Source of the DNA: Candidatus Cloacimonetes bacterium HGW-Cloacimonetes-1 | Lineage (GTDB): Bacteria > Cloacimonadota > Cloacimonadia > Cloacimonadales > Cloacimonadaceae | Length of the DNA stretch: 64,000 bases | Reading direction: 5' to 3' | NCBI GenBank assembly: GCA_002841975.1 | Contig: PHBQ01000001.1 | Span: 1-64,000 of the forward strand | Shown: positions 1 to 64,000 of the stretch, in pieces | Layout of the letters: each line of letters starts with the position of its first letter | Position numbering within the stretch: the first letter of the stretch is position 1 | Notes under the pieces: generated by a model | What the model was told of the DNA's origin: nothing | Database searches by the model: none | Seen by the model: the letters and a program-made list of their open reading frames with translations, nothing else | Program-made: the position numbers and the translations under genes

Positions 1-324
1 TTTAAAATAGATCTGATCAATCCCGATGGCGATGTCTCCTTATCCACAAACTCCATCAGTATTGTAATAATAAACGAAGATATAGTCACCAAGGTCTTTG
101 GTAACATCACAATTGAAGGAACTGCTTCGCAGAAGATAGTGCCTTCCAGAGTAACTATCAAGCTACAAGGTAGTGCCAAAACACTGGCAACTTTTTCTAC
201 AGACAATATCTCTGCCACGCTAGATACCACTCCAGATAGTGATGGCATGTATGAGATCAAAGTAGCGGTCCCGGAAGACGTAATCCTAGTCGATATTACA
301 CCCACAAAGGTATTTGTAAAATAA
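1..324 (+). CDS. YbbR/CdaR-like domain protein, C-terminal part
   Basis: The reading frame is open from base 1, so the start lies outside the window; 107 residues are visible. They look like the last part of a YbbR-like domain: alternating beta-strands with a 'VKIKLQG'-type segment, a threonine- and aspartate-rich middle, then 'YEIKVAVPEDVILVDITP' and a closing 'KVFVK'. YbbR-domain proteins such as CdaR bind and modulate the membrane diadenylate cyclase that makes c-di-AMP; that role here is inferred from family only. The stop overlaps the tsaD start (TAATG), so the two genes are probably translationally coupled. Confidence 0.65.
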   Translation, partial: FKIDLINPDGDVSLSTNSISIVIINEDIVTKVFGNITIEGTASQKIVPSRVTIKLQGSAKTLATFSTDNISATLDTTPDSDGMYEIKVAVPEDVILVDITPTKVFVK

Positions 325-1340
325 TGAAAACAAACTACATCCTCGCGTTCGAATCATCATGTGATGACACTTCTGTCGCAGTTGTTGATACTGAATATAA
401 AGTCTACTCAAATCTGATTTCCTCACAGCCAAATCACTTAGAATTTGGTGGAATCTTGCCTGAATTGGCGTCCAGACTACACATGAAAAACATCATGTAT
501 CTAACCTCTGCTGCTCTTCAAGAAGCAAAAGTAGATCTCGATGATATTCAAGCCATTGCAGTATCAATCAATCCGGGCCTGATAGGATCCCTGATCGTGG
601 GACTGTCATTTGCGAAAAGCTTGGCTTGGAGCAGGAATCTGCCCCTGATAACAGTCAACCATATGCTCTCACATATCTTTTCCAATTACTTGGTGCATCC
701 TAATATCAAAGCTCCATTTCTGGCTTTGGTAGTATCAGGAGGCCATACAGAGTTAGTTTATTTCCGAACGGAAACGGAATTTGAAATTGTGGGAAAAACC
801 CTTGATGATGCAGCAGGAGAAACTTTTGATAAAACAGCTAAACTAATGCATTTGGGATTCCCGGGCGGTCCGATCATCGATAGACTAGCGGTCGGAGGAG
901 ATCCCAGCTTCTTTCAATTCCCCCGTGCCTTGAAGCAGAAGGACAACTTTAATTTTAGTTACAGCGGAGTCAAAACAGCCATGCTCCAGTATATCAGGAG
1001 CATCGATGATGAATACCTGCAAGAGCATCAGGCAGATATTGCTGCCTCGATTCAAGCCGCTATCGTCGAACCTTTGATCAAAAAAACTGTCCGTTGGGCA
1101 AGATTACATAACGTCGAGAATATTCTTCTTGCCGGCGGCGTTGCAGCCAATTCTGCTTTACGTTCCGGCTTGACTACCCATGCCAATAAATATGGCATCA
1201 ACGCATATTTCCCATCGTTGAAACTATGCATGGACAACGCTGCCATGGTAGCTGCTGCTGCTATACCAAAGTTCAATCAAGGATTGTTTGCTTCTCTGGA
1301 CGTAAATGCGTTTTCAACAAAGGGGACCAAACTCATATAA
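324..1340 (+). CDS. tsaD: tRNA N6-adenosine threonylcarbamoyltransferase
   Basis: TsaD transfers the threonylcarbamoyl group from threonylcarbamoyl-AMP to A37 of ANN-decoding tRNAs, working with TsaB and TsaE in the cytoplasm. The 338-residue length is typical. Visible hallmarks are the ASKHA-type start (AFESSCDDTSVAV), the metal-binding HMLSH motif (His113 and His117), SGGHTEL, and the C-terminal metal ligand region CMDNAAM (Asp304). The ATG overlaps the stop of the preceding YbbR-like gene by one base. No sign of damage. Confidence 0.97.
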   Translation: MKTNYILAFESSCDDTSVAVVDTEYKVYSNLISSQPNHLEFGGILPELASRLHMKNIMYLTSAALQEAKVDLDDIQAIAVSINPGLIGSLIVGLSFAKSLAWSRNLPLITVNHMLSHIFSNYLVHPNIKAPFLALVVSGGHTELVYFRTETEFEIVGKTLDDAAGETFDKTAKLMHLGFPGGPIIDRLAVGGDPSFFQFPRALKQKDNFNFSYSGVKTAMLQYIRSIDDEYLQEHQADIAASIQAAIVEPLIKKTVRWARLHNVENILLAGGVAANSALRSGLTTHANKYGINAYFPSLKLCMDNAAMVAAAAIPKFNQGLFASLDVNAFSTKGTKLI

Positions 1341-1372
1341 TAATAACGGCCTTACTATCATCGGGAGGTACC

Positions 1373-2740
1373 TTGTTTCGTGGTTATTGTTTTTTACTCT
1401 GTTTAGTACTGTTTGTAGTTGCCAATTTGTCTGCCGAGATACCAGTCATACCCTTTGCTGCACCTTCATCGCTGCCGAATGTGGATTTTAGAATGAAAAC
1501 TGCAGGATACTGGATTGCCAGACACCCATATCCGGATTCAACCATTATGACTTCGGATCAAATCCAAGAATTCAATCACAAAATTCACCGAAGATCCGGA
1601 GCTGTTTCCGACATCAGCGGGATATCCACAAGATATAGCTCCAAATCCATGAATTTCCGCATTCAAAAACAGTTTCGTGCTACACGCTCCATGAAATACG
1701 TCGATAGTCTGGGAAGCGCTTTTAGTGAGAAGTTTTGGACAGATCTAGAGACCAATTTGAATTTGCAGTCAGCGGGCAAGCTCAGCGAAGCCAAGCGCGC
1801 CCTGGTTACTTCACTGTCTTCTCAACGCGTGTTTCCCACATCCGATGGTTGTTTTACCAAAGTCGGTGACATCGAATTTGATGAATGGCAGAATTCAGGA
1901 ATGGATATCGGAACTCCCTTAATTTGTTACCAGACGACTCAAGACAAGCAGTGGTATTATTGTGCTTCTTCAATCGATATAGGTTGGAATCCGGTTTCTG
2001 ATATTGCGATCTGTGACGAACAGGCATGGCAAGACTATATCAAACCTCAAGAGTTCATCGTGATCACGAGCACTAAAGCTGATTTGTGGATGGATCGTAA
2101 TGAAACAGTCCATGCCGGTTTTACCCGGATGGGCAATAAGTTCCCCTTGCTCGGTCAAACTGAACATCAATACCTAGTGAAGCTTCCGATGCGAAACACT
2201 CAAGGCGGATGTGAATTTATTACGGGATACATCACAAAAACCGATGCTCACCCCGGATATTTGCCATATACGCCACGTAATGCCCTGATACAGGCGTTTA
2301 AACTTCAAAACGAAGGCTATGGATGGGGTGGCAGTAATGGAGACTGGGATTGCTCCAGTATGATCAATAGACTATTTGCTACCTTTGGTATCAATCTTCC
2401 TCGAAATGGTGGTTTTCAAGAAAAAGCTGCTTCGGCTATTTGTACCTTTACCAGCAAAGACACACCTACTTTCCGAACAGAAGCCATTATAGATAAAGGC
2501 ATTGGCGGGATCTGCCTCTTGAGAATGGAAGGACATATCATGCTCTACATAGGTTCGGAAAATGGAATCCCCTATGCTTTACACGATGTGTGGGGATATA
2601 GAACACCCAATAAACCTGCAGCCGACAATGTTTGGGTTATCAACAAAACAGTAGTTTCAGATCTATCCTTGGGAGCAGGATCCCAAAAAGGTTCTTTCCT
2701 CACTCGTTTAACATCTCTTTCGATTTTAAATGATCAATAA
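1373..2740 (+). CDS. SH3 and NlpC/P60 domain peptidoglycan endopeptidase
   Basis: A secreted cell-wall hydrolase, probably cleaving gamma-D-Glu-diamino acid bonds in stem peptides. I place the start at a TTG at 1373: it follows a GGGAGG ribosome site (1363-1368) and begins directly with a signal peptide (MFRGYCFLLCLVLFVVANLSA), giving 455 residues; a more upstream ATG would run deep into tsaD. After the signal comes the N-terminal stabilising region (YWIARHPYPDSTIMT), SH3-type barrels and a C-terminal NlpC/P60 domain. The catalytic Cys is in WDCSS (Cys327), the His in GHIMLYIG (His388), and the third polar residue is probably His404. The gene starts 32 bases after tsaD. Confidence 0.9.
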   Translation: MFRGYCFLLCLVLFVVANLSAEIPVIPFAAPSSLPNVDFRMKTAGYWIARHPYPDSTIMTSDQIQEFNHKIHRRSGAVSDISGISTRYSSKSMNFRIQKQFRATRSMKYVDSLGSAFSEKFWTDLETNLNLQSAGKLSEAKRALVTSLSSQRVFPTSDGCFTKVGDIEFDEWQNSGMDIGTPLICYQTTQDKQWYYCASSIDIGWNPVSDIAICDEQAWQDYIKPQEFIVITSTKADLWMDRNETVHAGFTRMGNKFPLLGQTEHQYLVKLPMRNTQGGCEFITGYITKTDAHPGYLPYTPRNALIQAFKLQNEGYGWGGSNGDWDCSSMINRLFATFGINLPRNGGFQEKAASAICTFTSKDTPTFRTEAIIDKGIGGICLLRMEGHIMLYIGSENGIPYALHDVWGYRTPNKPAADNVWVINKTVVSDLSLGAGSQKGSFLTRLTSLSILNDQ

Positions 2741-2786
2741 TCTGTGACCGCTTTTACGTGTTTCAATTCTACATACTTGCCCACAT

Positions 2787-2811
2787 ATCATTGCTTAGAA
2801 AAAGTAATGAT
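2787..2811. other. stem-loop in the gap after the NlpC/P60 gene
   Basis: ATCATTGCTT and AAGTAATGAT can pair over 10 positions, one of them a G-T wobble, around a 5-base loop. No T-run follows, so it is not a convincing terminator. The rest of the 241-base gap up to the lipoprotein gene shows nothing I can name. Confidence 0.3.
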
Positions 2812-2981
2812 GCAACAACACCAGTACATCCTACCTGAATCCCGATTATGAAGACTGACAGGAGTATTTTAAGTAAAGTCATTGAAGATTTCTAGCTATC
2901 GGAACGATTATTGCATATATGTAGTATCGACTTTGATGAAAATTAATTAAGGACATTTGATAATTGCAATGGAGGATTATC

Positions 2982-4004
2982 ATGCTGAACAAGCCATTGA
3001 TACTGTTACTGTTAATTACAGTAGTTCTGATCTCAAGCTGTGCCGATAGAAATACAAATTGGCAAGACCAAGAAGTGTTAACACTTGTCAAACAAATGCC
3101 TGTCGTAGGGGACCCGATGGATATTTCCATTGATGATACAAATGCGTACATAGCTTTGGACCAAGGCGGTTTTTCTATAATAAACATGACAGATTACGGA
3201 TATAGATGGTTTACCAGCCTAACAGCATTTGATGGCTCTGTAGTCCCATTCATCCGTGTGAGGAATGTTTCGAGCGTAAAAACTCAAAACAAACTCTTTA
3301 TCAATGAGACTGATGGAACAGATTTGATCCACATCATCGATACTACAGTTTTCGACTCTCTCAGGTATCTCGACTCCATCACAGGCGCTACTCAAGATGT
3401 GCGCTGTCTGAAGTTTTTTGATATCCCAAATCCCACAAATCAGTTTACTATCGAAGGTATGTTTACAGCAGGAAGAAAGCTCAATTATGGCCTTTTTGAT
3501 GGCGAGAATAATGCCTGGTTGGGCATCACAATGGGCATCTCAACACCTGCCACAGCCACCGGATTTGACGTAAATGCCACCCATTTCTTTGTCACTACAG
3601 AGCAAAGGGGACTCCAGATTTACGACAAAACAGATGGTGCCTATGTCGGCTCAGTTGTTCTCCCTGGTGAAGCACAAAAGACAATAGTAAGTGGCAATTA
3701 TGCCTATGTGACTTGCCAACAGAGCGGTCTTCAGATTGTGGATATTTCCAATCCTGCAACTCCTACAATAGTGAGTGGCATTGATACCGAGGGATATGCT
3801 ACAGGCATCGACATATATCAAAACATGGTCGCAGTGAGTTCGGGAATTGGTGGTGTTTATCTATTTGACGTCACAAGTCCATCCAATCCCATCTTGATGC
3901 AAAACCTGACATCTTGCGGATATAGCAACACAGTCAAGTTTTTCAATGGCAAATTGATCGTTGCCAGCAGAGATAATGGCGTACTTATCTATCGCATTGA
4001 TTGA
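2982..4004 (+). CDS. LVIVD-repeat lipoprotein
   Basis: A 340-residue predicted lipoprotein. The start at 2982 is chosen because GGAGG lies at 2971-2975 with a 6-base spacer. The signal peptide ends in a lipobox (LISSC), with Cys20 as the lipidated residue. The body is a beta-propeller-like series of LVIVD-type repeats; the clearest are 'GLQIVDISNPATPTIV' and 'GGVYLFDVTSPSNPILM', each preceded by a 'YAYVT'-type strand. Such proteins sit on the outer face of a membrane, and their biochemical function is unknown. A strong terminator follows, so it is probably transcribed separately from the large C25 gene downstream. Confidence 0.8.
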   Translation: MLNKPLILLLLITVVLISSCADRNTNWQDQEVLTLVKQMPVVGDPMDISIDDTNAYIALDQGGFSIINMTDYGYRWFTSLTAFDGSVVPFIRVRNVSSVKTQNKLFINETDGTDLIHIIDTTVFDSLRYLDSITGATQDVRCLKFFDIPNPTNQFTIEGMFTAGRKLNYGLFDGENNAWLGITMGISTPATATGFDVNATHFFVTTEQRGLQIYDKTDGAYVGSVVLPGEAQKTIVSGNYAYVTCQQSGLQIVDISNPATPTIVSGIDTEGYATGIDIYQNMVAVSSGIGGVYLFDVTSPSNPILMQNLTSCGYSNTVKFFNGKLIVASRDNGVLIYRID

Positions 4005-4030
4005 TATGTAGCGTCTGATTTATAGATTTC

Positions 4031-4060
4031 AAAACCTGAGGTAGTACTCAGGTTTTTTAT
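4031..4060 (+). terminator. intrinsic terminator after the LVIVD lipoprotein gene
   Basis: AAAACCTGAG and CTCAGGTTTT form a perfect 10-base stem around a 6-base loop, and the 3' arm runs straight into a T-rich tail. It lies 27 bases after the lipoprotein stop. Confidence 0.85.
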
Positions 4061-4082
4061 TACAGATTGCAAAGGAAAAGGT

Positions 4083-7000
4083 ATGAAAACAAGAATTAAG
4101 TCGTGGCTAATGATTTCACTGTTATCAGTGTGTGTGTTGTCTATTTATGCTATTGCTGCCGAAGGGAAACCTGTCAATATTATCTCCAGCAACAGCCATG
4201 AAATCAAGTTTCACGTCCAGAGCCCTGTCTTACAGCTCAAGGATGTAACTATCAAAAATGAACTTTTTCAAGATGTTATCCTGGAAGGCCTTGAAAAGAC
4301 TGCTGACGATGGTAAACCGGCTTTACCATTCATCTCTACTACGCTTGCGATACCCGCTCATGGAGACTATCAGGTATTCGTAACCCCTTCAGCCGCAAAG
4401 ACCTATTACTCAGTTAACCCCAAACCTGTATTTGCCAAAGAGAGCGATGAAAGAGACCTCGTTTACAATCGCAGCTTCTACGCAGGTTCTGAGACATATC
4501 CATCACGATTGGTGGAGTATTCTGCACCCTCAATTATGAGAGATTTCCGGATTATTCAGGTCAATATATATCCAGTGCAGTATCAATCAGGTTCCAAACA
4601 AATATTGGTCTATGAAGATATAGATGTCACGATCCGATTTAGTAATGCTCAGGGTATCAATGAAATGTCTTCTTACCAAGGCTATTCTCCCATATTTGAG
4701 AACCTCTATGACTCTATGATAGACAATTTCGATGATTTCAGGGATACGGATCAGGCCCCCGTCAATCCCAAACTTGTGGTGTTACACAGACAAACAACAG
4801 ATCAAAACTTTATCCAGGAATTGAACAATTTCGTAAATTGGAAACGCCAAAAAGGCTATGACGTAAATGTAGTATCGACTCAAGTGGCAGGTACTTCCAA
4901 TAGTACAATCAAGACCTATCTGCAAGGATTGTACAACGATCCGCACACCAAATTTGACTATCTGATTATAATGGGTGACGTTGGTGGAAACTACGGCATT
5001 CCCACATGGAACGAAACTTATTCTACTTATAACGGTGAAGGCGACTATCCTTACAGTCACTTGGCAGGAGATGATCTTCTGGGTGATGTATTTATGGGAC
5101 GTATTTCTTTTACCGATACTGGTCAAATGTCTACTATAATGGCCAAGGTGTATGCCTATGAGAAGAATGTGAATACCGATCCCGTGGCAGCAGCTTGGTT
5201 AAACCGAATGCTGTTAGTGGGTGACACTTCCAGCTCCGGTATTTCGACTATTTATACAAACAAGTTTGTGAAAGAGATTTCTCAAATTGTAAATCCTGAA
5301 TATACATACCTGGAACAATACTCTTCAGGATTTAGCACATATATTAACTCCAGTATAAACCAGGGTGTTGGCTTCTTTAATTACCGTGGTTACATCGGGA
5401 TGAGTAGCTGGAGTCCCGGATCAAGCTTGATCAATGGTTTCAAATTACCCCATGCTGTGATTATAACATGTGCCACGGGTTCCTTCGCCGGCAATGCCAC
5501 TACCGAGGCTTTTATTCAGTTGGGTAGTGCTGCCACTCCGAAAGGGGCGGTAACTGCTATAGGTATGGCTACTTCAGGAACGCATACTATGTTTAACAAC
5601 GCCCTGAATGGTGGCATTTTTGACGGCATTATGACACACAAGATGCGAACAATGGGTGAAGCTCTTCTGAACGGTAAGATCTATCTTCATAAGCTTTATA
5701 ATGTAACTCATTCCACTCAAACTAAGTACTTTGCACACTGGTGCAACTTGATGGGCGATCCCACTACAGAAGTATGGATTGGCATCCCTGGTAAACTGGT
5801 AATGACTGCCCCCACTACGATACCATCGGGGACAAACCTGGTAGATATTATGGTGCATGATGAAATGGGTGTTCCCGTGAAAAACACCAGCGTCACAATT
5901 TACGATGTGGCAGGCAATAATGTGATCACAAAAGGTTTTACCGATGCTGAAGGACTCGTAAGTCTATATATCCCTGTTACAGCTTCCGGTAGTCTGATAT
6001 TTACAGCCTCTGCTCACAATTACAAACCTGCTCAACAAACTGCTTCAATTGATGCATCCGGTTCGATAGTCTATTCAAACTGTTTTGTATCTGATTCAGC
6101 CAGTGGAAATGGCAATGGAATTGCTGAAGCAGGTGAGACAGTCCAATTGACAGTAAGCCTCAAGAATACTACAGCGAGCAGCATCAGCGGTATCAGCTCA
6201 AGCTTGACTTCCACAGACCAATTTGTAACTATTACAAATAGCCAGTCTGCATACAACAGCTTGGACGCGAATGCAGTAGTAAACAACAGTGCTCCATTTG
6301 TAGTCAGCATTGCATCCAATCTGCCTGAATCGCATGATATCCGCATGGTTTTGAACCTAACAGATAGTCAAAATCAATCGTATCAGTGCGTTTTTCATCT
6401 GCTAGCGAACAATTCAAATCTAATCCTGGAACAAACGACTATGACTGCCGGTGCAAATATGGTGCTAGATCCTTCCGAGACAGGAATGATCCACATCAGT
6501 GTACGTAACAATTCCAATCTACCTACCACTTCGATCTATGCTGAACTGCGTTCCTTAAATGATTTGCTGGTGGTAACAGATTCACTGGCAACTTTGGGTG
6601 ATATTCCTGCAAACGCAGTTATCACATCCATGGACAGTTTCTCTGTATTTGCCCGTCCGCAATTGATCCCCGGCATGCAAATCCCTATGCAGATACGCTT
6701 TTATAATGCACAAGGGCTCAGTCAAACTCGTGATTTCAGTATCTCGATTGGTACAGTATCGGTTACAACACCACTGGGACCGGATGAGTATGGCTATTTC
6801 ATTTATGACTCCGGTGACACATCATTTCCGGACTGCCCTACCTATGAATGGGTAGAGATCCATCCCAGTTTGGGCGGCTTCGGTACATTAATCAGTCTTT
6901 CAGATTCCGGTACCAGCAACGATGAAGGTGACCAAGTGGGATCTACCGCCTTGGCAGTGATCGATTTGCCTTTTACATTTGGTTTTTATGGCATCGATTA

Positions 7001-9527
7001 CAGCCAGATTACAGTTTGCGTCAATGGCTTCATTGCTTTGGGCGTAACAGCAAATGCCGATTTCCGGAACTACAGACTTCCCGGAGCCTTAGGTGCCAAT
7101 CCCATGATTGCGGCATTTTGGGATGATTTGATAATCATTCAAGATGCAGGTGTTTACAAATATTACAATCCCGAAAACCATACCTTTGTCATTCAGTATC
7201 ACAAGATGAGAAACGGATATGACCGCAGTTCCGAAGAAACATTTGAAGTGATTTTCTACGATCCCATCTATTACCCCACGGGGCTTGGTGATGGCATGGT
7301 CAAGATTCAGTACAAAGTGTTTAACAATGTCGATACCGGTATCAGTGGATACACTCCATATCATGGTAACTACAGCACTATCGGCATCAAAGACCACACC
7401 AATACACGTGGCTTGGAATACACATACAACAACGTCTATGCTCAAGCTGCAGCACCGCTCTCAAATCAGAAAGCCCTGCTGATTACCACAACGCCCGTCC
7501 TGCATCAGAATCCATATCTGGTGATCTCCGATACATATTTACACGATTCAAACAACAACAATGTCGTGGAACCAGGTGAATCCGTAGAACTGGGGATCAA
7601 ACTCAGCAATCTGGGATTGGATACTGCTCGTAACGTTCGCATCTCTGTTTCATCGACCAGTGCAAATGTTACATTTACAAATAGTGTTTCTACCTATGAC
7701 AACATCACCGGTAGCGGTAATGCTGTGAATCAGCAAGCTATCACAATGACTATATCCCAAAATTGCCCTGACAACGCAGTCATACAGCTTACTTGCTATG
7801 TGAATATTAATGGCAACAGCTGGCAATACCCCACTTCGTTCGTCGTCAAAAAACCAGCTTTGAACATACTGAAAAAGTTCATAAACGACGCTCAGGGAAA
7901 TGGTAATGGGATAGCCGAACCGGGTGAATCGTTCAAACTGATCGTGAACTTCACAAATAATACGACCGTCGAAGCCAGAAACGTCACCAGTAACATTCTA
8001 TGCCTGGATACACGTGTTACAATCCTCAATCCGGAACAGATTCTGAGCTGTATTCCTGCAGGAATGACGGCGCAGGCTACTTATGACGTTACATTTTCGA
8101 ATCAGGTGCAAACAGGTAACTTCATAACTTTCTATCTCAGTTATTTGGGAGACCTGATTGATGCCCAAAACGAACAGATAATGGTTAGCTGTGGAATCAC
8201 CGGCATGAATAGCACATTCGAGAGTTCAAATGGTGATTTTGTTCCCAGCCCCACCACCAATGGTTGGCAATGGGGTGTCGACAACACCGTGGGAGCACAT
8301 TCCGGAACCAAGGTTTGGGGAACACGCTTGAACAATCAATATCCCAACAACGTAACATACTCTCTGGTATCACCCTCGATATATATTGGTCCCAATTTTG
8401 GGCTGGAATTCTGGCATTATTACAATATCGAGCCCAACTATGATGGCGGAAACGTTAAAATATCTACCAACAACGGTAATTCATGGATCTTGTTGACTCC
8501 TGATGGCGGTTATACAAATGCAACATTACCTGCGTTGAATGAAGCCGGCTATAGCGGATCCTCGGACTGGACCCTTGCCAAATTTAACCTCAGTTCCTAC
8601 GCGAATCAAACCGTCCAATTCAAATGGACTTTCGCATCGGATCAGGGTGTGCAAAACATCGGTTGGTTTATCGACGATGTGCAGACCACAGGATATTTGG
8701 AATTTGCGACCCAGATTACCGGTGCTTTGACTTCAGGTAATCCGGAACTTGAGATGAGCTCTGTTCTGATCAATTCAGATAGCAATATGATCACTCATCC
8801 TCTAAATGATGGAACCTATAACCTCTACCTTCCCTTGGGTACTTATGCAATCTCTGCCTCTTGCCCCGGGTATCTGACTGAATCAGTATCCAATATTGCA
8901 ACAGGCATCACCATTCCATCGGTAACACACGACTTCTATCTTGCTTATTTTAAGCCTGTTACAAATCTATCATACAGTGTGAATGAAGCGCAACTGAACT
9001 TAAACTGGCAGATACCTGTGGAACCGGAATTTGCACCCATCGGCTATAGAGTATATCGCCGCCTCAATGCCGGAGACTTTGAACTATATGCAGAGGTAAT
9101 ACAGAACTCCTTTGCTGAAACACTCTCCGACTTAGGTACCTACAAGTTCTATATCACTAGTCTTTATGCCAATGGCGAGAGCACGGAATCAAACATCATT
9201 GGGTTCAGTTACCCCAATACCAGCAACCTGGATCCCAACCAGATTCCTTTGATCACAAAGCTCTACAATAACTACCCGAATCCCTTTAATCCTACTACCA
9301 ACATCGCCTTCTCTATCAAGACCCAGGGCAACGTCAAACTGTCTGTTTACAATCTGAAAGGACAATTGGTGAAAACCTTGGCAAATACCAGCATGGCTGC
9401 CGGACAGCATTCAGTAGTCTGGAATGGTACAGATAACAACAACCGTAGTGTCGGTTCCGGAATCTATCTCTATAGACTGGAAACCAAAGACTACACTCAA
9501 ACCCGTAAAGCAATGTTGATGAAATAA
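4083..9527 (+). CDS. Secreted C25 (gingipain-like) family protein with type-A C-terminal sorting domain
   Basis: A 1,814-residue exported protein. A signal peptide (about 1-26) precedes a C25 propeptide-like region (about 30-215) and a C25 caspase-like fold (about 230-560). The nucleophile candidate is Cys463 in VIITCATGSF. Where gingipains carry the catalytic His in a Y-x-G-H-G motif, this protein reads FNYRGYIGM with Tyr437, so activity is in doubt. Then come beta-sandwich repeats, three marked by acidic GNGNGIAEAGE-like loops (near 674, 1154 and 1271), a MAM/laminin-like segment (about 1440-1530), a fibronectin-III-like domain (about 1620-1700) and, from Tyr1731, a YPNPFNPTT/FlgD-like sorting domain of the kind recognised by type IX secretion. 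It is likely surface-attached or released. Single-gene unit between two terminators. Confidence 0.88.
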   Translation: MKTRIKSWLMISLLSVCVLSIYAIAAEGKPVNIISSNSHEIKFHVQSPVLQLKDVTIKNELFQDVILEGLEKTADDGKPALPFISTTLAIPAHGDYQVFVTPSAAKTYYSVNPKPVFAKESDERDLVYNRSFYAGSETYPSRLVEYSAPSIMRDFRIIQVNIYPVQYQSGSKQILVYEDIDVTIRFSNAQGINEMSSYQGYSPIFENLYDSMIDNFDDFRDTDQAPVNPKLVVLHRQTTDQNFIQELNNFVNWKRQKGYDVNVVSTQVAGTSNSTIKTYLQGLYNDPHTKFDYLIIMGDVGGNYGIPTWNETYSTYNGEGDYPYSHLAGDDLLGDVFMGRISFTDTGQMSTIMAKVYAYEKNVNTDPVAAAWLNRMLLVGDTSSSGISTIYTNKFVKEISQIVNPEYTYLEQYSSGFSTYINSSINQGVGFFNYRGYIGMSSWSPGSSLINGFKLPHAVIITCATGSFAGNATTEAFIQLGSAATPKGAVTAIGMATSGTHTMFNNALNGGIFDGIMTHKMRTMGEALLNGKIYLHKLYNVTHSTQTKYFAHWCNLMGDPTTEVWIGIPGKLVMTAPTTIPSGTNLVDIMVHDEMGVPVKNTSVTIYDVAGNNVITKGFTDAEGLVSLYIPVTASGSLIFTASAHNYKPAQQTASIDASGSIVYSNCFVSDSASGNGNGIAEAGETVQLTVSLKNTTASSISGISSSLTSTDQFVTITNSQSAYNSLDANAVVNNSAPFVVSIASNLPESHDIRMVLNLTDSQNQSYQCVFHLLANNSNLILEQTTMTAGANMVLDPSETGMIHISVRNNSNLPTTSIYAELRSLNDLLVVTDSLATLGDIPANAVITSMDSFSVFARPQLIPGMQIPMQIRFYNAQGLSQTRDFSISIGTVSVTTPLGPDEYGYFIYDSGDTSFPDCPTYEWVEIHPSLGGFGTLISLSDSGTSNDEGDQVGSTALAVIDLPFTFGFYGIDYSQITVCVNGFIALGVTANADFRNYRLPGALGANPMIAAFWDDLIIIQDAGVYKYYNPENHTFVIQYHKMRNGYDRSSEETFEVIFYDPIYYPTGLGDGMVKIQYKVFNNVDTGISGYTPYHGNYSTIGIKDHTNTRGLEYTYNNVYAQAAAPLSNQKALLITTTPVLHQNPYLVISDTYLHDSNNNNVVEPGESVELGIKLSNLGLDTARNVRISVSSTSANVTFTNSVSTYDNITGSGNAVNQQAITMTISQNCPDNAVIQLTCYVNINGNSWQYPTSFVVKKPALNILKKFINDAQGNGNGIAEPGESFKLIVNFTNNTTVEARNVTSNILCLDTRVTILNPEQILSCIPAGMTAQATYDVTFSNQVQTGNFITFYLSYLGDLIDAQNEQIMVSCGITGMNSTFESSNGDFVPSPTTNGWQWGVDNTVGAHSGTKVWGTRLNNQYPNNVTYSLVSPSIYIGPNFGLEFWHYYNIEPNYDGGNVKISTNNGNSWILLTPDGGYTNATLPALNEAGYSGSSDWTLAKFNLSSYANQTVQFKWTFASDQGVQNIGWFIDDVQTTGYLEFATQITGALTSGNPELEMSSVLINSDSNMITHPLNDGTYNLYLPLGTYAISASCPGYLTESVSNIATGITIPSVTHDFYLAYFKPVTNLSYSVNEAQLNLNWQIPVEPEFAPIGYRVYRRLNAGDFELYAEVIQNSFAETLSDLGTYKFYITSLYANGESTESNIIGFSYPNTSNLDPNQIPLITKLYNNYPNPFNPTTNIAFSIKTQGNVKLSVYNLKGQLVKTLANTSMAAGQHSVVWNGTDNNNRSVGSGIYLYRLETKDYTQTRKAMLMK

Positions 9528-9550
9528 CTTCAGCAACATCCTACATATCA

Positions 9551-9582
9551 GCCCGAAGTATTTCGCTTCGGGCTTTTCTTTT
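9551..9582 (+). terminator. intrinsic terminator after the C25-family gene
   Basis: GCCCGAAG and CTTCGGGC form a perfect 8-base stem around a 7-base loop, followed by TTTTCTTTT. It starts 24 bases after the stop codon. Confidence 0.9.
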
Positions 9583-9589
9583 CCCCTGC

Positions 9590-9660
9590 ATTCCGAGTTG
9601 ATCGCCTCGTGATCCCCTCGTGAATCCCTTGTGGGACCTCGGAATCACGAGGGAAGCACA
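9590..9660. repeat. dispersed CTCGTGATTCC-type intergenic repeat, copy A
   Basis: A roughly 70-base block built from alternating CCTCGTGA / TCACGAGG words, able to fold on itself (ACCTCGGAATCACGAGGGAA against CTCGTGATCCCCTCGTGAAT). The same words recur in the gaps near 19.1, 29.7 and 43.8 kb. It sits between two convergent transcription units. Confidence 0.7.
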
Positions 9661-9711
9661 ACGCTATCATCTGGGATTCAATAAACATAGAGGTTGAGGT
9701 GTGCTATAGCG

Positions 9712-9735
9712 GATAATCTCAATGACAAGATTATC
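9712..9735 (-). other. hairpin downstream of the aroDE fusion gene
   Basis: GATAATCT and AGATTATC form a perfect 8-base stem with an 8-base loop, just after the aroDE stop in the minus direction. There is no T-run, so at best it is a weak terminator or an RNA 3'-end protector. Confidence 0.35.
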
Positions 9736-9744
9736 AGGTTCGCT

Positions 9745-11067
9745 TTACAGTTGGATCAGTAAAGTAAACTGTGGGACAAACTGCAGTTCCCAAAAGGCAG
9801 AACCATCTACATAGGGAATGTTCTGCTCTTGTGCCAGTTGTACCAGTTTGGTAATTGAAGCGTTGTATGCCAGATCTATCAGCTTTTCAAATGTTGGCAG
9901 TTTGCTGATGTCATTGGTGGGAGATTTGCCCAGGGGACTGCAATTGACCAAGAGATCAAATCTTGTATTATGAGCGCTGAGGGTTCGAACTCCCAAAGCA
10001 TTGCAGAATTCCACTACGTGGGATATGTCTCTGCCCGAGACTGAGATATTTCCAAAACCATTTGCCTGAAGATGCAGGACAAAGAGCTCGGCACAAGCAC
10101 CGGTTCCGTAAATCAGCACACTATCAGAAACCGACACATTCAATATCTTCAGGGCTGCCGTAAATGCCATCACATCGGTATTGTAAAACTGCTGCGCAGC
10201 CGGCAAAAATGTATTGGCAATCGTGCTCTTTCCATAGGATCCGGGTAGTTCTTTTTTGAAGGGACTTGTGATCGAGAGCCCCCTTACCTGAAACCGTTCT
10301 TGCAGCCAAAACAGCATGGCTTGCGCTTCCTGAATGGACTGCGCCGGTAGAGGAAGATACACGGCATTCTGTGACTCTCTACGGAAGACTTCATTGTAGC
10401 GGCTCAAACTCTTGGAGCTGTTCACGCCTTCATTCCCCAGTATTCCATAAACCATAGTTTCTGAATCTATGCTGCGGATGTGATACAGATTTGCTTCCTC
10501 CAGACTGATCTGCCCTGTGGCTGTCGGAGCGCCACAATATACATACACTGCGCTTGAATCGAATGTGCGATACAGTATTCGCTGCAGTTTTCCATATCTG
10601 CCCATGACGGAAAAGATCACATCCCGGCGACCAGATTTGGCAATCAACGAATGTACATCCACCACTTCACTCCAAGTACTGGCGTTGATTGCAATCTTTA
10701 CAAACCTCACGTCCTCGGTTTCATTCAGAAGGCTAGATATGGATCCGATGTCTAATACATCTTGGTGCAAAGAGAGGATATAACGATCTCCTAATGGCTT
10801 GTTACCGCCACTCTGCCATAGCTTGTAGTCGATATCAATCATTGCTGGAGTCTGCCTCTCACAGGTGTCTATCAAGGCTTGGTATTGAGTGATAGATAGA
10901 CTGTCTTTAATGTGATAGGTCAGGATGTGGTCGGCATGAAAACATTCCCAGGGGATCAGGGAGAGATTGCTTTGATAATCCAGCCGATATTCTACTCTCG
11001 CATCCGATGGAAGCTGTGGGAGGGGGATATCAATATCCAAAACGGAAGTGGAGATTACTATCATCAA
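9745..11067 (-). CDS. aroDE: Bifunctional 3-dehydroquinate dehydratase (type I) / shikimate dehydrogenase
   Basis: A 440-residue fusion covering shikimate-pathway steps 3 and 4. Residues 1-205 resemble AroD: the substrate-binding VEYRLD (Glu26, Arg28), the catalytic His in LSLHQD (His101) and the Schiff-base Lys in FVKIA (Lys124). Residues 206-440 resemble AroE: GLSITSPFKKE with the catalytic Lys271, YNTDVM with Asp298, a nucleotide-binding GTGACA (321-326) and a C-terminal Q-x-x-x-QF-like stretch. The usual AroE 'HSLSP' loop is diverged (SSKSLSRYN). The order AroD then AroE is that of the plant enzyme. The start overlaps the upstream chorismate synthase stop (ATGA), so translation is probably coupled. 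Confidence 0.9.
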   Translation of the reverse strand: MMIVISTSVLDIDIPLPQLPSDARVEYRLDYQSNLSLIPWECFHADHILTYHIKDSLSITQYQALIDTCERQTPAMIDIDYKLWQSGGNKPLGDRYILSLHQDVLDIGSISSLLNETEDVRFVKIAINASTWSEVVDVHSLIAKSGRRDVIFSVMGRYGKLQRILYRTFDSSAVYVYCGAPTATGQISLEEANLYHIRSIDSETMVYGILGNEGVNSSKSLSRYNEVFRRESQNAVYLPLPAQSIQEAQAMLFWLQERFQVRGLSITSPFKKELPGSYGKSTIANTFLPAAQQFYNTDVMAFTAALKILNVSVSDSVLIYGTGACAELFVLHLQANGFGNISVSGRDISHVVEFCNALGVRTLSAHNTRFDLLVNCSPLGKSPTNDISKLPTFEKLIDLAYNASITKLVQLAQEQNIPYVDGSAFWELQFVPQFTLLIQL

Positions 11068-12362
11068 CGACAGATTTCTATAGCTTGGCGGATGATTTCC
11101 GCAGCTTTTGCGCCGTTCAAACCCAAGGCCTCCGCAAACTCTGTTGTATTTTGAAAGATCGCGGCCTCTCGCTGTGTGTCCAGAGGTGCTATATTTTGTT
11201 CAGATTTGAGCTGCTTTACTTTATCGACGATTTGCTTTCTGCGGTAGATAGCTAAGACAATGTCTTCATCGATCTTATCCAGATCATCACGGTAGTCTGT
11301 GAGACTTGGGATCGCTCCGTTGATCATGCCCTGCATGTGCAGTGCCTCTGCCAAGGTGATTATCAGCATCGCTTCGATAACGGGAATCACCCGTGAGACA
11401 TGGCATACGTCGTGGCGTCCCTGAATCTGGATAACCGTTGGTTCACCGGTTTGGGAGATGGTCTGCTGTTCGATGCCTATGGAGGGAATCGGGCGAATCA
11501 CAACGGATAAAGTTAGCGGCATCCCGTTGGAGATACCTCCGTTAATGCCACCCAGGTGGTTAGTACTCATCCCGGATGGAGTGATGGGATCATTAACCTG
11601 GCTTCCCCGGAGCATGCCCAGTTCCAGTCCATCACCAAACAAGACACCTTTGACCGAACCAATAGACATCAGAGCTTTACTTATGTTGGCATCCAGCTTT
11701 TCATAGACAGGATCACCCAAGCCCACAGGAATACCACCGATACATATCTTCACAATACCACCGACGCTGTCGTTTTGCGCCTTGATGTCGTCCAGATAGC
11801 TATATAAGGGAGTCGTTCCCCGGCTGTCATTCCAATAAAATGGGTTGCTCTCCAGATAGGTACTATAAGATACAGAATCAGATGTCAGAGCACCAATCCG
11901 GATCGTGTCATAATAGAATACTACCTCGGGCAGAAAGTGCCGGTATAACTCGGCAGCCAGTACTCTGGCGACCGTTTCTCTACCGGAGGATCTTCCCCCA
12001 CCACGATAGTCATAAATCTTGAATTTGTTAAACCAGCTAAAATCTGCGTGTCCGGGCCTAAAGACATCTTTCAGGTTATCATAATCATCGGTGTGGTATT
12101 CCCGATTCCGGATCAGGATACAAATTGGCATTCCTGTGGTAAGTCCTTCAAAGACTCCGGAGACAATCTCAAATTGATCTTCTTCTAATCTGGATGTGGA
12201 ATAAGTACCATGAGGACGGCGTCTGTTTAAAGCCTTGATAATCTGCGCTGTGGGAAAGGGGATATTGGGGATTACTCCATCGATGAGAACGCCAATGGCA
12301 GTGCCGTGGCTTTCTCCAAAACTGCTGATTCCCAGATAATTGCTGATTTTATTTGATGGCAT
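11064..12362 (-). CDS. aroC: Chorismate synthase with C-terminal chorismate mutase domain (AroC-AroQ fusion)
   Basis: Residues 1 to about 350 are chorismate synthase, which converts EPSP to chorismate using reduced FMN. Hallmarks are SFGESHG (His19), GGGRSSGRETVARV and GRHDVCHVSR. The protein then continues about 77 residues beyond the usual end with a helical segment (about 356-432) that reads as an AroQ-type chorismate mutase: DLDKIDEDIV, YRRKQIVDKVKQLK, then a PLDTQREAAI stretch and a closing helix, which turns chorismate into prephenate. The family's Arg, Lys and RE positions are present. If both parts are active, the enzyme makes and then commits its own product. It overlaps the upstream PPIase by 14 bases and the downstream aroDE by 4. 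Confidence 0.9.
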   Translation of the reverse strand: MPSNKISNYLGISSFGESHGTAIGVLIDGVIPNIPFPTAQIIKALNRRRPHGTYSTSRLEEDQFEIVSGVFEGLTTGMPICILIRNREYHTDDYDNLKDVFRPGHADFSWFNKFKIYDYRGGGRSSGRETVARVLAAELYRHFLPEVVFYYDTIRIGALTSDSVSYSTYLESNPFYWNDSRGTTPLYSYLDDIKAQNDSVGGIVKICIGGIPVGLGDPVYEKLDANISKALMSIGSVKGVLFGDGLELGMLRGSQVNDPITPSGMSTNHLGGINGGISNGMPLTLSVVIRPIPSIGIEQQTISQTGEPTVIQIQGRHDVCHVSRVIPVIEAMLIITLAEALHMQGMINGAIPSLTDYRDDLDKIDEDIVLAIYRRKQIVDKVKQLKSEQNIAPLDTQREAAIFQNTTEFAEALGLNGAKAAEIIRQAIEICR

Positions 12363-13203
12363 CAGGAAAGAGGATAATTTCGGCAGAGTACTTGTCCCTC
12401 AGTTCGCGAATGTGCTTTGTGAGGCAGTACTCCCTTTCTATGTAACCCAGACGGGCTCGTAAGCTATCCTTGAGCTTTTCAAAGGGAATTGGGGCTGTAT
12501 TGCGAATGTCCGTCACCATCAAGATATGATAGCCATAATGAGTTTTAAAGGGCGCACTGATCTCATTGATTGCAAGACTAAATGCGACATCTTCTATCGC
12601 TTTGAGTAATTTACCTCTGTGGAAAAAACCTAAGTCTCCACACTTGGCATTGCTGGGACAATCAGAATGCAATTGAGAAGCTTTTAAGAACTCTTCTTGG
12701 GTATGCATGGAGTTCCGGAGCTGGAGTGCTCGTTGCTCTGCATCATCTCCCTTGATCAGGATATGTGAAGCACGGACTTCTTCTTCGGTGACAAAGAACT
12801 CTTTCTGCTCTTCGTAAAAGCTCAAGAGCTTGCTCTCTTCAATGAAAATTTTACTTTCACACTGGAAATGAATGTATTTCTTGATGATTATCTTGTTTTT
12901 GATGATAGACTCAAAGTGCTTGGCTTCAATTCCTTTCATCGCCAATGCATGCTCCAAATTGTCCGGTGATTCCACCAAGTCTATGATTTCTAGTAGTGCG
13001 TCTTCGTATTCATCATCAGTGACACTGATTCCGCATTCGATTGCCTTGTGGAGTAGCAGATAGCGATCTATCACCCTGTCCAAAGCCTGTTTTGTGAGCG
13101 TTGTTGAATCAAGGTCTAGCTTCTGTTTCTTGATCTTATCCACTTCACGATGCAATTCTGCAGAACTGATCTCTCTATCAAATACTTTTGCAACAATATC
13201 CAT
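12349..13203 (-). CDS. PpiC-type (parvulin) peptidyl-prolyl isomerase, no signal peptide
   Basis: A 284-residue protein with a helical N-terminal chaperone-like region (1-135, SurA/NifM style) and a parvulin rotamase domain (about 141-235). The domain shows VRASHILIKGDD, SDCPSNAKCGDLGFFHRG and a THYGYHILMV end, all typical of PpiC. No signal peptide or lipobox is visible, so it is probably cytoplasmic, unlike periplasmic SurA or PrsA. The gene sits between miaA and aroC and overlaps aroC by 14 bases, which suggests coupled expression; whether it folds a neighbour's product cannot be told from sequence. Confidence 0.85.
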   Translation of the reverse strand: MDIVAKVFDREISSAELHREVDKIKKQKLDLDSTTLTKQALDRVIDRYLLLHKAIECGISVTDDEYEDALLEIIDLVESPDNLEHALAMKGIEAKHFESIIKNKIIIKKYIHFQCESKIFIEESKLLSFYEEQKEFFVTEEEVRASHILIKGDDAEQRALQLRNSMHTQEEFLKASQLHSDCPSNAKCGDLGFFHRGKLLKAIEDVAFSLAINEISAPFKTHYGYHILMVTDIRNTAPIPFEKLKDSLRARLGYIEREYCLTKHIRELRDKYSAEIILFPDAIK

Positions 13204-13241
13204 TTAATCCTCATTGACTTGGGAACTACACACTAATGCAG

Positions 13242-14153
13242 TTACCAGCTTCTATTTATCTTGTCCAATACAAGTGATAAACTAACCTCGTTAGCATTCA
13301 ATGTCAAATCGAAATCGCATTTCTTATACCATGTAAACTGTCTTTTTGCATAATTCCTAGTATGCTGGCAGACATCGCTTTGACACTCTTCCAAACTGCT
13401 ATCTCCCAACAAATAGGGGATAAACTCCTTGTAACCCATGGTTTTCATACCGGGATCATCCGATGTATAACCTTGTTGCAAGAGGAATTCAATCTCTTGC
13501 AGCAAACCTTTGTCCAGCATCTGCTGAACCCTGTTGTTTATCTTAGCATACAAGTTTGCACGCTCGTCCGTCACCAGTATCTTGAATGGTTTATAGGGAC
13601 TGGTACTTTCTTGTTCCTGCCAGTGCTGAGAGATGGGTTTCCCCGTCGAGATATAAACCTCTAATCCCCGCTGAATTCGCTGTTTATCGTTGCAACTGAT
13701 CTGCGCAGCAAAGACTGGGTCACATTGGACGAGTTCACTGTATATTTCACTCAGTGGTTCTGTTTCCATGCGTGCGTCAATATCTCTGCGAATCTGTGGA
13801 TTTATTTCAATCGCCGGAAACAAGCCTGTCAACATCGCCCGGATATAAAGGCCTGTCCCGCCACAGACGATTGGGATCTTTCCCTGGTCGTATATAGACC
13901 GAGCACAGTCTAATGCATCCTTGGCAAAACTACCCGCGTTGTAGGATTGACCGGGCTCGATAATATCTATCAGGTGATGCCGGATCTTGCTCTGTTCATC
14001 CGCAGACGGTTTGGCTGTACCAATATCAAGATACCGATAAACTTGGCGGGAATCCGCAGAAATGAGCTCGGTTTGTAGCTCCAAAGCCAGATCTAATGCC
14101 AATGCAGATTTACCTACCGCCGTAGGACCTTCGATCACTATCAGCGGGATCAT
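13242..14153 (-). CDS. miaA: tRNA dimethylallyltransferase
   Basis: MiaA adds a dimethylallyl group to A37 of UNN-decoding tRNAs, the first step to ms2i6A. I start it at the ATG at 14153, which overlaps the mutL stop (ATGA) and gives 303 residues, the normal family length; a longer frame from 14243 would lie inside mutL. Hallmarks are the P-loop GPTAVGKSALA (residues 9-19), LISADSRQVYRYLDIGTAKPS, HHLIDI, VCGGTGLYIRA and the C-terminal RNYAKRQFTWYK. The gene belongs to the udk-like, mutL, miaA operon. Confidence 0.96.
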   Translation of the reverse strand: MIPLIVIEGPTAVGKSALALDLALELQTELISADSRQVYRYLDIGTAKPSADEQSKIRHHLIDIIEPGQSYNAGSFAKDALDCARSIYDQGKIPIVCGGTGLYIRAMLTGLFPAIEINPQIRRDIDARMETEPLSEIYSELVQCDPVFAAQISCNDKQRIQRGLEVYISTGKPISQHWQEQESTSPYKPFKILVTDERANLYAKINNRVQQMLDKGLLQEIEFLLQQGYTSDDPGMKTMGYKEFIPYLLGDSSLEECQSDVCQHTRNYAKRQFTWYKKCDFDLTLNANEVSLSLVLDKINRSW

Positions 14154-16045
14154 AACAGGCGTTTGAATTTCTTTTCGAATTCTTGCAAGGTCATCTTGAT
14201 GATCAAGGGTCTGCCATGAGGGCAAAAGAACGGGGTTTGGCATGCAAAGAGATCATTTACCAGGTTGAGCATTTCTTTGCGGGACAAGCTTTTCCCTGCC
14301 TTTATTGCGGCTTTGCAAGCGATTGACTTTGCCAGGCTGTCCTGAAAGTCGGAATTGATCTCGATCTCGGATTCCAATTGCTTGAGAATCTCGATGAAGA
14401 CTTTACCGCCCTGCCAGTCATCCAACTCCGCCGGGATTTCCTCTATCACCAGTGAATCGCCACTAAACTTCTTGAGTGAGAACCCAACCTTATGCATCAG
14501 TTCCATGTTGTTATCCAACAGTTCCCTGATCTCCAGGGCAATGTATGGGGGTATATCTATCACCAAAGGTATCAATAGTTTTTGCCGCATAGGGGGAGCG
14601 CCTTTGGTACGGTGGATCAGCTTCTCGTAAATAATCCGCTCATGCGCTGCGTGTTGATCGATCACGACCAAGCCATCCTCTACCTGTATGAAGATGTATG
14701 TATTGTGCAATTGCCAGGGGTTGATGTAATCCTCTTCATTCTTGATCAGGGTTGGGTAGCTGATGGAATCATTGGGCATATTGGGCAACAAATCCAGTTG
14801 CTCCGAGCTGGCACTTAGTTGTTCATTCACGATAGGTATGGTTCGATTGGGGCTTTGTGGTCGCTCTTGAGGTAGTATATCGTCCTGATACAGGTTACCA
14901 AATTCTTTCTTGTACTCTGAAAAGCGGGGGATTTCCACTCTATGTTTATACAGGTCTGTTTCCAATGGAGTGGCTTTATCCAGCTGAGAAGCATAGTTAA
15001 ATTTATCCCGAGCGGATTCAAACTTACGATTCTCATAGTCGGTCAAAGCTCTACTGATAGCATTGAAAACCAAACTATGGACTCTCTGCTGATCCCGGAA
15101 CCGCACTTCTTGCTTGGCAGGATGAACATTGACGTCGATATATTCAGCCGGTACATTCAGGAACAGGATATATGGTGGGGTGGTTCCCTTTTGCCATAGC
15201 CGGGTCTTCATTATAAAAGGTTTATAGGCACTGTTGATACTATGTTTGACTGTCTTGTCATTCACATATCTGCCATTGATAAATACATACTGAGTCTCGA
15301 TCAAGCGATCACTTTGCTCTTCCAATCCAAAGATAAATCCTTGTAGTTCATAATTGTCCACAGCGGTATCAATAGAGATCACATCATCGGTAAAAAAGGC
15401 GCTCCCAAAAACTTCAGCCATTCTGTTTATACGGTCATTACACGCCACGTAACTTAGTTTCTCTCTACCATCTGCGATCAGTTTGAAGCTAATCTCCGGA
15501 TAGATAATGGCTTGATAATGAAAGTACTTGAGGATATGACGAAATTCTGCATTGTCGGAGCGTAAGAACTTCCTGCGGGCAGGGATGTTTTTAAAGATAC
15601 TCTTCACAGTGATCGACGTTCCGGGGTTTGAGGACGTTTTACTGATTTCCTTCAATTTACCATCAGAATATTCGATCCGCGTTGCCAGATCGGATTCCTC
15701 GTTCCGCGTAATCATTGTAAAGCGGCAAATCGATGCAATACTGGGCAATGCTTCTCCCCGGAAACCCAGGGAATGGATCTGGACTATATCGTGAACCGTG
15801 CGAATCTTGCTGGTCGCATGACGTTCCAGGCTCAGGATGGCATCATCCTCTTTCATCCCGCTACCATTGTCTATCACTTGAATCAGATCTTTACCGCCAT
15901 GATCAACGATCACGACAATATTGGTAGCTCCAGCATCAATAGCATTTTCCACCAGCTCCTTAACCACGGAGGCAGGCCTTTCGATCACTTCTCCTGCAGC
16001 TATCTGATTTCGAACTTCTTCTGATAGGATGTGGATTTTACTCAT
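14150..16045 (-). CDS. mutL: DNA mismatch repair endonuclease MutL
   Basis: MutL couples MutS mismatch recognition to strand removal. The 631-residue form starts at the ATG at 16045, matching the usual N-terminus (MSKIHILSEEVRNQIAAGEV); a TTG at 16054 is an alternative start. The N-terminal GHKL ATPase is intact (NAIDAGATNI, DNGSGM, GFRGEALPSIASI). The C-terminal half carries the metal-dependent nicking site DQHAAHERIIYE, plus ACKAAIKAGK and CPHGRP, so this is the endonuclease-type MutL found where MutH is absent. It lies next to the udk-like gene and overlaps miaA by 4 bases. Confidence 0.97.
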   Translation of the reverse strand: MSKIHILSEEVRNQIAAGEVIERPASVVKELVENAIDAGATNIVVIVDHGGKDLIQVIDNGSGMKEDDAILSLERHATSKIRTVHDIVQIHSLGFRGEALPSIASICRFTMITRNEESDLATRIEYSDGKLKEISKTSSNPGTSITVKSIFKNIPARRKFLRSDNAEFRHILKYFHYQAIIYPEISFKLIADGREKLSYVACNDRINRMAEVFGSAFFTDDVISIDTAVDNYELQGFIFGLEEQSDRLIETQYVFINGRYVNDKTVKHSINSAYKPFIMKTRLWQKGTTPPYILFLNVPAEYIDVNVHPAKQEVRFRDQQRVHSLVFNAISRALTDYENRKFESARDKFNYASQLDKATPLETDLYKHRVEIPRFSEYKKEFGNLYQDDILPQERPQSPNRTIPIVNEQLSASSEQLDLLPNMPNDSISYPTLIKNEEDYINPWQLHNTYIFIQVEDGLVVIDQHAAHERIIYEKLIHRTKGAPPMRQKLLIPLVIDIPPYIALEIRELLDNNMELMHKVGFSLKKFSGDSLVIEEIPAELDDWQGGKVFIEILKQLESEIEINSDFQDSLAKSIACKAAIKAGKSLSRKEMLNLVNDLFACQTPFFCPHGRPLIIKMTLQEFEKKFKRLL

Positions 16046-16050
16046 ACCGC

Positions 16051-17712
16051 TCAATACTTGAAGATGCTACCATTGGTAAACTCACGGATCAGTGAATTGT
16101 AAGGCACCAATGAATCCGGGATATCCTTGACGTGTGACAATAGTGTCATCAAACGTTTTGCTTCTGTCTGTGCTGATGAATTCCGGGGGACATTTTGCAA
16201 CAAACGCCACACGTGTTTCTTGAGAACTCCCAATTCGAATGTTAAGCTACTATTGAACATAAAGTCTGCATTTTCCTGATATGGGAAGATATTGGACTCT
16301 TCGCCGGCGCGGACATCGTTCCAACGCATTAAGGTTTCATCTGCCGAATAACCGCGATATTGATGATCTCTCACGATTCTGCGGATCAAGCGGCAATCTG
16401 TGGTTGGGATACGATTGTGATTGTCAATATTGAGTTGATTGAGAGCACTGATATAGATCTTGACTTTCCGATTTGACGGGATAGATTCCGTCAATATCTC
16501 GTTCAAGCCATGTATGCCTTCCATAATGATGATATCATGTTCTTTGAGCTTGACCTTGTTATTGCTACGTTTACGTACACCCCGCGAAAAGTCGTATTGA
16601 GGAAGCTCGACTTCATCCCCGCGCAATATAGATGTTAACTGCTGGTTCAGAAATTCCAGATCCAGAGAATAGATGGACTCAAAATCATAATCTCCATTTT
16701 CTTTACGGGGAGTATGCGTGCGATCCACGAAATAATCGTCCATCCCGATCACGATCGGAGTGGCTTTGGATGCTTGTAACTGCACCGACAGTCTCTTGGC
16801 AAACGTGGTCTTCCCCGAAGAGGATGGTCCTGCTATCAGCACCAATTTGGTATCCTGATTCTTCACAATATCGGATGCTATCTCTGCAATCTTCTTTTCA
16901 TGAAGTGCTTCTTCTACCAGGATGAACTGTGAGACTTCATAGTCGTCGATCAGTTTGTTGATATCCAGAATGTTGTGAACACGTAAAATATCGAGCCATT
17001 TATCATGTTCCTGATGCAGCCCAAAGAGCTTTTTGGGGAGCACAAATGGAGTTGCGATCTTGCAATCCGCCCCTGTGGGGAAACGCAGGATAAAACCCGG
17101 AGCTTGATACACCAGCTCAAATTCGCGGATCATTCCGGTGCGATCTGCCAAAGGCCGGATGAAACTATCGTAGTACTTTCCGCATTTATATATTGGTACA
17201 GTTTGATTGTATAAGTACTTGATGTTTTTTACCATGTCTTTACGTCCCATAGACGAGAAGATGTCGATCGCCTCTTCGGGCTTGACTTCTATGCGTTCGA
17301 TGGGGATGTCATTTTCCACGATTGTTAGCATTTCCTGCTTGATCCTGGCGCAATCCTGTTCGGAAAGACTTTGTGCATTGAATAGCTCACAAAACACACC
17401 ATCTCCGATCGAGTGTTCTACGACGACGCTGTGTTCACGACCAAATATGCTATACATCGCCTTGGACATGATAAATATCGTGGCATCTTGATAAATCCTG
17501 TATCCTTCAGGGTGATTGTAGGTGATGCAATTTACCAGTGTATCCCTATCGAGCGTATATTCATCATTGACATATAAGGTATGGTTGATTTTATAGGACA
17601 AGATACTACTGCTATCAATATCTGTATCTTGTAATACTTTTTGAATAGATATGGGGTCTTCCGTCTCTATTACTTCGGTTTTAATGCCGTTGAGCCTGAT
17701 ATCGATTTTCAT
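16051..17712 (-). CDS. TGS-domain nucleoside (uridine kinase-like) kinase
   Basis: A 553-residue three-part protein. Residues 1-60 resemble a TGS domain, about 60-250 resemble the second additional domain of threonyl-tRNA synthetase, and about 285-500 form a phosphoribulokinase/uridine kinase domain with P-loop GPSSSGKTTFAKR (295-307), IVIGMDDYFVDR and IIMEGIHGLNE. Family members phosphorylate nucleosides, but the tRNA-synthetase-like front end leaves the physiological substrate open. AAGGA precedes the ATG. First gene of the minus operon that continues into mutL; the gap to yitT on the other strand is only 82 bases and must hold divergent promoters. Confidence 0.85.
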   Translation of the reverse strand: MKIDIRLNGIKTEVIETEDPISIQKVLQDTDIDSSSILSYKINHTLYVNDEYTLDRDTLVNCITYNHPEGYRIYQDATIFIMSKAMYSIFGREHSVVVEHSIGDGVFCELFNAQSLSEQDCARIKQEMLTIVENDIPIERIEVKPEEAIDIFSSMGRKDMVKNIKYLYNQTVPIYKCGKYYDSFIRPLADRTGMIREFELVYQAPGFILRFPTGADCKIATPFVLPKKLFGLHQEHDKWLDILRVHNILDINKLIDDYEVSQFILVEEALHEKKIAEIASDIVKNQDTKLVLIAGPSSSGKTTFAKRLSVQLQASKATPIVIGMDDYFVDRTHTPRKENGDYDFESIYSLDLEFLNQQLTSILRGDEVELPQYDFSRGVRKRSNNKVKLKEHDIIIMEGIHGLNEILTESIPSNRKVKIYISALNQLNIDNHNRIPTTDCRLIRRIVRDHQYRGYSADETLMRWNDVRAGEESNIFPYQENADFMFNSSLTFELGVLKKHVWRLLQNVPRNSSAQTEAKRLMTLLSHVKDIPDSLVPYNSLIREFTNGSIFKY

Positions 17713-17794
17713 GCTTTATTCCTTTACTACTTTTGAGGTGAGGATTAGTATTTTGAGTGGCAGTTATTCGTCAAGAATTTAGGAGAGATCAACG

Positions 17795-18754
17795 ATGATA
17801 AAGTTCAAATCAAGATTCAAACCCGGCCGTGAGATCAGCCGCTATATAGGAATCATCTTTGCTGCAATCATATTTGGCATGGGCTATGCATGGTTTTTGC
17901 TTCCATACAATATGGCTCCAGGCGGAGTGGCTGGTATTGCTCAGATCGTCTATCATTTCCTCGGCATCCCTGCCGGCATCAGCATGATCATCCTCAATAT
18001 CCCCTTGTTTGTCATCAGCTTTATATTTATAGGCAAATCCTTTGGCGGCAAGACCCTATATGGCATGTTGGTCACCGCCATTATGACGGATCTGCTCAAC
18101 CTGGGCAATCTCCACAAAATGGGATTGATCGCAGATCTTTCCAAATACACACATATAGTCAACGATAGAGTAGTCTATGCCATGTTGGGCCCCCAGGATA
18201 TTTACCTTTCTGCGATTGCCGGATCCGTGTTATTGGGCTTGGGTTTGGGCTTGGTGTTCCGCTTCCGGGGCTCTACCGGAGGTACGGATATCCCCGTGGC
18301 ATTGATCAAGCAAAAGGCAGGCCTCTCCATCGGTACCGGATACTGGATAGTCGAGACTGCCATCATCCTCACCGTGGGCTTGGTATTTCAGGACCTGAAG
18401 CTGATCATTTGGGGTTATGTCAATCTCTTCATCACCACCAAAATCACGGATCTAGCCTCCGAAGGTCTCCCCTACATCAAAGGTGTATATATCATCTCGG
18501 ATATGGTGGATGAAATCCGTAACGAAGTATTCGAGAAGCTGGATCGGGGTGTGACTTACTTCAAAGGCATGAGTGGACTACACAAACGCGATATCAATGT
18601 CCTCTTTTGCGTGCTCAATCGCCGCCAAGTCCCGGAACTGACAGACATCGTCAAAGATATCGACCCCAAAGCCTTTATGATATTGACGGATGTCAACGAT
18701 GTACTGGGCTATGGCTTCAAATCCCGAAATATCAACCTCAAGGACGGCCATTGA
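17795..18754 (+). CDS. YitT family membrane protein (DUF161 + DUF2179)
   Basis: A 319-residue inner-membrane protein with five or so hydrophobic helices in the first 215 residues, including GMGYAWFLLPYNMAPGGVAG and FRFRGSTGGTDIPVALI, both characteristic of YitT/DUF161. The soluble C-terminal part (about 225-319, ending DVNDVLGYGFK) fits DUF2179. The biochemical role of the family is not settled. AGGAGAG precedes the ATG. It is the only gene on this strand between the mutL operon and the hydrogenase operon. Confidence 0.92.
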   Translation: MIKFKSRFKPGREISRYIGIIFAAIIFGMGYAWFLLPYNMAPGGVAGIAQIVYHFLGIPAGISMIILNIPLFVISFIFIGKSFGGKTLYGMLVTAIMTDLLNLGNLHKMGLIADLSKYTHIVNDRVVYAMLGPQDIYLSAIAGSVLLGLGLGLVFRFRGSTGGTDIPVALIKQKAGLSIGTGYWIVETAIILTVGLVFQDLKLIIWGYVNLFITTKITDLASEGLPYIKGVYIISDMVDEIRNEVFEKLDRGVTYFKGMSGLHKRDINVLFCVLNRRQVPELTDIVKDIDPKAFMILTDVNDVLGYGFKSRNINLKDGH

Positions 18755-18798
18755 GATAGGTGTATCACGCAGATGTAACACCGGTTTCAAACGGTATA

Positions 18799-18836
18799 GG
18801 ATTATAGGCGTGGGATAAATCCCGCGCCTATAATCC
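18799..18836. repeat. long near-perfect palindrome (REP-like hairpin)
   Basis: GGATTATAGGCGTGGGAT pairs with ATCCCGCGCCTATAATCC over 18 positions with a single T-G wobble and a 2-base loop. No T-tract follows on either strand, so it is more likely a repeat hairpin or mRNA 3'-end structure for yitT than a classical terminator. Confidence 0.7.
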
Positions 18837-19063
18837 GTTAAACCTCGGAGAGGTGATACTTTTATAGCCTGAGGTGGAGCGCAGCGGAACCTCAGGACAA
18901 GGTGTCAAACCAGATAAGCCCTGGAGGGGCGACACTATGTAACATGTTTGTAGACTTGGTTTTAACTCGCCCTCACCCCAACCCTCTCCCAATATGGGAG
19001 AGGGAGAATTGTCTCAGCGTAACGGCGTCCCACTCTACATCTTCAATCCCTGATGCTGGCATG

Positions 19064-19140
19064 GCACCACCCTCGTGATTCCGAGGTCCGACAAGCGAAT
19101 CACGAGGGAGTCACGAGGGGATCACCTGAGATTGAAGGCA
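19064..19140. repeat. dispersed CTCGTGATTCC-type intergenic repeat, copy B
   Basis: Inverted relative to copy A at 9.6 kb. Its reverse complement carries the same ordered words: CTGCCTTC, GTGATCCCCTCGTGA, CTCCCTCGTGATTC, then GGACCTCGGAATCACGAGGG. Near-identical 3' ends and a diverged middle suggest a mobile or replicated short element. Confidence 0.7.
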
Positions 19141-19213
19141 GCAAGGTGGACGTGTCCTATAAACCCATATATCATGAACGGCTGAATAGTTGCAGGCTGA
19201 TGAACTATTTTCC

Positions 19214-19242
19214 TTGACTGATCTGCTTGCTTTCCAGATATG
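19214..19242 (+). promoter_or_regulatory. possible promoter of the hydrogenase operon
   Basis: TTGACT at 19214-19219, 17 bases, then GATATG at 19237-19242, 34 bases before the first gene. The -35 is good and the -10 is poor (3 of 6), so this is only a candidate. Confidence 0.3.
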
Positions 19243-19276
19243 TGAACGGACTAACTTTTAAAATAGGTGAAAGTAA

Positions 19277-19624
19277 ATGACGTTAAACGAAATCATTACT
19301 TTACTCGAAGGTGAAGTGCTGACTCCCTCTCCTGATCTCGATGCGCAGATACCATGTGCCTTTGCATCAGACTTGATCAGCGACATATTGATGTGTACCA
19401 AAGAACCCACTCTTCTGTTAACAGGCCTTACAAATACTCAAGTAATCCGACTTTCAGATATGATCGATTTATCCGGAATCGTATTTGTGAGAGGCAAAAA
19501 ACCATCACAAGAGCTGATTGAAATGGCTGAAGAGCGCAATTTGCTACTGATGATGACCAAGATGACCATGTATCGTTCCAGTGGCCTCTTGTATAATGCA
19601 GGATTGCGCAGCTGTAAGATCTGA
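19277..19624 (+). CDS. DRTGG-domain protein, first copy
   Basis: A 115-residue protein matching the DRTGG fold seen as a stand-alone subunit in clostridial and thermotogal hydrogenase operons: MTLNEIITLLEGEVLT, then CAFASDLISDILM, a hydrophobic TLLLTGLTNTQVIR, GIVFVRGKKPSQELIEMA and MYRSSGLLYNAG. The DRTGG motif itself is not literal here. The domain is thought to be a regulatory ligand-binding unit, with no known reaction. It is the first gene of the operon and has a paralogue at 21414. Confidence 0.8.
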   Translation: MTLNEIITLLEGEVLTPSPDLDAQIPCAFASDLISDILMCTKEPTLLLTGLTNTQVIRLSDMIDLSGIVFVRGKKPSQELIEMAEERNLLLMMTKMTMYRSSGLLYNAGLRSCKI

Positions 19625-19625
19625 T

Positions 19626-20114
19626 ATGGCGGAATACTGGAATATTGAATCTGGCCACGAAGAAGCAATAATGACATTCTTTGATAATCGGCCGGTGGCA
19701 GATGTCGTGTTGGAATCCGAGATAACAGAAAAAGATTTTGTGACTTCCGGAAGAGGAAGTGCAGATGTCAAAAACACCCTCAAGCGCTTGGGCATTGGTC
19801 CTGAGATATTGCGCAGAGTGGCTGTTGCTTCTTACGAAGCAGAGATCAATGTCGCTGCACACTCGAACGGTGGAAAAATGGAAAGTAGCATCTTTGATGA
19901 CATGATCCATCTTCGCTTTACAGATAGAGGACCCGGGATTGCAAATATAGAACAAGCTATGGTTCCGGGATATTCCACGGCAGATGACTTGGTGCGTGAA
20001 ATGGGATTTGGTGCAGGATTGGGGCTACCCAATATCAAGAAGAACTCCGATGCTCTGCACATTGTATCGGACTATGGTAAGCCTACTATGGTCGAGATCG
20101 TCATTTTTTACTAG
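19626..20114 (+). CDS. HATPase-fold (anti-sigma/serine kinase-like) ATP-binding protein
   Basis: A 162-residue protein with a GHKL-type ATP-binding site close to RsbW/SpoIIAB: N-box AVASYEAEINVAAHSNGG, G1 FTDRGPGIANIEQAM and G2 GFGAGLGLPNIKKNSD. I use the ATG at 19626, two bases after the DRTGG stop; an in-frame start at 19581 would overlap that gene. In clostridial hydrogenase operons the same protein sits between DRTGG and HydA-like genes. It may phosphorylate or sequester a partner, but no substrate is evident here. Confidence 0.82.
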   Translation: MAEYWNIESGHEEAIMTFFDNRPVADVVLESEITEKDFVTSGRGSADVKNTLKRLGIGPEILRRVAVASYEAEINVAAHSNGGKMESSIFDDMIHLRFTDRGPGIANIEQAMVPGYSTADDLVREMGFGAGLGLPNIKKNSDALHIVSDYGKPTMVEIVIFY

Positions 20115-20116
20115 AT

Positions 20117-21394
20117 ATGGTAGAAACCGACAAAAAGTACTATCATGCAATACAAATCCTGAGCGATAACTGCACGGGATGCACGGCATGTGTACGGGTT
20201 TGCCCCACAGAAGCAATCCGCGTTCGCAATCGGAAAGCCACTATCGACCAAAATCGATGTATTGACTGTGGTAATTGCGTAAATATCTGCCAATTCCATG
20301 CTATCATCCCCCGTTCCGATTCACTGGAACTGATAAAAAACTTTAACTACAAAGTGGCGATTATCTCCTCTTCTTACGCAGGACAGTTTAGCGAAGACGT
20401 ACCATACGCCGTATCAAAACAATCTCTTTTGGAACTGGGCTTTGATGAAGTAGCAGAGGAATCATTTGTCACGGGTTTCGTGATAGACATGGTCCGAGAT
20501 TACATTCGTACAAATAAACACATTCGCCCCATTTTTTCCAGCAATTGTCCCGCCGTGGTACGGATGATCCAAGTGAAATTCCCCTCTTTATTACCAAATA
20601 TACTGCATCAGGAAGCTCCGATGAGCATCCTCACACGTTTGATCCGAGAAAAGTTTAAAACAGAACATGCAGATTTCGACGAAACTGATCTGGGAATATT
20701 TTTGATCGTGCCATGCGTAGCTCACGTAACCGCCGTTCATCAACCGGAGGGAGCGTATAAGCATCTTCAGGACGGTGCATTTTCGATGGGAATGATCTAT
20801 GGCAAAGTTAAAGACCATATCAAGAAATTGCAAAATAATCCACGCGAAATCGATACCTATGAAAAGGGCCTTACCTGGGCACTTTCCGGAGTCGAAGCCG
20901 AAATGGTGGAAGATACGGATATTCGGGCATTGTCTGTCAATGGTATTGAAAATGTGATGGAAGTACTTTCCAAGGTAGAGGATCACTATCTGGATCAATA
21001 CGACTACATAGTGCTACGCAGTTGCACCAATGGTTGCGTGGGTGGATGCCTGAACATCGAAAATCCCTTTGTGGCTATGAGCCGAATTAAAAAATTGATC
21101 AAAGAGGCTTCCGATCCGGAAATCAATATAGACGAATTGGTCGATCTTTATAAAGATGGCGAGTTTGCCGTATCTCCCCTAGCTCCACGTTCCATCATGG
21201 AACTGGACAAAGACATCAAAAACGCAATAAAAAAGATGAAACAAATAAATGAATTTTTAACTATGCTTCCCGGCTTAAATTGCAGTGCTTGTGGATCTCC
21301 CACATGCTATGCATTGGCCGAGGATATTGTCCAAGGAAAAGCTTCGATAGACGACTGTGTGGTCCTCTTGAAGCGTCACTCCAAAGATGACTGA
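20117..21394 (+). CDS. [FeFe]-hydrogenase-like iron-sulfur protein (HydA-related, putative sensor type)
   Basis: A 425-residue protein. Residues 16-60 hold two CxxCxxCxxxC ferredoxin clusters (CTGCTACVRVCP and CIDCGNCVNICQ). The middle is an [Fe] hydrogenase large-subunit-like domain with shortened H-cluster motifs: FSSNCPA (Cys144) for L1, IVPCVAH for L2 and SCTNGCVGGCLN for L3. The C-terminus (about 395-420) adds a four-Cys Fe-S domain, NCSACGSPTC and a later Cys, as in RnfB. The L1 motif lacks the second Cys of TSCCP, and no PAS domain is present. This pattern fits the group C/D hydrogenase-like proteins proposed to sense H2 or redox state. It lies between DRTGG and HATPase genes. Confidence 0.8.
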   Translation: MVETDKKYYHAIQILSDNCTGCTACVRVCPTEAIRVRNRKATIDQNRCIDCGNCVNICQFHAIIPRSDSLELIKNFNYKVAIISSSYAGQFSEDVPYAVSKQSLLELGFDEVAEESFVTGFVIDMVRDYIRTNKHIRPIFSSNCPAVVRMIQVKFPSLLPNILHQEAPMSILTRLIREKFKTEHADFDETDLGIFLIVPCVAHVTAVHQPEGAYKHLQDGAFSMGMIYGKVKDHIKKLQNNPREIDTYEKGLTWALSGVEAEMVEDTDIRALSVNGIENVMEVLSKVEDHYLDQYDYIVLRSCTNGCVGGCLNIENPFVAMSRIKKLIKEASDPEINIDELVDLYKDGEFAVSPLAPRSIMELDKDIKNAIKKMKQINEFLTMLPGLNCSACGSPTCYALAEDIVQGKASIDDCVVLLKRHSKDD

Positions 21395-21413
21395 TATAGT
21401 CTAAGGATAGGTT

Positions 21414-21752
21414 ATGATATTATTAAGTGAATACATTGCAGCGATTGATGGCGTGAATATTACTCCGGTGATGGATGCTGCAAAGATTGAGCTCAGCAGC
21501 GGGTACGTATGCGATATGCTGAGTGACGTCATGGGTTCTGCAAAATCCGGACAAGCCTGGATAACAATTATGAAACATTTGAACGTCATTGCCGTAGCAT
21601 CTATGACCGGTATCCCGGTGATAATATTTGCAAAAAGCAGCAATCCGGATCAAGCGGTAATCGACAAGGCAGTCGAAGAAGAAATATGTTTGGTCCAAAG
21701 CTCCAAAACGGCATTTGAATTGAGTGGTATTCTGTACCAGATGTTAAATTGA
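21414..21752 (+). CDS. DRTGG-domain protein, second copy
   Basis: A 112-residue paralogue of the protein at 19277, with the same order of elements: AAIDGVNITPVMD, VCDMLSDVMGSAKSGQAWIT, VIAVASMTGIPVIIFAKSSN and a closing TAFELSGILYQML. Regulatory role inferred only from its place in hydrogenase operons. AAGGAT precedes the ATG, and the PHP gene follows after 4 bases. Confidence 0.8.
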   Translation: MILLSEYIAAIDGVNITPVMDAAKIELSSGYVCDMLSDVMGSAKSGQAWITIMKHLNVIAVASMTGIPVIIFAKSSNPDQAVIDKAVEEEICLVQSSKTAFELSGILYQMLN

Positions 21753-21756
21753 CTCT

Positions 21757-22494
21757 ATGCGATGGTTTACAGCCGATCTTCATATCCACAGTGTTTTATC
21801 GCCTTGCGGAGGTCTTGAGATGTCCCCGGTGGCATTGATGCAACGTGTGCAAGACTTGAAGATAGACTGGATAGCCATTACCGATCATAACAGTATGGCA
21901 AATTGCCCAGCATACGAAAAAGTCGCCGGAGATTTTGGGATCGCTTTTACCTGGGGCGTCGAAATCCAAACCGCTGAAGAAATACACTTACTGGCATATT
22001 TTGACGATCATAGCCAGGCGCAGGAGTTTGATAAGCTATTATATAGTTCCCTGTTACCACTCCAAAATGATGCAGATTTCTTTGGTGACCAAGTTGTTAT
22101 TGACGAAAATGAGAATATCATAAAGTTGGAAGAACGTGCGTTGATCAATTCTTCGATTTGGGGAGTTGACGAGGCCGTGGATATGATCCGAAACCATGAT
22201 GGCTATTGTATGCCGGCACATATAGATGCCACGGCGAATAGCATCATTAGTCAATTGGGATTCATACCCAATCCAGAAATGTTTGATGCTTTTGGCATCA
22301 CTGCGAAATGCAATGTGGAAGCCTATAAACAGCAGGTTCCGTATCTGGAGACAAATAGTTTGATCCGGAGTTCTGATGCGCATTATTTGGCGGATATGGG
22401 TAGCGGATGGACAAAGTTTTATGTAGAAAAACCGGTTATGGAAGAAATAATGCTTACTGTTTCCGGTACCAATGGTAGATTGATCAGTATATAA
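21757..22494 (+). CDS. PHP-domain metal-dependent phosphoesterase
   Basis: A 245-residue stand-alone PHP protein. Metal-ligand motifs are visible: DLHIHSVLSP near the N-terminus, AITDHNS, GVEIQTAEEIHLLAY, CMPAHIDA and the late RSSDAHYLADMG. The domain hydrolyses phosphate esters; close relatives act on nucleotide or small-molecule phosphates. Its place inside a hydrogenase operon is shared with clostridia and suggests turnover of a phosphorylated signal or protein, which is inference. Full length. Confidence 0.88.
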   Translation: MRWFTADLHIHSVLSPCGGLEMSPVALMQRVQDLKIDWIAITDHNSMANCPAYEKVAGDFGIAFTWGVEIQTAEEIHLLAYFDDHSQAQEFDKLLYSSLLPLQNDADFFGDQVVIDENENIIKLEERALINSSIWGVDEAVDMIRNHDGYCMPAHIDATANSIISQLGFIPNPEMFDAFGITAKCNVEAYKQQVPYLETNSLIRSSDAHYLADMGSGWTKFYVEKPVMEEIMLTVSGTNGRLISI

Positions 22495-22518
22495 ATATAT
22501 GAAATGCAAGGAGGAATG

Positions 22519-23001
22519 ATGACTCAAATTGACAATAGACTGTTTGAACAGTTAAGAGACGTCATTGCAGAAAAGAAAGACTTGCGCAATCCCTTAATTG
22601 AGATTTTGCGCCAAGCTCAAGAGATTTTTGGTTACTTGCCGATAGAAGTACAAGAGTTCATCGGCAGAGAAATGGGTTTGCCCGTTAGTAAGATCTATGG
22701 TGTCGTCACATTTTACAATTTCTTCACGATGAAACCGCGTGGGAAATATGTCCTGAATGTCTGCACCGGTACAGCATGTTATGTGAAAGGTGCTCCCAAA
22801 CTGATGCAAATGATTTCTGATGAACTGGGAATCCAGATGGGTGAAACCACATCCGATCAGTTGTTTACCATGAGTGCAGTACGCTGCGTAGGAGCTTGCT
22901 CTTTGGCACCTGTATTCGTAATAGGTGAAGACACTTACGGTAGAGTGGACACCAAAGACAAGATCAAAGAAATCATCAATCGCTACCGCAAAATGCAGTA
23001 G
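22519..23001 (+). CDS. nuoE: NuoE-like [2Fe-2S] thioredoxin-fold subunit (HndA/HydC), first copy
   Basis: A 160-residue electron-transfer subunit of the NAD(P)-linked hydrogenase. All four cluster ligands are present: CTGTACYVKGA (C-x4-C) and RCVGAC (C-x3-C). The helical front (PLIEILRQAQEIFGYLP, VSKIYGVVTFYNFF) is typical. The start at 22519 is chosen because AAGGAGGA (22508-22515) gives a workable spacer; ATGs at 22504 and 22516 are too far or too close. It pairs with the first NuoF at 23962. Confidence 0.93.
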   Translation: MTQIDNRLFEQLRDVIAEKKDLRNPLIEILRQAQEIFGYLPIEVQEFIGREMGLPVSKIYGVVTFYNFFTMKPRGKYVLNVCTGTACYVKGAPKLMQMISDELGIQMGETTSDQLFTMSAVRCVGACSLAPVFVIGEDTYGRVDTKDKIKEIINRYRKMQ

Positions 23002-23010
23002 AGAATAATT

Positions 23011-23580
23011 ATGCAAGATATATCACTGCACCTGTTGGATATCATTGAAAATTCCGTGCGTGCCGAGGCAGATCTCATCAAGATTCGGATTATCAGTGAT
23101 ACACAAGATAATTTGCTGAGGCTGATTATCGAAGATAACGGTTGCGGTATGGACTCCCGAACCCTGGATGAAGCTCAGAATCCATTTTTCACTAGCAAAA
23201 GTGACCGGGTAAAAAAGGTCGGATTGGGAATACCTCTCTTCAAACAAAATGCAGAGTTGTCTGATGGTGCTTTTAATATGACCAGTGAACCGGGATTTGG
23301 CACAGTTTTACGTGCCGACTTTGCCTTGAATCATATCGACAGAATGCCGCTTGGAAACCTCAAAGATACTCTATTAGGTTCCATTGTCGGACATCCTGAA
23401 GTAGATTTTGATATCAATCTGATTTACAAAGATCACGGTGTGGAGCAATCCTTTCACTTTGATACTGCCGCAATAAAAGAAGAATTGGGAGATATCCCAT
23501 TGACTTACCCTGATGTAATTGAATACATAGACCAATCTTTAAATGAAGGAATACAAAATACAAATATGGAGGATGTCTGA
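23011..23580 (+). CDS. Histidine-kinase-type ATPase domain protein
   Basis: A 189-residue protein with a GHKL ATP-binding core: DIIENSVRAEADLI (N-box), IEDNGCGMDSRTL (G1), PFFTSKSDRVKKVGLGIPLF (F and G2 boxes) and GFGTVLRADF. There is no dimerisation/His domain and no membrane segment. Homologues sit at the same place, between nuoE and the HndB-like gene, in clostridial hydrogenase operons. A regulatory kinase or phosphatase role is inferred. Its stop overlaps the next start (TGATG). Confidence 0.85.
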   Translation: MQDISLHLLDIIENSVRAEADLIKIRIISDTQDNLLRLIIEDNGCGMDSRTLDEAQNPFFTSKSDRVKKVGLGIPLFKQNAELSDGAFNMTSEPGFGTVLRADFALNHIDRMPLGNLKDTLLGSIVGHPEVDFDINLIYKDHGVEQSFHFDTAAIKEELGDIPLTYPDVIEYIDQSLNEGIQNTNMEDV

Positions 23581-23945
23581 TGAAAACACTGACAGACCTT
23601 AAAAAAATCCGTGAAAAAGCCCAGGAAGAAATGAAACTTCGTGGAAGCAACACCCGCATCAAAATCGTAGTTGGCATGGGAACATCCGGTATCGCTATGG
23701 GCGCCCGTGAAGTCATGAAGACTTTTCTGGAAGAAATAGCCAGCCGTAATCTGACCGACGTCTTAGTCACTCAAACCGGTGAAAAAGGGCTTTCATCTAT
23801 GGAACCCGTAGTGGACGTTGTCGAAGATGACAAGCCAAAAGTTACTTATGGTAATATGACTCCGGACAAAGTGAAAAAAGTAATCGTAGAGCATATTGTG
23901 AATGGAAGAATCGTCTCCGATTATGTTGTCGCAACCGGCAATTAA
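23580..23945 (+). CDS. HndB-like ferredoxin-fold protein without cysteines
   Basis: 121 residues with the overall pattern of the HndB/[2Fe-2S] thioredoxin-like subunit: KIVVGMGTSGIAMGAREVM, then TDVLVTQTGEKGLSSMEPVV and VEHIVNGRIVSDYVV. In functional relatives the corresponding places read GTCGIAAGA and TGCIGLCxxEP, providing cluster ligands. Here every one is replaced and the protein has no cysteine at all, so it cannot hold a conventional cluster. It may now be a structural or regulatory subunit. Coupled by TGATG to the upstream ATPase gene and followed by nuoF. Confidence 0.85.
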   Translation: MKTLTDLKKIREKAQEEMKLRGSNTRIKIVVGMGTSGIAMGAREVMKTFLEEIASRNLTDVLVTQTGEKGLSSMEPVVDVVEDDKPKVTYGNMTPDKVKKVIVEHIVNGRIVSDYVVATGN

Positions 23946-23961
23946 TTAAGGAGGATTGTCC

Positions 23962-25809
23962 ATGTCTCTGAAAAGAATTGATCTCTTGATTTGTTGTGGT
24001 TCCGGCTGTGTTTCTGCCGGTGCACTCAAAATCAAGGAAAGATTTCATGCCGTTCTGACTGAAAAAGGAATGACCAATGAAATCAACATCATCGAAACCG
24101 GATGTATGGGTCCTTGCGACTATGGCCCTGTCATGGTCATATACCCGGAAGGTGTCTTTTACAAGCACGTATCCGTAGATGATGTCTCTGAAATTGTAGA
24201 AGAACACTTCATCAAAGGAAGACCAGTCAAAAGACTGATGATGCAAGATAGTGAAGACCAGGTCATAGCTTCCAAAAAGGATATCCCCTTTTACCAAAAG
24301 CAAGTAAAAGTTGCTTTGGCAAATTGCGGTTATATTGATCCGGAAAGTCTGGATGAGTATATTGCCACCAGTGGCTATGAAGCACTCGGCACAATCTTGA
24401 CAACGATGACTCCTCAACAGACCATTGATGTCGTCAAAGCCTCTGGCCTGCGTGGTCGTGGCGGTGGTGGATTCCCCACTCACATGAAATGGCAAATGGT
24501 TCTTGATGCGACCGCAGATCAAAAGTATGTAATCTGTAATGGTGACGAGGGTGACCCCGGAGCTTTTATGGATCGTTCATTACTCGAAGGCGACCCTCAT
24601 CGGGTGCTGGAAGGGATGATGATTGCTGCTTTTGCGATGGGTGCCAGCAAAGGGTACTTTTACATTCGTGCCGAATACCCCCTGGCTATCAAACGTATCA
24701 AGATGGCTATCGAACAAGCTCGTGAAGTGGGACTGATTGGAGAGAATATCTTTGAAAGCAAGTTCTGTTTTGATGCAGAAGTGAGAACCGGTGCCGGTGC
24801 CTTTGTGTGTGGAGAAGAGACTGCTTTGATCCATTCCATAGAAGGATCTAGGGGTAATCCCACTCCCAAACCACCATATCCTGCCATCAAAGGCTTATGG
24901 GATATGCCCACAGTAGTAAACAATGTAGAAACCTTTGGCAATCTTACCACAATCTTCCTGAAAGGTGCAGATTGGTTTGCCTCCATGGGTACAGAAACCA
25001 GTAAAGGCACCAAAGTCTTTGCGTTGACCGGTGATATTCGTAATACCGGTTTGGTAGAAGTCCCTATGGGTATCACCCTCCGTGAGCTGATATTTGAAGT
25101 CGGTGGTGGAATCATCAACGACAAAAAGTTCAAAGCTGTGCAATTGGGTGGACCTTCCGGTGGATGCCTGACGGCAGAACATCTGGATGTGGCTGTTGAC
25201 TATGAAAGCCTCAAAGAAAAGGGTGCAATGATGGGATCCGGCGGTGTTATCGTCATGAATGATAACAACTGTATGGTCAATGTTGCCAAGTATTTCCTGG
25301 ATTTCTCCGTTGATGAATCATGTGGTAAATGCTCTCCCTGTCGGATCGGCTTGAAGCAGATGTACGACATTATGGAACGTATCACTCGCGGTGAAGGCCA
25401 AGAGGGAGATATCGATGAATTACTGCGTTTAGGTGAAACTATCAAACAGCTTTCCCTATGCGGTCTGGGCCAGACAGCTCCGAATCCGGTGCTGAGTACT
25501 ATCCGCTATTTCCGAGATGAATATGAATCACACATTCGCGATAAATCATGCCAGACAAAGGTGTGCTTGAATCTTATGCACTTTGATATTGATAAAGACA
25601 AGTGTATCGGTTGCTCGCTGTGTGCCAGAAAATGCCCGGTTACTTGCATTTCCGGTAGCAGAGAAGAAAAATACACTATCCATCAGGTGGACTGCGTTAA
25701 ATGCGGAAACTGCTTAGACGTATGCCCTGTTAAAGCAGTGACCAAAGTTCCAGGCATTCACGCTGATGTAATAGCTGTTAATGAAATTAAATGCGATATG
25801 GAAGACTAA
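23962..25809 (+). CDS. nuoF: NuoF-like NADH-oxidising flavoprotein subunit with ferredoxin tail (HndC/HydB), first copy
   Basis: A 615-residue subunit that passes electrons between NAD(P)H and the hydrogenase through FMN. Order: thioredoxin-like [2Fe-2S] domain (CCGSGC and TGCMGPC, residues 1-95), NuoF core with FMN loop GLRGRGGGGFP, NGDEGDPGAFMDRSLLEGD and CGEETALIHSIEG, the N3 cluster ESCGKCSPCRIG, then two C-terminal 4Fe-4S sites (CIGCSLCARKCP and CVKCGNCLDVCP). The start at 23962 follows AAGGAGGA. This is the complete bifurcating-type architecture (HydB/HndC). Confidence 0.95.
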   Translation: MSLKRIDLLICCGSGCVSAGALKIKERFHAVLTEKGMTNEINIIETGCMGPCDYGPVMVIYPEGVFYKHVSVDDVSEIVEEHFIKGRPVKRLMMQDSEDQVIASKKDIPFYQKQVKVALANCGYIDPESLDEYIATSGYEALGTILTTMTPQQTIDVVKASGLRGRGGGGFPTHMKWQMVLDATADQKYVICNGDEGDPGAFMDRSLLEGDPHRVLEGMMIAAFAMGASKGYFYIRAEYPLAIKRIKMAIEQAREVGLIGENIFESKFCFDAEVRTGAGAFVCGEETALIHSIEGSRGNPTPKPPYPAIKGLWDMPTVVNNVETFGNLTTIFLKGADWFASMGTETSKGTKVFALTGDIRNTGLVEVPMGITLRELIFEVGGGIINDKKFKAVQLGGPSGGCLTAEHLDVAVDYESLKEKGAMMGSGGVIVMNDNNCMVNVAKYFLDFSVDESCGKCSPCRIGLKQMYDIMERITRGEGQEGDIDELLRLGETIKQLSLCGLGQTAPNPVLSTIRYFRDEYESHIRDKSCQTKVCLNLMHFDIDKDKCIGCSLCARKCPVTCISGSREEKYTIHQVDCVKCGNCLDVCPVKAVTKVPGIHADVIAVNEIKCDMED

Positions 25810-25818
25810 GGAGTAAAT

Positions 25819-26274
25819 ATGTACAAAGAAATATGCAACAAGTACGCTCCCACGAAGGATAACCTCATCTATATTCTACACGACATTCAGGATACACATC
25901 CTCAGCATTATATTTCTGAGGAAGCCGTAGAAGTCGTATCAGAATATCTGAAGGTTCCCGCAAATCACATCTTTGGTGTGTTAACATTTTATTCGATGTA
26001 TAGCACCAAACCCCGTGGAACAAACATTATTCGTTTGTGTGAATCACCACCGTGCTATATCAAAGGCTCTGACAACATTCTGAGAAAGCTCAAGACTATG
26101 CTGAGCGTGAATGTAGGCGAGACTACCAAAGACGGCGCTTTTACGCTGGAATTGGCAGCTTGTTTAGGTGTTTGCGGTAATGCACCGGTCATGATGGTCA
26201 ATGATGATGTCTATGGTGACTTGACAGAAGAAAAGATAGAAGAAATCATTGGAAAAATTCGAGGAGGCAATTGA
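25819..26274 (+). CDS. nuoE: NuoE-like [2Fe-2S] subunit, second copy
   Basis: 151 residues, with four ligands in CESPPCYIKG and CLGVC. It diverges from the first NuoE (22519) in the N-terminal helices (YILHDIQDTHPQHYIS). Full length, preceded by AAGGAG. Its stop overlaps the second NuoF start (TGATG), so the pair are probably made in equal amounts, forming a second NuoE-NuoF module. Confidence 0.92.
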   Translation: MYKEICNKYAPTKDNLIYILHDIQDTHPQHYISEEAVEVVSEYLKVPANHIFGVLTFYSMYSTKPRGTNIIRLCESPPCYIKGSDNILRKLKTMLSVNVGETTKDGAFTLELAACLGVCGNAPVMMVNDDVYGDLTEEKIEEIIGKIRGGN

Positions 26275-27836
26275 TGAAGTACTTTAGAAGCCATATCCTC
26301 ATCGGAATCAATGAAACATCTCTGAATTCCGGCGTAAATGCTTTTATTCAGGCACTCAGACAGGAACTCGCCAAAAACGATCTTCAAGAAGAAATCAACG
26401 TTCTGGAAACAGGACCATTGGGATTCTTTGGTAAAGGCATCTGCCTGACAGTCTATCCGGAAAATACAAACTATGAAAACGTCAAAATTGATGATCTTCC
26501 AGAGCTTGTCTCAGATCATTTCCTCAAAGGTCGTCCCCTCAAGAGATTGATGCTGGATGCCAGTGGAAAATTTGATCCCAAGTTCAATTATGAGCATCGT
26601 ATTGTTTTACGTAACTCCGGAATTATTGATCCGGAAAGCATAGAAGAATACCTCGGCACAGGTGGCTATGAAGCATGGGAAAAAGCTTTGCTTCAAATGC
26701 AACCAATGGAGATCGTAGAAGAAGTCAAAGCATCCGGACTCCGTGGCCGTGGCGGTGCAGGCTTTCCTGCCGGACTCAAATGGAGCTTTACTGCACCCCT
26801 GGAAGCCGAGCAAAAATATGTGGTCGTGAATGCTGATGAAGGCGAACCCGGTACATTTAAAGACAGATTGATCATGGAAGGAGATCCTCATCAATTGCTC
26901 GAAGGCATTATGATATGCGCCAGAGCCATTGGAGCGACAAAAGCATGGATCTATATCCGTGGCGAATACAAGCTGTGTATCAACCGTTTGAACCTCGCAA
27001 TCAAGCAGTGTCATGAATTTGGCATCTTGGGCACTAATATCTTTGATAGCGGATTTGATCTGGATATCGAGATAAAGGTCGGTGCCGGCGCATATGTTTG
27101 CGGCGAAGAAACAGCCCTGATCGAATCTCTGGAAGGAAATAGAGGTAACCCACGCTGGAAACCACCGTTCCCGGGAATCAAAGGTCTATGGCAGTGCCCT
27201 ACAGTGGTAAACAATGTCGAGACTCTTGCCAATGTTCCATACATCATCAAGAACGGATCCGGGGAATTTAAAAAATATGGTACTCCTGAATGCACAGGTA
27301 CCAAAGTTTTTACAATTCTGGGAGACGTAGCTCACCCCGGCCTCTGCGAGATTGATATGGGTACCACTCTGCGTACTATTATAAACGAGTATGCAGGTGG
27401 CATGAAGAAGGGATTCAAGTTCAAAGCTGCCCTCGTTGGTGGAGCTGCCGGCGTGATTTTGCCTGACAAAATGCTTGATGTCAAAATGGATTTTGCCAGC
27501 CTCAATCAATACGCTGCTGTTCTTGGTTCCGGAGCAATCCTGGTGATGAATGAACACCAAAGTATAGTTGATATGCTGTGGTCAATCCTACGTTTCTTCC
27601 GTCATGAATCATGTGGAAAATGCTCACCGTGTCGCATTGGTACTCAGCACCTCTATGCTTTAATTTCCAAGATCCGTAAAGGTGAAGGAACTATTGAAGA
27701 AGTCGAACTGATGCTCACCACTGCTGAAACTATGCAACAAACTTCTTTCTGTGCGTTAGGACAGTCACCGATTATGGCAATCCGTAGCGCTCTGGAAAAT
27801 TTCAAAGACGAATTCATTGAAATTACGAAAAAATAA
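26274..27836 (+). CDS. nuoF: NuoF-like flavoprotein subunit without ferredoxin tail, second copy
   Basis: A 520-residue NuoF paralogue. The core is intact: GLRGRGGAGFP, NADEGEPGTFKDRLIMEGD, CGEETALIESLEG and ESCGKCSPCRIG, so FMN, NADH and the N3 cluster should be bound. It ends without the two 4Fe-4S clusters of the first copy. Its N-terminal thioredoxin-like domain has lost the ligand motifs (TGPLGFFGKG instead of TGCxGxC; one Cys remains), like the HndB-like protein. ATG 26274 overlaps the NuoE stop. It may partner HydA for plain NAD reduction or modify the first module. Confidence 0.93.
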   Translation: MKYFRSHILIGINETSLNSGVNAFIQALRQELAKNDLQEEINVLETGPLGFFGKGICLTVYPENTNYENVKIDDLPELVSDHFLKGRPLKRLMLDASGKFDPKFNYEHRIVLRNSGIIDPESIEEYLGTGGYEAWEKALLQMQPMEIVEEVKASGLRGRGGAGFPAGLKWSFTAPLEAEQKYVVVNADEGEPGTFKDRLIMEGDPHQLLEGIMICARAIGATKAWIYIRGEYKLCINRLNLAIKQCHEFGILGTNIFDSGFDLDIEIKVGAGAYVCGEETALIESLEGNRGNPRWKPPFPGIKGLWQCPTVVNNVETLANVPYIIKNGSGEFKKYGTPECTGTKVFTILGDVAHPGLCEIDMGTTLRTIINEYAGGMKKGFKFKAALVGGAAGVILPDKMLDVKMDFASLNQYAAVLGSGAILVMNEHQSIVDMLWSILRFFRHESCGKCSPCRIGTQHLYALISKIRKGEGTIEEVELMLTTAETMQQTSFCALGQSPIMAIRSALENFKDEFIEITKK

Positions 27837-27854
27837 ATAGAGAGGATCATAAAT

Positions 27855-29639
27855 ATGGCTAAAACAGTTAATGTCTGGTTAGATGGTCATCACGTTGAAG
27901 TCCCGGATACGATGACAATCATCGAAGCTGCCGATAAATATGGCGTTCATATTCCTCGGTTATGTTACCACCCTGATCTACCACCAACTGCAAATTGCGG
28001 TGTATGTGTGGTTGAAGTTTCTGGAAACCCTACTCCGAAGAGAGCTTGCTGTACTCCTGTCGCTGAAGGGATGAAAATCACAACTAACAGCAATAAATTG
28101 AGATCTTACCGTAAGACTCTGACAGAGATGATACTATCACATCATGATGTGAAGTGCCCCACCTGCTCAGCAAATAATAAATGTGAGCTGCAATCTTTGG
28201 CAAACAATCTGGGTGTAAATCCTGATGCTCTGCCGAATATTATGCCCAATACACCTATCGATGACAGCAGCCTGTCAATCGTTCGTGATGTAACCAAATG
28301 TATCGCTTGCGGTCGTTGTGTTACCGTCTGTAACGAAGTGCAGACAGTCTATGCTCTCACCTTTAGTGACCGCGGTATTCATGCTCATATAGACACCGCC
28401 TTTAGTAATGGTATTGCCAATAGCCCTTGCGTGAACTGCGGTCAATGTACTGTATATTGCCCCACCGGCGCATTGCGTGAAAGAAATGACCTTGATGGCG
28501 TGTGGGAAGCAATTTTGGATCCCACCAAGCACGTTGTGGTCCAGGAAGCACCGGCAATCCGCGTCTCTCTTGCTGAAGAATTTGGCATGGAACTCGGAAC
28601 TGTCACGGCAAAGAAAATGTATGCCGCACTTCGCAAGATCGGTTTTGATGCCATTATGGATACTAACTTCACTGCTGATCTTACTATCCTAGAAGAAGGA
28701 ACAGAGTGTGTTACCAAGCTCAAATCCGGATCTAAACGTCCTTTGATTACATCATGCTCTCCTGGTTGGATCAAATTCATGGAAACCTATTACCCGGATT
28801 TGGCGGATTGTGTTTCAACTGCAAAATCTCCGATGTCCATGTTTGGTGTATTAGCCAAAACATATTATACTCAGGAACATGGCCTCGATCCTGCTAATAT
28901 CGTTTCTGTGGCAATCATGCCTTGTACGGCAAAGAAGTTTGAGGCTGCGCGCCCGGAACTTCGTGATTCCGGCTACCAAGATACCGATTTTGTCTTGACT
29001 ACTCGTGAATTTATCCGTATGATCAAAGAAGCAGGTATCGACTTTAAAGAAATCAAAGAAGAAGATGCTGATGAAGGTATGAGCTTCTATACAGGTGCCG
29101 GAACCATATTTGGTGCCACCGGTGGAGTTATGGAAGCAGCTATCCGTTCTGCCTATACTTTGGTAACCGGTGAAGAGCTGGAAGCTATCGACATTATGGC
29201 AGTTCGTGGACTCAAAGGCGTCAAAGAAGCCACTATCCCAGTACCGGGATTTGGCGACCTCCGCGTCGTTGTAGCTCACGGTTTGTCCAATGCCAGAATC
29301 GTGATGGACAAAATTCGTGAAGGCTTGGCCACAACTGGTGAATCCCCATGGCATTTCGTGGAAATCATGGCTTGCCCCGGTGGATGTGTCGGTGGTGGTG
29401 GACAACCTTATGGCAACAATATGGCCATGAGAGCCCGCCGTGGCGAAGGTCTATATAAAGAAGACCGCAACTTGCCGATCCGTAAGTCCCATCATAACCC
29501 GGAAGTTACCAGAATCTATGAACGTTTCTTAGGTTCACCTAACTCTCCGCTGGCAGTAAAACTGCTGCATACCCATTACTTTGAGCGTTCTGTCAATACC
29601 GGACAGATCATCAAAGAAGCTACGCACAAGCATCACTAA
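27855..29639 (+). CDS. hydA: Catalytic [FeFe] hydrogenase subunit, NAD(P)-linked multimeric type
   Basis: A 594-residue hydrogenase making H2 from protons with electrons from the NuoE/NuoF subunits and probably ferredoxin. Order: plant-type 2Fe-2S domain (1-80), His-Cys 4Fe-4S (KCPTCSANNKCELQ), two 4Fe-4S clusters (CIACGRCVTVC and CVNCGQCTVYCP), the H-cluster domain, and a small-subunit-like tail. H-cluster motifs are TSCSPGW (Cys301, with Ser302 where monomeric enzymes have Cys), MPCTAKKFEA and MACPGGCVGGGGQP. Ser at this place is seen in many multimeric enzymes. GAGAGG precedes the ATG; a terminator follows. No maturation genes (hydE, F, G) are in the window. Confidence 0.96.
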   Translation: MAKTVNVWLDGHHVEVPDTMTIIEAADKYGVHIPRLCYHPDLPPTANCGVCVVEVSGNPTPKRACCTPVAEGMKITTNSNKLRSYRKTLTEMILSHHDVKCPTCSANNKCELQSLANNLGVNPDALPNIMPNTPIDDSSLSIVRDVTKCIACGRCVTVCNEVQTVYALTFSDRGIHAHIDTAFSNGIANSPCVNCGQCTVYCPTGALRERNDLDGVWEAILDPTKHVVVQEAPAIRVSLAEEFGMELGTVTAKKMYAALRKIGFDAIMDTNFTADLTILEEGTECVTKLKSGSKRPLITSCSPGWIKFMETYYPDLADCVSTAKSPMSMFGVLAKTYYTQEHGLDPANIVSVAIMPCTAKKFEAARPELRDSGYQDTDFVLTTREFIRMIKEAGIDFKEIKEEDADEGMSFYTGAGTIFGATGGVMEAAIRSAYTLVTGEELEAIDIMAVRGLKGVKEATIPVPGFGDLRVVVAHGLSNARIVMDKIREGLATTGESPWHFVEIMACPGGCVGGGGQPYGNNMAMRARRGEGLYKEDRNLPIRKSHHNPEVTRIYERFLGSPNSPLAVKLLHTHYFERSVNTGQIIKEATHKHH

Positions 29640-29657
29640 TACATAGAATATAGCAAC

Positions 29658-29685
29658 AAGGGGGTTCGCATGAATCCCCTTTTTG
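29658..29685 (+). terminator. intrinsic terminator after hydA
   Basis: AAGGGGGTTC and GAATCCCCTT pair over 10 positions (one G-T) around a GCAT loop, running into TTTTT. Confidence 0.9.
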
Positions 29686-29696
29686 TTTGCCCCGAT

Positions 29697-29775
29697 TCTT
29701 GCTGCATTCCCTTGTGATACCGAGGCGATTCCCTCGTGAAGCCCGAGTCGGACCTGGGAATTACATCGCGTGCAC
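29697..29775. repeat. dispersed CTCGTGATTCC-type intergenic repeat, copy C
   Basis: Same orientation as copy A: TGCTGCATTCCCTTGTGATA, GATTCCCTCGTGAAGCCC, then GTCGGACCTGGGAATTACATCG. More decayed than copies A and B. Confidence 0.55.
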
Positions 29776-29954
29776 GAGTTCATCAGGAGAAGATCAATCA
29801 GGGAGTCTATTGAATTATTGGGTTGTAGGCCGAAGCCATACACAAATGAGTGGAGATCGGTAATAGAAATTTTTAAATGACCAATTTCGAAGCATCTATT
29901 TGCCAAACGGATAGATTATGGTTTGTGTGCTACACTCTTCCGGATGAATCCAAT

Positions 29955-29995
29955 AAAAAAAAAGCTAACACCGTGGGCTTCCCACTGATGTTAGC
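29955..29995 (-). terminator. intrinsic terminator of the pilus operon
   Basis: Read on the minus strand, GCTAACA...TGTTAGC with an inner GTGGG/CCCAC stem is followed by an unbroken run of nine T. It lies 19 bases beyond the secretin stop. Confidence 0.9.
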
Positions 29996-30013
29996 TATAT
30001 TGCTATAAATAAG

Positions 30014-31141
30014 TTATTTATCGTCTCTGACAGCAGCTCGAGAACGCTCAATAGCGCTGTCAACGCTAAAAGCCTTCATCATGATAACTAACTCGCGTTC
30101 CTTCTTCTCATATTTGGTATAACCAAATACATATCTCAAACCAAGAACCCACCAAGGTAGATCTTTCAAGATAGGAATCCCGCCTCGAAGCCGAATTTCA
30201 TCTGTATCAAACAGTCCGCCAATCACCGTCTCTTCACCATTGTATAGTGTCAATTCTGTATCTGACGTGCTTTTATTGATCACAGTTGATACATTACCGG
30301 GGCTGGCACTGCTTCGTTCGATTTTTAACTTGAGGTTGATTAGTTCGATTCCATCGACGATTATCACTGTAGGAAGAACATCCAGAATAACACCTGTGGC
30401 AAAGAAAGTATCCATGGTATTACCGGCATCATCAACAGTCTTGACCGATATATCCTGACCCACCTGGATGTATCCACGTTTCCCGGAACTAACCATAACA
30501 TTGGGCTTTGCAATCACATTTCCTTTCTGATTTGATTCTATAGTTTTAAGTAATGTGCTAACTTCTATTTGCGAACCGTTAACGGTAAAATCCCGGGAAG
30601 CGGCTATATCCATTATTGAAGATGGCACTTGTGCTGCACCCAAAAATCCGGCATTAATCGCGACCTTACCATTCAATATGGTTGACCAATCTATGCCCAA
30701 TGCTTGCAGATAGGCTCTATCTACCATCATTGCTACTGCTTGAATACGAACTTGTTTCGTATTTGCAGACACGACATCAGGATCGGGAATAGGTATAGTC
30801 TCAATAACAGGGACAGGTATATTTTCGATAGAGATGTATCCTACATGATCTTGCTTGATCAGTTTGTTCTGCAGTAGAATCATATCCAAAGCCCTGGTCC
30901 AAATCAGATTGTTAATCGGAATATTGATGGCACCGTTGTAACTGGATAGATTGATCAGTTTTTTCTTGTTTTCCTGCATGGAAAAAGTCTCTAAAATCTG
31001 CACAGCCTCATTGATATGAGTGTATTCACTGATACTCACAACGGGCTCAGATCTAGTGGATGTTTGAGCAGGTAGCACTGAGGAAAATAACGTCAGTGCT
31101 ATACAATAGATAATTATGCTATATTTCATTTTGAACCTCAT
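30014..31141 (-). CDS. Short secretin (PilQ/GspD-like) outer-membrane channel
   Basis: A 375-residue exported protein. After a signal peptide (IIIYCIALTLFSSVLPAQ) come about 100 residues with N-domain character and then a secretin domain: GNVIAKPNVMVSSGKRGYIQ, an LYNGEETVIGGL turn, and the closing GGIPILKDLPWWVLGLRYVF. This is far shorter than usual PilQ or GspD (600-700 residues) because most periplasmic N-domains are missing. It should form the gated outer-membrane pore for the pilus. The ATG at 31141 overlaps the upstream stop (ATGA); MKYSI at 31129 is an alternative start. Last gene of the operon. Confidence 0.88.
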   Translation of the reverse strand: MRFKMKYSIIIYCIALTLFSSVLPAQTSTRSEPVVSISEYTHINEAVQILETFSMQENKKKLINLSSYNGAINIPINNLIWTRALDMILLQNKLIKQDHVGYISIENIPVPVIETIPIPDPDVVSANTKQVRIQAVAMMVDRAYLQALGIDWSTILNGKVAINAGFLGAAQVPSSIMDIAASRDFTVNGSQIEVSTLLKTIESNQKGNVIAKPNVMVSSGKRGYIQVGQDISVKTVDDAGNTMDTFFATGVILDVLPTVIIVDGIELINLKLKIERSSASPGNVSTVINKSTSDTELTLYNGEETVIGGLFDTDEIRLRGGIPILKDLPWWVLGLRYVFGYTKYEKKERELVIMMKAFSVDSAIERSRAAVRDDK

Positions 31142-31995
31142 TTTGTAAGCTCTAGTACTTGTTCTTCGGGGATACCAAATTTGTTGATCACAAATATCGC
31201 ACGTCCTCTCTTGGTATCAATGGCATACAGATAACCGTAAGCTACTTTGTCCCTTACTGCCAGTATTTTGATAACGCCTTGTTCGTTTCGCACAAAGATA
31301 CGGTTTTCCGATATTCCGATCAACTTACACTGTTCCAAAACTACTAACCTGGAATCTATATCTGTATCGTCAGGGAGTTTATCAAAAATCCTTGGTCTAA
31401 ACAACTGGAAGAATGTAGCATCACTTTTGATACTTTTATGTTTCAAATCTTCAATCTTGACACCACCTTGCGTGAAATGCGTTCGCACAATCATCGAATA
31501 GGAGACAGTATCACTATTGGCAATACCATCCGATCCTATGGATAAATCCTCGATAGTAATCACGGCTCTTTGGTGCTCAATATTACGGGTGAATTCCCAT
31601 ACATCCCGATAGTTGTTAACTCCCGATATCACATATTCATTCCAAGTTGTATCTTTAGTTTTCTTGGCGGACATTGCAAAATCAAAATTGAGGTTACGGT
31701 TCATCCACGTGAGCAATTGCAACAGATACCTGTATGTTGAGGTTGGTGTATCGGATTCTACTATTACCTTGCTCTGCTCTGCGAGCATGGCGGTACGTAT
31801 CTCAAACTCCATTTTCAAGGAATCGATATTACTGATTTGGGCTTGCAGAACCGAGATTTTTTTCTCTGTTTCCTTGTTTGATTTCTGCAATTCATTCGCA
31901 CGTTTACTCATCCTGTTGAAGAGATAGAATGCGCTGGCCGAAAGAAGAATCAACAATATCGACAGGATCAGTGTATTTCTTCTGGTATTCGTCAT
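31138..31995 (-). CDS. PilO/GspM-like inner-membrane assembly protein
   Basis: 285 residues: a short cytoplasmic tail, one helix (TLILSILLILLSASAFYLF), a coiled coil (about 30-65, ELQKSNKETEKKISVLQAQI) and a periplasmic alpha/beta region. This is the topology of PilO/GspM, which bridges the inner-membrane platform to the secretin. Primary sequence similarity is weak, so the call rests on topology and position between the GspL/PilN-like gene and the secretin. Overlaps both neighbours by 4 bases. Confidence 0.65.
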   Translation of the reverse strand: MTNTRRNTLILSILLILLSASAFYLFNRMSKRANELQKSNKETEKKISVLQAQISNIDSLKMEFEIRTAMLAEQSKVIVESDTPTSTYRYLLQLLTWMNRNLNFDFAMSAKKTKDTTWNEYVISGVNNYRDVWEFTRNIEHQRAVITIEDLSIGSDGIANSDTVSYSMIVRTHFTQGGVKIEDLKHKSIKSDATFFQLFRPRIFDKLPDDTDIDSRLVVLEQCKLIGISENRIFVRNEQGVIKILAVRDKVAYGYLYAIDTKRGRAIFVINKFGIPEEQVLELTK

Positions 31996-34145
31996 TTTGC
32001 ACCTTCTCCAGTGATGAGAGACCAGTCGCTGTTCACCTGATCCGCTATAGCGTGGCGACCAAATTCATACCTTAATTGTTTATAGATTTCCTCATAACGT
32101 CGACTGCCGGATAGATAGTCAATCCGAGCTTGTAATAGCAAAGCATATGGGTAATAGCTATCAGAAGTCCGAAGTAGTGGCTCCAGATACTGTGTGCCCA
32201 ATTGCAGTTCTTTATCGAGATACAGGCGATAGCTCAACCACCATCTGACTGCCGGGATTAGAGGTGAATCTGCATGATTATTCATGAATTTCACTCCTTT
32301 ATCACGGTATTCCCAGATATTGCCTTTGTTAATCGAAGTCACAAATATCCGGTAGTCCTTTACATCTTCCCCATCCCCTGAGCTCAGATAATCGGTGGGG
32401 ACCGGACAGTTTGCCTGCTGAATGGGTGGAAGCAATACACGCCCTTGTTTGTCAGTTTTGGCTGTGGTCACGGTTTGGGAAGGTGATGCAGGTTTTACCT
32501 TGGTGTGTTTTAACTCGCTCTTAGGTTTGATCTCCGGAGTAGAAGTATCTTCTCCAAAATGTTGCTGTAAAGCTCGTAATTGCTCGATATCCTTTTGGAT
32601 AGATCCAATCCAATCTATTTTTGGGAGATCTGCGCTTATTTCAAACTGCCATATTGTTTGGTTACGTACTTTAAACGCAACCACTTTTTGGATTTTACTA
32701 TTGGTAAACTCATTAGCAAATCTAACGATATTATCCCGCCGAGTAGTTACTCCTGCCAAAATGAACGTCTCCTTGTCCTGTTTCAGATTGAGCAGCCAAC
32801 TCGTGGGATTCTTTGCAAATGTCTTGTTTCCGGTGTTCAGAATTTCAGTCCATGGGTTTTTTCCTGCCAGAATGGTCCTCAATATATCTATATTCTTCTC
32901 TTGATTTTCCAGATCTGTTCTGATTTTCTGAATCTCTGTTGCTTCTATTCTCTTTTGAGCAAGTGTGAAGTCTAATTCTTGCTTGGTGGCTTTAGCCTGT
33001 CTATAGCTCTGATTTGATTTCATAATTGCCATAGTGGATATCATCGTGACGCCAAACGTTAAGAACATTACCAAGAAGCCATGCCAGGCAATCTTAAACT
33101 CTTTTTGCGCCTCCATGATAGTGCTGGGCAGAAAATTACTATTTGTAAAGTTTTGATCGTCTGGAAACAATGCTTTGTACGCCAGGGCAATGGCAATGGT
33201 GTATTGAGATAGCCGGCTGGGTTCAAATGACTCCGATTCCTCCATCGATATAATAACGTTGGAAAAGCGCAAAATCTCAATTCTGCCGGCGTTAAACTGT
33301 GTTTTCATAAATTCGATCAAGTCTGGAGTTACATAGTCACCACAGCATATAATCGTACCCGGTTCGGTAATTTGAGCGCTATCTATCGCCAGAGATATCT
33401 TGGAACAAATCGTGTCCATCTCCGGTATGTCTTGTGTGATCTGCAATTTCAAGGTATCAGTCCATACTCCATCACGGAATACAAAGGCCTTCCTGTACTC
33501 TTGACCAAGGTAAACTAACAGGGCTTCACCTTGCAGCTCTTCTGCATAAACTGATTTAAAATAGTCCGTCAGGGCGATGTCATTTGCATCAGCTAATTGA
33601 TAATACAACCTCATCCGGTTTTGACGCTGATAGTCCTTCAATACCTCAAACAGACGGTTTGTTCCCGAGTACACCCAATGTTGATCTTGACCACCAATAC
33701 TCACTATTGAAGACTGCCACTCACCGGATCTGATATATTTTTGCCCCACCTTCATTTTCACAAATTGAGCTATATCTTTCTTGCTGACTGCACCAAGGCT
33801 ATCTCGAGCAATATTTTCCTCATAGACATTCATGGCAATCACGCCCTGAGACAGATTGAAGGCAGCAAACATCCGGTCGCTAGATTGTAACTGATAGTTC
33901 TCCACATAGCCGGCATCAAAATCGTCAAGATCCATATCGGATTTGATCGGAGCAAGATCCTCTTTGGTCTTGGTGTCAACCACCGAGACGGAAGGATCAT
34001 CGTGTATTTTGTACCAATAGCGATCTAATTCCGTATGATCAAATGCCTGCAAATGGACTTGTGTTCCTTCTCGAAACAGCTCGACCATTCTGACCATGAG
34101 ACCATCATGGAATACACCGAAAGCACGTTTGGCATGTTTTTTCAT
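31992..34145 (-). CDS. GspL / PilM-PilN-like assembly platform protein
   Basis: 717 residues. Residues 1-300 look like an actin-fold PilM/GspL cytoplasmic domain (RAFGVFHDGLMVRMVEL at the start). A 'NFTNSNFLPSTI' segment then resembles the start of PilN, followed by one helix (353-375, FLVMFLTFGVTMISTMAIM), a coiled coil and a PilN-like periplasmic domain (about 420-510), a linker, and a C-terminal helical-repeat region (about 600-717). Thus PilM and PilN functions seem joined in one chain, as in GspL, with an added C-terminal repeat part. Subcellular site: inner membrane. Confidence 0.7.
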   Translation of the reverse strand: MKKHAKRAFGVFHDGLMVRMVELFREGTQVHLQAFDHTELDRYWYKIHDDPSVSVVDTKTKEDLAPIKSDMDLDDFDAGYVENYQLQSSDRMFAAFNLSQGVIAMNVYEENIARDSLGAVSKKDIAQFVKMKVGQKYIRSGEWQSSIVSIGGQDQHWVYSGTNRLFEVLKDYQRQNRMRLYYQLADANDIALTDYFKSVYAEELQGEALLVYLGQEYRKAFVFRDGVWTDTLKLQITQDIPEMDTICSKISLAIDSAQITEPGTIICCGDYVTPDLIEFMKTQFNAGRIEILRFSNVIISMEESESFEPSRLSQYTIAIALAYKALFPDDQNFTNSNFLPSTIMEAQKEFKIAWHGFLVMFLTFGVTMISTMAIMKSNQSYRQAKATKQELDFTLAQKRIEATEIQKIRTDLENQEKNIDILRTILAGKNPWTEILNTGNKTFAKNPTSWLLNLKQDKETFILAGVTTRRDNIVRFANEFTNSKIQKVVAFKVRNQTIWQFEISADLPKIDWIGSIQKDIEQLRALQQHFGEDTSTPEIKPKSELKHTKVKPASPSQTVTTAKTDKQGRVLLPPIQQANCPVPTDYLSSGDGEDVKDYRIFVTSINKGNIWEYRDKGVKFMNNHADSPLIPAVRWWLSYRLYLDKELQLGTQYLEPLLRTSDSYYPYALLLQARIDYLSGSRRYEEIYKQLRYEFGRHAIADQVNSDWSLITGEGAK

Positions 34146-34161
34146 TATTATACCTTATCTA

Positions 34162-35370
34162 TCAATTCATCTGAAGCAACTGAATCATTCTCTTTTTGTT
34201 ATTGGCAAAGTTTATCGCTGTTTGCTGCGTTATGATACCCTTGCGCAGCAACTCTCGCAGATCCTGTTCCATTGTGCACATTCCAAACTTGCGGCCCTCT
34301 ATCATCATTTGATAAATTTCCCCGATATTCTGGTTGCGGATCGCAGCTTTTACACTGGAGTCAGTTGATAGTATCTCTTTTACCATTACCAGTTTTCCAT
34401 CGATAGTGGGAACCAGTTTTTGGCTGATAGAGATCGATAACACGTCAGCCAACCTGTTTCTAATTCGTTCCTGTTCTTCAGGTGGGAACTCTGCTATAAT
34501 TCTATGAATACTGTCAATAGCAGAACTTGTATGCAGTGTGGTAAAGGATTTATGGCCACTGTCGGTGATCTCCAATACGGTGGCAATGGTCCTGGCATCT
34601 CTCATTTCACCCACCACAATTATATCAGGATCTTGGCGAAGAGTGTCGATAGCACCACTTTCAAAACTACTGACGTCTGTGCCCACTTCCCGATGCCGTA
34701 CCAAGCATCTTTTGGAAGCGTGAACATACTCAATCGGGTTTCCGATTATAATGATCTGTCCTTCATTCGCTTTGTTGTTCATATCGATCACAGCATCAAG
34801 GGTAGAGGATTTCCCGCTGCCGGTAATCCCTGTGATCAGTACGAGCCCGGTCTTTTCATATTTGAGGTTCATTCTTTCGACAATAGGAGCCGGCATATTG
34901 AGACTTTCCATTGTAAAAATATCGTCATTGATACGCCTAAAATTGACTGCTAAATATCCTCGGTCAAAATACGCAGATCCGCGAAAACGAGCCTCTACCG
35001 AGTCCATCAAAAACGACATTGAAAAATCTATAGATTTCTGATTGAACAACTTCTTTCTTTGCACAGGGCTCAACCAGCTCATCATGATCGCCGCAGTTTC
35101 CAAGTACGAGTACTCACCCAAGCTCGAATATGGTTTTTTGGAACCATAAATCCGCATCCAGACCTTTCCTCCACATCCGGGAGCTCCAAAGTCTATATCT
35201 GATGCTTTAATCTCTCGCATTTTGATCAACCAACTGCGCAATATTTCTGCACCTTCAGCTTCCTCGGCAGGGTGCTCGGATAACCACTTACCAACAAATT
35301 CACACTGCTCAGCTCCCTGTAGATTGGCAGGAACAGATGAGACTAAACCTTGAAGAAAACTTAATGCCAC
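34162..35370 (-). CDS. pilT: PilT-like pilus retraction ATPase
   Basis: 402 residues, GTG start at 35370 behind AAGGAG. Walker A is GITGSGKSST (181-190), Walker B is DIIVVGEMRD (Glu255), and the HIS-box region SFTTLHTSSAIDSIHRII is intact. The Asp box, normally EDPIE, reads GNPIE (Gly210, Asn211; Glu214 kept), which may alter catalysis. A roughly 60-residue extension precedes the usual PilT start. It should power filament retraction as a cytoplasmic hexamer. Located between the regulator and the assembly platform genes. Confidence 0.92.
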   Translation of the reverse strand: MALSFLQGLVSSVPANLQGAEQCEFVGKWLSEHPAEEAEGAEILRSWLIKMREIKASDIDFGAPGCGGKVWMRIYGSKKPYSSLGEYSYLETAAIMMSWLSPVQRKKLFNQKSIDFSMSFLMDSVEARFRGSAYFDRGYLAVNFRRINDDIFTMESLNMPAPIVERMNLKYEKTGLVLITGITGSGKSSTLDAVIDMNNKANEGQIIIIGNPIEYVHASKRCLVRHREVGTDVSSFESGAIDTLRQDPDIIVVGEMRDARTIATVLEITDSGHKSFTTLHTSSAIDSIHRIIAEFPPEEQERIRNRLADVLSISISQKLVPTIDGKLVMVKEILSTDSSVKAAIRNQNIGEIYQMMIEGRKFGMCTMEQDLRELLRKGIITQQTAINFANNKKRMIQLLQMN

Positions 35371-35384
35371 TTACATACTCCTTA

Positions 35385-36248
35385 TCACGACACGTAAGTG
35401 TCTGAAGGGAATCCGCTATACAATCCGATGCGATACATGGAGCGTCTCCATTTCATGTATTGGCATTGAATCAAGTTTATCATATATCGTTTCGTGAGGG
35501 TTTCATCATTATAATTGAAGAATTCCCAGATTTTCTTCCTTGGAAAATGCCGTACTTGAACCAAAGTCTGTGCTTTCAGGGTTGTAAAGATCGCAGAGGG
35601 GATGATAAATGTTTCTTCTCCCCATGTATCACCTTCTTTGAGTGCATCTATCACTGACCCATTGTGTATTACATTTAATATCCCATTTTCCACAAATATC
35701 AGAGAGCCGGTTGCTTCATCCAGAGGAATGGTCTCCCCTACAGCATAATCAGTTAGTGTTCCCAAACCCCGGAATCCAATCATTTGTTCATGCGTAAAAC
35801 CCCGTAACAAGAGCATCTCGTTGAGTTTTTCGGACCGACTGGCAGCACTCTCGGAAGAAGGAGTTGTCAATTCAATTAAGTCTACCGAATGTTTCAATCC
35901 AGCCTTAACAACCTTGAGCAATTCTTCAGTACGAATAGGTTTTGTCAAATAATGATATGCTCCCGAGCGAATAGCTTTGATCGCAACGTCCACACTGGAA
36001 AAGCCCGTAGTAACCACAATCACCGCAAGGGGCTGGATTTCTTTCAGCTTTACAATCAGCTCCAATCCATCCATTCTGGGCATATATACGTCGATAATAT
36101 ACAGATCATATTTCTCGTATGCTACTTTTTCGAGGGCATCCATTCCATCCACAGCAATTGCGACTGCATAGCCGGCTTCCGTGAGGAATTCGCTAATGAT
36201 ATCGCGAATGCTTTGTTCATCATCAACTATCATAATTTTGGGAGTCAT
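35385..36248 (-). CDS. Response regulator: receiver plus cyclic-nucleotide-binding-like domain
   Basis: 287 residues from the ATG at 36248, which has AAGGAAG upstream; an in-frame start at 36290 would overlap the sensor gene. Residues 1-120 are a receiver: acidic pair IVDDEQ, phospho-acceptor Asp53 in YIIDVYMPRMDG, Thr in VTTGFSS, Lys in LTKPI. Residues about 160-265 resemble a Crp-type beta-roll (LIFVENGILNVIHNG, then LKEGDTWGEETFI) without a helix-turn-helix. So output is probably by protein contact, not DNA binding. Adjacent to an incomplete sensor and pilT, suggesting control of pilus activity. Confidence 0.82.
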   Translation of the reverse strand: MTPKIMIVDDEQSIRDIISEFLTEAGYAVAIAVDGMDALEKVAYEKYDLYIIDVYMPRMDGLELIVKLKEIQPLAVIVVTTGFSSVDVAIKAIRSGAYHYLTKPIRTEELLKVVKAGLKHSVDLIELTTPSSESAASRSEKLNEMLLLRGFTHEQMIGFRGLGTLTDYAVGETIPLDEATGSLIFVENGILNVIHNGSVIDALKEGDTWGEETFIIPSAIFTTLKAQTLVQVRHFPRKKIWEFFNYNDETLTKRYMINLIQCQYMKWRRSMYRIGLYSGFPSDTYVS

Positions 36249-36261
36249 AATTCTTCCTTTT

Positions 36262-37116
36262 TTAACTCTGATCGTCTTGAGTATCTTCAACCATAATAGA
36301 ATGGGCTTTCAGAACTTTCAGACGATTCAAAATGGAACTAATCTTATTCACTGCATCAGTTATTTCATTATTGCTTTTCTGTAAACCATCAATCTGAAGC
36401 TCTGTACCATATTTTTTTACTCTGCTCAAGGATAGGGTAATAACACATAATGGAGTATTAATGTCATGATCAATTTGCGAAACATCCTGGAGAATTGGCT
36501 TTAACTCCTCCATATCGGATTTTAACTTGTTTAACGAAGCCACTTGAGTTCGCAAGGCTTCCATTTCCCTAGCGGTTTCGTGGTGTTTAGTTACCTGATC
36601 ACTGAGGTAATTTGCGATCATCGCCACTCCACAAAACAAACCGGTGTAAGATAATATATACATCGTAGATCCGACAGTGTCAAGCCCGTAAACTGCGATA
36701 GGCGTTAAAAGTCCATTCTGATAAAACACTGCTAAAACCAATAAGCTCATACTCGCTATCAACCCGGCGATTAAACCTCCATTTTGAGGTATTGTAAGAG
36801 CTGCCGTGATCACACCGATCAAATACACCCACACGAAGAAACTACTCAGCCCACCTGTCAAATGTACGATGAGGGTAGCAAAAACTATATCAGATACAAT
36901 CTGAAATATCTCCACCCAGTGCTTGTGACACAAAGCCTGAACTTGAAACAACAAGTTGAGTGCGATAATCCCACCAAAGACACCTATGATCACTAATGCT
37001 TGGATATTTGATTCATTGAAACGGATATGTAACAGACTTATGGAGAACAGAACCACTACCATAAACCACCGGATCATTGCCCACCAGTTCAGTACTTTTT
37101 GTTTATCACTATTCAC
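36262..37116 (-). CDS. PilS-like membrane sensor lacking a kinase ATPase domain
   Basis: 284 residues from a GTG at 37116 behind GGAGAG; a longer frame from 37188 would overlap the LamG gene. Six hydrophobic helices (about residues 15-170) resemble PilS-type sensors. A coiled coil and an H-box-like QIDHDINTPLCVI follow, with His217 where histidine kinases carry the phosphorylated residue. The protein ends about 65 residues later with no N, G1, F or G2 box, and the next gene is not an ATPase. It could be phosphorylated in trans, act as a phosphotransfer or phosphatase partner, or simply anchor the regulator encoded 14 bases downstream. Confidence 0.75.
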   Translation of the reverse strand: MNSDKQKVLNWWAMIRWFMVVVLFSISLLHIRFNESNIQALVIIGVFGGIIALNLLFQVQALCHKHWVEIFQIVSDIVFATLIVHLTGGLSSFFVWVYLIGVITAALTIPQNGGLIAGLIASMSLLVLAVFYQNGLLTPIAVYGLDTVGSTMYILSYTGLFCGVAMIANYLSDQVTKHHETAREMEALRTQVASLNKLKSDMEELKPILQDVSQIDHDINTPLCVITLSLSRVKKYGTELQIDGLQKSNNEITDAVNKISSILNRLKVLKAHSIMVEDTQDDQS

Positions 37117-37129
37117 GATTCTCTCCACA

Positions 37130-38323
37130 TCAGTCTCGGATATATTGTATGGTTGCCGGATTGAGCACCAGGTTATAATATGATGCAATCTCTCCGTCGG
37201 TCAAAGCCCTTGGTACCAGGCCAATCTGATCGATCAGCCCATACATAAAATGAAAAGTATCTCCTACTTGGGGATTTCCATAATACTCACGGCCAATATA
37301 CATCCCTTTGTTTCGAATGGCATTAGGTTTATACCACGGATACAGAGGATTAGACGCAGTACCTACCAGGGCTCCATTCAGATAGCCTTTGACTTGACCC
37401 CGGTTATAGGTAAGTGCCACAAAGTACCAGGGATCCTTGTTATGAGGCCATTTACCATCGGGAGTAAAGGGTGTAGAAAGCTCAACTGTTAAACCATTCT
37501 CGGTGGTACATGTATAGTACATTCTTCCGCTGGAATACCAAATTGCACCGGATGGTTTTTTCCTCACGGTGCCCCAGCCGACACCATTTGTCGCCAAAGC
37601 AGGATCATCCGGATCGGGAGGCAACCAATATAAGGTAGCGGCTCCCCAGTTCTGGTTGATCTTTACAAATGCCATCAAAGTAAAGCTGGAGGAGACCATC
37701 ATTGTAGCATTTCCGGTATGACGAATATAGCCATCAATAGCACCGGAAGATTCCCCAAAACTGGCGCACTTCCACCCGTCCACACCACTGCCATGGGGTC
37801 GGGTATCGACATTGCCAAAGAACTCTGCATCGTTGCCGTGTTCGGACGCATCATAAACCATATTAAATGCCGGATTAAACGCCGGTTGATTCACATCCAA
37901 AAAAATACAGTAGTCCAAGTTCAAAAGTGTCACAAGCGGGAAGCTAAATGCTATTTCGGCACGATAGCCAAGCGTTCTCCCCATATTAGCCGCGCTGACA
38001 TAGCTGATAGCCCGAAAACTGGCATTATTGCCGTTTTCTGCGAAAGTGTACTGGATGCTATCAATATTACATTCTTGAATCTTGAAGTTATTATAGCTTA
38101 CCTGCCATTTCATCAGTCCGGCATCGCCAGCCATCATACCATACTCTATTGATTGCTGGACAGCAATTCGGAGCGCATAATCCGAAACGCTCTCTGCTTG
38201 TTTTGTCAGTAAATTGCGATTTATGATATTGGGCAGGGACAGCAGTCTTCTTTGCATGGTATTCAAAATACCGGCATACAGCGTCGTCATCAAAACTACT
38301 ACGAGCAGCATTGAACGTCCCAT
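37130..38323 (-). CDS. Membrane-anchored LamG-like (concanavalin-fold) protein, putative minor pilin or tip adhesin
   Basis: 397 residues. The N-terminus (MGRSMLLVVVLMTTLYAGIL) is one short hydrophobic helix followed by a pseudopilin-like helical stem (about 20-60). From about residue 160 a LamG/jelly-roll domain is visible: MVYDASEHGNDAEFFGN, SSFTLMAFVKIN, WYFVALTYNRGQVKGYLNGA, IDQIGLVPRALTDGEIASYYN. LamG folds bind carbohydrates or proteins, so a surface adhesin presented by the pilus is a reasonable inference. AAGGAG precedes the ATG. It lies directly after two pseudopilin-like genes. Confidence 0.7.
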   Translation of the reverse strand: MGRSMLLVVVLMTTLYAGILNTMQRRLLSLPNIINRNLLTKQAESVSDYALRIAVQQSIEYGMMAGDAGLMKWQVSYNNFKIQECNIDSIQYTFAENGNNASFRAISYVSAANMGRTLGYRAEIAFSFPLVTLLNLDYCIFLDVNQPAFNPAFNMVYDASEHGNDAEFFGNVDTRPHGSGVDGWKCASFGESSGAIDGYIRHTGNATMMVSSSFTLMAFVKINQNWGAATLYWLPPDPDDPALATNGVGWGTVRKKPSGAIWYSSGRMYYTCTTENGLTVELSTPFTPDGKWPHNKDPWYFVALTYNRGQVKGYLNGALVGTASNPLYPWYKPNAIRNKGMYIGREYYGNPQVGDTFHFMYGLIDQIGLVPRALTDGEIASYYNLVLNPATIQYIRD

Positions 38324-38333
38324 CTTTTACTCC

Positions 38334-38906
38334 TTATGCACCTTGCATATAGGCATTCATAAAGAAACACTTAAATTGCAGTTTTGTAATGATAGGCTTA
38401 CCGCCAATTCGCGGTGGATTTCTAAAGAAAGCTAATCGTACCTCCGCACTGCGTACATCAGATGCGGTGGTCGTCAAAACGTCTGATTTTGAATAATAAC
38501 GAAATTTGAGATCATTAATCCAAAACAAATACCCCAGATTTGTCAAGGGTACCCCATTCTGAGAGATCACTACTGCGGATCCATAGGGACTGGGAACACT
38601 TGAGAGCTTGATCGAGAGTGTATTTTCATTGGATCCAATCTGATCTGCCTGGAAGTCCCAGTAGGTACGAAACACCAGAACACTCGTAGTAGCCGTAATC
38701 ACTGTCTGCCCCGGGCTGTAGCCAATGCCTGCCAAGGCAATCACACTATTGAGTTTGGTGGCAGTCTGATCCATATGATCTACCATATCCATAGTATACA
38801 GAGCTCTTTCAGATGCTTCCTGCATCTGAAGCTGAAATGTAATCATCATCATTATCAGCATACTGCCAATGATTGCTGCGCCGATTAGATCTAAGATAAA
38901 ATTCAT
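38334..38906 (-). CDS. Pseudopilin-like membrane protein (PilW/GspJ position)
   Basis: 190 residues from the ATG at 38906, which overlaps the upstream stop (TAATG). The N-terminal helix MNFILDLIGAAIIGSMLIMM and the following amphipathic stretch fit a pilin-like stem, and the rest is beta-rich. No classical G-FTLxE cleavage site is seen, so processing by a prepilin peptidase is uncertain. Position in the operon suggests a minor pilin. Confidence 0.55.
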   Translation of the reverse strand: MNFILDLIGAAIIGSMLIMMMITFQLQMQEASERALYTMDMVDHMDQTATKLNSVIALAGIGYSPGQTVITATTSVLVFRTYWDFQADQIGSNENTLSIKLSSVPSPYGSAVVISQNGVPLTNLGYLFWINDLKFRYYSKSDVLTTTASDVRSAEVRLAFFRNPPRIGGKPIITKLQFKCFFMNAYMQGA

Positions 38907-39334
38907 TATAGATTCAAGTGGGTTTTGGTATAAATACGTTGCATCACAACCGGTACTTTCAGACCGGGTGTCACAGTTGTAACCCGAACTCTTACCCATA
39001 TATTCTTTACTATGGGAGTTGTAAGCGGGATACCCAGGGAATCACAATCCACGGTTCTGATATTCAAATTGTAAATATCACCGGGAAATGCCAGATCTAT
39101 AGTTCTATTCACATTGGCATAAGTAGTTTTAATATTAAAAAACGCCAGCTGTTTACTAAACAACTTTGCATCGATTTCATCCAATACGGTATGTGAAAGC
39201 TGGGTGGCCTGTACATACTGGGTAGCATTGATCAGCAGATCATTTTGGTTCATCAGCCTTTGATTGTAATTTAGAGATACTGATGTAAAAAATACTACAG
39301 CGAACAAAGCTAAAACCATTTCCATCATGTTCAT
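38906..39334 (-). CDS. Pseudopilin-like protein (PilV/GspI position)
   Basis: 142 residues beginning MNMMEMVLALFAVVFFTSV, a short leader with Glu5 followed by a hydrophobic helix, much like a pilin N-terminus that starts almost at the mature residue. A small beta-rich domain follows. Start overlaps the GspE stop (ATGA) and its own stop overlaps the next start. Probable minor pilin or pseudopilin. Confidence 0.6.
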   Translation of the reverse strand: MNMMEMVLALFAVVFFTSVSLNYNQRLMNQNDLLINATQYVQATQLSHTVLDEIDAKLFSKQLAFFNIKTTYANVNRTIDLAFPGDIYNLNIRTVDCDSLGIPLTTPIVKNIWVRVRVTTVTPGLKVPVVMQRIYTKTHLNL

Positions 39335-41118
39335 GCATCCTCCGCAGTGGCAAACAACACTTCTGCAAGGTCTGTGTTGCCTTCGCGCATACGCTGGATT
39401 CCACTTTGCCGCATCGACAGCATGCCATGCTTCTCTGCGATTGCGCGGATACGCTCTTCATCGATATCGTTCAGAGATTTTACGATTTCATTGCGGATTT
39501 CAGGATAGAAATACAGGGCTTCGGCAATATTGACGCGCCCTTTGTAACCATTGTGGCATTTGGAGCACCCTACAGCTTCATAAATGGTACCACTTTCCAG
39601 TTCTTCCCGCTTAAAACCAATTTGGATAGCAGTTTCCCAGTGCTCCTTGGACAGTGGTCGACGGCAATGCACGCAGAGTTTGCGGACCAGACGCTGGGCA
39701 ATGATAATATTGATCGAATATGCCAACAGGAATGTCTCGATCCCCATTTTGTAAAGCCTTGTAACAGCCGATGGAGCGTCGTTTGTATGAAGCGTTGAAA
39801 ATGTCAAATGCCCGGTGTTGGCAAGCTTTACTGCTATATCTGCAGTTATTTTATCACGAATCTCACCCACCATTACGATATCAGGATCATGGCGTAAGAT
39901 GGAGCGGATCGCCAAATCAAAACTCATTTTATGACCGATTTTAAGCTGTCTGGCACCTTTGATTACATATTCCACCGGATCTTCGCAAGTCAAAACATTG
40001 ACTGTGGGGTTTATCACATGATGCAGTGCAGCCATCAGCGTCGTTGATTTACCGCTACCTGTAGGTCCTGTGACGATAATGATACCTTTGGAAGTGTTGA
40101 TGGATTTGAGAAACTCATTCTGAGCCTGTTCTTGAAACCCCAGTTTACGGAAGTCCGTAATGACCTTTCTATCATCAATAACCCGGATTACGATACTTTC
40201 AAATCTGCGATCAAACTCTGCAGACACAATAGGTATGATGGATATTCTAAAGCGGATCAAGTGATCATCGATCAGCCGTTGAGCAAATCCATCCTGGGCT
40301 GTGTCACGTTCGAAGCGATCGACTCCGGTAGATCTATCCTTCACCACCGCAGAAAGTGCTTCCGGTGAAGTTTTCTCCTGGCGATGCCAAAGCTGCAATT
40401 TGCCATCTACTCTAAAAAATATATCGATAGAACCCTTCAATCCAGGGATAATATGCAAATCACTGGCATCCTTGTGCACAGCTTCGATCAAAGCACCTTC
40501 AAAGAGGTTTACCAATAGACTTTTATTGATTTCCTCATCGATCGACTGTTCATTTAATTCTTGGCTTTCGGCACTTTCAATATCACTCAAGACTTGGCCC
40601 GCTTCTTCCAGCAATTGTAAAAACTCGTTTTTTTGAGGTGCTATTTTTGCTATCAGATCATCAATACTTTTCAGGCTCGACCAAAATACTTCAATTCTTT
40701 TATAAGGTGTTCTATCTGTTATCTCTTGAATAATCGGCTCGGTAGGGTCTGCGGCAAGCACTTGTAACACATCCCGGCTTTTGTCTATTACAGCAAAGAC
40801 TTCCAGTGGAAATACCTTGTGTAAAAAGAGCTTTTTCTTCAAATCCTCGGGGAAGCGCTCCAAAAGAGCTATACACTCGTCTATTTGCAGGGGACTCATA
40901 TCCTCGATATTCACAATCAGACTGGGGAATGCGTACATTTTCGCCAGAGCACCATAGACGATGTCGTGCACTGCTTTGAAGTCACTGATCAGAATTTTGG
41001 CAAGTGCTCCGGCAGAGTTTTCACCATATTCTGTCATTTTTATGGAAGCACTTTCCACAATTGCCAGGTCAAACAATTCATTGTCTATTAAGTAACGTGC
41101 AAATTTTGAAAGTCTCAT
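39331..41118 (-). CDS. GspE/PilB-type pilus assembly ATPase
   Basis: 595 residues. An N-terminal N1E-like region (1-180) precedes the ATPase. Walker A is GPTGSGKSTT (351-360), the Asp box CEDPVEYV is intact (378-385), Walker B is DIVMVGEIRD, and the zinc tetracysteine site is CVHC...CSKC (Cys482, 485, 518, 521). It should drive pilin extraction and polymerisation at the inner membrane. It is encoded next to GspF, its usual partner. Confidence 0.95.
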   Translation of the reverse strand: MRLSKFARYLIDNELFDLAIVESASIKMTEYGENSAGALAKILISDFKAVHDIVYGALAKMYAFPSLIVNIEDMSPLQIDECIALLERFPEDLKKKLFLHKVFPLEVFAVIDKSRDVLQVLAADPTEPIIQEITDRTPYKRIEVFWSSLKSIDDLIAKIAPQKNEFLQLLEEAGQVLSDIESAESQELNEQSIDEEINKSLLVNLFEGALIEAVHKDASDLHIIPGLKGSIDIFFRVDGKLQLWHRQEKTSPEALSAVVKDRSTGVDRFERDTAQDGFAQRLIDDHLIRFRISIIPIVSAEFDRRFESIVIRVIDDRKVITDFRKLGFQEQAQNEFLKSINTSKGIIIVTGPTGSGKSTTLMAALHHVINPTVNVLTCEDPVEYVIKGARQLKIGHKMSFDLAIRSILRHDPDIVMVGEIRDKITADIAVKLANTGHLTFSTLHTNDAPSAVTRLYKMGIETFLLAYSINIIIAQRLVRKLCVHCRRPLSKEHWETAIQIGFKREELESGTIYEAVGCSKCHNGYKGRVNIAEALYFYPEIRNEIVKSLNDIDEERIRAIAEKHGMLSMRQSGIQRMREGNTDLAEVLFATAEDA

Positions 41119-41127
41119 GTTTTAATC

Positions 41128-42498
41128 CTACATTGTGGGTGGAGATATGGTGGCAATTTCTGCCGACACTACTGTTAAAAATGTGATTGCTATAGCAATA
41201 ATCATACCGACGAGAGTCTGAATATACTCGATCAAATTATTCATTTTATATGTAGTTTCTGCCTCGTAATAGGTAGCTATTTGCTGTGCTGACTGCAAGA
41301 TATTACCGGTTTCCTGACCCGTTTTAAGACGTGTTATTGCAGTCTTTGTGAATACGCCTGCGGCTTCCATGGCGGGGACGAATGCCTCCCCCTCTTTTAG
41401 CATCAAGGGAACTGTAATCCTTTTTATCTGATCCTCCATCCAGTAATTTCTGCATGCTTCACTTGCGGTTTTTATAGTTTCGATGTTATCTCCGGAGCCA
41501 GCATAAATGGTGGCAAATACCCGAAAGTAAATCTCGATGGACGATTTGTGGATGAGATGCCCTATGAGAGGTAATTTGATGATGTGCATATCTCTCCAGA
41601 TCTTGCCCTTGGGGGTGGACCACCACCTCCATACCGTAACGATCGGAGCTATTACTATCAGTGCTACAAGCCACCAAAAATTTGCCAGCCAATGGCTGAC
41701 TTCCAAAGTACCCTTTGTGAGGGGCGGCAGTGGCATGTTGTACTTCAGAAACATCTCTGCCGTAGCAGGAAATATATCTATCACATAATACATGACCGCA
41801 CCAAAAGTAGCAAGTACAGCAAACATAGGAGAGATCAGAGCTTTCTTGATGTTTTTACTGATTTCCACATCACGTTCAATGAATTTGCTGGTTGCTTCAA
41901 AAACATCTGCCATATTACCGCTACGCGTGGCCAGCCCCAGCATAAAAGCCGGAAATTTGCCAAACACATTGGAAAACCGCATGAATACTTCTTTGCCCTC
42001 GGCACCGCCTTTGAGTAAACTCTCGATCTGCAACAATGCGTCTTTCATGGAACGATTTGTTTGCTCCTCCGCCAACATCTCCAGGATCTTGCCAAAACTC
42101 ATTTTGTCTTTGAGCATGGTTGTAGAAAGCTTGATAAACATCATCACGTCTGCTTGGGATGTGCGAACCGGTAAATCGAATAATACGGGTTTGATGGTAA
42201 ATTTTGTGTAGCCCAGTTTGATGAGAGCTTGAGCAACTTCTTCTTTGCTATACGCTAATTGACGGCCCGAAAATGGTTTTTTACCGGGAATCAGTACTTT
42301 GTAGAGCCAGTCCTTTTTTCTGTCAAAATCGGTTACTCGCAGTACGTATTTTTTTGCAAGATTCGCCATGTGTTTTTTGGCTGCTTTGGGTGAATCTGCA
42401 GAAAACGTACCCTGCACCATCTTTCCCTGAGGTCCAATGCCTTTGAATCTGTACTCTCTTGTCACCGGCGCTCCCGCTTTGTCGAAACCAATAAACAC
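41128..42498 (-). CDS. GspF/PilC-type inner-membrane platform protein
   Basis: 456 residues with the double T2SSF domain plan: YRFKGIGPQGKMVQGTFSAD at the start, first repeat around LSTTMLKDKMSFGKILEMLA, a helix pair, and second repeat around FRVFATIYAGSGDNIETIK with FVPAMEAAGVFTKTAITRLK. Four hydrophobic segments are visible. The first codon is GTG at 42498, the only start possible because a stop lies just upstream; no clear ribosome site precedes it, in contrast to the pilin gene. Confidence 0.92.
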   Translation of the reverse strand: MFIGFDKAGAPVTREYRFKGIGPQGKMVQGTFSADSPKAAKKHMANLAKKYVLRVTDFDRKKDWLYKVLIPGKKPFSGRQLAYSKEEVAQALIKLGYTKFTIKPVLFDLPVRTSQADVMMFIKLSTTMLKDKMSFGKILEMLAEEQTNRSMKDALLQIESLLKGGAEGKEVFMRFSNVFGKFPAFMLGLATRSGNMADVFEATSKFIERDVEISKNIKKALISPMFAVLATFGAVMYYVIDIFPATAEMFLKYNMPLPPLTKGTLEVSHWLANFWWLVALIVIAPIVTVWRWWSTPKGKIWRDMHIIKLPLIGHLIHKSSIEIYFRVFATIYAGSGDNIETIKTASEACRNYWMEDQIKRITVPLMLKEGEAFVPAMEAAGVFTKTAITRLKTGQETGNILQSAQQIATYYEAETTYKMNNLIEYIQTLVGMIIAIAITFLTVVSAEIATISPPTM

Positions 42499-42621
42499 AT
42501 ATTAAACAATTACAGTGCAACCATCTACGCACGAGGAATAATCTGTTGCTACATCCTAATCCCAGTATGATAGATCTGTTTTAAAATCATCTCTTCGAAA
42601 GAGCGAATATTCCTGTTATAG

Positions 42622-42655
42622 CAAGAATGGTCAAGATAAATCTTGACCATTCTTG
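42622..42655 (-). promoter_or_regulatory. perfect 15-base stem-loop between pilin and gspF
   Basis: CAAGAATGGTCAAGA and TCTTGACCATTCTTG pair perfectly over 15 bases around a TAAA loop, 38 bases after the pilin stop in the minus direction. There is no real T-run after it. It may be a partial terminator or an RNA-stabilising 3' end that lets pilin be made in excess over the assembly genes. Confidence 0.75.
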
Positions 42656-42692
42656 GATTACTTGCTGTTAAGCAATATTTATGGATAATTGT

Positions 42693-43127
42693 TTACGGGA
42701 CTGCTACATCAGATGCAACTGCTGTAACTGTTCCGGCAGGGAAAGTAATCGTAGCAACAATCTGAGGATTCTTTGCGTCTTTTACTGATGTGCCAACGCC
42801 AGTAATTACTACTACGCCAGCGGCACCGTCAGTTACACCAGATAAGGTAAAAGCACCGTTATCATTAGTTGTTGAATCTGCACCCCAACCGATAAATGCA
42901 CCGATGGTTGCTTCTGAGCCAGCGGCCAAAACGCCATTTGCTCCACCCTGTGAAGATGGAGTTTTGTAATACTGTACAACCTGTGAAGCATAGCTTTGTG
43001 CATCGGCAGCCACGGCTGTCTTGTTGCTGTTGTAAGCTGTGTTGTTAAACATACTGATACCGACGGCAATAGCTACACCGACGATGATTACGCTGAGTAC
43101 GATTAATAGAATTTGTTGTGTTCCCAT
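42693..43127 (-). CDS. Major pilin-like protein with atypical N-terminus
   Basis: 144 residues: MGTQQILLIVLSVIIVGVAI is a short leader plus a long hydrophobic helix, then a helical stem (QSYASQVVQYYKTPSSQGG) and a small Gly/Ala/Thr/Val-rich beta domain. This resembles a type IV pilin, but the mature residue 5 would be Leu, not Glu. Cys is absent. A strong ribosome site (AAAGGAGAA) and position at the head of the operon suggest high expression as the fibre subunit. No prepilin peptidase is encoded in this window. Confidence 0.75.
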   Translation of the reverse strand: MGTQQILLIVLSVIIVGVAIAVGISMFNNTAYNSNKTAVAADAQSYASQVVQYYKTPSSQGGANGVLAAGSEATIGAFIGWGADSTTNDNGAFTLSGVTDGAAGVVVITGVGTSVKDAKNPQIVATITFPAGTVTAVASDVAVP

Positions 43128-43774
43128 AGTATTCTCCTTTTTGGGGTTTACTTTTTTCTCTATTTGTGATCCTTAATTGGATTCACAAGTTTATAGACAC
43201 AATTAATAACCTCTGTGATTGTTGATAATCGGTAAATAATACCCTGATAATGGCACAAATCAATGGCGCATGACTCTTCTTTTACAAGCTCTGCCATTAC
43301 ATCACTGCAACACCGGAGCTGCTACGATTTGTGTTTACTTCATCACAACAATCGCACCCTATGTATGGAATATGTTTTCAATTAATACTGTCGGCAATAC
43401 CCGACCACATCGTTAACACCATCAGATTCATTCTTCAAATTTAAAGACCATACTTCAGTGAATCTAAAATTTCTATACAGGCTAAAGTCAAAACTTGGGT
43501 TTATTATAAGGGCCCTATATAAATGTCAAGAAAAATCGTGCATTTTGCCATTTCCCAAGCCATCTCAGCGCCACATACATCTTGATATCAATGCTTTATA
43601 GCTCTGTACCCCTGGGGTCCACTTTTTACAGATTTGTGCCCTGAACGGAACCATTGATGACCGTTTCGGTGAATTGTAAGATTTGAATACGCTACTGATA
43701 TGCACATAGTCCAGACTTCGATTCTTTCCCTACATTATCCTGCTAAGATTTCTGCGGTATGAATGCCTGGAACT

Positions 43775-43845
43775 TCCGTTGCGTTTCCCTGGTGCTCACA
43801 AGGGCTTCACGAGGGAAGCACGAGGGAAGCACCTCGGATTGGAGT
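43775..43845. repeat. dispersed CTCGTGATTCC-type intergenic repeat, copy D
   Basis: Contains CTTCACGAGGGAAGCACGAG and GGAAGCACCTCGGATTGG, the same words as copies A to C but rearranged; the TCACGAGGGAAGCAC string is shared exactly with copy A. Confidence 0.6.
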
Positions 43846-44108
43846 GGGTATGGAGTTCTTGCCCTCCTTTTGATATTGGACGGCACGAACCGGATCTTCA
43901 AAGACGGATGGGACAAAGTCCGAGCTGTCCTTGTTAATCTCTTTATCAAGATGGCAGATCCTTTGAGGTTAAACAGGACAGACACACAGGTCTGCCCCTA
44001 CTGTCGTCTCGACTGTGGCAACGAGCAATCAGTTCTGGGCACACGAGGCGTGTGCCATTACGAAGTACCATGAACTCCAAGTCAGTAGGGTTTTGACCTA
44101 CCGGGCTA

Positions 44109-44235
44109 ACTTTGTCAACAACCTGAGTCCCAGCGGGACGGCAGTTTAGGTAGCAAGCATCGGTTCAGATATGTGAGTCCCATCGGGACGGCATATCTTG
44201 CGGTTCCATAAATGCATGTTAGGACTTTGTCAACA
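44109..44235. repeat. paired TGAGTCCC-CGGGACGGCA and ACTTTGTCAACA repeats
   Basis: TGAGTCCCAGCGGGACGGCA at 44124-44143 recurs as TGAGTCCCATCGGGACGGCA at 44174-44193, exactly 50 bases apart; each has a GTCCC/GGGAC stem. ACTTTGTCAACA occurs at 44109-44120 and 44224-44235, flanking the pair. REP-like, not CRISPR. Confidence 0.65.
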
Positions 44236-44366
44236 GTCTGAGCCCTGGATGGGTGGTACCTTTGGAAATTGTTTGGTATTGAGGTTCAAACCCGTAAACT
44301 AACCGGATGGTATGTACACCCTGACCGGGTTGACCCCGGCATCAAGCTTTCAAGAAAAGTTACGAA

Positions 44367-46739
44367 CTACATCAAAGCAATAGGATCAATATCGATGGCT
44401 GCAGATACTCCTTTTGACAGTGGCATCTTAGCGGAAACAAACTGAATTACTGTAGATAGGATCTGGGGTGTTTTAGCTTTGATAATCAAATGGTAACGGT
44501 AGTATTTGTTTAGCTTTGTGTTGGGGGCGGGTGAAGGTCCCAGAATAATGATTTCATCCTCCGCAAAGCTTTGCTGCAAGCGGGAACATAGGACTCCCAA
44601 TGCATCCATTTTGGTACTCAATACACCCTGATCGAGTCCTTGATATACAATCCTGCCCAGCCGATAATAGGGGGGATAATTCAAGCGTTTACGATAGCTA
44701 AGCTCCTCCACTGCAAATCCACGAAAATCCTGCTTACTTGCATGTTCAATGGCATAATGGGAGGGATTGTAGGTTTGGATTATTACTTCACCATGCATAT
44801 CTCCGCGGCCAGAGCGACCTGCCACTTGAGTCAGCAGCTGAAATGTTCTTTCCGAAGCCCGAAAGTCCGGCACATTTAACGAGATATCAGCATTGATCAC
44901 ACCTACCAATGTAACGCCCGGAAAGTCCAATCCCTTGGATATCATCTGGGTCCCTAGTAAGATATCTATCTCACGATTTTTCATGCTGTTGTACATCATT
45001 TTGTAGATGTTTTTTTTTGCTCCGGAATCAGAGTCCAGTCTCAGAATTTTTGCCGTCGGGAAGTGTATGTGTAGCAATTGTTCCACTTTCTGTGTTCCGG
45101 GAGCTCCATAACTGAAGGTGAAGCTGCCGCAATGGGGACACTTTCGCGGTACCGGTAAATTGTTTCCGCAATAGTGACAGTGCAGTTCTTCCCTATCTCG
45201 ATGGTAATACATACTGATATCGCAATTGATGCACTTCAAAAGCTCACCACATTTGTGGCATTGCACAAATGATGAGTACCCACGGCGGTTTTGGAACAAT
45301 ATTACCTGTTCTTTTCTATCCAACCTGTCCATGATAGCCGCATGTAATACGGATGAAAACAAGTCTTGAGTATCTTCATCGCACATATTTACGATTGCAA
45401 CGGATGGCAATATATAGTTCAGGGGCCGGCTGTTTAGTGTATGAATGCGGTATTTTTCTTTTTGGACATTTAGCCAGGACTCCAGGGAGGGTGTGGCACT
45501 GCCCAAGATTACCTGAGAGTGTTCAAGCTTTGCCCGTACAATCGCCACATCACGCCCGTTGTAGCGGGGGGAACTGTCCTGCTTGTAGCTTTGTTCATGT
45601 TCTTCATCTACTATAATCAGTCCCAGATTCCGGATCGGTACAAATACCGCACTGCGAGCACCCACCACGATTTGGCATTTGCCCTCTGCCAGTAGCTTCC
45701 ATTGTTCGTATCTTTCCCGCTCCGATAGTTGACTATGCATAATAGCCATGTTTGAACCAAATACACCATAGAAACGTTCGATCATTTGAGGTGTAAGAGC
45801 GATTTCCGGGATCAGAAATATTACTCCCTGCCCCATGGATATATAGTGCTTCATGACTTGGATATATACTTCCGTTTTGCCACTACCGGTGATTCCGTAT
45901 AGGAGATTCACGTCAAATGTACCACTATGGCTGAGAATTGAATTTATCGCGTTATTCTGTTCTGTATTCAATATGATGTTTTTCGGTTTCACATCATCAC
46001 TATGGTGAAGGATTTTGGTATCTAGTTTCCGTGGAACAATGCGGATAATCCCTTTAGTTACGAGTGCCTTAATAATGGCATAGCTTACATCCTCTGTGAT
46101 CTCAGCCATGGGAAATGCATGCTTTTTTGATAGAATAATCTGATAGGCATCACACTGCTTATTGGTCAGGGAAGGTAAAACACTACACTCACAAAGCTCG
46201 ATGAAATTCACCGTACGAGGTTTTGACCTATTGCGTAATGATCTTTTTACTTCTATCAAACCATCGATTTCAGCTATTTGAGTCAATTTTAATACAGGTT
46301 GTTGGGCAAGTTGTTTCCTCAAGTCTGATAGTTTGTGCCATTTCATATCAGAGAGAACCTCGAACAACTCTTGATATTGCGGACTTGCAGAAGGTGTTTC
46401 GTTCATCAGCTTTACTTCATTGCCAATATCCGGCTGCATTACCGACGGCAACATTGCTGTAAGTGCCTTGCCAATCGAGCAGTGATAATAATCGGCTATC
46501 CAGTAGGCTAATGCCATCTGCTTATCTGTGAACACCGGTGAGTCATCCAAGACTTCAATAACACGCTTAATCTTCGTCTCTAGAGCTGCTTCCGGAATTA
46601 CTTGCTCTCCGCAGATAGCTAAAACTTCTCTATGATTAAAGTTCACCAATACCCTGCATCCAATCTGAATTGCTCGCTCGCTCGCGTATGTATAGCCGGA
46701 GCTTACATTTACCGGGAGAAAGATATTGTAATATATCAT
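44367..46739 (-). CDS. priA: Primosomal protein N' (replication restart helicase)
   Basis: 790 residues. PriA loads the replisome at stalled forks. An N-terminal DNA-binding domain (YYNIFLPVNVSSGYTYA) is followed by the helicase: Walker A GITGSGKTEVY, VDEEHEQSYKQDSSPRYNGR, GSATPSLESW, FQNRRGYS, eight zinc-binding Cys in CHKCGELLKCINC and CHYCGNNLPVPRKCPHC, GTQMISKGLDFP and QVAGRSGRGD. All motifs are intact. Starts with ATG behind GAGGT. Confidence 0.96.
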   Translation of the reverse strand: MIYYNIFLPVNVSSGYTYASERAIQIGCRVLVNFNHREVLAICGEQVIPEAALETKIKRVIEVLDDSPVFTDKQMALAYWIADYYHCSIGKALTAMLPSVMQPDIGNEVKLMNETPSASPQYQELFEVLSDMKWHKLSDLRKQLAQQPVLKLTQIAEIDGLIEVKRSLRNRSKPRTVNFIELCECSVLPSLTNKQCDAYQIILSKKHAFPMAEITEDVSYAIIKALVTKGIIRIVPRKLDTKILHHSDDVKPKNIILNTEQNNAINSILSHSGTFDVNLLYGITGSGKTEVYIQVMKHYISMGQGVIFLIPEIALTPQMIERFYGVFGSNMAIMHSQLSERERYEQWKLLAEGKCQIVVGARSAVFVPIRNLGLIIVDEEHEQSYKQDSSPRYNGRDVAIVRAKLEHSQVILGSATPSLESWLNVQKEKYRIHTLNSRPLNYILPSVAIVNMCDEDTQDLFSSVLHAAIMDRLDRKEQVILFQNRRGYSSFVQCHKCGELLKCINCDISMYYHRDREELHCHYCGNNLPVPRKCPHCGSFTFSYGAPGTQKVEQLLHIHFPTAKILRLDSDSGAKKNIYKMMYNSMKNREIDILLGTQMISKGLDFPGVTLVGVINADISLNVPDFRASERTFQLLTQVAGRSGRGDMHGEVIIQTYNPSHYAIEHASKQDFRGFAVEELSYRKRLNYPPYYRLGRIVYQGLDQGVLSTKMDALGVLCSRLQQSFAEDEIIILGPSPAPNTKLNKYYRYHLIIKAKTPQILSTVIQFVSAKMPLSKGVSAAIDIDPIALM

Positions 46740-46752
46740 GATACCTCAGTTA

Positions 46753-46788
46753 GAGAAAAAAAATCCCTGAATTGCTCATTCAGGGATT
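46753..46788 (-). terminator. intrinsic terminator of the ExbBD/GltG-like operon
   Basis: AATCCCTGAAT and ATTCAGGGATT form a perfect 11-base stem with a 5-base loop; on the minus strand it runs into eight T. It lies between the GltG-like stop and the priA start. Confidence 0.93.
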
Positions 46789-46810
46789 ATTAATATTTAC
46801 GCTGATTTAG

Positions 46811-48256
46811 TTACTTTCTAAATATCTGGGTGAAATCGAATCTTTGTTTTGTTCCAGACCTGAATTTCCATTGATAGCATCTTTCTTTTACAGATTCAAG
46901 AAATCCATCATAGAACTTACCAGATTGAACTTTTACTTCCACGACGTCTACTTTTCCACTCTCATTGATTAACAGAGTTATCAAAAGTGTTCCATACATT
47001 TCCTGATTTACGGAAGCTTCGTTAAAAGCACTTTGTATCTGTGATTGTTTTGCTTTTACTACTGCAGCTATATTGGATAGCTGGCTTCTTTCCTCTTCGG
47101 GAGCCTCGGCAATATTGTCTTCGGTACGGGCTTTTACGGAACCAGCTGTGTATTGACTTTTCATCCGTAATTCAGCCGCACTAAGCTGCGCCGGGGAACC
47201 AATTGGTACTAGTTTTCCCATTCCTGCAGTGTACTTTGTTATGTTGGTATTTGAAGTAGGTCTTAGGGAAGTACCTTGAACTCCTGATCCAACCACTGCA
47301 GCATAGCCGGTGCCTTCCTGGGCTATATCATTCGGATCAAAGGTAGTTCCCTTTGCTCCTTTCAAACCTGATACACCACCGGAACCGTCACCGGATGAAC
47401 CTGAACCTGGTCCGCTACCACCTCTATTCCCACCACCTCCGCGACTGGTAGCAACCAGTCTTTCAGTATAGTCGTATTGTACAACTTGAGCTTTTGAAGT
47501 GGCGTTTGGATCAAAGTTTTCCATACCAAATTTACTTTTTGCATATCCTGCTTTATCACCGAGTCCTGTACCTTTTGTCGCGGTACCTGAAGTGACCGTT
47601 TTTGCTACTTCTTTCCCTTTTGCATCTGGTTTAACATCTTCTTGGGTTAGGGTAGATTGCGGCGTTATGGTTGCGGATTGAGCAGTTTGATTGTAGTCTT
47701 TGAGCCGACTGGTCAAGTCATAAGTCTGGACTTGATCGTCGGTCAATAAATCTGCAGTTAGCATGATCAGGAAAGCTATCACAGTCACGAGAATCATAAT
47801 CCAGAGATTCTTCTTTTCAAAGTCAGTTAGCTTTGGTCTTCTGGAATATTGGCTGATAATCTGTTTCTGCTCCGCTGTCCAAACCGTGACTCTTGGTTCG
47901 GCATATTCATAACCAACAGCCCACTGGGGGCCCAAGGTTATTGTGCCTACCATGTCTTTGGTCAGTAATAGCTCATTACCTTTCAGGATATTGTTTTTCT
48001 TGAGGTAATCCTTATCGACACCCTGGTCAGCCTTTTTGCAGCTTAATTCTGTTTTGTCTGGCAATCTCAAATAGAAATTTCCACCTTTACTGATCAAGAA
48101 CAAATGCTTATCCGGAAATTTGGGATCAAGTATTTGCCATGCAAGGTACTTATTGGAACCAATGACTAATTTGGTGGTGAAATCTCTTCCGTAACGAGCT
48201 ATGTCCAGCACTTTGCCCTGATAGAATAGCTTTAGATTTAGTAATTTATTTGGCAT
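46811..48256 (-). CDS. GltG-like TonB protein: FHA-like front, one membrane helix, AgmX/PglI-type C-terminus
   Basis: 481 residues from the ATG at 48256 behind GGGGAG. Residues 1-125 are a cytoplasmic beta-rich domain with FHA-like spacing (LVIGSNKYLAW, HLFLISKGGNFYLRL, GTITLGPQ). One helix (150-171) crosses the inner membrane. A long low-complexity periplasmic arm with Gly-rich runs (GGGGNRGGSGPGSGSSGDG) ends in a TonB-like domain (about 395-481: GTLLITLLINESGKVDVVEV, CYQWKF). Myxococcal gliding protein GltG has a comparable layout. It should transmit force from ExbB/ExbD to the outer membrane. Last gene of the operon. Confidence 0.78.
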   Translation of the reverse strand: MPNKLLNLKLFYQGKVLDIARYGRDFTTKLVIGSNKYLAWQILDPKFPDKHLFLISKGGNFYLRLPDKTELSCKKADQGVDKDYLKKNNILKGNELLLTKDMVGTITLGPQWAVGYEYAEPRVTVWTAEQKQIISQYSRRPKLTDFEKKNLWIMILVTVIAFLIMLTADLLTDDQVQTYDLTSRLKDYNQTAQSATITPQSTLTQEDVKPDAKGKEVAKTVTSGTATKGTGLGDKAGYAKSKFGMENFDPNATSKAQVVQYDYTERLVATSRGGGGNRGGSGPGSGSSGDGSGGVSGLKGAKGTTFDPNDIAQEGTGYAAVVGSGVQGTSLRPTSNTNITKYTAGMGKLVPIGSPAQLSAAELRMKSQYTAGSVKARTEDNIAEAPEEERSQLSNIAAVVKAKQSQIQSAFNEASVNQEMYGTLLITLLINESGKVDVVEVKVQSGKFYDGFLESVKERCYQWKFRSGTKQRFDFTQIFRK

Positions 48257-48267
48257 AACATCTCCCC

Positions 48268-48795
48268 TTACAGATTCTTCGCATAGTCTTTCAGCCAATC
48301 TGCCTTCTCCGTCGAGGAGAAATAGATATTCTCAAATCCTTGACCTAAGGCTACCTGCAAAATAGTATTGATATACTGGCAAGGGACATCATCATCGGCT
48401 TGAATCACTAGGCATAGCTTACTGTTCGCATCTGTTGCAGTAATTTTGGTGGCTTGCATGTCAAAATACTGAACAAGTTGAGCGCGTTTATCAGGATTGT
48501 TTGCCAGCTCCCTAATGTCTCCAAACGGTGTGTTCTCAACGCCCAATTCTACATGATCCACAAACAGCTTTACCACAATGGCGCTTCCATCTTCTATGAG
48601 CTTTTCATTAGTTGTCGTCGATGGTAATACCATATTTTTGGGTGTGGAAAAAGCCTGTGCTTCCATAGACACATTTTTGATCAAAAACACCAATATAATA
48701 GTAAGAATGTCAAGAAGTGATGTAATGGAAAGTCCTCGTACATCCTTACGAGCTTTAAAGACCTTTCGTTTTGATTTTGAATTTCTTGTTCCCAT
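48268..48795 (-). CDS. ExbD/TolR-like protein, second copy
   Basis: 175 residues: a basic cytoplasmic start, one helix preceded by LSITSLLDILTIILVFLIK, with the Asp at the place used for proton flow in ExbD/TolR, then a periplasmic domain (LVIQADDDVPCQYINTILQV). AGGAGGT spans the stop of the upstream ExbD, so the pair are coupled. Works with ExbB as part of a proton-driven motor. Confidence 0.88.
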   Translation of the reverse strand: MGTRNSKSKRKVFKARKDVRGLSITSLLDILTIILVFLIKNVSMEAQAFSTPKNMVLPSTTTNEKLIEDGSAIVVKLFVDHVELGVENTPFGDIRELANNPDKRAQLVQYFDMQATKITATDANSKLCLVIQADDDVPCQYINTILQVALGQGFENIYFSSTEKADWLKDYAKNL

Positions 48796-48796
48796 A

Positions 48797-49330
48797 TCAA
48801 CCTCCTACTTCGCCGTAGCCGGTTCTTCGTACTGATATGCCAACATCCATTATTTCGTTTGATTTACAGATATCAATCGTGCGGAGTAATGCTCCGTATT
48901 TCACATTTTCGTATGGGACTATACTTACTTTGGAAAAGCCGGGATTTTGTTTCTTCATTTCATGTAGAGTAGCGTTTAACCCTCGAAAATCGAATTCTCC
49001 ATTAGTAAAACGAATTTCTTTATTCGCTTTTCCCGGTTCTTTTATCTTGAAGCCCTTAAAAATCTCGGCATCAGCTTGATCATGAGCCATGATAAAAATC
49101 TCAATATTATCTGCTTTTTTATCCCCATCTCCACCACCGGTTCCACTGCCACCTTGTCCGGAATTACTATTGAAGTTTAGTGCCACCAGCGCAGTCTGGC
49201 TGATAACTACTAAAAACAATAGCATTGGGATAATCGTCAGGAACAAGTTCATGATCGGAATGGTATCCGGCTCTCTTGGCTGAGTTGCTTGCGATTTCTG
49301 GCTTCTTCGTTCAGAAGCGCGATATGCCAT
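48797..49330 (-). CDS. ExbD/TolR-like protein, first copy
   Basis: 177 residues with one helix (IPIMNLFLTIIPMLLFLVVI) and a periplasmic domain interrupted by a Gly-rich insert (SNSGQGGSGTGGGDGDKK). The usual membrane Asp of ExbD/TolR is replaced by Asn in PIMNLFLTII, so this copy may not conduct protons itself; the second copy keeps Asp. AAGGAT precedes the ATG. Four bases separate it from exbB. Confidence 0.85.
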   Translation of the reverse strand: MAYRASERRSQKSQATQPREPDTIPIMNLFLTIIPMLLFLVVISQTALVALNFNSNSGQGGSGTGGGDGDKKADNIEIFIMAHDQADAEIFKGFKIKEPGKANKEIRFTNGEFDFRGLNATLHEMKKQNPGFSKVSIVPYENVKYGALLRTIDICKSNEIMDVGISVRRTGYGEVGG

Positions 49331-49334
49331 GATC

Positions 49335-50141
49335 TTATCCTTTCATTGAATAGTTGATTTGGTTGATTAGTTTTGCGCTAAATTCGTCAACATCACCCTG
49401 GATTTTCAGAGACTTGGTAGTCAAGAGTCCTTTGATAACAGTTAACACGATAGCAGCCACAAGACCAACGGCTGTTGTACCGATAGCGACCTTAATACTA
49501 AGAGTCAGCTGTTCGTTCGCAGCGGGTCCGGTAAGAGTACCCATGGCGTCGAAACCCATGATAAGGCCCCAAATGGTACCCAACAGTCCAAGATATGTGC
49601 ATATCTGAGCTAAGAGCTCAAACCACATTAAGCCGGACTCAAGGCCCTTGATTTTTTGCAGATTGGCTTCATCAAAAGCGTTATAAACATGTTCGCTCAT
49701 GTCTTCGCCTTTCTTACCACTGTTCTTGGCATCTCTAAATCCGAGTAAACCATTCCAGAAGATAAAACCTATTGTGGTCTTGTTGAAACCTTCAGATATT
49801 TTTATTGCTTCGTCGAGTTGACCTTGCTTCAAGTGATTTCTAATTCTATTGTAAACTTGCTGGGCATCAATTTTTTCTTTGAAATACAGGCTGTTCGTTT
49901 TCACGATACCAAGAGCCAAACCAATAGCAAATACTACAGCTATTATATAGCCCCAGGGAAATCCTTTGTTACTATCGTTAAATACGCTCCATGGTGTTAC
50001 GTTACTTTGGATACTTACAGTTTGACCGGCGTCTTCAGTTGTCTGATCTGTTCCGGTGTTCATTGCATCGGTAGCTTGTCCATAAAGCAACCCAAAACTA
50101 AGAAATAGGGTTACCAATACGATAAGAATTGTTGCTTTCAT
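49335..50141 (-). CDS. ExbB/TolQ/MotA-family proton channel protein
   Basis: 268 residues from the ATG at 50141 (GGAGT upstream; ATGA overlap with the small gene before it). An N-terminal signal-like helix and periplasmic spacer precede a helix (GYIIAVVFAIGLALGIV), a cytoplasmic loop, and two C-terminal helices with the family signature: LLGTIWGLIMGFDAMGT and IKVAIGTTAVGLVAAIVLTV. It forms the stator with the two ExbD-like proteins encoded next. Confidence 0.92.
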   Translation of the reverse strand: MKATILIVLVTLFLSFGLLYGQATDAMNTGTDQTTEDAGQTVSIQSNVTPWSVFNDSNKGFPWGYIIAVVFAIGLALGIVKTNSLYFKEKIDAQQVYNRIRNHLKQGQLDEAIKISEGFNKTTIGFIFWNGLLGFRDAKNSGKKGEDMSEHVYNAFDEANLQKIKGLESGLMWFELLAQICTYLGLLGTIWGLIMGFDAMGTLTGPAANEQLTLSIKVAIGTTAVGLVAAIVLTVIKGLLTTKSLKIQGDVDEFSAKLINQINYSMKG

Positions 50142-50413
50142 TTTGACTCCTTCAGCCATTTATTTAGTAATACTCTATTCGTGGTTCTTAACAAGTTAAA
50201 ATTAAATTTGTAATATACCGGTTTTACCTTTGTGTCTGTTTTCTGCATGTAGACGTCAATAGCAGGAGTCCGTTGCTCAAATTTGATTTCAAACTGAACG
50301 GCCTGTTTATTTGCCTGCACCCCTTCGTACCCACTGACGCTTGGTTTGGTCTCTTGTGCGTACATGAGCAAAGAAGCCATAACTGTCATGAATAATAATA
50401 CTATTCTTTTCAT
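50138..50413 (-). CDS. Small secreted protein of unknown function
   Basis: 91 residues from the ATG at 50413; a GTG one codon earlier is possible. A clear signal peptide (MKRIVLLFMTVMASLLMYAQ) leaves about 70 residues, basic, with no recognised motif and no Cys. It is wedged between the giant repeat protein and ExbB with a 4-base overlap on the ExbB side, so it is part of the operon and likely a periplasmic accessory of the complex. Confidence 0.65.
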   Translation of the reverse strand: MKRIVLLFMTVMASLLMYAQETKPSVSGYEGVQANKQAVQFEIKFEQRTPAIDVYMQKTDTKVKPVYYKFNFNLLRTTNRVLLNKWLKESK

Positions 50414-50416
50414 CAC

Positions 50417-53400
50417 TTACCTCTTCTGGTTCTTTTCATATCTGATGTTTGCCACAAATCCTCTATAGGGGAGGTTATTCTTGACTTGGATCTGAATTTT
50501 GTTTACACCTGGCACAAGCTGAGCTTTATCAATTTCATAACTGATGGGATACATCTCCAGTGGATCATCAATGTAAGCAAGCTCTTGGTTCTCTAATACA
50601 GGAACACCGTTGATGAAAATACTGGCTGTAGTGGGAGCTACAAATGTAATCTTACCCGCACGGAATTCCGTATCGATGTTGATCTGGGTTTCAAATGTGA
50701 CTGTTGAAATCGGTAGACTGTCTTGTTCCGGAACCCAAATCGCCTTCGCGCTACTTTCGCTAAGTCCCTCAATATTGCTTACAGATACACCAAGTTTATC
50801 CGTAAGAACGGCTTTTGATATAACTGCTTTGTTGGTCGTGGGGTCTGTATAATATATTGTCCAAGAGGCGTCTGTTACATTTTCGATAATATCAGTGGGA
50901 GTTGCTGCAAATAATCCTCTTTGGTCATTTACCAACTGGAATCCCAAGGCTATGGTTGCAGGCTGGGTTCCGCTATTAGTATATGTGACCCCAATAGCAT
51001 TGTTGGCTTCGTCCCAATTATCTACTACTGTGGCGGCAAAACGAGTTGATTTTGCATTCTGAATGTTCAAAGTATCTACTGCTATATCAGAATAGCTTTC
51101 TACAACTTTCCCATTTACATTGATTTCAACAGGTTCGGATGATACATAATTCACTATTCCATACAGGGGTTTAATCCTGGAAGAGAAGGACTTGTTGAGA
51201 ACAAGTTTCATCCCTGCGGGGACTATAGTACTTCCCATAGTTAATTGATTTACGACTACTGGCTGAATGCTGTTTTTGAACGCTCTAGATTCCCCACCAT
51301 CATTGATAGAGACTAGTTTAGCACTCCAACTCGCATCAAAGGTCATGTTTTCTATGGCATACTGAGGTGCACCGCCAATACCATTGAAGAAATCCATACA
51401 GTATTCTGTGTATTTGTCTTTATAGCCGGGAATTATATAGTTGTCATAGATTAGCTTTTGCCAGCTTGCAGCCTTAGATATCTGGTCGTTTACATGTTGA
51501 TCCCTGGTTAGCATAAAGTTATTGATGAGCTGATTGTAATAATCTGCATCTTCAATCTTTACAGCATTGAGATCTTTGGAAATTGCAAAATATCGGTCGA
51601 TCTGAGTTTTTATGACTACGCCGGAATACTCATACATCCTAGCAATGATGTTATATCCACGAAGTACTCTCTCATTGTCCAATTCCTGTTCAGTGATAGA
51701 GGCCAGATATTTCTGTATTTGCAGAGTCGATTCATCTACGCTTTTCTTATATGCCGCTACCCGATTATCCTTGCCACCGACTAATTGCTTTCCCCAGTTT
51801 GTCAAATTATTAACTCTGATCAGCTTATCCGGTTGATTTGCCTTGATTGCCGCCTCATATGCATCTAACTTTTTGTCGTAGTTTTTGAGGAAGGCTATGC
51901 GCTCCTGAAGTTTGTTGTATTCCTTCAAATGATCAGCAAATACTACTTTTACTGTTGCATGGTCAAATGTAAGTCCTTCTTTCACAAAGTTTGCTTCGAC
52001 CTTGTTATACTCGTCGCGAGTGGCAAATATTTGCTTCCAGTCTTTAGCCGTATAAACCGCTATGTATGTGTCGAGTATTTTTGTCAGTTTGGCTTCTGCG
52101 ATTGATTGGTACGCTTGATATTTGGTTTTATCGGAGGTATAAATCTCTTTTGCAACCTGTTCGTATTTTGCAGTGTCACCTGAATTGTAGGAGTCTAACA
52201 TGATGATCTCAAGATAAGCTCCAGCAAAAGAGTCCTTGGGATATAGGGCAATATATGAACGCATTAATGATTCGCGTTTTGCTATCTCAGCAGGTGGTAT
52301 AGTAGTTTTGGAATCTGCGGGGATGTAGACGTTAATGGCTGACCTATACAATAAAGGTAACGGCGTGTCAGCGTTTGCAACAATCGCATTGTTTTTTACA
52401 TCATTATACAGACCAAGATATAACTCAGACACTCTGTCTTTATTGGAGGGATTCTCTGCGAGTTTTACTATTTCACGTAGTCTTAAATTGAATGTCTGGT
52501 TGCTTGATGGAAATCTATCCATAAATGCAGTTTTTAGTTCATTGGTTTGAACCGCATCTGTCATTAAACTATCAGAAATAACCCACGCAGTTCTGTAAAA
52601 ATCAAAGGCTTGAGTAACATCGTTTGTTTGGATAGCCAGATCTTTCAATACATTAATTGCCATTTGATAATTGCCGGCTTCCCGATAGGCACTATAGGCA
52701 TCAATTCTATACTTCAGGTTACGGGCGGGTTCAGTTTTTTCAAACTCACCAGCAAGTCGCATGTTTTCAAGAGCAACCTTACCATAATCTTTATTGTTGG
52801 TCGCCTGTTCAATGCTGCTCTGAATCTGTACTTGTACATTGCTTTGGATAAGAGTTCTATCAGCATTGCTTAATGCAAGCGGTTCAGCTTTCCGATACCA
52901 GTTCTCTGATTCAGTGTAGTTCTGTTCGTCAATAGCAATTTGGGCCAGTTTTAAATATGTATCCCGTATAGTAGCGTTGTCAGCGCCATCAGGCAATTCA
53001 AGGATTTTCATATATCTTTGCTTTGCTGCGCTATACATTTTCTTCTGATATTCTAATTGGGATAAGGTTCTTTGAATTGTGATATAATCTAATTTGCGTT
53101 CTTTGCTGGTAAACTTATCCGACAAGAGAATGGTCATATATCTGTCCGCAGCAGAACTATAAAAAGCGAAAAGCGATTCTGGTGTTGCTAATTCTTGCGG
53201 TAACACTTCGGTCTGTACAGCAGTACTGTCCTGATTTGTAATCTTATTAAAAACCATCTCGGAGTATTGGAAAGCTAATCCCTCATTTACAAAGAAGTCA
53301 CTATTATCCGGGTATTTTTCGTTAAACCAGTGTAGCTCACCAACTGCTTGCATATAATTGGCTATCGTGGGCATTTTCTCTGCTAGGTATGTGCTAAGAG

Positions 53401-56400
53401 TAGCCTTCAATTGTGCCTTGTTCGCGACCCACACAGACACACTATCTCCTAACAATGCTGTATACTTGCTATAATCAACAATGTGTTTGTTATAAGCCGC
53501 ATAAGTAAGGGCATTCGGATTCTTGTAAAAGTTGTTATATAGCCTTAAGTCGATACTATCGTATGCTTTTCTGATTATCAGGAGTTGGGGGTCAATTTGC
53601 TTATCCTTGTTTGCAGCATACCAGGCAGATTCAGCATTATAACTGGTCTTCATTTCCATGTATATACTATCTCGAAGAGCATAGATGTCGTCCCCGGGTC
53701 TTAACTGATTTTGGTATTTGACATATATAGCAAAAACCGAATCAAGCAAAGTCGGATTGTCTAACGCTAGCGGATCTACTGTAATCTTGAGCCTCATAAA
53801 ATCAGCTGCCTGCATGGGAGCATCCAGTTCAAATTTTCCTGCTACAGCATTGTCAATAACTTTGAATAGTACGTCTTTACTGGTTGTTTTTGCCAAGTCT
53901 GATATCACAAATTCTGTTCCCAGAGGTTTGCTTTGGTAATCTCCGCGATCCAGAGCTACTAAACAGTAAGCGATATTTTTTATGGCACTCAGAGTATAGT
54001 CGTCTATGTCAGTCTCGTTGGTAATCTTCCCATCATTGATGGCCTTCAGGATACTCACAAAGTCATTTAATCCATCTTGATATGACTTCTCGTCATTGCC
54101 ATTCAGATTAACCCAACCGCGTTGATAGAGAGCATCGTATTGGTACCTGCTTCCATCTTTACTGATGAGCATATTGAAATAGTCTTTTGCCTTTGCATAA
54201 TAAATTGCCGGTTCTGCAGCATCAGCACCCAAATTGAAGTATATTATTCCAAGTCTTAAAATCACTTCGTCATAGTACCGGGAATTTGTGTAATTATCTG
54301 CGATTTCTTTGTATGCATTCAAGGTTTGTGAAAGATTTTCTTCGTTTAATCGAATGCTCTCCGGCCTTCTATAGTCCGTCGGATTGAGTGTAAAATAGCT
54401 GTCTGTAAGTCTGTCGATACGGCCTTTGGTTAAAGTACTGTGAATATAACCGATGTTGTACAAAACCGCATCACGCATATAGAAGTTTGGATCTGCTTCA
54501 TTTGTTTTTGTGTAGTAATCCAATGCAAGCTGAGGATTGTTGATGTCAATAGCATAACTGAGCTCAGCCATATTGTAAAAGAGGTTAGCTTCACTGATCA
54601 GGAACGAACCGCCTGGCTGTTGCAAGTACTTAAACTTTGGAGTTCTTTGCAAAAAGCTGGTATAACGGTCACGCAGGGCTATTCTTTCTTCCCGGAAGGA
54701 GTTGTTTATAGCTGCACTCTGCTCGTACTCCATGGTATTTTTGATCTTGTCATGCTGTTGTGATCTGTAGTCAATATCCTTGTACGCCATCTGCAAACGA
54801 ACAAAATCGATGCTGATTTCTGATTTATTCAATGAGTTGATGAGAGAGTTTACTACACTTGTATAGTTGCTGGTTGTAGTATCATAGCTATCAATCTCTT
54901 TCTTTAATAGAGCCATCTCACGATTGGCAATTTTATTGGGGATCGTGACTGTGTAAGCCTTGATCAGAGCCGGGTAGAGTTCCTCAAATACTTTTTTCTC
55001 GGCTTGAAACTCTTCGTAACTCTCTTTATAGACTGTAGACAGAGTATTGTCAAACGCATAGTATTCAAGAAGTTGTTTGTTTTCAGATATCTTGGCAGAA
55101 TACTCTGCTTCTTTGGTTTCAAGTTCTGCCAATTTAGCAGGCTCTGATGTTTGTAATTTGATTTGTTGGATTACGCTCAAAATGTCCTCAGAAACATTGA
55201 TGTCTTCTTGCAGAGCTATATGTCTCTGATATTCATAGTTTTCGCTGATTATCTTATCAAGAAGGGCTTGAATGATCTCAAAAGCTTTTTCATCCTGCAC
55301 ATACAAATCGTTTTGGGCCTCTATAATAGCAATTTTGCCTTTATCCGGGTAATTACGGAGTTTGTTCGAGGCCACGTAATTATCAAAGAGGGATTTGTAA
55401 TGCAATATTGTTTGAATCTCATACTTGTACAGCTGTTCTGCCACATCCGAGGATATAACGCTTGATTTTGCCATCAGCTTTTGATGGATCATAGCAAGCT
55501 CGTCACTCAATGCCAGCAGTTCAGTCTTTATCTGTTGGTAAGATGTCTCAGAAGGGTTCTGATAAAGCCTTGTCTTTAGTGCTTCGATCTTGTCCAGAAT
55601 TGCTTTCTTTTGCATTAAAGTGTTCTTAGCTTCGTCTGAAAAACTAATGAAGTCGTCAAATTTGTTTAAAGCAACGTCATAATTACCATCTTCTGCTTTC
55701 AAATCTGCCCACAGGTATAACAATGTGGGATAGTATGACCCCAAGTCCTTTCTCTGTAGTAATTCATCGAGTAACTGGTTTGCTCTTGCTCGTTCTCCAG
55801 AATTTAAATATGCCAAGACCAATTCATACTGTGAGTTGATTTCCCTATAGTCATTTACCAAGGTATAAAATCTTTTGTAATGGTCTTCAGCAAGTTTCCA
55901 CTCTGAGCTGTTTACATACATCCTTGCCAATGCAAGAATAATGAAAGGATTGTTTGAGTACTGACCATCTAAATTTTTGAACTTATTAATCGCATTTGGT
56001 ATCGACCCACTTAATGCAGCAATAAACTCGAGCATGAGCTTTGAATCTGTTCCATATCTCGGATCATCACTCAATTGAGTAAACAACAATGTTGCTTCTG
56101 CGTCCAGGGCTAGTGAGAATTTGATGTGACCTAATAAGTATGTGATTTCATTGGAAGTTAATGTGCTATACAATTTGGTATATTGCTCATCGGCCTGGCG
56201 TTCATAGTTCAAGTTAATCATCGAACGCAGATACAAGGCAAGAGCATTTGGCCGAACATTTGAGTCATTGTATTTTGCTAAAAATGAAACAAAGTGACTA
56301 ACCACTCTGATATCAGCCTTTCGGTAAAACAACAAAGCACCGTCATAATAATCGATATCGTCTTTCAAAAATGCAACCCCACCAAACAGAGATCTGGTGG

Positions 56401-56746
56401 TTGCGATCAATTTTTCAGCATCATCGGGGTTTCGTAAAAGAGCATTATCAATACGTTTTGCATATTTATTGAACTCTGCCTGCAAACTGTCTACATTGTT
56501 AGTTTCGATAAATCTACGAAGTCTTGCATTTGGCTTACCAGAGTTCTTTAAAGCGGTTATTCGCTCCTGAATGGCTTTGGCTTCTTTGATATTGGACTTG
56601 AACATGTCAGATTCAATCCGTATCTCTTCTCTAATTTGATTTATTAAATCAGTATCACTTACCGAAGCTTGATTTTGGGCGAACGCTGTGTTAAATAAGC
56701 AAAACAACATTGCAAATAATGTCAATAAACTCAAACGTAGTCTCAT
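50417..56746 (-). CDS. Giant periplasmic helical-repeat (TPR-like) protein
   Basis: 2,109 residues with a signal peptide (MRLRLSLLTLFAMLFCLFNTAFA). Most of the chain is helical repeats with TPR character, for example AKYNDSNVRPNALALYLRSM, ALARMYVNSSEWKLAEDHYK, LDYYTKTNEADPNFYMRDA and KLAQIAIDEQNYTESENWYR, interspersed with long coiled-coil stretches (about 380-680). The last 300 residues are beta-rich, with KVVESYSDIAVDT and APTTASIFINGVPVLENQEL, like a carbohydrate- or protein-binding sandwich. In Myxococcus a giant TPR protein (AgmK/GltI) belongs to the gliding machinery. The gene precedes ExbB/ExbD genes, suggesting a periplasmic scaffold. Confidence 0.8.
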   Translation of the reverse strand: MRLRLSLLTLFAMLFCLFNTAFAQNQASVSDTDLINQIREEIRIESDMFKSNIKEAKAIQERITALKNSGKPNARLRRFIETNNVDSLQAEFNKYAKRIDNALLRNPDDAEKLIATTRSLFGGVAFLKDDIDYYDGALLFYRKADIRVVSHFVSFLAKYNDSNVRPNALALYLRSMINLNYERQADEQYTKLYSTLTSNEITYLLGHIKFSLALDAEATLLFTQLSDDPRYGTDSKLMLEFIAALSGSIPNAINKFKNLDGQYSNNPFIILALARMYVNSSEWKLAEDHYKRFYTLVNDYREINSQYELVLAYLNSGERARANQLLDELLQRKDLGSYYPTLLYLWADLKAEDGNYDVALNKFDDFISFSDEAKNTLMQKKAILDKIEALKTRLYQNPSETSYQQIKTELLALSDELAMIHQKLMAKSSVISSDVAEQLYKYEIQTILHYKSLFDNYVASNKLRNYPDKGKIAIIEAQNDLYVQDEKAFEIIQALLDKIISENYEYQRHIALQEDINVSEDILSVIQQIKLQTSEPAKLAELETKEAEYSAKISENKQLLEYYAFDNTLSTVYKESYEEFQAEKKVFEELYPALIKAYTVTIPNKIANREMALLKKEIDSYDTTTSNYTSVVNSLINSLNKSEISIDFVRLQMAYKDIDYRSQQHDKIKNTMEYEQSAAINNSFREERIALRDRYTSFLQRTPKFKYLQQPGGSFLISEANLFYNMAELSYAIDINNPQLALDYYTKTNEADPNFYMRDAVLYNIGYIHSTLTKGRIDRLTDSYFTLNPTDYRRPESIRLNEENLSQTLNAYKEIADNYTNSRYYDEVILRLGIIYFNLGADAAEPAIYYAKAKDYFNMLISKDGSRYQYDALYQRGWVNLNGNDEKSYQDGLNDFVSILKAINDGKITNETDIDDYTLSAIKNIAYCLVALDRGDYQSKPLGTEFVISDLAKTTSKDVLFKVIDNAVAGKFELDAPMQAADFMRLKITVDPLALDNPTLLDSVFAIYVKYQNQLRPGDDIYALRDSIYMEMKTSYNAESAWYAANKDKQIDPQLLIIRKAYDSIDLRLYNNFYKNPNALTYAAYNKHIVDYSKYTALLGDSVSVWVANKAQLKATLSTYLAEKMPTIANYMQAVGELHWFNEKYPDNSDFFVNEGLAFQYSEMVFNKITNQDSTAVQTEVLPQELATPESLFAFYSSAADRYMTILLSDKFTSKERKLDYITIQRTLSQLEYQKKMYSAAKQRYMKILELPDGADNATIRDTYLKLAQIAIDEQNYTESENWYRKAEPLALSNADRTLIQSNVQVQIQSSIEQATNNKDYGKVALENMRLAGEFEKTEPARNLKYRIDAYSAYREAGNYQMAINVLKDLAIQTNDVTQAFDFYRTAWVISDSLMTDAVQTNELKTAFMDRFPSSNQTFNLRLREIVKLAENPSNKDRVSELYLGLYNDVKNNAIVANADTPLPLLYRSAINVYIPADSKTTIPPAEIAKRESLMRSYIALYPKDSFAGAYLEIIMLDSYNSGDTAKYEQVAKEIYTSDKTKYQAYQSIAEAKLTKILDTYIAVYTAKDWKQIFATRDEYNKVEANFVKEGLTFDHATVKVVFADHLKEYNKLQERIAFLKNYDKKLDAYEAAIKANQPDKLIRVNNLTNWGKQLVGGKDNRVAAYKKSVDESTLQIQKYLASITEQELDNERVLRGYNIIARMYEYSGVVIKTQIDRYFAISKDLNAVKIEDADYYNQLINNFMLTRDQHVNDQISKAASWQKLIYDNYIIPGYKDKYTEYCMDFFNGIGGAPQYAIENMTFDASWSAKLVSINDGGESRAFKNSIQPVVVNQLTMGSTIVPAGMKLVLNKSFSSRIKPLYGIVNYVSSEPVEINVNGKVVESYSDIAVDTLNIQNAKSTRFAATVVDNWDEANNAIGVTYTNSGTQPATIALGFQLVNDQRGLFAATPTDIIENVTDASWTIYYTDPTTNKAVISKAVLTDKLGVSVSNIEGLSESSAKAIWVPEQDSLPISTVTFETQINIDTEFRAGKITFVAPTTASIFINGVPVLENQELAYIDDPLEMYPISYEIDKAQLVPGVNKIQIQVKNNLPYRGFVANIRYEKNQKR

Positions 56747-56794
56747 AATATATGCTCTCTTTCCCGATCTTATGCTAGGTTTTAAACCGTGACA

Positions 56795-56821
56795 GTCGAG
56801 ATATGGTTTTCATATCTCGAC
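56795..56821 (-). other. perfect 11-base hairpin before the giant repeat gene
   Basis: GTCGAGATATG and CATATCTCGAC pair perfectly around a 5-base loop, in the 136-base gap between the putative outer-membrane protein gene and the giant gene. On the minus strand there is no T-run behind it, so it may be an attenuator or mRNA-processing site. Confidence 0.6.
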
Positions 56822-56882
56822 TTCACATACTATATCCATAAGGGAGTATGAATAATACTTTTCAATTTTACAGCCCGCGATT

Positions 56883-57881
56883 TTACTCGCCAGCGGCTTC
56901 TTTTTCTAATTCGAGTAACTGTCTTCTAAGATCTTCAAGTACTTTTTGTGACTCTGCGCGAGATTCACGAATCTTTCTCAGCTCTTCCATCAGTTCATTA
57001 GCAGATGCATTTGGAACACCGGATTGTGATTGTCCCACCTGCTGTTGGGTCACGTTTGAGCTTCCCGAGCCCACTTGACTGTCAGGCATAGAGGGTCTTC
57101 TTCTAGCATCAGCATATTTGTCGAACAGATAGGAAAGACCCAAAGAAATTCTATGATTTGGGTTGTCATCTTTCAGGCTTTCTTCAAGTCCCAGATAGCC
57201 CAATTTAACTGAGAAATTTTTAATATTGTATTTCGCACCTAAGTTGATGTTATGGCCATCCATTTCTGTGATGAATGTCATCTTTGCGTTGGGGCTGAAT
57301 TCAGCAGAGAAAAACAATCCTTCTAACTTTTTCGTCAGTGGAATTTGACCTACAAATCTGTTCCGACCAAAGCCGGCGCTCAATACAGTGGACAATTCCT
57401 GGATACCAAACAAGCCTCTGAGTACTGTTTGTTTTGATGCAACTGCATAAAATGAATTTTTCTCGTAATAACAGCGATCGGGATTGCCGTAAAGGTCATC
57501 AGTAACAGGGATAATTCTGCTGTTTTCTCTGGCTTTTGAAGCAATGTTGTCAACGCCAATGGCAACTTGAGGAACTGAAACTGTCTCTTCGACAATTTTC
57601 ACTTTTGCATGCATCCAATACATGTTATCGCCACCCATTACACCGAGCTCTACTCGATTTAAGATACCAACCTGGAGCATACCCGATGGGATAAACTCAA
57701 AATCAGTTTTGGGGGTACTTTGTTCTTTGCGGATGTAACTATTAAATTGGAACTTAGCAGCTTTGTTTGGTAGCACATAAGCATCTGGAACTCTTAATTC
57801 TCCAGTTAATGTAAATGGGGTCGCTTCTAGGCAACTGAATAATGCTATCACAGCAAGTAAACTCAAAACTATTCTTTTCAT
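56883..57881 (-). CDS. Putative outer-membrane beta-barrel protein with C-terminal coiled coil
   Basis: 332 residues from the ATG at 57881 behind GGTGGAGGGAAG; an in-frame start at 57914 lacks this. A signal peptide (MKRIVLSLLAVIALFSCLEA) precedes alternating strands with YjbH-like character (GELRVPDAYVLPNKAAKFQF, INLGAKYNIKNFSVKLGYLG, HRISLGLSYLF), suggesting an outer-membrane barrel. The last 45 residues are a charged coiled coil (ANELMEELRKIRESRAESQK). First gene of the motor-like operon; function unknown. Confidence 0.65.
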   Translation of the reverse strand: MKRIVLSLLAVIALFSCLEATPFTLTGELRVPDAYVLPNKAAKFQFNSYIRKEQSTPKTDFEFIPSGMLQVGILNRVELGVMGGDNMYWMHAKVKIVEETVSVPQVAIGVDNIASKARENSRIIPVTDDLYGNPDRCYYEKNSFYAVASKQTVLRGLFGIQELSTVLSAGFGRNRFVGQIPLTKKLEGLFFSAEFSPNAKMTFITEMDGHNINLGAKYNIKNFSVKLGYLGLEESLKDDNPNHRISLGLSYLFDKYADARRRPSMPDSQVGSGSSNVTQQQVGQSQSGVPNASANELMEELRKIRESRAESQKVLEDLRRQLLELEKEAAGE

Positions 57882-57920
57882 ACTTCCCTCCACCTTTCGG
57901 TGTTTTATTTTCATGGGTTC

Positions 57921-57948
57921 ACAATAAGATTGACTTTTTTTTCGTCAA
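57921..57948 (-). promoter_or_regulatory. candidate promoter for the outer-membrane protein gene
   Basis: On the minus strand, TTGACG (57948-57943), 16 bases, then TATTGT (57926-57921), 39 bases before the ATG. The same TTGAC element is mirrored on the plus strand (57930-57935) toward yraN. Confidence 0.4.
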
Positions 57949-57965
57949 GGATTATTTATCTCTTT

Positions 57966-58352
57966 ATGAGTAATAGAAATCCACATGAGCTTTTTGTCAC
58001 AGGTGAATCTCTTGCAGCGGCACACCTTACAAAGCAAGGTTTCAATGTTATCGCCAGAAATTTTCGATCACCTTATGGTGAAGTCGATATAATAGCGACT
58101 ATCCAAAACTGCCTTGTTTTTGTCGAAGTGAAAACTCGGAAACAACACTCTATGGTTACTGCATTGGCAAGCATTAGCTCGCGAAAGCAGAAAAATATCA
58201 GTCTTACTGCCTCTTACTATATTAATCAAAATCCAGAATTTGACAACTTCAATACCCGTTTCGACGTGATAGTTGTGTTCTACTTCCCAAATGATGATAC
58301 CTATAAGATACATCATTTTGATGATGCCTTCCTGCCGGTTTGGGATTATTGA
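57966..58352 (+). CDS. yraN: YraN family (UPF0102) endonuclease-like protein
   Basis: 128 residues from the ATG at 57966; in-frame starts further upstream reach into the divergent promoter region. The family core is visible: GESLAAAHLTKQGFNVIARN, PYGEVDIIA, FVEVKTRKQH, arranged as in Holliday-junction-resolvase-like nucleases. Function in the cell is unproven. It is convergent with the GWxTD gene, only 6 bases apart. Confidence 0.9.
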   Translation: MSNRNPHELFVTGESLAAAHLTKQGFNVIARNFRSPYGEVDIIATIQNCLVFVEVKTRKQHSMVTALASISSRKQKNISLTASYYINQNPEFDNFNTRFDVIVVFYFPNDDTYKIHHFDDAFLPVWDY

Positions 58353-58358
58353 ACTCCA

Positions 58359-59696
58359 TCAGTTATTCAGCCTTGAAGTATCAAATGTAGTACCGAGATA
58401 CTTTTCAATTTCGTTCACATCCAGTTCCATATCGTCATTTTTGGCAAAGATAAGCCGGAAATTACCGTTCATCTGCAGATCAATGAACACATACACAGCG
58501 TTGTTTCGAAGTGAGTACTTCCAAATCTGAAAGTCTTTTCTCACAAACCGGGTGTCATCTGTGGTCTGATCTTTTTCTATCTCATCTGGAGCTCCATTTC
58601 TGATATAGATTCTGCCCATATCAGATTTCCAGCCTTTATCAAAGTGTGAATAGTATTTGTCTGCAAATTGAATTCTCTCACGTACAATTCCAATCATCTC
58701 TTCGGGAGAGAGATTTGCTGAATTTGCCATTACTTCCCAAAATTGAGATATATAGCGACGTTTGGACTCCAAGCTCATACTGCTCCAATTCCCGACGATT
58801 CCCGAGGACAGAAAGTACTTCATAAGAGAGTGTTCATCTTGGGGATCCGGAAAGATAAATCTCTGCCCACCGGAGTTTTCATAGATGACAAACTCAAACT
58901 GTCGCTGTTCTACTATCTCCCCGCTTTGAATCGTGATAGTCCCATGGTGTGCCCCCGGAGCAAGATCAGAGATCGGAATCTTAATCGTATTGCCTTCCAC
59001 GGCCAATGCGCTTGATACACTCAAATTCGTCTCGATCTCGATTTCTTCATCGTTCTCTATTAACAAATTGGCCACATACTTGGCTTCAGAATTCGCTTCA
59101 TGCCTGTATATCTCAAAATAAAGGCTAAAACTATCGACCTGTTCCTTTGAAAACAAAGCAGATGGTTCCACCTTATAAAGCTTGTGATTTCGCTGGAATT
59201 TTTCCAAAAACTGTGTAGTGTCTGCACGAACCGTTTGAGACATTTCTACGTCACTGATCATTGTCGTCTGGAGTAATGGATCTGCCTTGATGTTCCACTC
59301 AAATACAGCCCCAGAATTCACATCCTGTGCTTTGAACAAAACATTGTAGCCAGGTCTATCGACCAGCAAACTGATGCGGTTCAGATAGGACTTTTGCGGA
59401 GAACTCACATCGTGTTTATTGCGTACCCCGATGTTATCTGAGATCCCTTTTTGAAAGACGAGACTATCTCCATCAGTTACATTGATCGATACTTGTAACT
59501 CGGCAAAAAAACCGCTGTTCTGAGACACAAATACCATATTACGATATGGAATTTGGTAGTCGATATTGAGCACTGTAGATCCTGATTTGTTCAAAAACCT
59601 GGTGTACGTTATATACATATTGAGCTTGTCGGCACAATAAACCGGCACAGTCATCAATAATGCCAGTCCTATTAGGATAAACTGTTTACTCTTCAT
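58359..59696 (-). CDS. GWxTD-domain secreted protein, second copy
   Basis: 445 residues with a signal peptide (MKSKQFILIGLALLMTVPVYC). The N-terminal two thirds are beta-rich; the C-terminal quarter is a GWxTD domain: FWEVMANSANLSPEEMIGIV, DKGWKSDMGRIYIRNGAPDE and IWKYSLRNNAVYVFIDLQ. The family is widespread in FCB and Acidobacteria but has no known function. It overlaps the first GWxTD gene by 11 bases. Confidence 0.85.
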   Translation of the reverse strand: MKSKQFILIGLALLMTVPVYCADKLNMYITYTRFLNKSGSTVLNIDYQIPYRNMVFVSQNSGFFAELQVSINVTDGDSLVFQKGISDNIGVRNKHDVSSPQKSYLNRISLLVDRPGYNVLFKAQDVNSGAVFEWNIKADPLLQTTMISDVEMSQTVRADTTQFLEKFQRNHKLYKVEPSALFSKEQVDSFSLYFEIYRHEANSEAKYVANLLIENDEEIEIETNLSVSSALAVEGNTIKIPISDLAPGAHHGTITIQSGEIVEQRQFEFVIYENSGGQRFIFPDPQDEHSLMKYFLSSGIVGNWSSMSLESKRRYISQFWEVMANSANLSPEEMIGIVRERIQFADKYYSHFDKGWKSDMGRIYIRNGAPDEIEKDQTTDDTRFVRKDFQIWKYSLRNNAVYVFIDLQMNGNFRLIFAKNDDMELDVNEIEKYLGTTFDTSRLNN

Positions 59697-60801
59697 CTTC
59701 TTTGTTCCTCAATGTGTATTGACCATATCCTCCGACGTCCACAAAGACAAATTCTTTATTGTCTTTTGAGTAATTCCAGACGATATAGGGATATCCCTCC
59801 ACCGGAAAGACCTCGCTATTCACATAATCCGGATATCCATATTTAATAAAAATCCGGCCTCGGTCAGAGCGCCATCCCTTTAGTTTTGTGTGGATCGTGT
59901 AAGATTCATCAGCTTTCAGCACACGCTTGTAAAATTCTTCTCTTGCTTCGTTGCGTTCCGTTCCCGGGCTGGGATCATGAACCAGCCAAAATTGGTCTAT
60001 GGCCTTGGTCATTTCTGCCTTTGGCAATCTGCTCATCAATCTCCACTCCGCTTGGGTGGCAATGTACCTCAATTGTTCGATCTGGTCTTTGGGAGAATAA
60101 ATGGTACCATATGAGAACCATGAACTATAGAAGAAGGGCTCCGTTTTATAACGAATCCTCCCTTCAAAGATTGTGATTTGGATTTGCTGAGGGCTCTCTA
60201 TGTTTTTTAGCAGGTCTGTCAAATCGACAACAATTTTCCCGGCACTTGGTACCACAGTCTTCGTATAGCCATCTACAAAAAGCCTGAGGCTATCGATTGG
60301 TACCGAATATCCTTGATACAAGAAACACTTTTCCCAAGGTAAACTGAACATTTTGCCAGAGCTCAGAATGATATCCATGTTATATAGGCGAGTCACAAGA
60401 TATGACAGACCGATCTGAGTCAGCTCAGACTGGGTAAATGTCCTTCCAAAAGACCTTTTATCGCCCAGGTTCAAGTTTTTCATAATGACAGTAGCGACGT
60501 AACTACCGGATTTGAGCGTATCCGAAAACCTGACCAGGATCGCAGATTCAGATAACTCTGCATGCTTGTAAATGACGATTTTTGCTTCGTGTCTACCCAC
60601 CTGTTTCTTTGTATTGTCTTTGATCTCCATCGATACCTGATACTCGGCGACCTCAGCATTCTTTCCAAAGATGAAGCTCTTATAGGGGATTATCACTCTG
60701 AAGTCTGTCCTGTCCCGGTAGTACTCTATTGCTATGTCTTGACCCCACAAGCTCAGGGAGATCACCGCTAAAATTATGAAACTAAATACTCTTTTCATCA
60801 T
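59686..60801 (-). CDS. GWxTD-domain secreted protein, first copy
   Basis: 371 residues from the ATG at 60801 (60798 also possible). A signal peptide (RVFSFIILAVISLSLWGQ) precedes a beta-rich region and a GWxTD domain (FWLVHDPSPGTERNEAREEF, LKGWRSDRGRIFIKYGYPD, YIVWNYSKDNKEFVFVDV). It overlaps the last 20 bases of dnaE, so it is expressed with it. Likely acts together with its paralogue at the cell envelope. Confidence 0.85.
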   Translation of the reverse strand: MMKRVFSFIILAVISLSLWGQDIAIEYYRDRTDFRVIIPYKSFIFGKNAEVAEYQVSMEIKDNTKKQVGRHEAKIVIYKHAELSESAILVRFSDTLKSGSYVATVIMKNLNLGDKRSFGRTFTQSELTQIGLSYLVTRLYNMDIILSSGKMFSLPWEKCFLYQGYSVPIDSLRLFVDGYTKTVVPSAGKIVVDLTDLLKNIESPQQIQITIFEGRIRYKTEPFFYSSWFSYGTIYSPKDQIEQLRYIATQAEWRLMSRLPKAEMTKAIDQFWLVHDPSPGTERNEAREEFYKRVLKADESYTIHTKLKGWRSDRGRIFIKYGYPDYVNSEVFPVEGYPYIVWNYSKDNKEFVFVDVGGYGQYTLRNKEDEE

Positions 60802-63800
60802 ACTGCACACTTATTGACAAGTCAATATCCTTATCATTACACCATGTGATAAATTTCTCATCAGGAAAGAATCCAGAGGCAGTGGATCCGATCCGGAAAT
60901 TATTAAACTTTTCGGATAGCACATCAAACCGCAGTCGGAAAGTCCCCTTTCCCCGGTTGATCCAACTTTTGATTTCGTGGTTAAACTTCTTTGTGACATT
61001 GGTGTCTTTGAGCTTGATGCGAATTTCCCCCTTCAGAATGCCGGATAGATTTTCGATGGGGACCACCAGTTTTGGCATCACTCTGGAAGTAGTATCCTCG
61101 GAATTGGAATATTGAGATTTGGCTCCAATGATCAGATACACCTTCCCCACCACCATCAGATGCAGGAAGCGGGTAAGATCTCGATTGAACAGAGGTACTT
61201 CAAATTTCCCGCTCAGATCTTCCATCTCTACGAAAGCCATGGGAAGACCCTTGTTACCTCTTTTCTTTGTAATGCTGGATACTATTCCGGCAATGATAAT
61301 ATCACCGGTTTTGGTGGCAAGTTCTTGGGCAGTGGTATTTGCAAAATGTGATATTGAGAACTTGTACTCATTCAAGGGGTGGCCACTCATATAAAACCCC
61401 AGCACTTCCTTTTCCCGTTCCAACTGATTGATATAGCTCCAGGGTTCCAGAGATGGCAGAGGGGGATACATATCGTTGGTGTCTTCTTCTTCTATAATCA
61501 ATTCAAATAATGATGTCTGCCCCATTCTACGGTCTCGCTGCTGATTGGAACTGAATTGCAATGCCTGCTCTATCACCGCCCATTTTTGAGCCCTCGAGCC
61601 CTCCAGTTCATCCATAGCACCGGAAGCTATCAAACTCTCCAATACAGATTTATTGACGGCAGAGCTGTCGAGCCTGGAACAAAACTCAAAAATTGTAGTG
61701 TACTTGCCCTTGGTATTCCTGTCCTCGATGATGGCGCGCATAGCCGCTTCACCGACATTCTTGATCGCCCGAAAACCAAACAACACTTCTTTGCCATGTA
61801 CGGCAAATTCATTCTCACTGCGATTGATATTGGGTGCTATAATTTTGATACCCATAGTTTTGCATACGTTGATCAGCTTTGTGATATCGGATGATTCATT
61901 TTCCAAAGACAGCAACGCAGCCATAAACTCTACCGGGTAATGTGCCTTCAGCCAGGCTGTTTGATATGCCACCAACGCATAGCATGTCGCATGGCTTTTA
62001 TTGAATGCATATTCTGCAAAACGTAACCACTCTTGCCATATTTTTTCGACCACATGGATCGGAACATTGTTGGCAGTAGCCCCATCAATGAACTTCCGAT
62101 GGAATTTTGCCATCAATTCACTTTTCTTTTTACCCATTGCCTTACGCAGGGAATCTGCATCACTGCCGCTAAAGCCACCCATGTCCCGGGAGATGGACAT
62201 CACCTGCTCTTGGTAAACAGTCACACCATAGGTTTCCTTCAAGGCATTTTCCAAGAGTGGATGATCAAAACTGACCTTTTCCCGGCCGTGTTTACGGGCA
62301 ATAAAACTTTCTATAAATTGCATAGGTCCCGGACGATACAGCGCCACCATGGCAATCAAGTCTTCAAACTTGTTCGGTTTCAATTCGATCAGATATTTCT
62401 TCATGCCATCAGATTCAAACTGAAAGATCCCGTCTGTCTGACCTTTTGCCAGGATATTAAAAGCTCTTTTATCATCCAGCGGGATGTGTTCTATATCCAT
62501 ATCTACTCCGTGGAATTCACGGATCATATCTACAGTTTTTTTGATCTGAGTCAGGGTCTTGAGCCCCAAGACGTCCAATTTGAGCAGTTTCAGCTCGTCC
62601 AGCCACTTACCTTCATACTGCACCAAGATGGAATTCTCACCCTCTTTCTGGGTCCCTACGGAGAGGGGTACATAGTCCGTGAGATCACCGGGGGCAATCA
62701 CAAATCCCGAGGCGTGAATACCGGTTTGCCGGATCAATCCTTCCAATACCAAACTATGCATATATACGGTTTGATAGAGGTCATTACTATTAATAAGGGT
62801 GGAAAACTCAGATGAGCTTTTGTATGCATCTTCCAAGCTCGTCCCCCCGGGAATGGTCTTGGTGAGTGCATTGGCATCCACAGCACTAATCTCCATCACT
62901 CTGGCGACATCTTTGATTACAGACTTGGCCCCCAGCGTGGAAAACGTGATGATTTGCGTAACGCTATTCCGGCCGTATTTCTGAACCATATAGTCGATCA
63001 CCCTGGCTCTGCCTTGGGTACAAAAATCGATGTCTATATCGGGCATTCCTATACGTTCGGGATTCAGAAAACGCTCGAAGAAGAGGCCATAATGTATGGG
63101 ATCTATCCTCGTAATATCTGTCAGGTAAGATATGATGCTACCGGCTGCAGATCCGCGTCCGGGACCTACCGGGACACCCTGTAAACGGGCATTGTCGATC
63201 AAGTCCTTTACTACCAGGAAATAGCCGTTAAAGCCCATTTTGCCGATCACACCCAATTCATAGTCTATGCGATCCTTGATTTCGGGCGTCACTTCGGGAT
63301 ACTTTTCTTCAGCACTGGTATAGCATATATGTTTCAGATAGTCGCCCATCCCGGAATATTCTGCGGGGATGTCGATCTTGGGCAGTTGAAATTCACTATA
63401 GTCCAGTTCCAAATCTATCATCTCTGCTATTTTCAGGGTATTTGTATATGCTTCCGGCTGATCCGGAAACAGAGCTTCCATCTCCGTTTGAGATTTAAAA
63501 TACAGCTGATCGGTGCTATAGCGCATGCGTCCAGGATCGTTCAGGGTCTTCCCCATCTGAATGCAGAGCAATACATCATGAGCTTCCGAGTCCTTCTGCT
63601 GCAGGTAATGGCAGTCGTTTGTCACCACCATTGGGGTATTGGTCTCTTCTGCCAGTTGGATCAGCTTTGGAGTTGCTGCTCTTTCGATGTCCAGTCCGTG
63701 ATCCTGTAACTCCAGATAAAATTTGTCGCCAAAGACGTCCTTGAACCACATGACTGTTTCCACGGCCTGTTGGTAGCGTCCGTTGATCAGTAAAGTGGGG

Positions 63801-64000
63801 ATTTCTCCTTTCACACAGGCGGATAGACAGAACAGCCCTTCTGAATATTGTTTCAGCAGGCTTTTTGAGATTCGTGGTTTATAATAGAAGCCATTGATGA
63901 ACGCCTTGGAAGACAGTTTCATCAGGTTCTTGTAGCCTTTTAGATTTTGAGCCAGTAAAATCAAATGGTGGCGAGTGTCGTTTTTACTCATTTCATCATC
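60782..64000 (-). CDS. dnaE: DNA polymerase III alpha subunit, partial (N-terminus outside window)
   Basis: The frame stays open to the window edge; about 1,070 residues are seen, missing roughly the first 70-100 (start of the PHP domain). Visible parts: end of PHP domain (HHLILLAQNLKGYKNLMKLS), palm with GPGRGSAAGSIISYL and PDIDIDFCTQGR (catalytic Asp pair) and MVALYRPGPM, YQEQVMSISRDMGGFSGSDAD, helix-hairpin-helix region, and an OB-fold domain (TGDIIIAGIVSSITKKRGNK). This is the replicative polymerase of the DnaE1 type. Confidence 0.95.
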   Translation of the reverse strand, partial: DDEMSKNDTRHHLILLAQNLKGYKNLMKLSSKAFINGFYYKPRISKSLLKQYSEGLFCLSACVKGEIPTLLINGRYQQAVETVMWFKDVFGDKFYLELQDHGLDIERAATPKLIQLAEETNTPMVVTNDCHYLQQKDSEAHDVLLCIQMGKTLNDPGRMRYSTDQLYFKSQTEMEALFPDQPEAYTNTLKIAEMIDLELDYSEFQLPKIDIPAEYSGMGDYLKHICYTSAEEKYPEVTPEIKDRIDYELGVIGKMGFNGYFLVVKDLIDNARLQGVPVGPGRGSAAGSIISYLTDITRIDPIHYGLFFERFLNPERIGMPDIDIDFCTQGRARVIDYMVQKYGRNSVTQIITFSTLGAKSVIKDVARVMEISAVDANALTKTIPGGTSLEDAYKSSSEFSTLINSNDLYQTVYMHSLVLEGLIRQTGIHASGFVIAPGDLTDYVPLSVGTQKEGENSILVQYEGKWLDELKLLKLDVLGLKTLTQIKKTVDMIREFHGVDMDIEHIPLDDKRAFNILAKGQTDGIFQFESDGMKKYLIELKPNKFEDLIAMVALYRPGPMQFIESFIARKHGREKVSFDHPLLENALKETYGVTVYQEQVMSISRDMGGFSGSDADSLRKAMGKKKSELMAKFHRKFIDGATANNVPIHVVEKIWQEWLRFAEYAFNKSHATCYALVAYQTAWLKAHYPVEFMAALLSLENESSDITKLINVCKTMGIKIIAPNINRSENEFAVHGKEVLFGFRAIKNVGEAAMRAIIEDRNTKGKYTTIFEFCSRLDSSAVNKSVLESLIASGAMDELEGSRAQKWAVIEQALQFSSNQQRDRRMGQTSLFELIIEEEDTNDMYPPLPSLEPWSYINQLEREKEVLGFYMSGHPLNEYKFSISHFANTTAQELATKTGDIIIAGIVSSITKKRGNKGLPMAFVEMEDLSGKFEVPLFNRDLTRFLHLMVVGKVYLIIGAKSQYSNSEDTTSRVMPKLVVPIENLSGILKGEIRIKLKDTNVTKKFNHEIKSWINRGKGTFRLRFDVLSEKFNNFRIGSTASGFFPDEKFITWCNDKDIDLSISVQYDEKSI

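Follow-up and report, generated by a model that had tools for sequence, protein, structure and literature searches.

A conserved seven-gene motor operon spanning the cell envelope in Cloacimonadota, a possible divergent relative of the Agl-Glt core complex

Current models of ExbBD/TolQR/MotAB-type motors assume two equivalent proton sites on a dimeric rod, which are used in turn. Machines built around such motors include the Agl-Glt core complex of Myxococcus, which consists of the Group B genes aglRQS, gltG, gltC, gltD and gltE (Luciano et al. 2011, PMC3169522). AglR was found to bind GltG in two-hybrid assays, and the cores present outside myxobacteria are encoded in a single cluster with one extra gene (PMC3169522). 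The Asp is present in both AglQ and AglS according to one source (PMC9389320), whereas another review mentions AglQ only. Similar clusters, of the composition TPR-TolQ-TolR-TolR-vWA transducer, are known from the PVC group (PMC12204202), and in Fibrobacter succinogenes the cluster FSU_2397-2403, annotated as TPR, TPR, ExbB, ExbD, ExbD and TonB, is more abundant on cellulose and has been interpreted as a system for cellodextrin uptake (PMC6851124). We found no earlier report of an Agl-Glt-like machine in Cloacimonadota.

In the window, that is, the whole 64,000-nucleotide stretch of Cloacimonadota DNA analysed here, positions 46811-57881 carry seven genes on one strand in the order OMP–giant TPR–P92–ExbB–ExbD1–ExbD2–GltG-like (Table 1). 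The original prediction of a one-strand operon was accurate in its open reading frames, strand and coordinates, but counted six genes; there are seven, because a small protein of the Sec-type secreted kind sits between the giant and ExbB. The genes are tightly packed, with gaps of 136 nt (OMP/giant), 0 nt (giant/P92), 4 nt (ExbB/ExbD1) and 1 nt (ExbD1/ExbD2) and overlaps of 22 nt (P92/ExbB) and 31 nt (ExbD2/GltG, taking the listed TTG start at 48298; the ATG at 48256 is probably the true start of the GltG-like protein). The full order was recovered in 37 of 61 Cloacimonadota loci and, with P92 undetected, in 8 further ones; the remaining 16 are mostly partial: some lie at contig ends, in some the greedy ORF caller overlooked reading frames, and one has no motor. 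Given this recurrence among the 61 loci, the arrangement is not a product of chance: the operon is real and conserved, and so are the neighbours of the giant, for which homologues were found in 88 of 125 Cloacimonadota genomes (81 of 125 for ExbD1).

Table 1. Features of the operon, with positions in the window
Feature	Position	Strand	Description	Basis
GltG-like	46811..48298	-	FHA fold, TM, Gly-rich disordered linker, TonB-like CTD (predicted)	AF2 + Foldseek
GltG-like, CTD	46817..47002	-	TonB-type CTD (predicted)	Foldseek
GltG-like, FHA	47900..48259	-	Cytoplasmic FHA-fold domain (predicted)	Almost all Foldseek matches are FHA domains
ExbD2	48268..48795	-	ExbD/TolR homolog, TM Asp retained (LSITSLLDILTIILVF)	PF02472, 33.0 bits
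ExbD1	48797..49330	-	ExbD/TolR homolog, TM helix PIMNLFLTIIPMLL without proton-binding Asp	PF02472, 34.4 bits
ExbB	49335..50159	-	MotA/TolQ/ExbB proton-channel subunit, non-Ton clade	PF01618, 68.6 bits
P92	50138..50416	-	Small 92-aa Sec-signal protein	46 ORFs at the same place
Giant	50417..56746	-	2109-aa periplasmic TPR-type protein	Weak TPR matches
Giant, C-terminal domain	50438..51430	-	aa 1773-2103	Beta-rich by sequence inspection only
OMP	56883..57881	-	Predicted outer-membrane beta-barrel, ~12 strands, signal peptide, C-terminal periplasmic coiled coil	

The assignment of one ExbB and two ExbD proteins was borne out by Pfam scores that all exceed the cut-offs. In the ExbB tree, the proteins from the Cloacimonadota operon and from related operons of a second phylum form one clade (100/99), separate from 25 other ExbBs, and the ExbD tree likewise contains clades spanning both phyla for ExbD1 (100/97) and ExbD2 (98/93). 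The two ExbDs differ sharply in their TM helices: no acidic residue is present in any of 51 Cloacimonadota ExbD1 sequences, and the Asp is present in all 52 ExbD2 sequences, a pattern that suggests a heterodimeric motor of ExbD1 and ExbD2 with one Asp, unlike the Agl-Glt motor as PMC9389320 describes it, with Asp in both AglQ and AglS.

The last gene of the operon is predicted from structural models to encode an FHA fold, a TM, a disordered linker and a TonB-type C-terminal domain (CTD), which is the layout of GltG. Foldseek matches of the CTD included FusB, Helicobacter pylori TonB and Escherichia coli TonB-BtuB (TM 0.43-0.60 on the target), and the window protein matched the model for the AgmX/PglI C-terminal domain (NF033768) with E 6e-8 and 32.7 bits, under the cut-off of 40; the same model matches 20 of the 23 family members tested, whereas none of these 23 matches the GltG equivalog model NF033760 at E<=0.01. 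Typical FHA domains have a GR arginine that is not conserved here (IGS in the conservation profile), and no conserved His/Ser motor motif was found in the TM of Cloacimonadota GltG-like proteins.

A set of ExbB, ExbD and TonB-fold parts with a barrel in the same operon could also be explained as a normal Ton-type energiser of uptake whose accessories are unusual. However, this genome encodes a regular Ton set as well (locus L209; receptor-like protein-ExbB-ExbD-ExbD-TonB), the operon ExbB, ExbD1 and ExbD2 fall outside the clade of the other (ordinary Ton) ExbB/ExbDs, and the score for the TonB model PF03544, 12.9 bits, falls short of its cut-off of 24.6. Moreover, Pfam and NCBIfam searches gave no receptor or plug match for the OMP, which AF2 and Foldseek place closest to a small FapF-like barrel. 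Because of the trees, the separate Ton set in this genome and the missing receptor match, we rejected a Ton system as highly unlikely. With the giant's neighbours conserved and the genes set apart from Ton components, neither of the two outcomes named beforehand as refuting the original proposal came about.

Is the operon instead related to the Agl-Glt core? Model matches and intermediate sequences support its being a divergent variant related to the core complex of Myxococcus. The claim holds in this form because the motor clades are common to a second phylum, where GltG-like and GltC-like genes sit beside the motor in some operons, as they do in the core. Neighbours in these operons scored 122.8, 89 and 70 bits against gliding_GltG and 103 bits against gliding_GltC, all under the equivalog cut-offs; the GltC-like match is present in operon L192. 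Profile comparison linked the FHA and TM part of the GltG-like proteins to the second phylum at 99% over 182 columns, and the giants at 99% over 671 columns to type B giants and at 94.5% to type A giants; TPR repeats may inflate the values for the giants. No match to GltC (NF033756) was found among the window operon proteins, no full GltG (NF033760) in the second phylum, and no named GltG or GltC relatives in the plasmid collection.

The resemblance to the core lies in one TolQ-like and two distinct TolR-like proteins in one cluster, the FHA-TM-TonB layout in predicted folds (PMC3169522), a giant TPR protein that may be of the GltD/GltE kind and the occurrence of related motor clades beside GltG-like and GltC-like genes. 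The Cloacimonadota operon differs in its GltG scores below the model cut-offs, its TM without a conserved His, the GltC not found, and an OM barrel, P92 and a giant with a C-terminal domain of its own. Accordingly, from the original proposal of an Agl-Glt-related force-transducing system we retain a PMF motor with an FHA-TM-TonB transducer akin to the core, as a putative divergent variant, and leave aside a specific tie between the giant and AgmK/GltI as unsupported: in the profile comparison the giant pairs with the giant TPR protein that belongs to the core operon itself, and GltI has been reported only from Myxococcales and Bdellovibrionales (PMC3169522). The operon also resembles the PVC vWA clusters in combining a TPR gene with a single TolQ, two dissimilar TolRs and a TM-anchored transducer as the last gene, but its CTD has a TonB-type rather than a vWA fold, an FHA domain is present and the SHLS motif is not. 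FSU_2397-2403 of F. succinogenes has the same order by the annotation of that paper, a match of gene order only.

The reading frame of the OMP opens at 57914 and its ATG lies at 57881; the AF2 model, built from a 25-row alignment (mean pLDDT 79.6), contains a helix at 292-329, and its best Foldseek matches are FapF (E 1e-6, TM 0.35-0.43), in line with the outer-membrane protein suggested earlier. TPR matches of the giant in Pfam are all sub-threshold. Most other families in Cloacimonadota, f10 among them, encode the giant as two genes (~670 and 1450 aa). An HMM of its C-terminal domain finds nearly all giants of motor-bearing Cloacimonadota, with the exception of locus L093, and none of the motor-less ones. 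Type B loci of the second phylum have a small secreted ORF at the position equivalent to P92; since the profile match between the two (15%) is not significant, we claim a likeness of position only.

A Tol-Pal-like role in envelope maintenance, with the outer membrane being tethered or constricted, would fit the TolQ-like motor (61.4 bits to TolQ), the periplasmic TPR protein with its weak YbgF/CpoB similarity and the conservation of the operon over most of the phylum. Yet Pal, TolB and TolA are all missing among the operon products, and 20 of the 71 near-complete genomes have no ExbD1, which would be odd for a core function, so that we consider this role improbable.

Some relatives have lost the motor and kept the rest. 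In four genomes from two genera (G082, G087, G088 and G089), ExbB, ExbD1 and ExbD2 are missing along with the FHA-TM part of GltG, ExbD1 being found nowhere in these genomes, whereas the OMP and the giants stay, as does P92 in three of the four; the GltG ortholog is here a secreted CTD without FHA and TM. These genomes contain a MotAB-like pair close to a PorV-like gene; it was weighed as a motor that had moved there, but proved not to be the operon's ExbB/ExbD. As the four genomes show, the outer part does not need force in order to be kept, which counts against reading the operon as a force machine.

The motor-less genomes also bear on the type IX secretion system (T9SS), for which the operon might be the missing motor in Cloacimonadota, replacing GldLM/PorLM. 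Like GldLM/PorLM, it has an envelope-spanning PMF motor, here joined by a TPR giant, in a T9SS-bearing phylum, and SprA is present in all 71 good genomes while GldM was detected in none (0 of 125 genomes matched, with a model that had no positive control). But ExbD1 is missing from 20 of these 71 SprA-bearing genomes and the giant from 17, G082 and G087 keep SprA with the motor absent, and 22 second-phylum genomes with a related ExbD1 have no SprA. The occurrence of SprA both with and without the operon, which is thus not tied to it, indicates that the operon is probably not the T9SS motor, an identity that we regard as very unlikely. Nor is the suggested secretion by the operon of the nearby T9SS cargo, a C25 protein, supported, as SprA is present in genomes that lack the operon, and the second-phylum operon in genomes that lack SprA.

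We therefore favour, with fair but not high confidence, a PMF-driven, envelope-spanning force-transducing machine that would form a divergent branch of the Agl-Glt core family. In such a machine, an ExbB pentamer would surround an ExbD1-ExbD2 heterodimer, with the Asp of ExbD2 alone handling protons. The TM and FHA domain would hold the GltG-like protein at the motor, which would pull or stretch it; its TonB-type CTD may engage the giant TPR scaffold and via the giant reach the OM barrel, so that work would be performed on a structure of the outer membrane or the cell surface. More than import, the most likely use would be the moving or tensioning of surface-exposed components, either in adhesion or in surface display, and gliding is a further possibility.

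More tentatively, and with rather more doubt than belief, we propose that these 5:2 proton motors form a branch of their own, in which ExbD1 and ExbD2 would pair obligately as a heterodimeric rod carrying only one proton-binding Asp. ExbD1 would have lost its site in a single event that preceded the divergence of the two sampled phyla or an exchange of the operon between them. Half-stepping or a one-sided cycle would then be forced, and the natural variants would have dropped the motor and its coupling domain while keeping the outer machine.

Taken together, the comparison suggests that Agl-Glt-like machines apparently reach Cloacimonadota. The motor-less genomes separate the roles of the inner and outer halves of the machine, and a rod pair with one site conserved and the other lost would offer a direct test of the assumption of two equivalent sites.

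The operon comprises seven genes separated, in gene order, by 136, 0, −22, 4, 1 and −31 nt. Besides ExbB and two ExbD/TolR homologs (ExbD1, ExbD2), these encode a predicted outer-membrane protein (OMP), a TPR-type periplasmic protein of 2109 aa (GIANT), a secreted protein of 92 aa (P92) and a GltG-like protein of 495 aa. All six genes of the original prediction were confirmed on one strand, but the seventh, encoding P92, had been overlooked. Across Cloacimonadota, GIANT was present in 88 of 125 genomes (54 of the 71 good ones) and ExbD1 in 81 (51 of 71). The full order OMP-GIANT-P92-ExbB-ExbD1-ExbD2-GltG was recovered in 37 of 61 loci compared, and eight others had the identical order with P92 undetected; the remaining loci were mostly interrupted by contig ends or by the ORF caller, the calls being mechanical. 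DnaE, GWxTD genes and PriA are frequent flanks, and GIANT is split into two genes (~670 + ~1450 aa) in most families other than f1, that of the window. Most operon-less genomes checked also lacked OMP, weak paralogs aside, the exceptions being G085, with OMP close to a contig end, and G024. No earlier report of the operon in Cloacimonadota was found in the open-access literature.

Coordinates of the operon and of other loci mentioned in the text
Feature	Position	Strand	Remark
OMP, GIANT, P92, ExbB, ExbD1, ExbD2, GltG-like	window 57881 -> 46811	minus	seven genes
Two GWxTD-domain proteins	window 58359-60810		upstream of operon; kept with it in f1, often single in family f10
1814-aa protein	window 4083-9527		T9SS type A sorting domain (TIGR04183, 45.7 bits)
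[FeFe] hydrogenase + NuoF-like cluster	window 20117-29639		probably an electron-bifurcating hydrogenase
SprA-like translocon	L212:4120-10299		contig C50, same genome as window (2.78 Mb)
Second-phylum operon	L202:9776-10737		TM Asp in both ExbDs; first branch of both ExbD clades
PorV-like gene, 467-aa protein, MotA/MotB-like pair	L243:5352-9719; L244:3397-7714		consecutive, in motor-less genomes

ExbB retains GLLGTI.GL and GTTA.GL..AIP, and ExbD2 keeps the proton-binding Asp in its motif LxITSL.D.LTI (52/52 Cloacimonadota); the conserved transmembrane motif of ExbD1, PIMNLF..IIP.L, has no acidic residue in any of 51 Cloacimonadota. From what is known of the ExbBD/TolQR motor family, ExbD1 and ExbD2 would form a heterodimer, and motor stoichiometry and force would likewise follow that family. 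One review assigns the Asp to both AglQ and AglS (PMC9389320), and a second mentions it for AglQ alone (PMC9120999); should the residue be missing from AglS, having a single Asp would be an older trait, common to Agl as well.

A search for the peptide L[IV]PIMNLF, with each species represented by a single genome, found ExbD1 relatives at 55 loci. Record titles place 54 of these in Cloacimonadota, Cloacimonadales, Cloacimonetes or Tenebribacter, itself a Cloacimonadota genus; the remaining locus, L154, belongs to the unclassified bacterium PL23a_bin.76. In the phylum of the latter, 25 of 297 genomes had ExbD1-like matches, within operons of two layouts that we call type A (ExbB-ExbD1-ExbD2-small-GltG-TPR-TPR-giant) and type B (TPR-giant-(TPR)-small secreted protein-ExbB-ExbD1-ExbD2-GltG). 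The 8.9-Mb PL23a_bin.76 genome carries both (L154 on contig C99, L194 on C48). The Cloacimonadota ExbBs fall with those of both layouts, A and B, in a single clade (100/99) separate from 25 other ExbBs. The ExbD1s of both phyla group together (100/97), as do the ExbD2s (98/93), apart from 25 other ExbDs (100/97). The L202 ExbD1, the only one retaining Asp, branches first in the ExbD1 clade, the rest being modestly supported (88/89), a pattern that fits a single loss of the Asp. Profile comparison linked the FHA and transmembrane regions of Cloacimonadota GltG to type B (99%, 182 columns), and GIANT to the type B giant (99%, 671 columns). Outside myxobacteria, the Agl-Glt core complex is a single cluster with one extra gene (Luciano et al., PMC3169522). 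Type A resembles this core, because its proteins match, under cut-off, the gliding_GltG model (type A and B GltGs, 122.8, 89 and 70 bits; cut-off 650) and the gliding_GltC model (one TPR protein, 103 bits; cut-off 450).

An AF2 model of the GltG-like protein, built from 23 sequences and compared with Foldseek, has an N-terminal beta domain whose top matches are almost all FHA (ArnA, E 2e-4; Ki67, Rv1747, GarA). A transmembrane helix and a disordered linker rich in Gly follow, and the C-terminal domain matches FusB and the TonBs of H. pylori and E. coli. Of the 23 family members, 20 match the AgmX/PglI C-terminal model; the score of the window protein, 32.7 bits, is under the cut-off of 40. Phosphothreonine binding may have been lost, since the usual GR arginine is unconserved (IGS instead). 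OMP is predicted to be a ~12-strand barrel with a C-terminal coiled coil, FapF being its best match (AF2, Foldseek).

Four genomes from two genera of f10 (G082, G087, G088, G089), probably reflecting one event, have the locus OMP-giant-giant-P92-GltG' followed by PriA (P92 uncalled in G087, OMP on a separate contig in G088); ExbB, ExbD1 and ExbD2 were not found there, nor ExbD1 genome-wide. GltG' (254-258 aa) has a signal peptide at its start and retains the TonB-type C-terminal domain, with no FHA domain and no further transmembrane segment. Joint absence of motor and FHA-transmembrane region is expected if the latter serves the motor. The C-terminal domain of nearly all motor-bearing giants is missing from the motor-less ones, and also from the giant of one motor-bearing genome (L093). 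Strong MotB matches, as in the MotA/MotB-like pair of the motor-less genomes, are confined to part of the phylum.

That the operon powers type IX secretion was considered, since an SprA-like translocon occurs in 116 of 125 Cloacimonadota (71/71 good genomes) and GldM, searched for without a positive control, had no match in the phylum. However, genomes missing the operon or its motor have SprA just as often, and 22 second-phylum genomes with a related ExbD1 lack SprA. The most economical reading is that the operon performs work on the outer membrane or surface, because it encodes both ends of the chain, motor and barrel. The closest published clue to its function is F. succinogenes FSU_2397-2403, whose annotated order is that of type B, the likeness being one of gene order, and whose products increase on cellulose; its authors interpret the cluster as serving cellodextrin uptake (PMC6851124).
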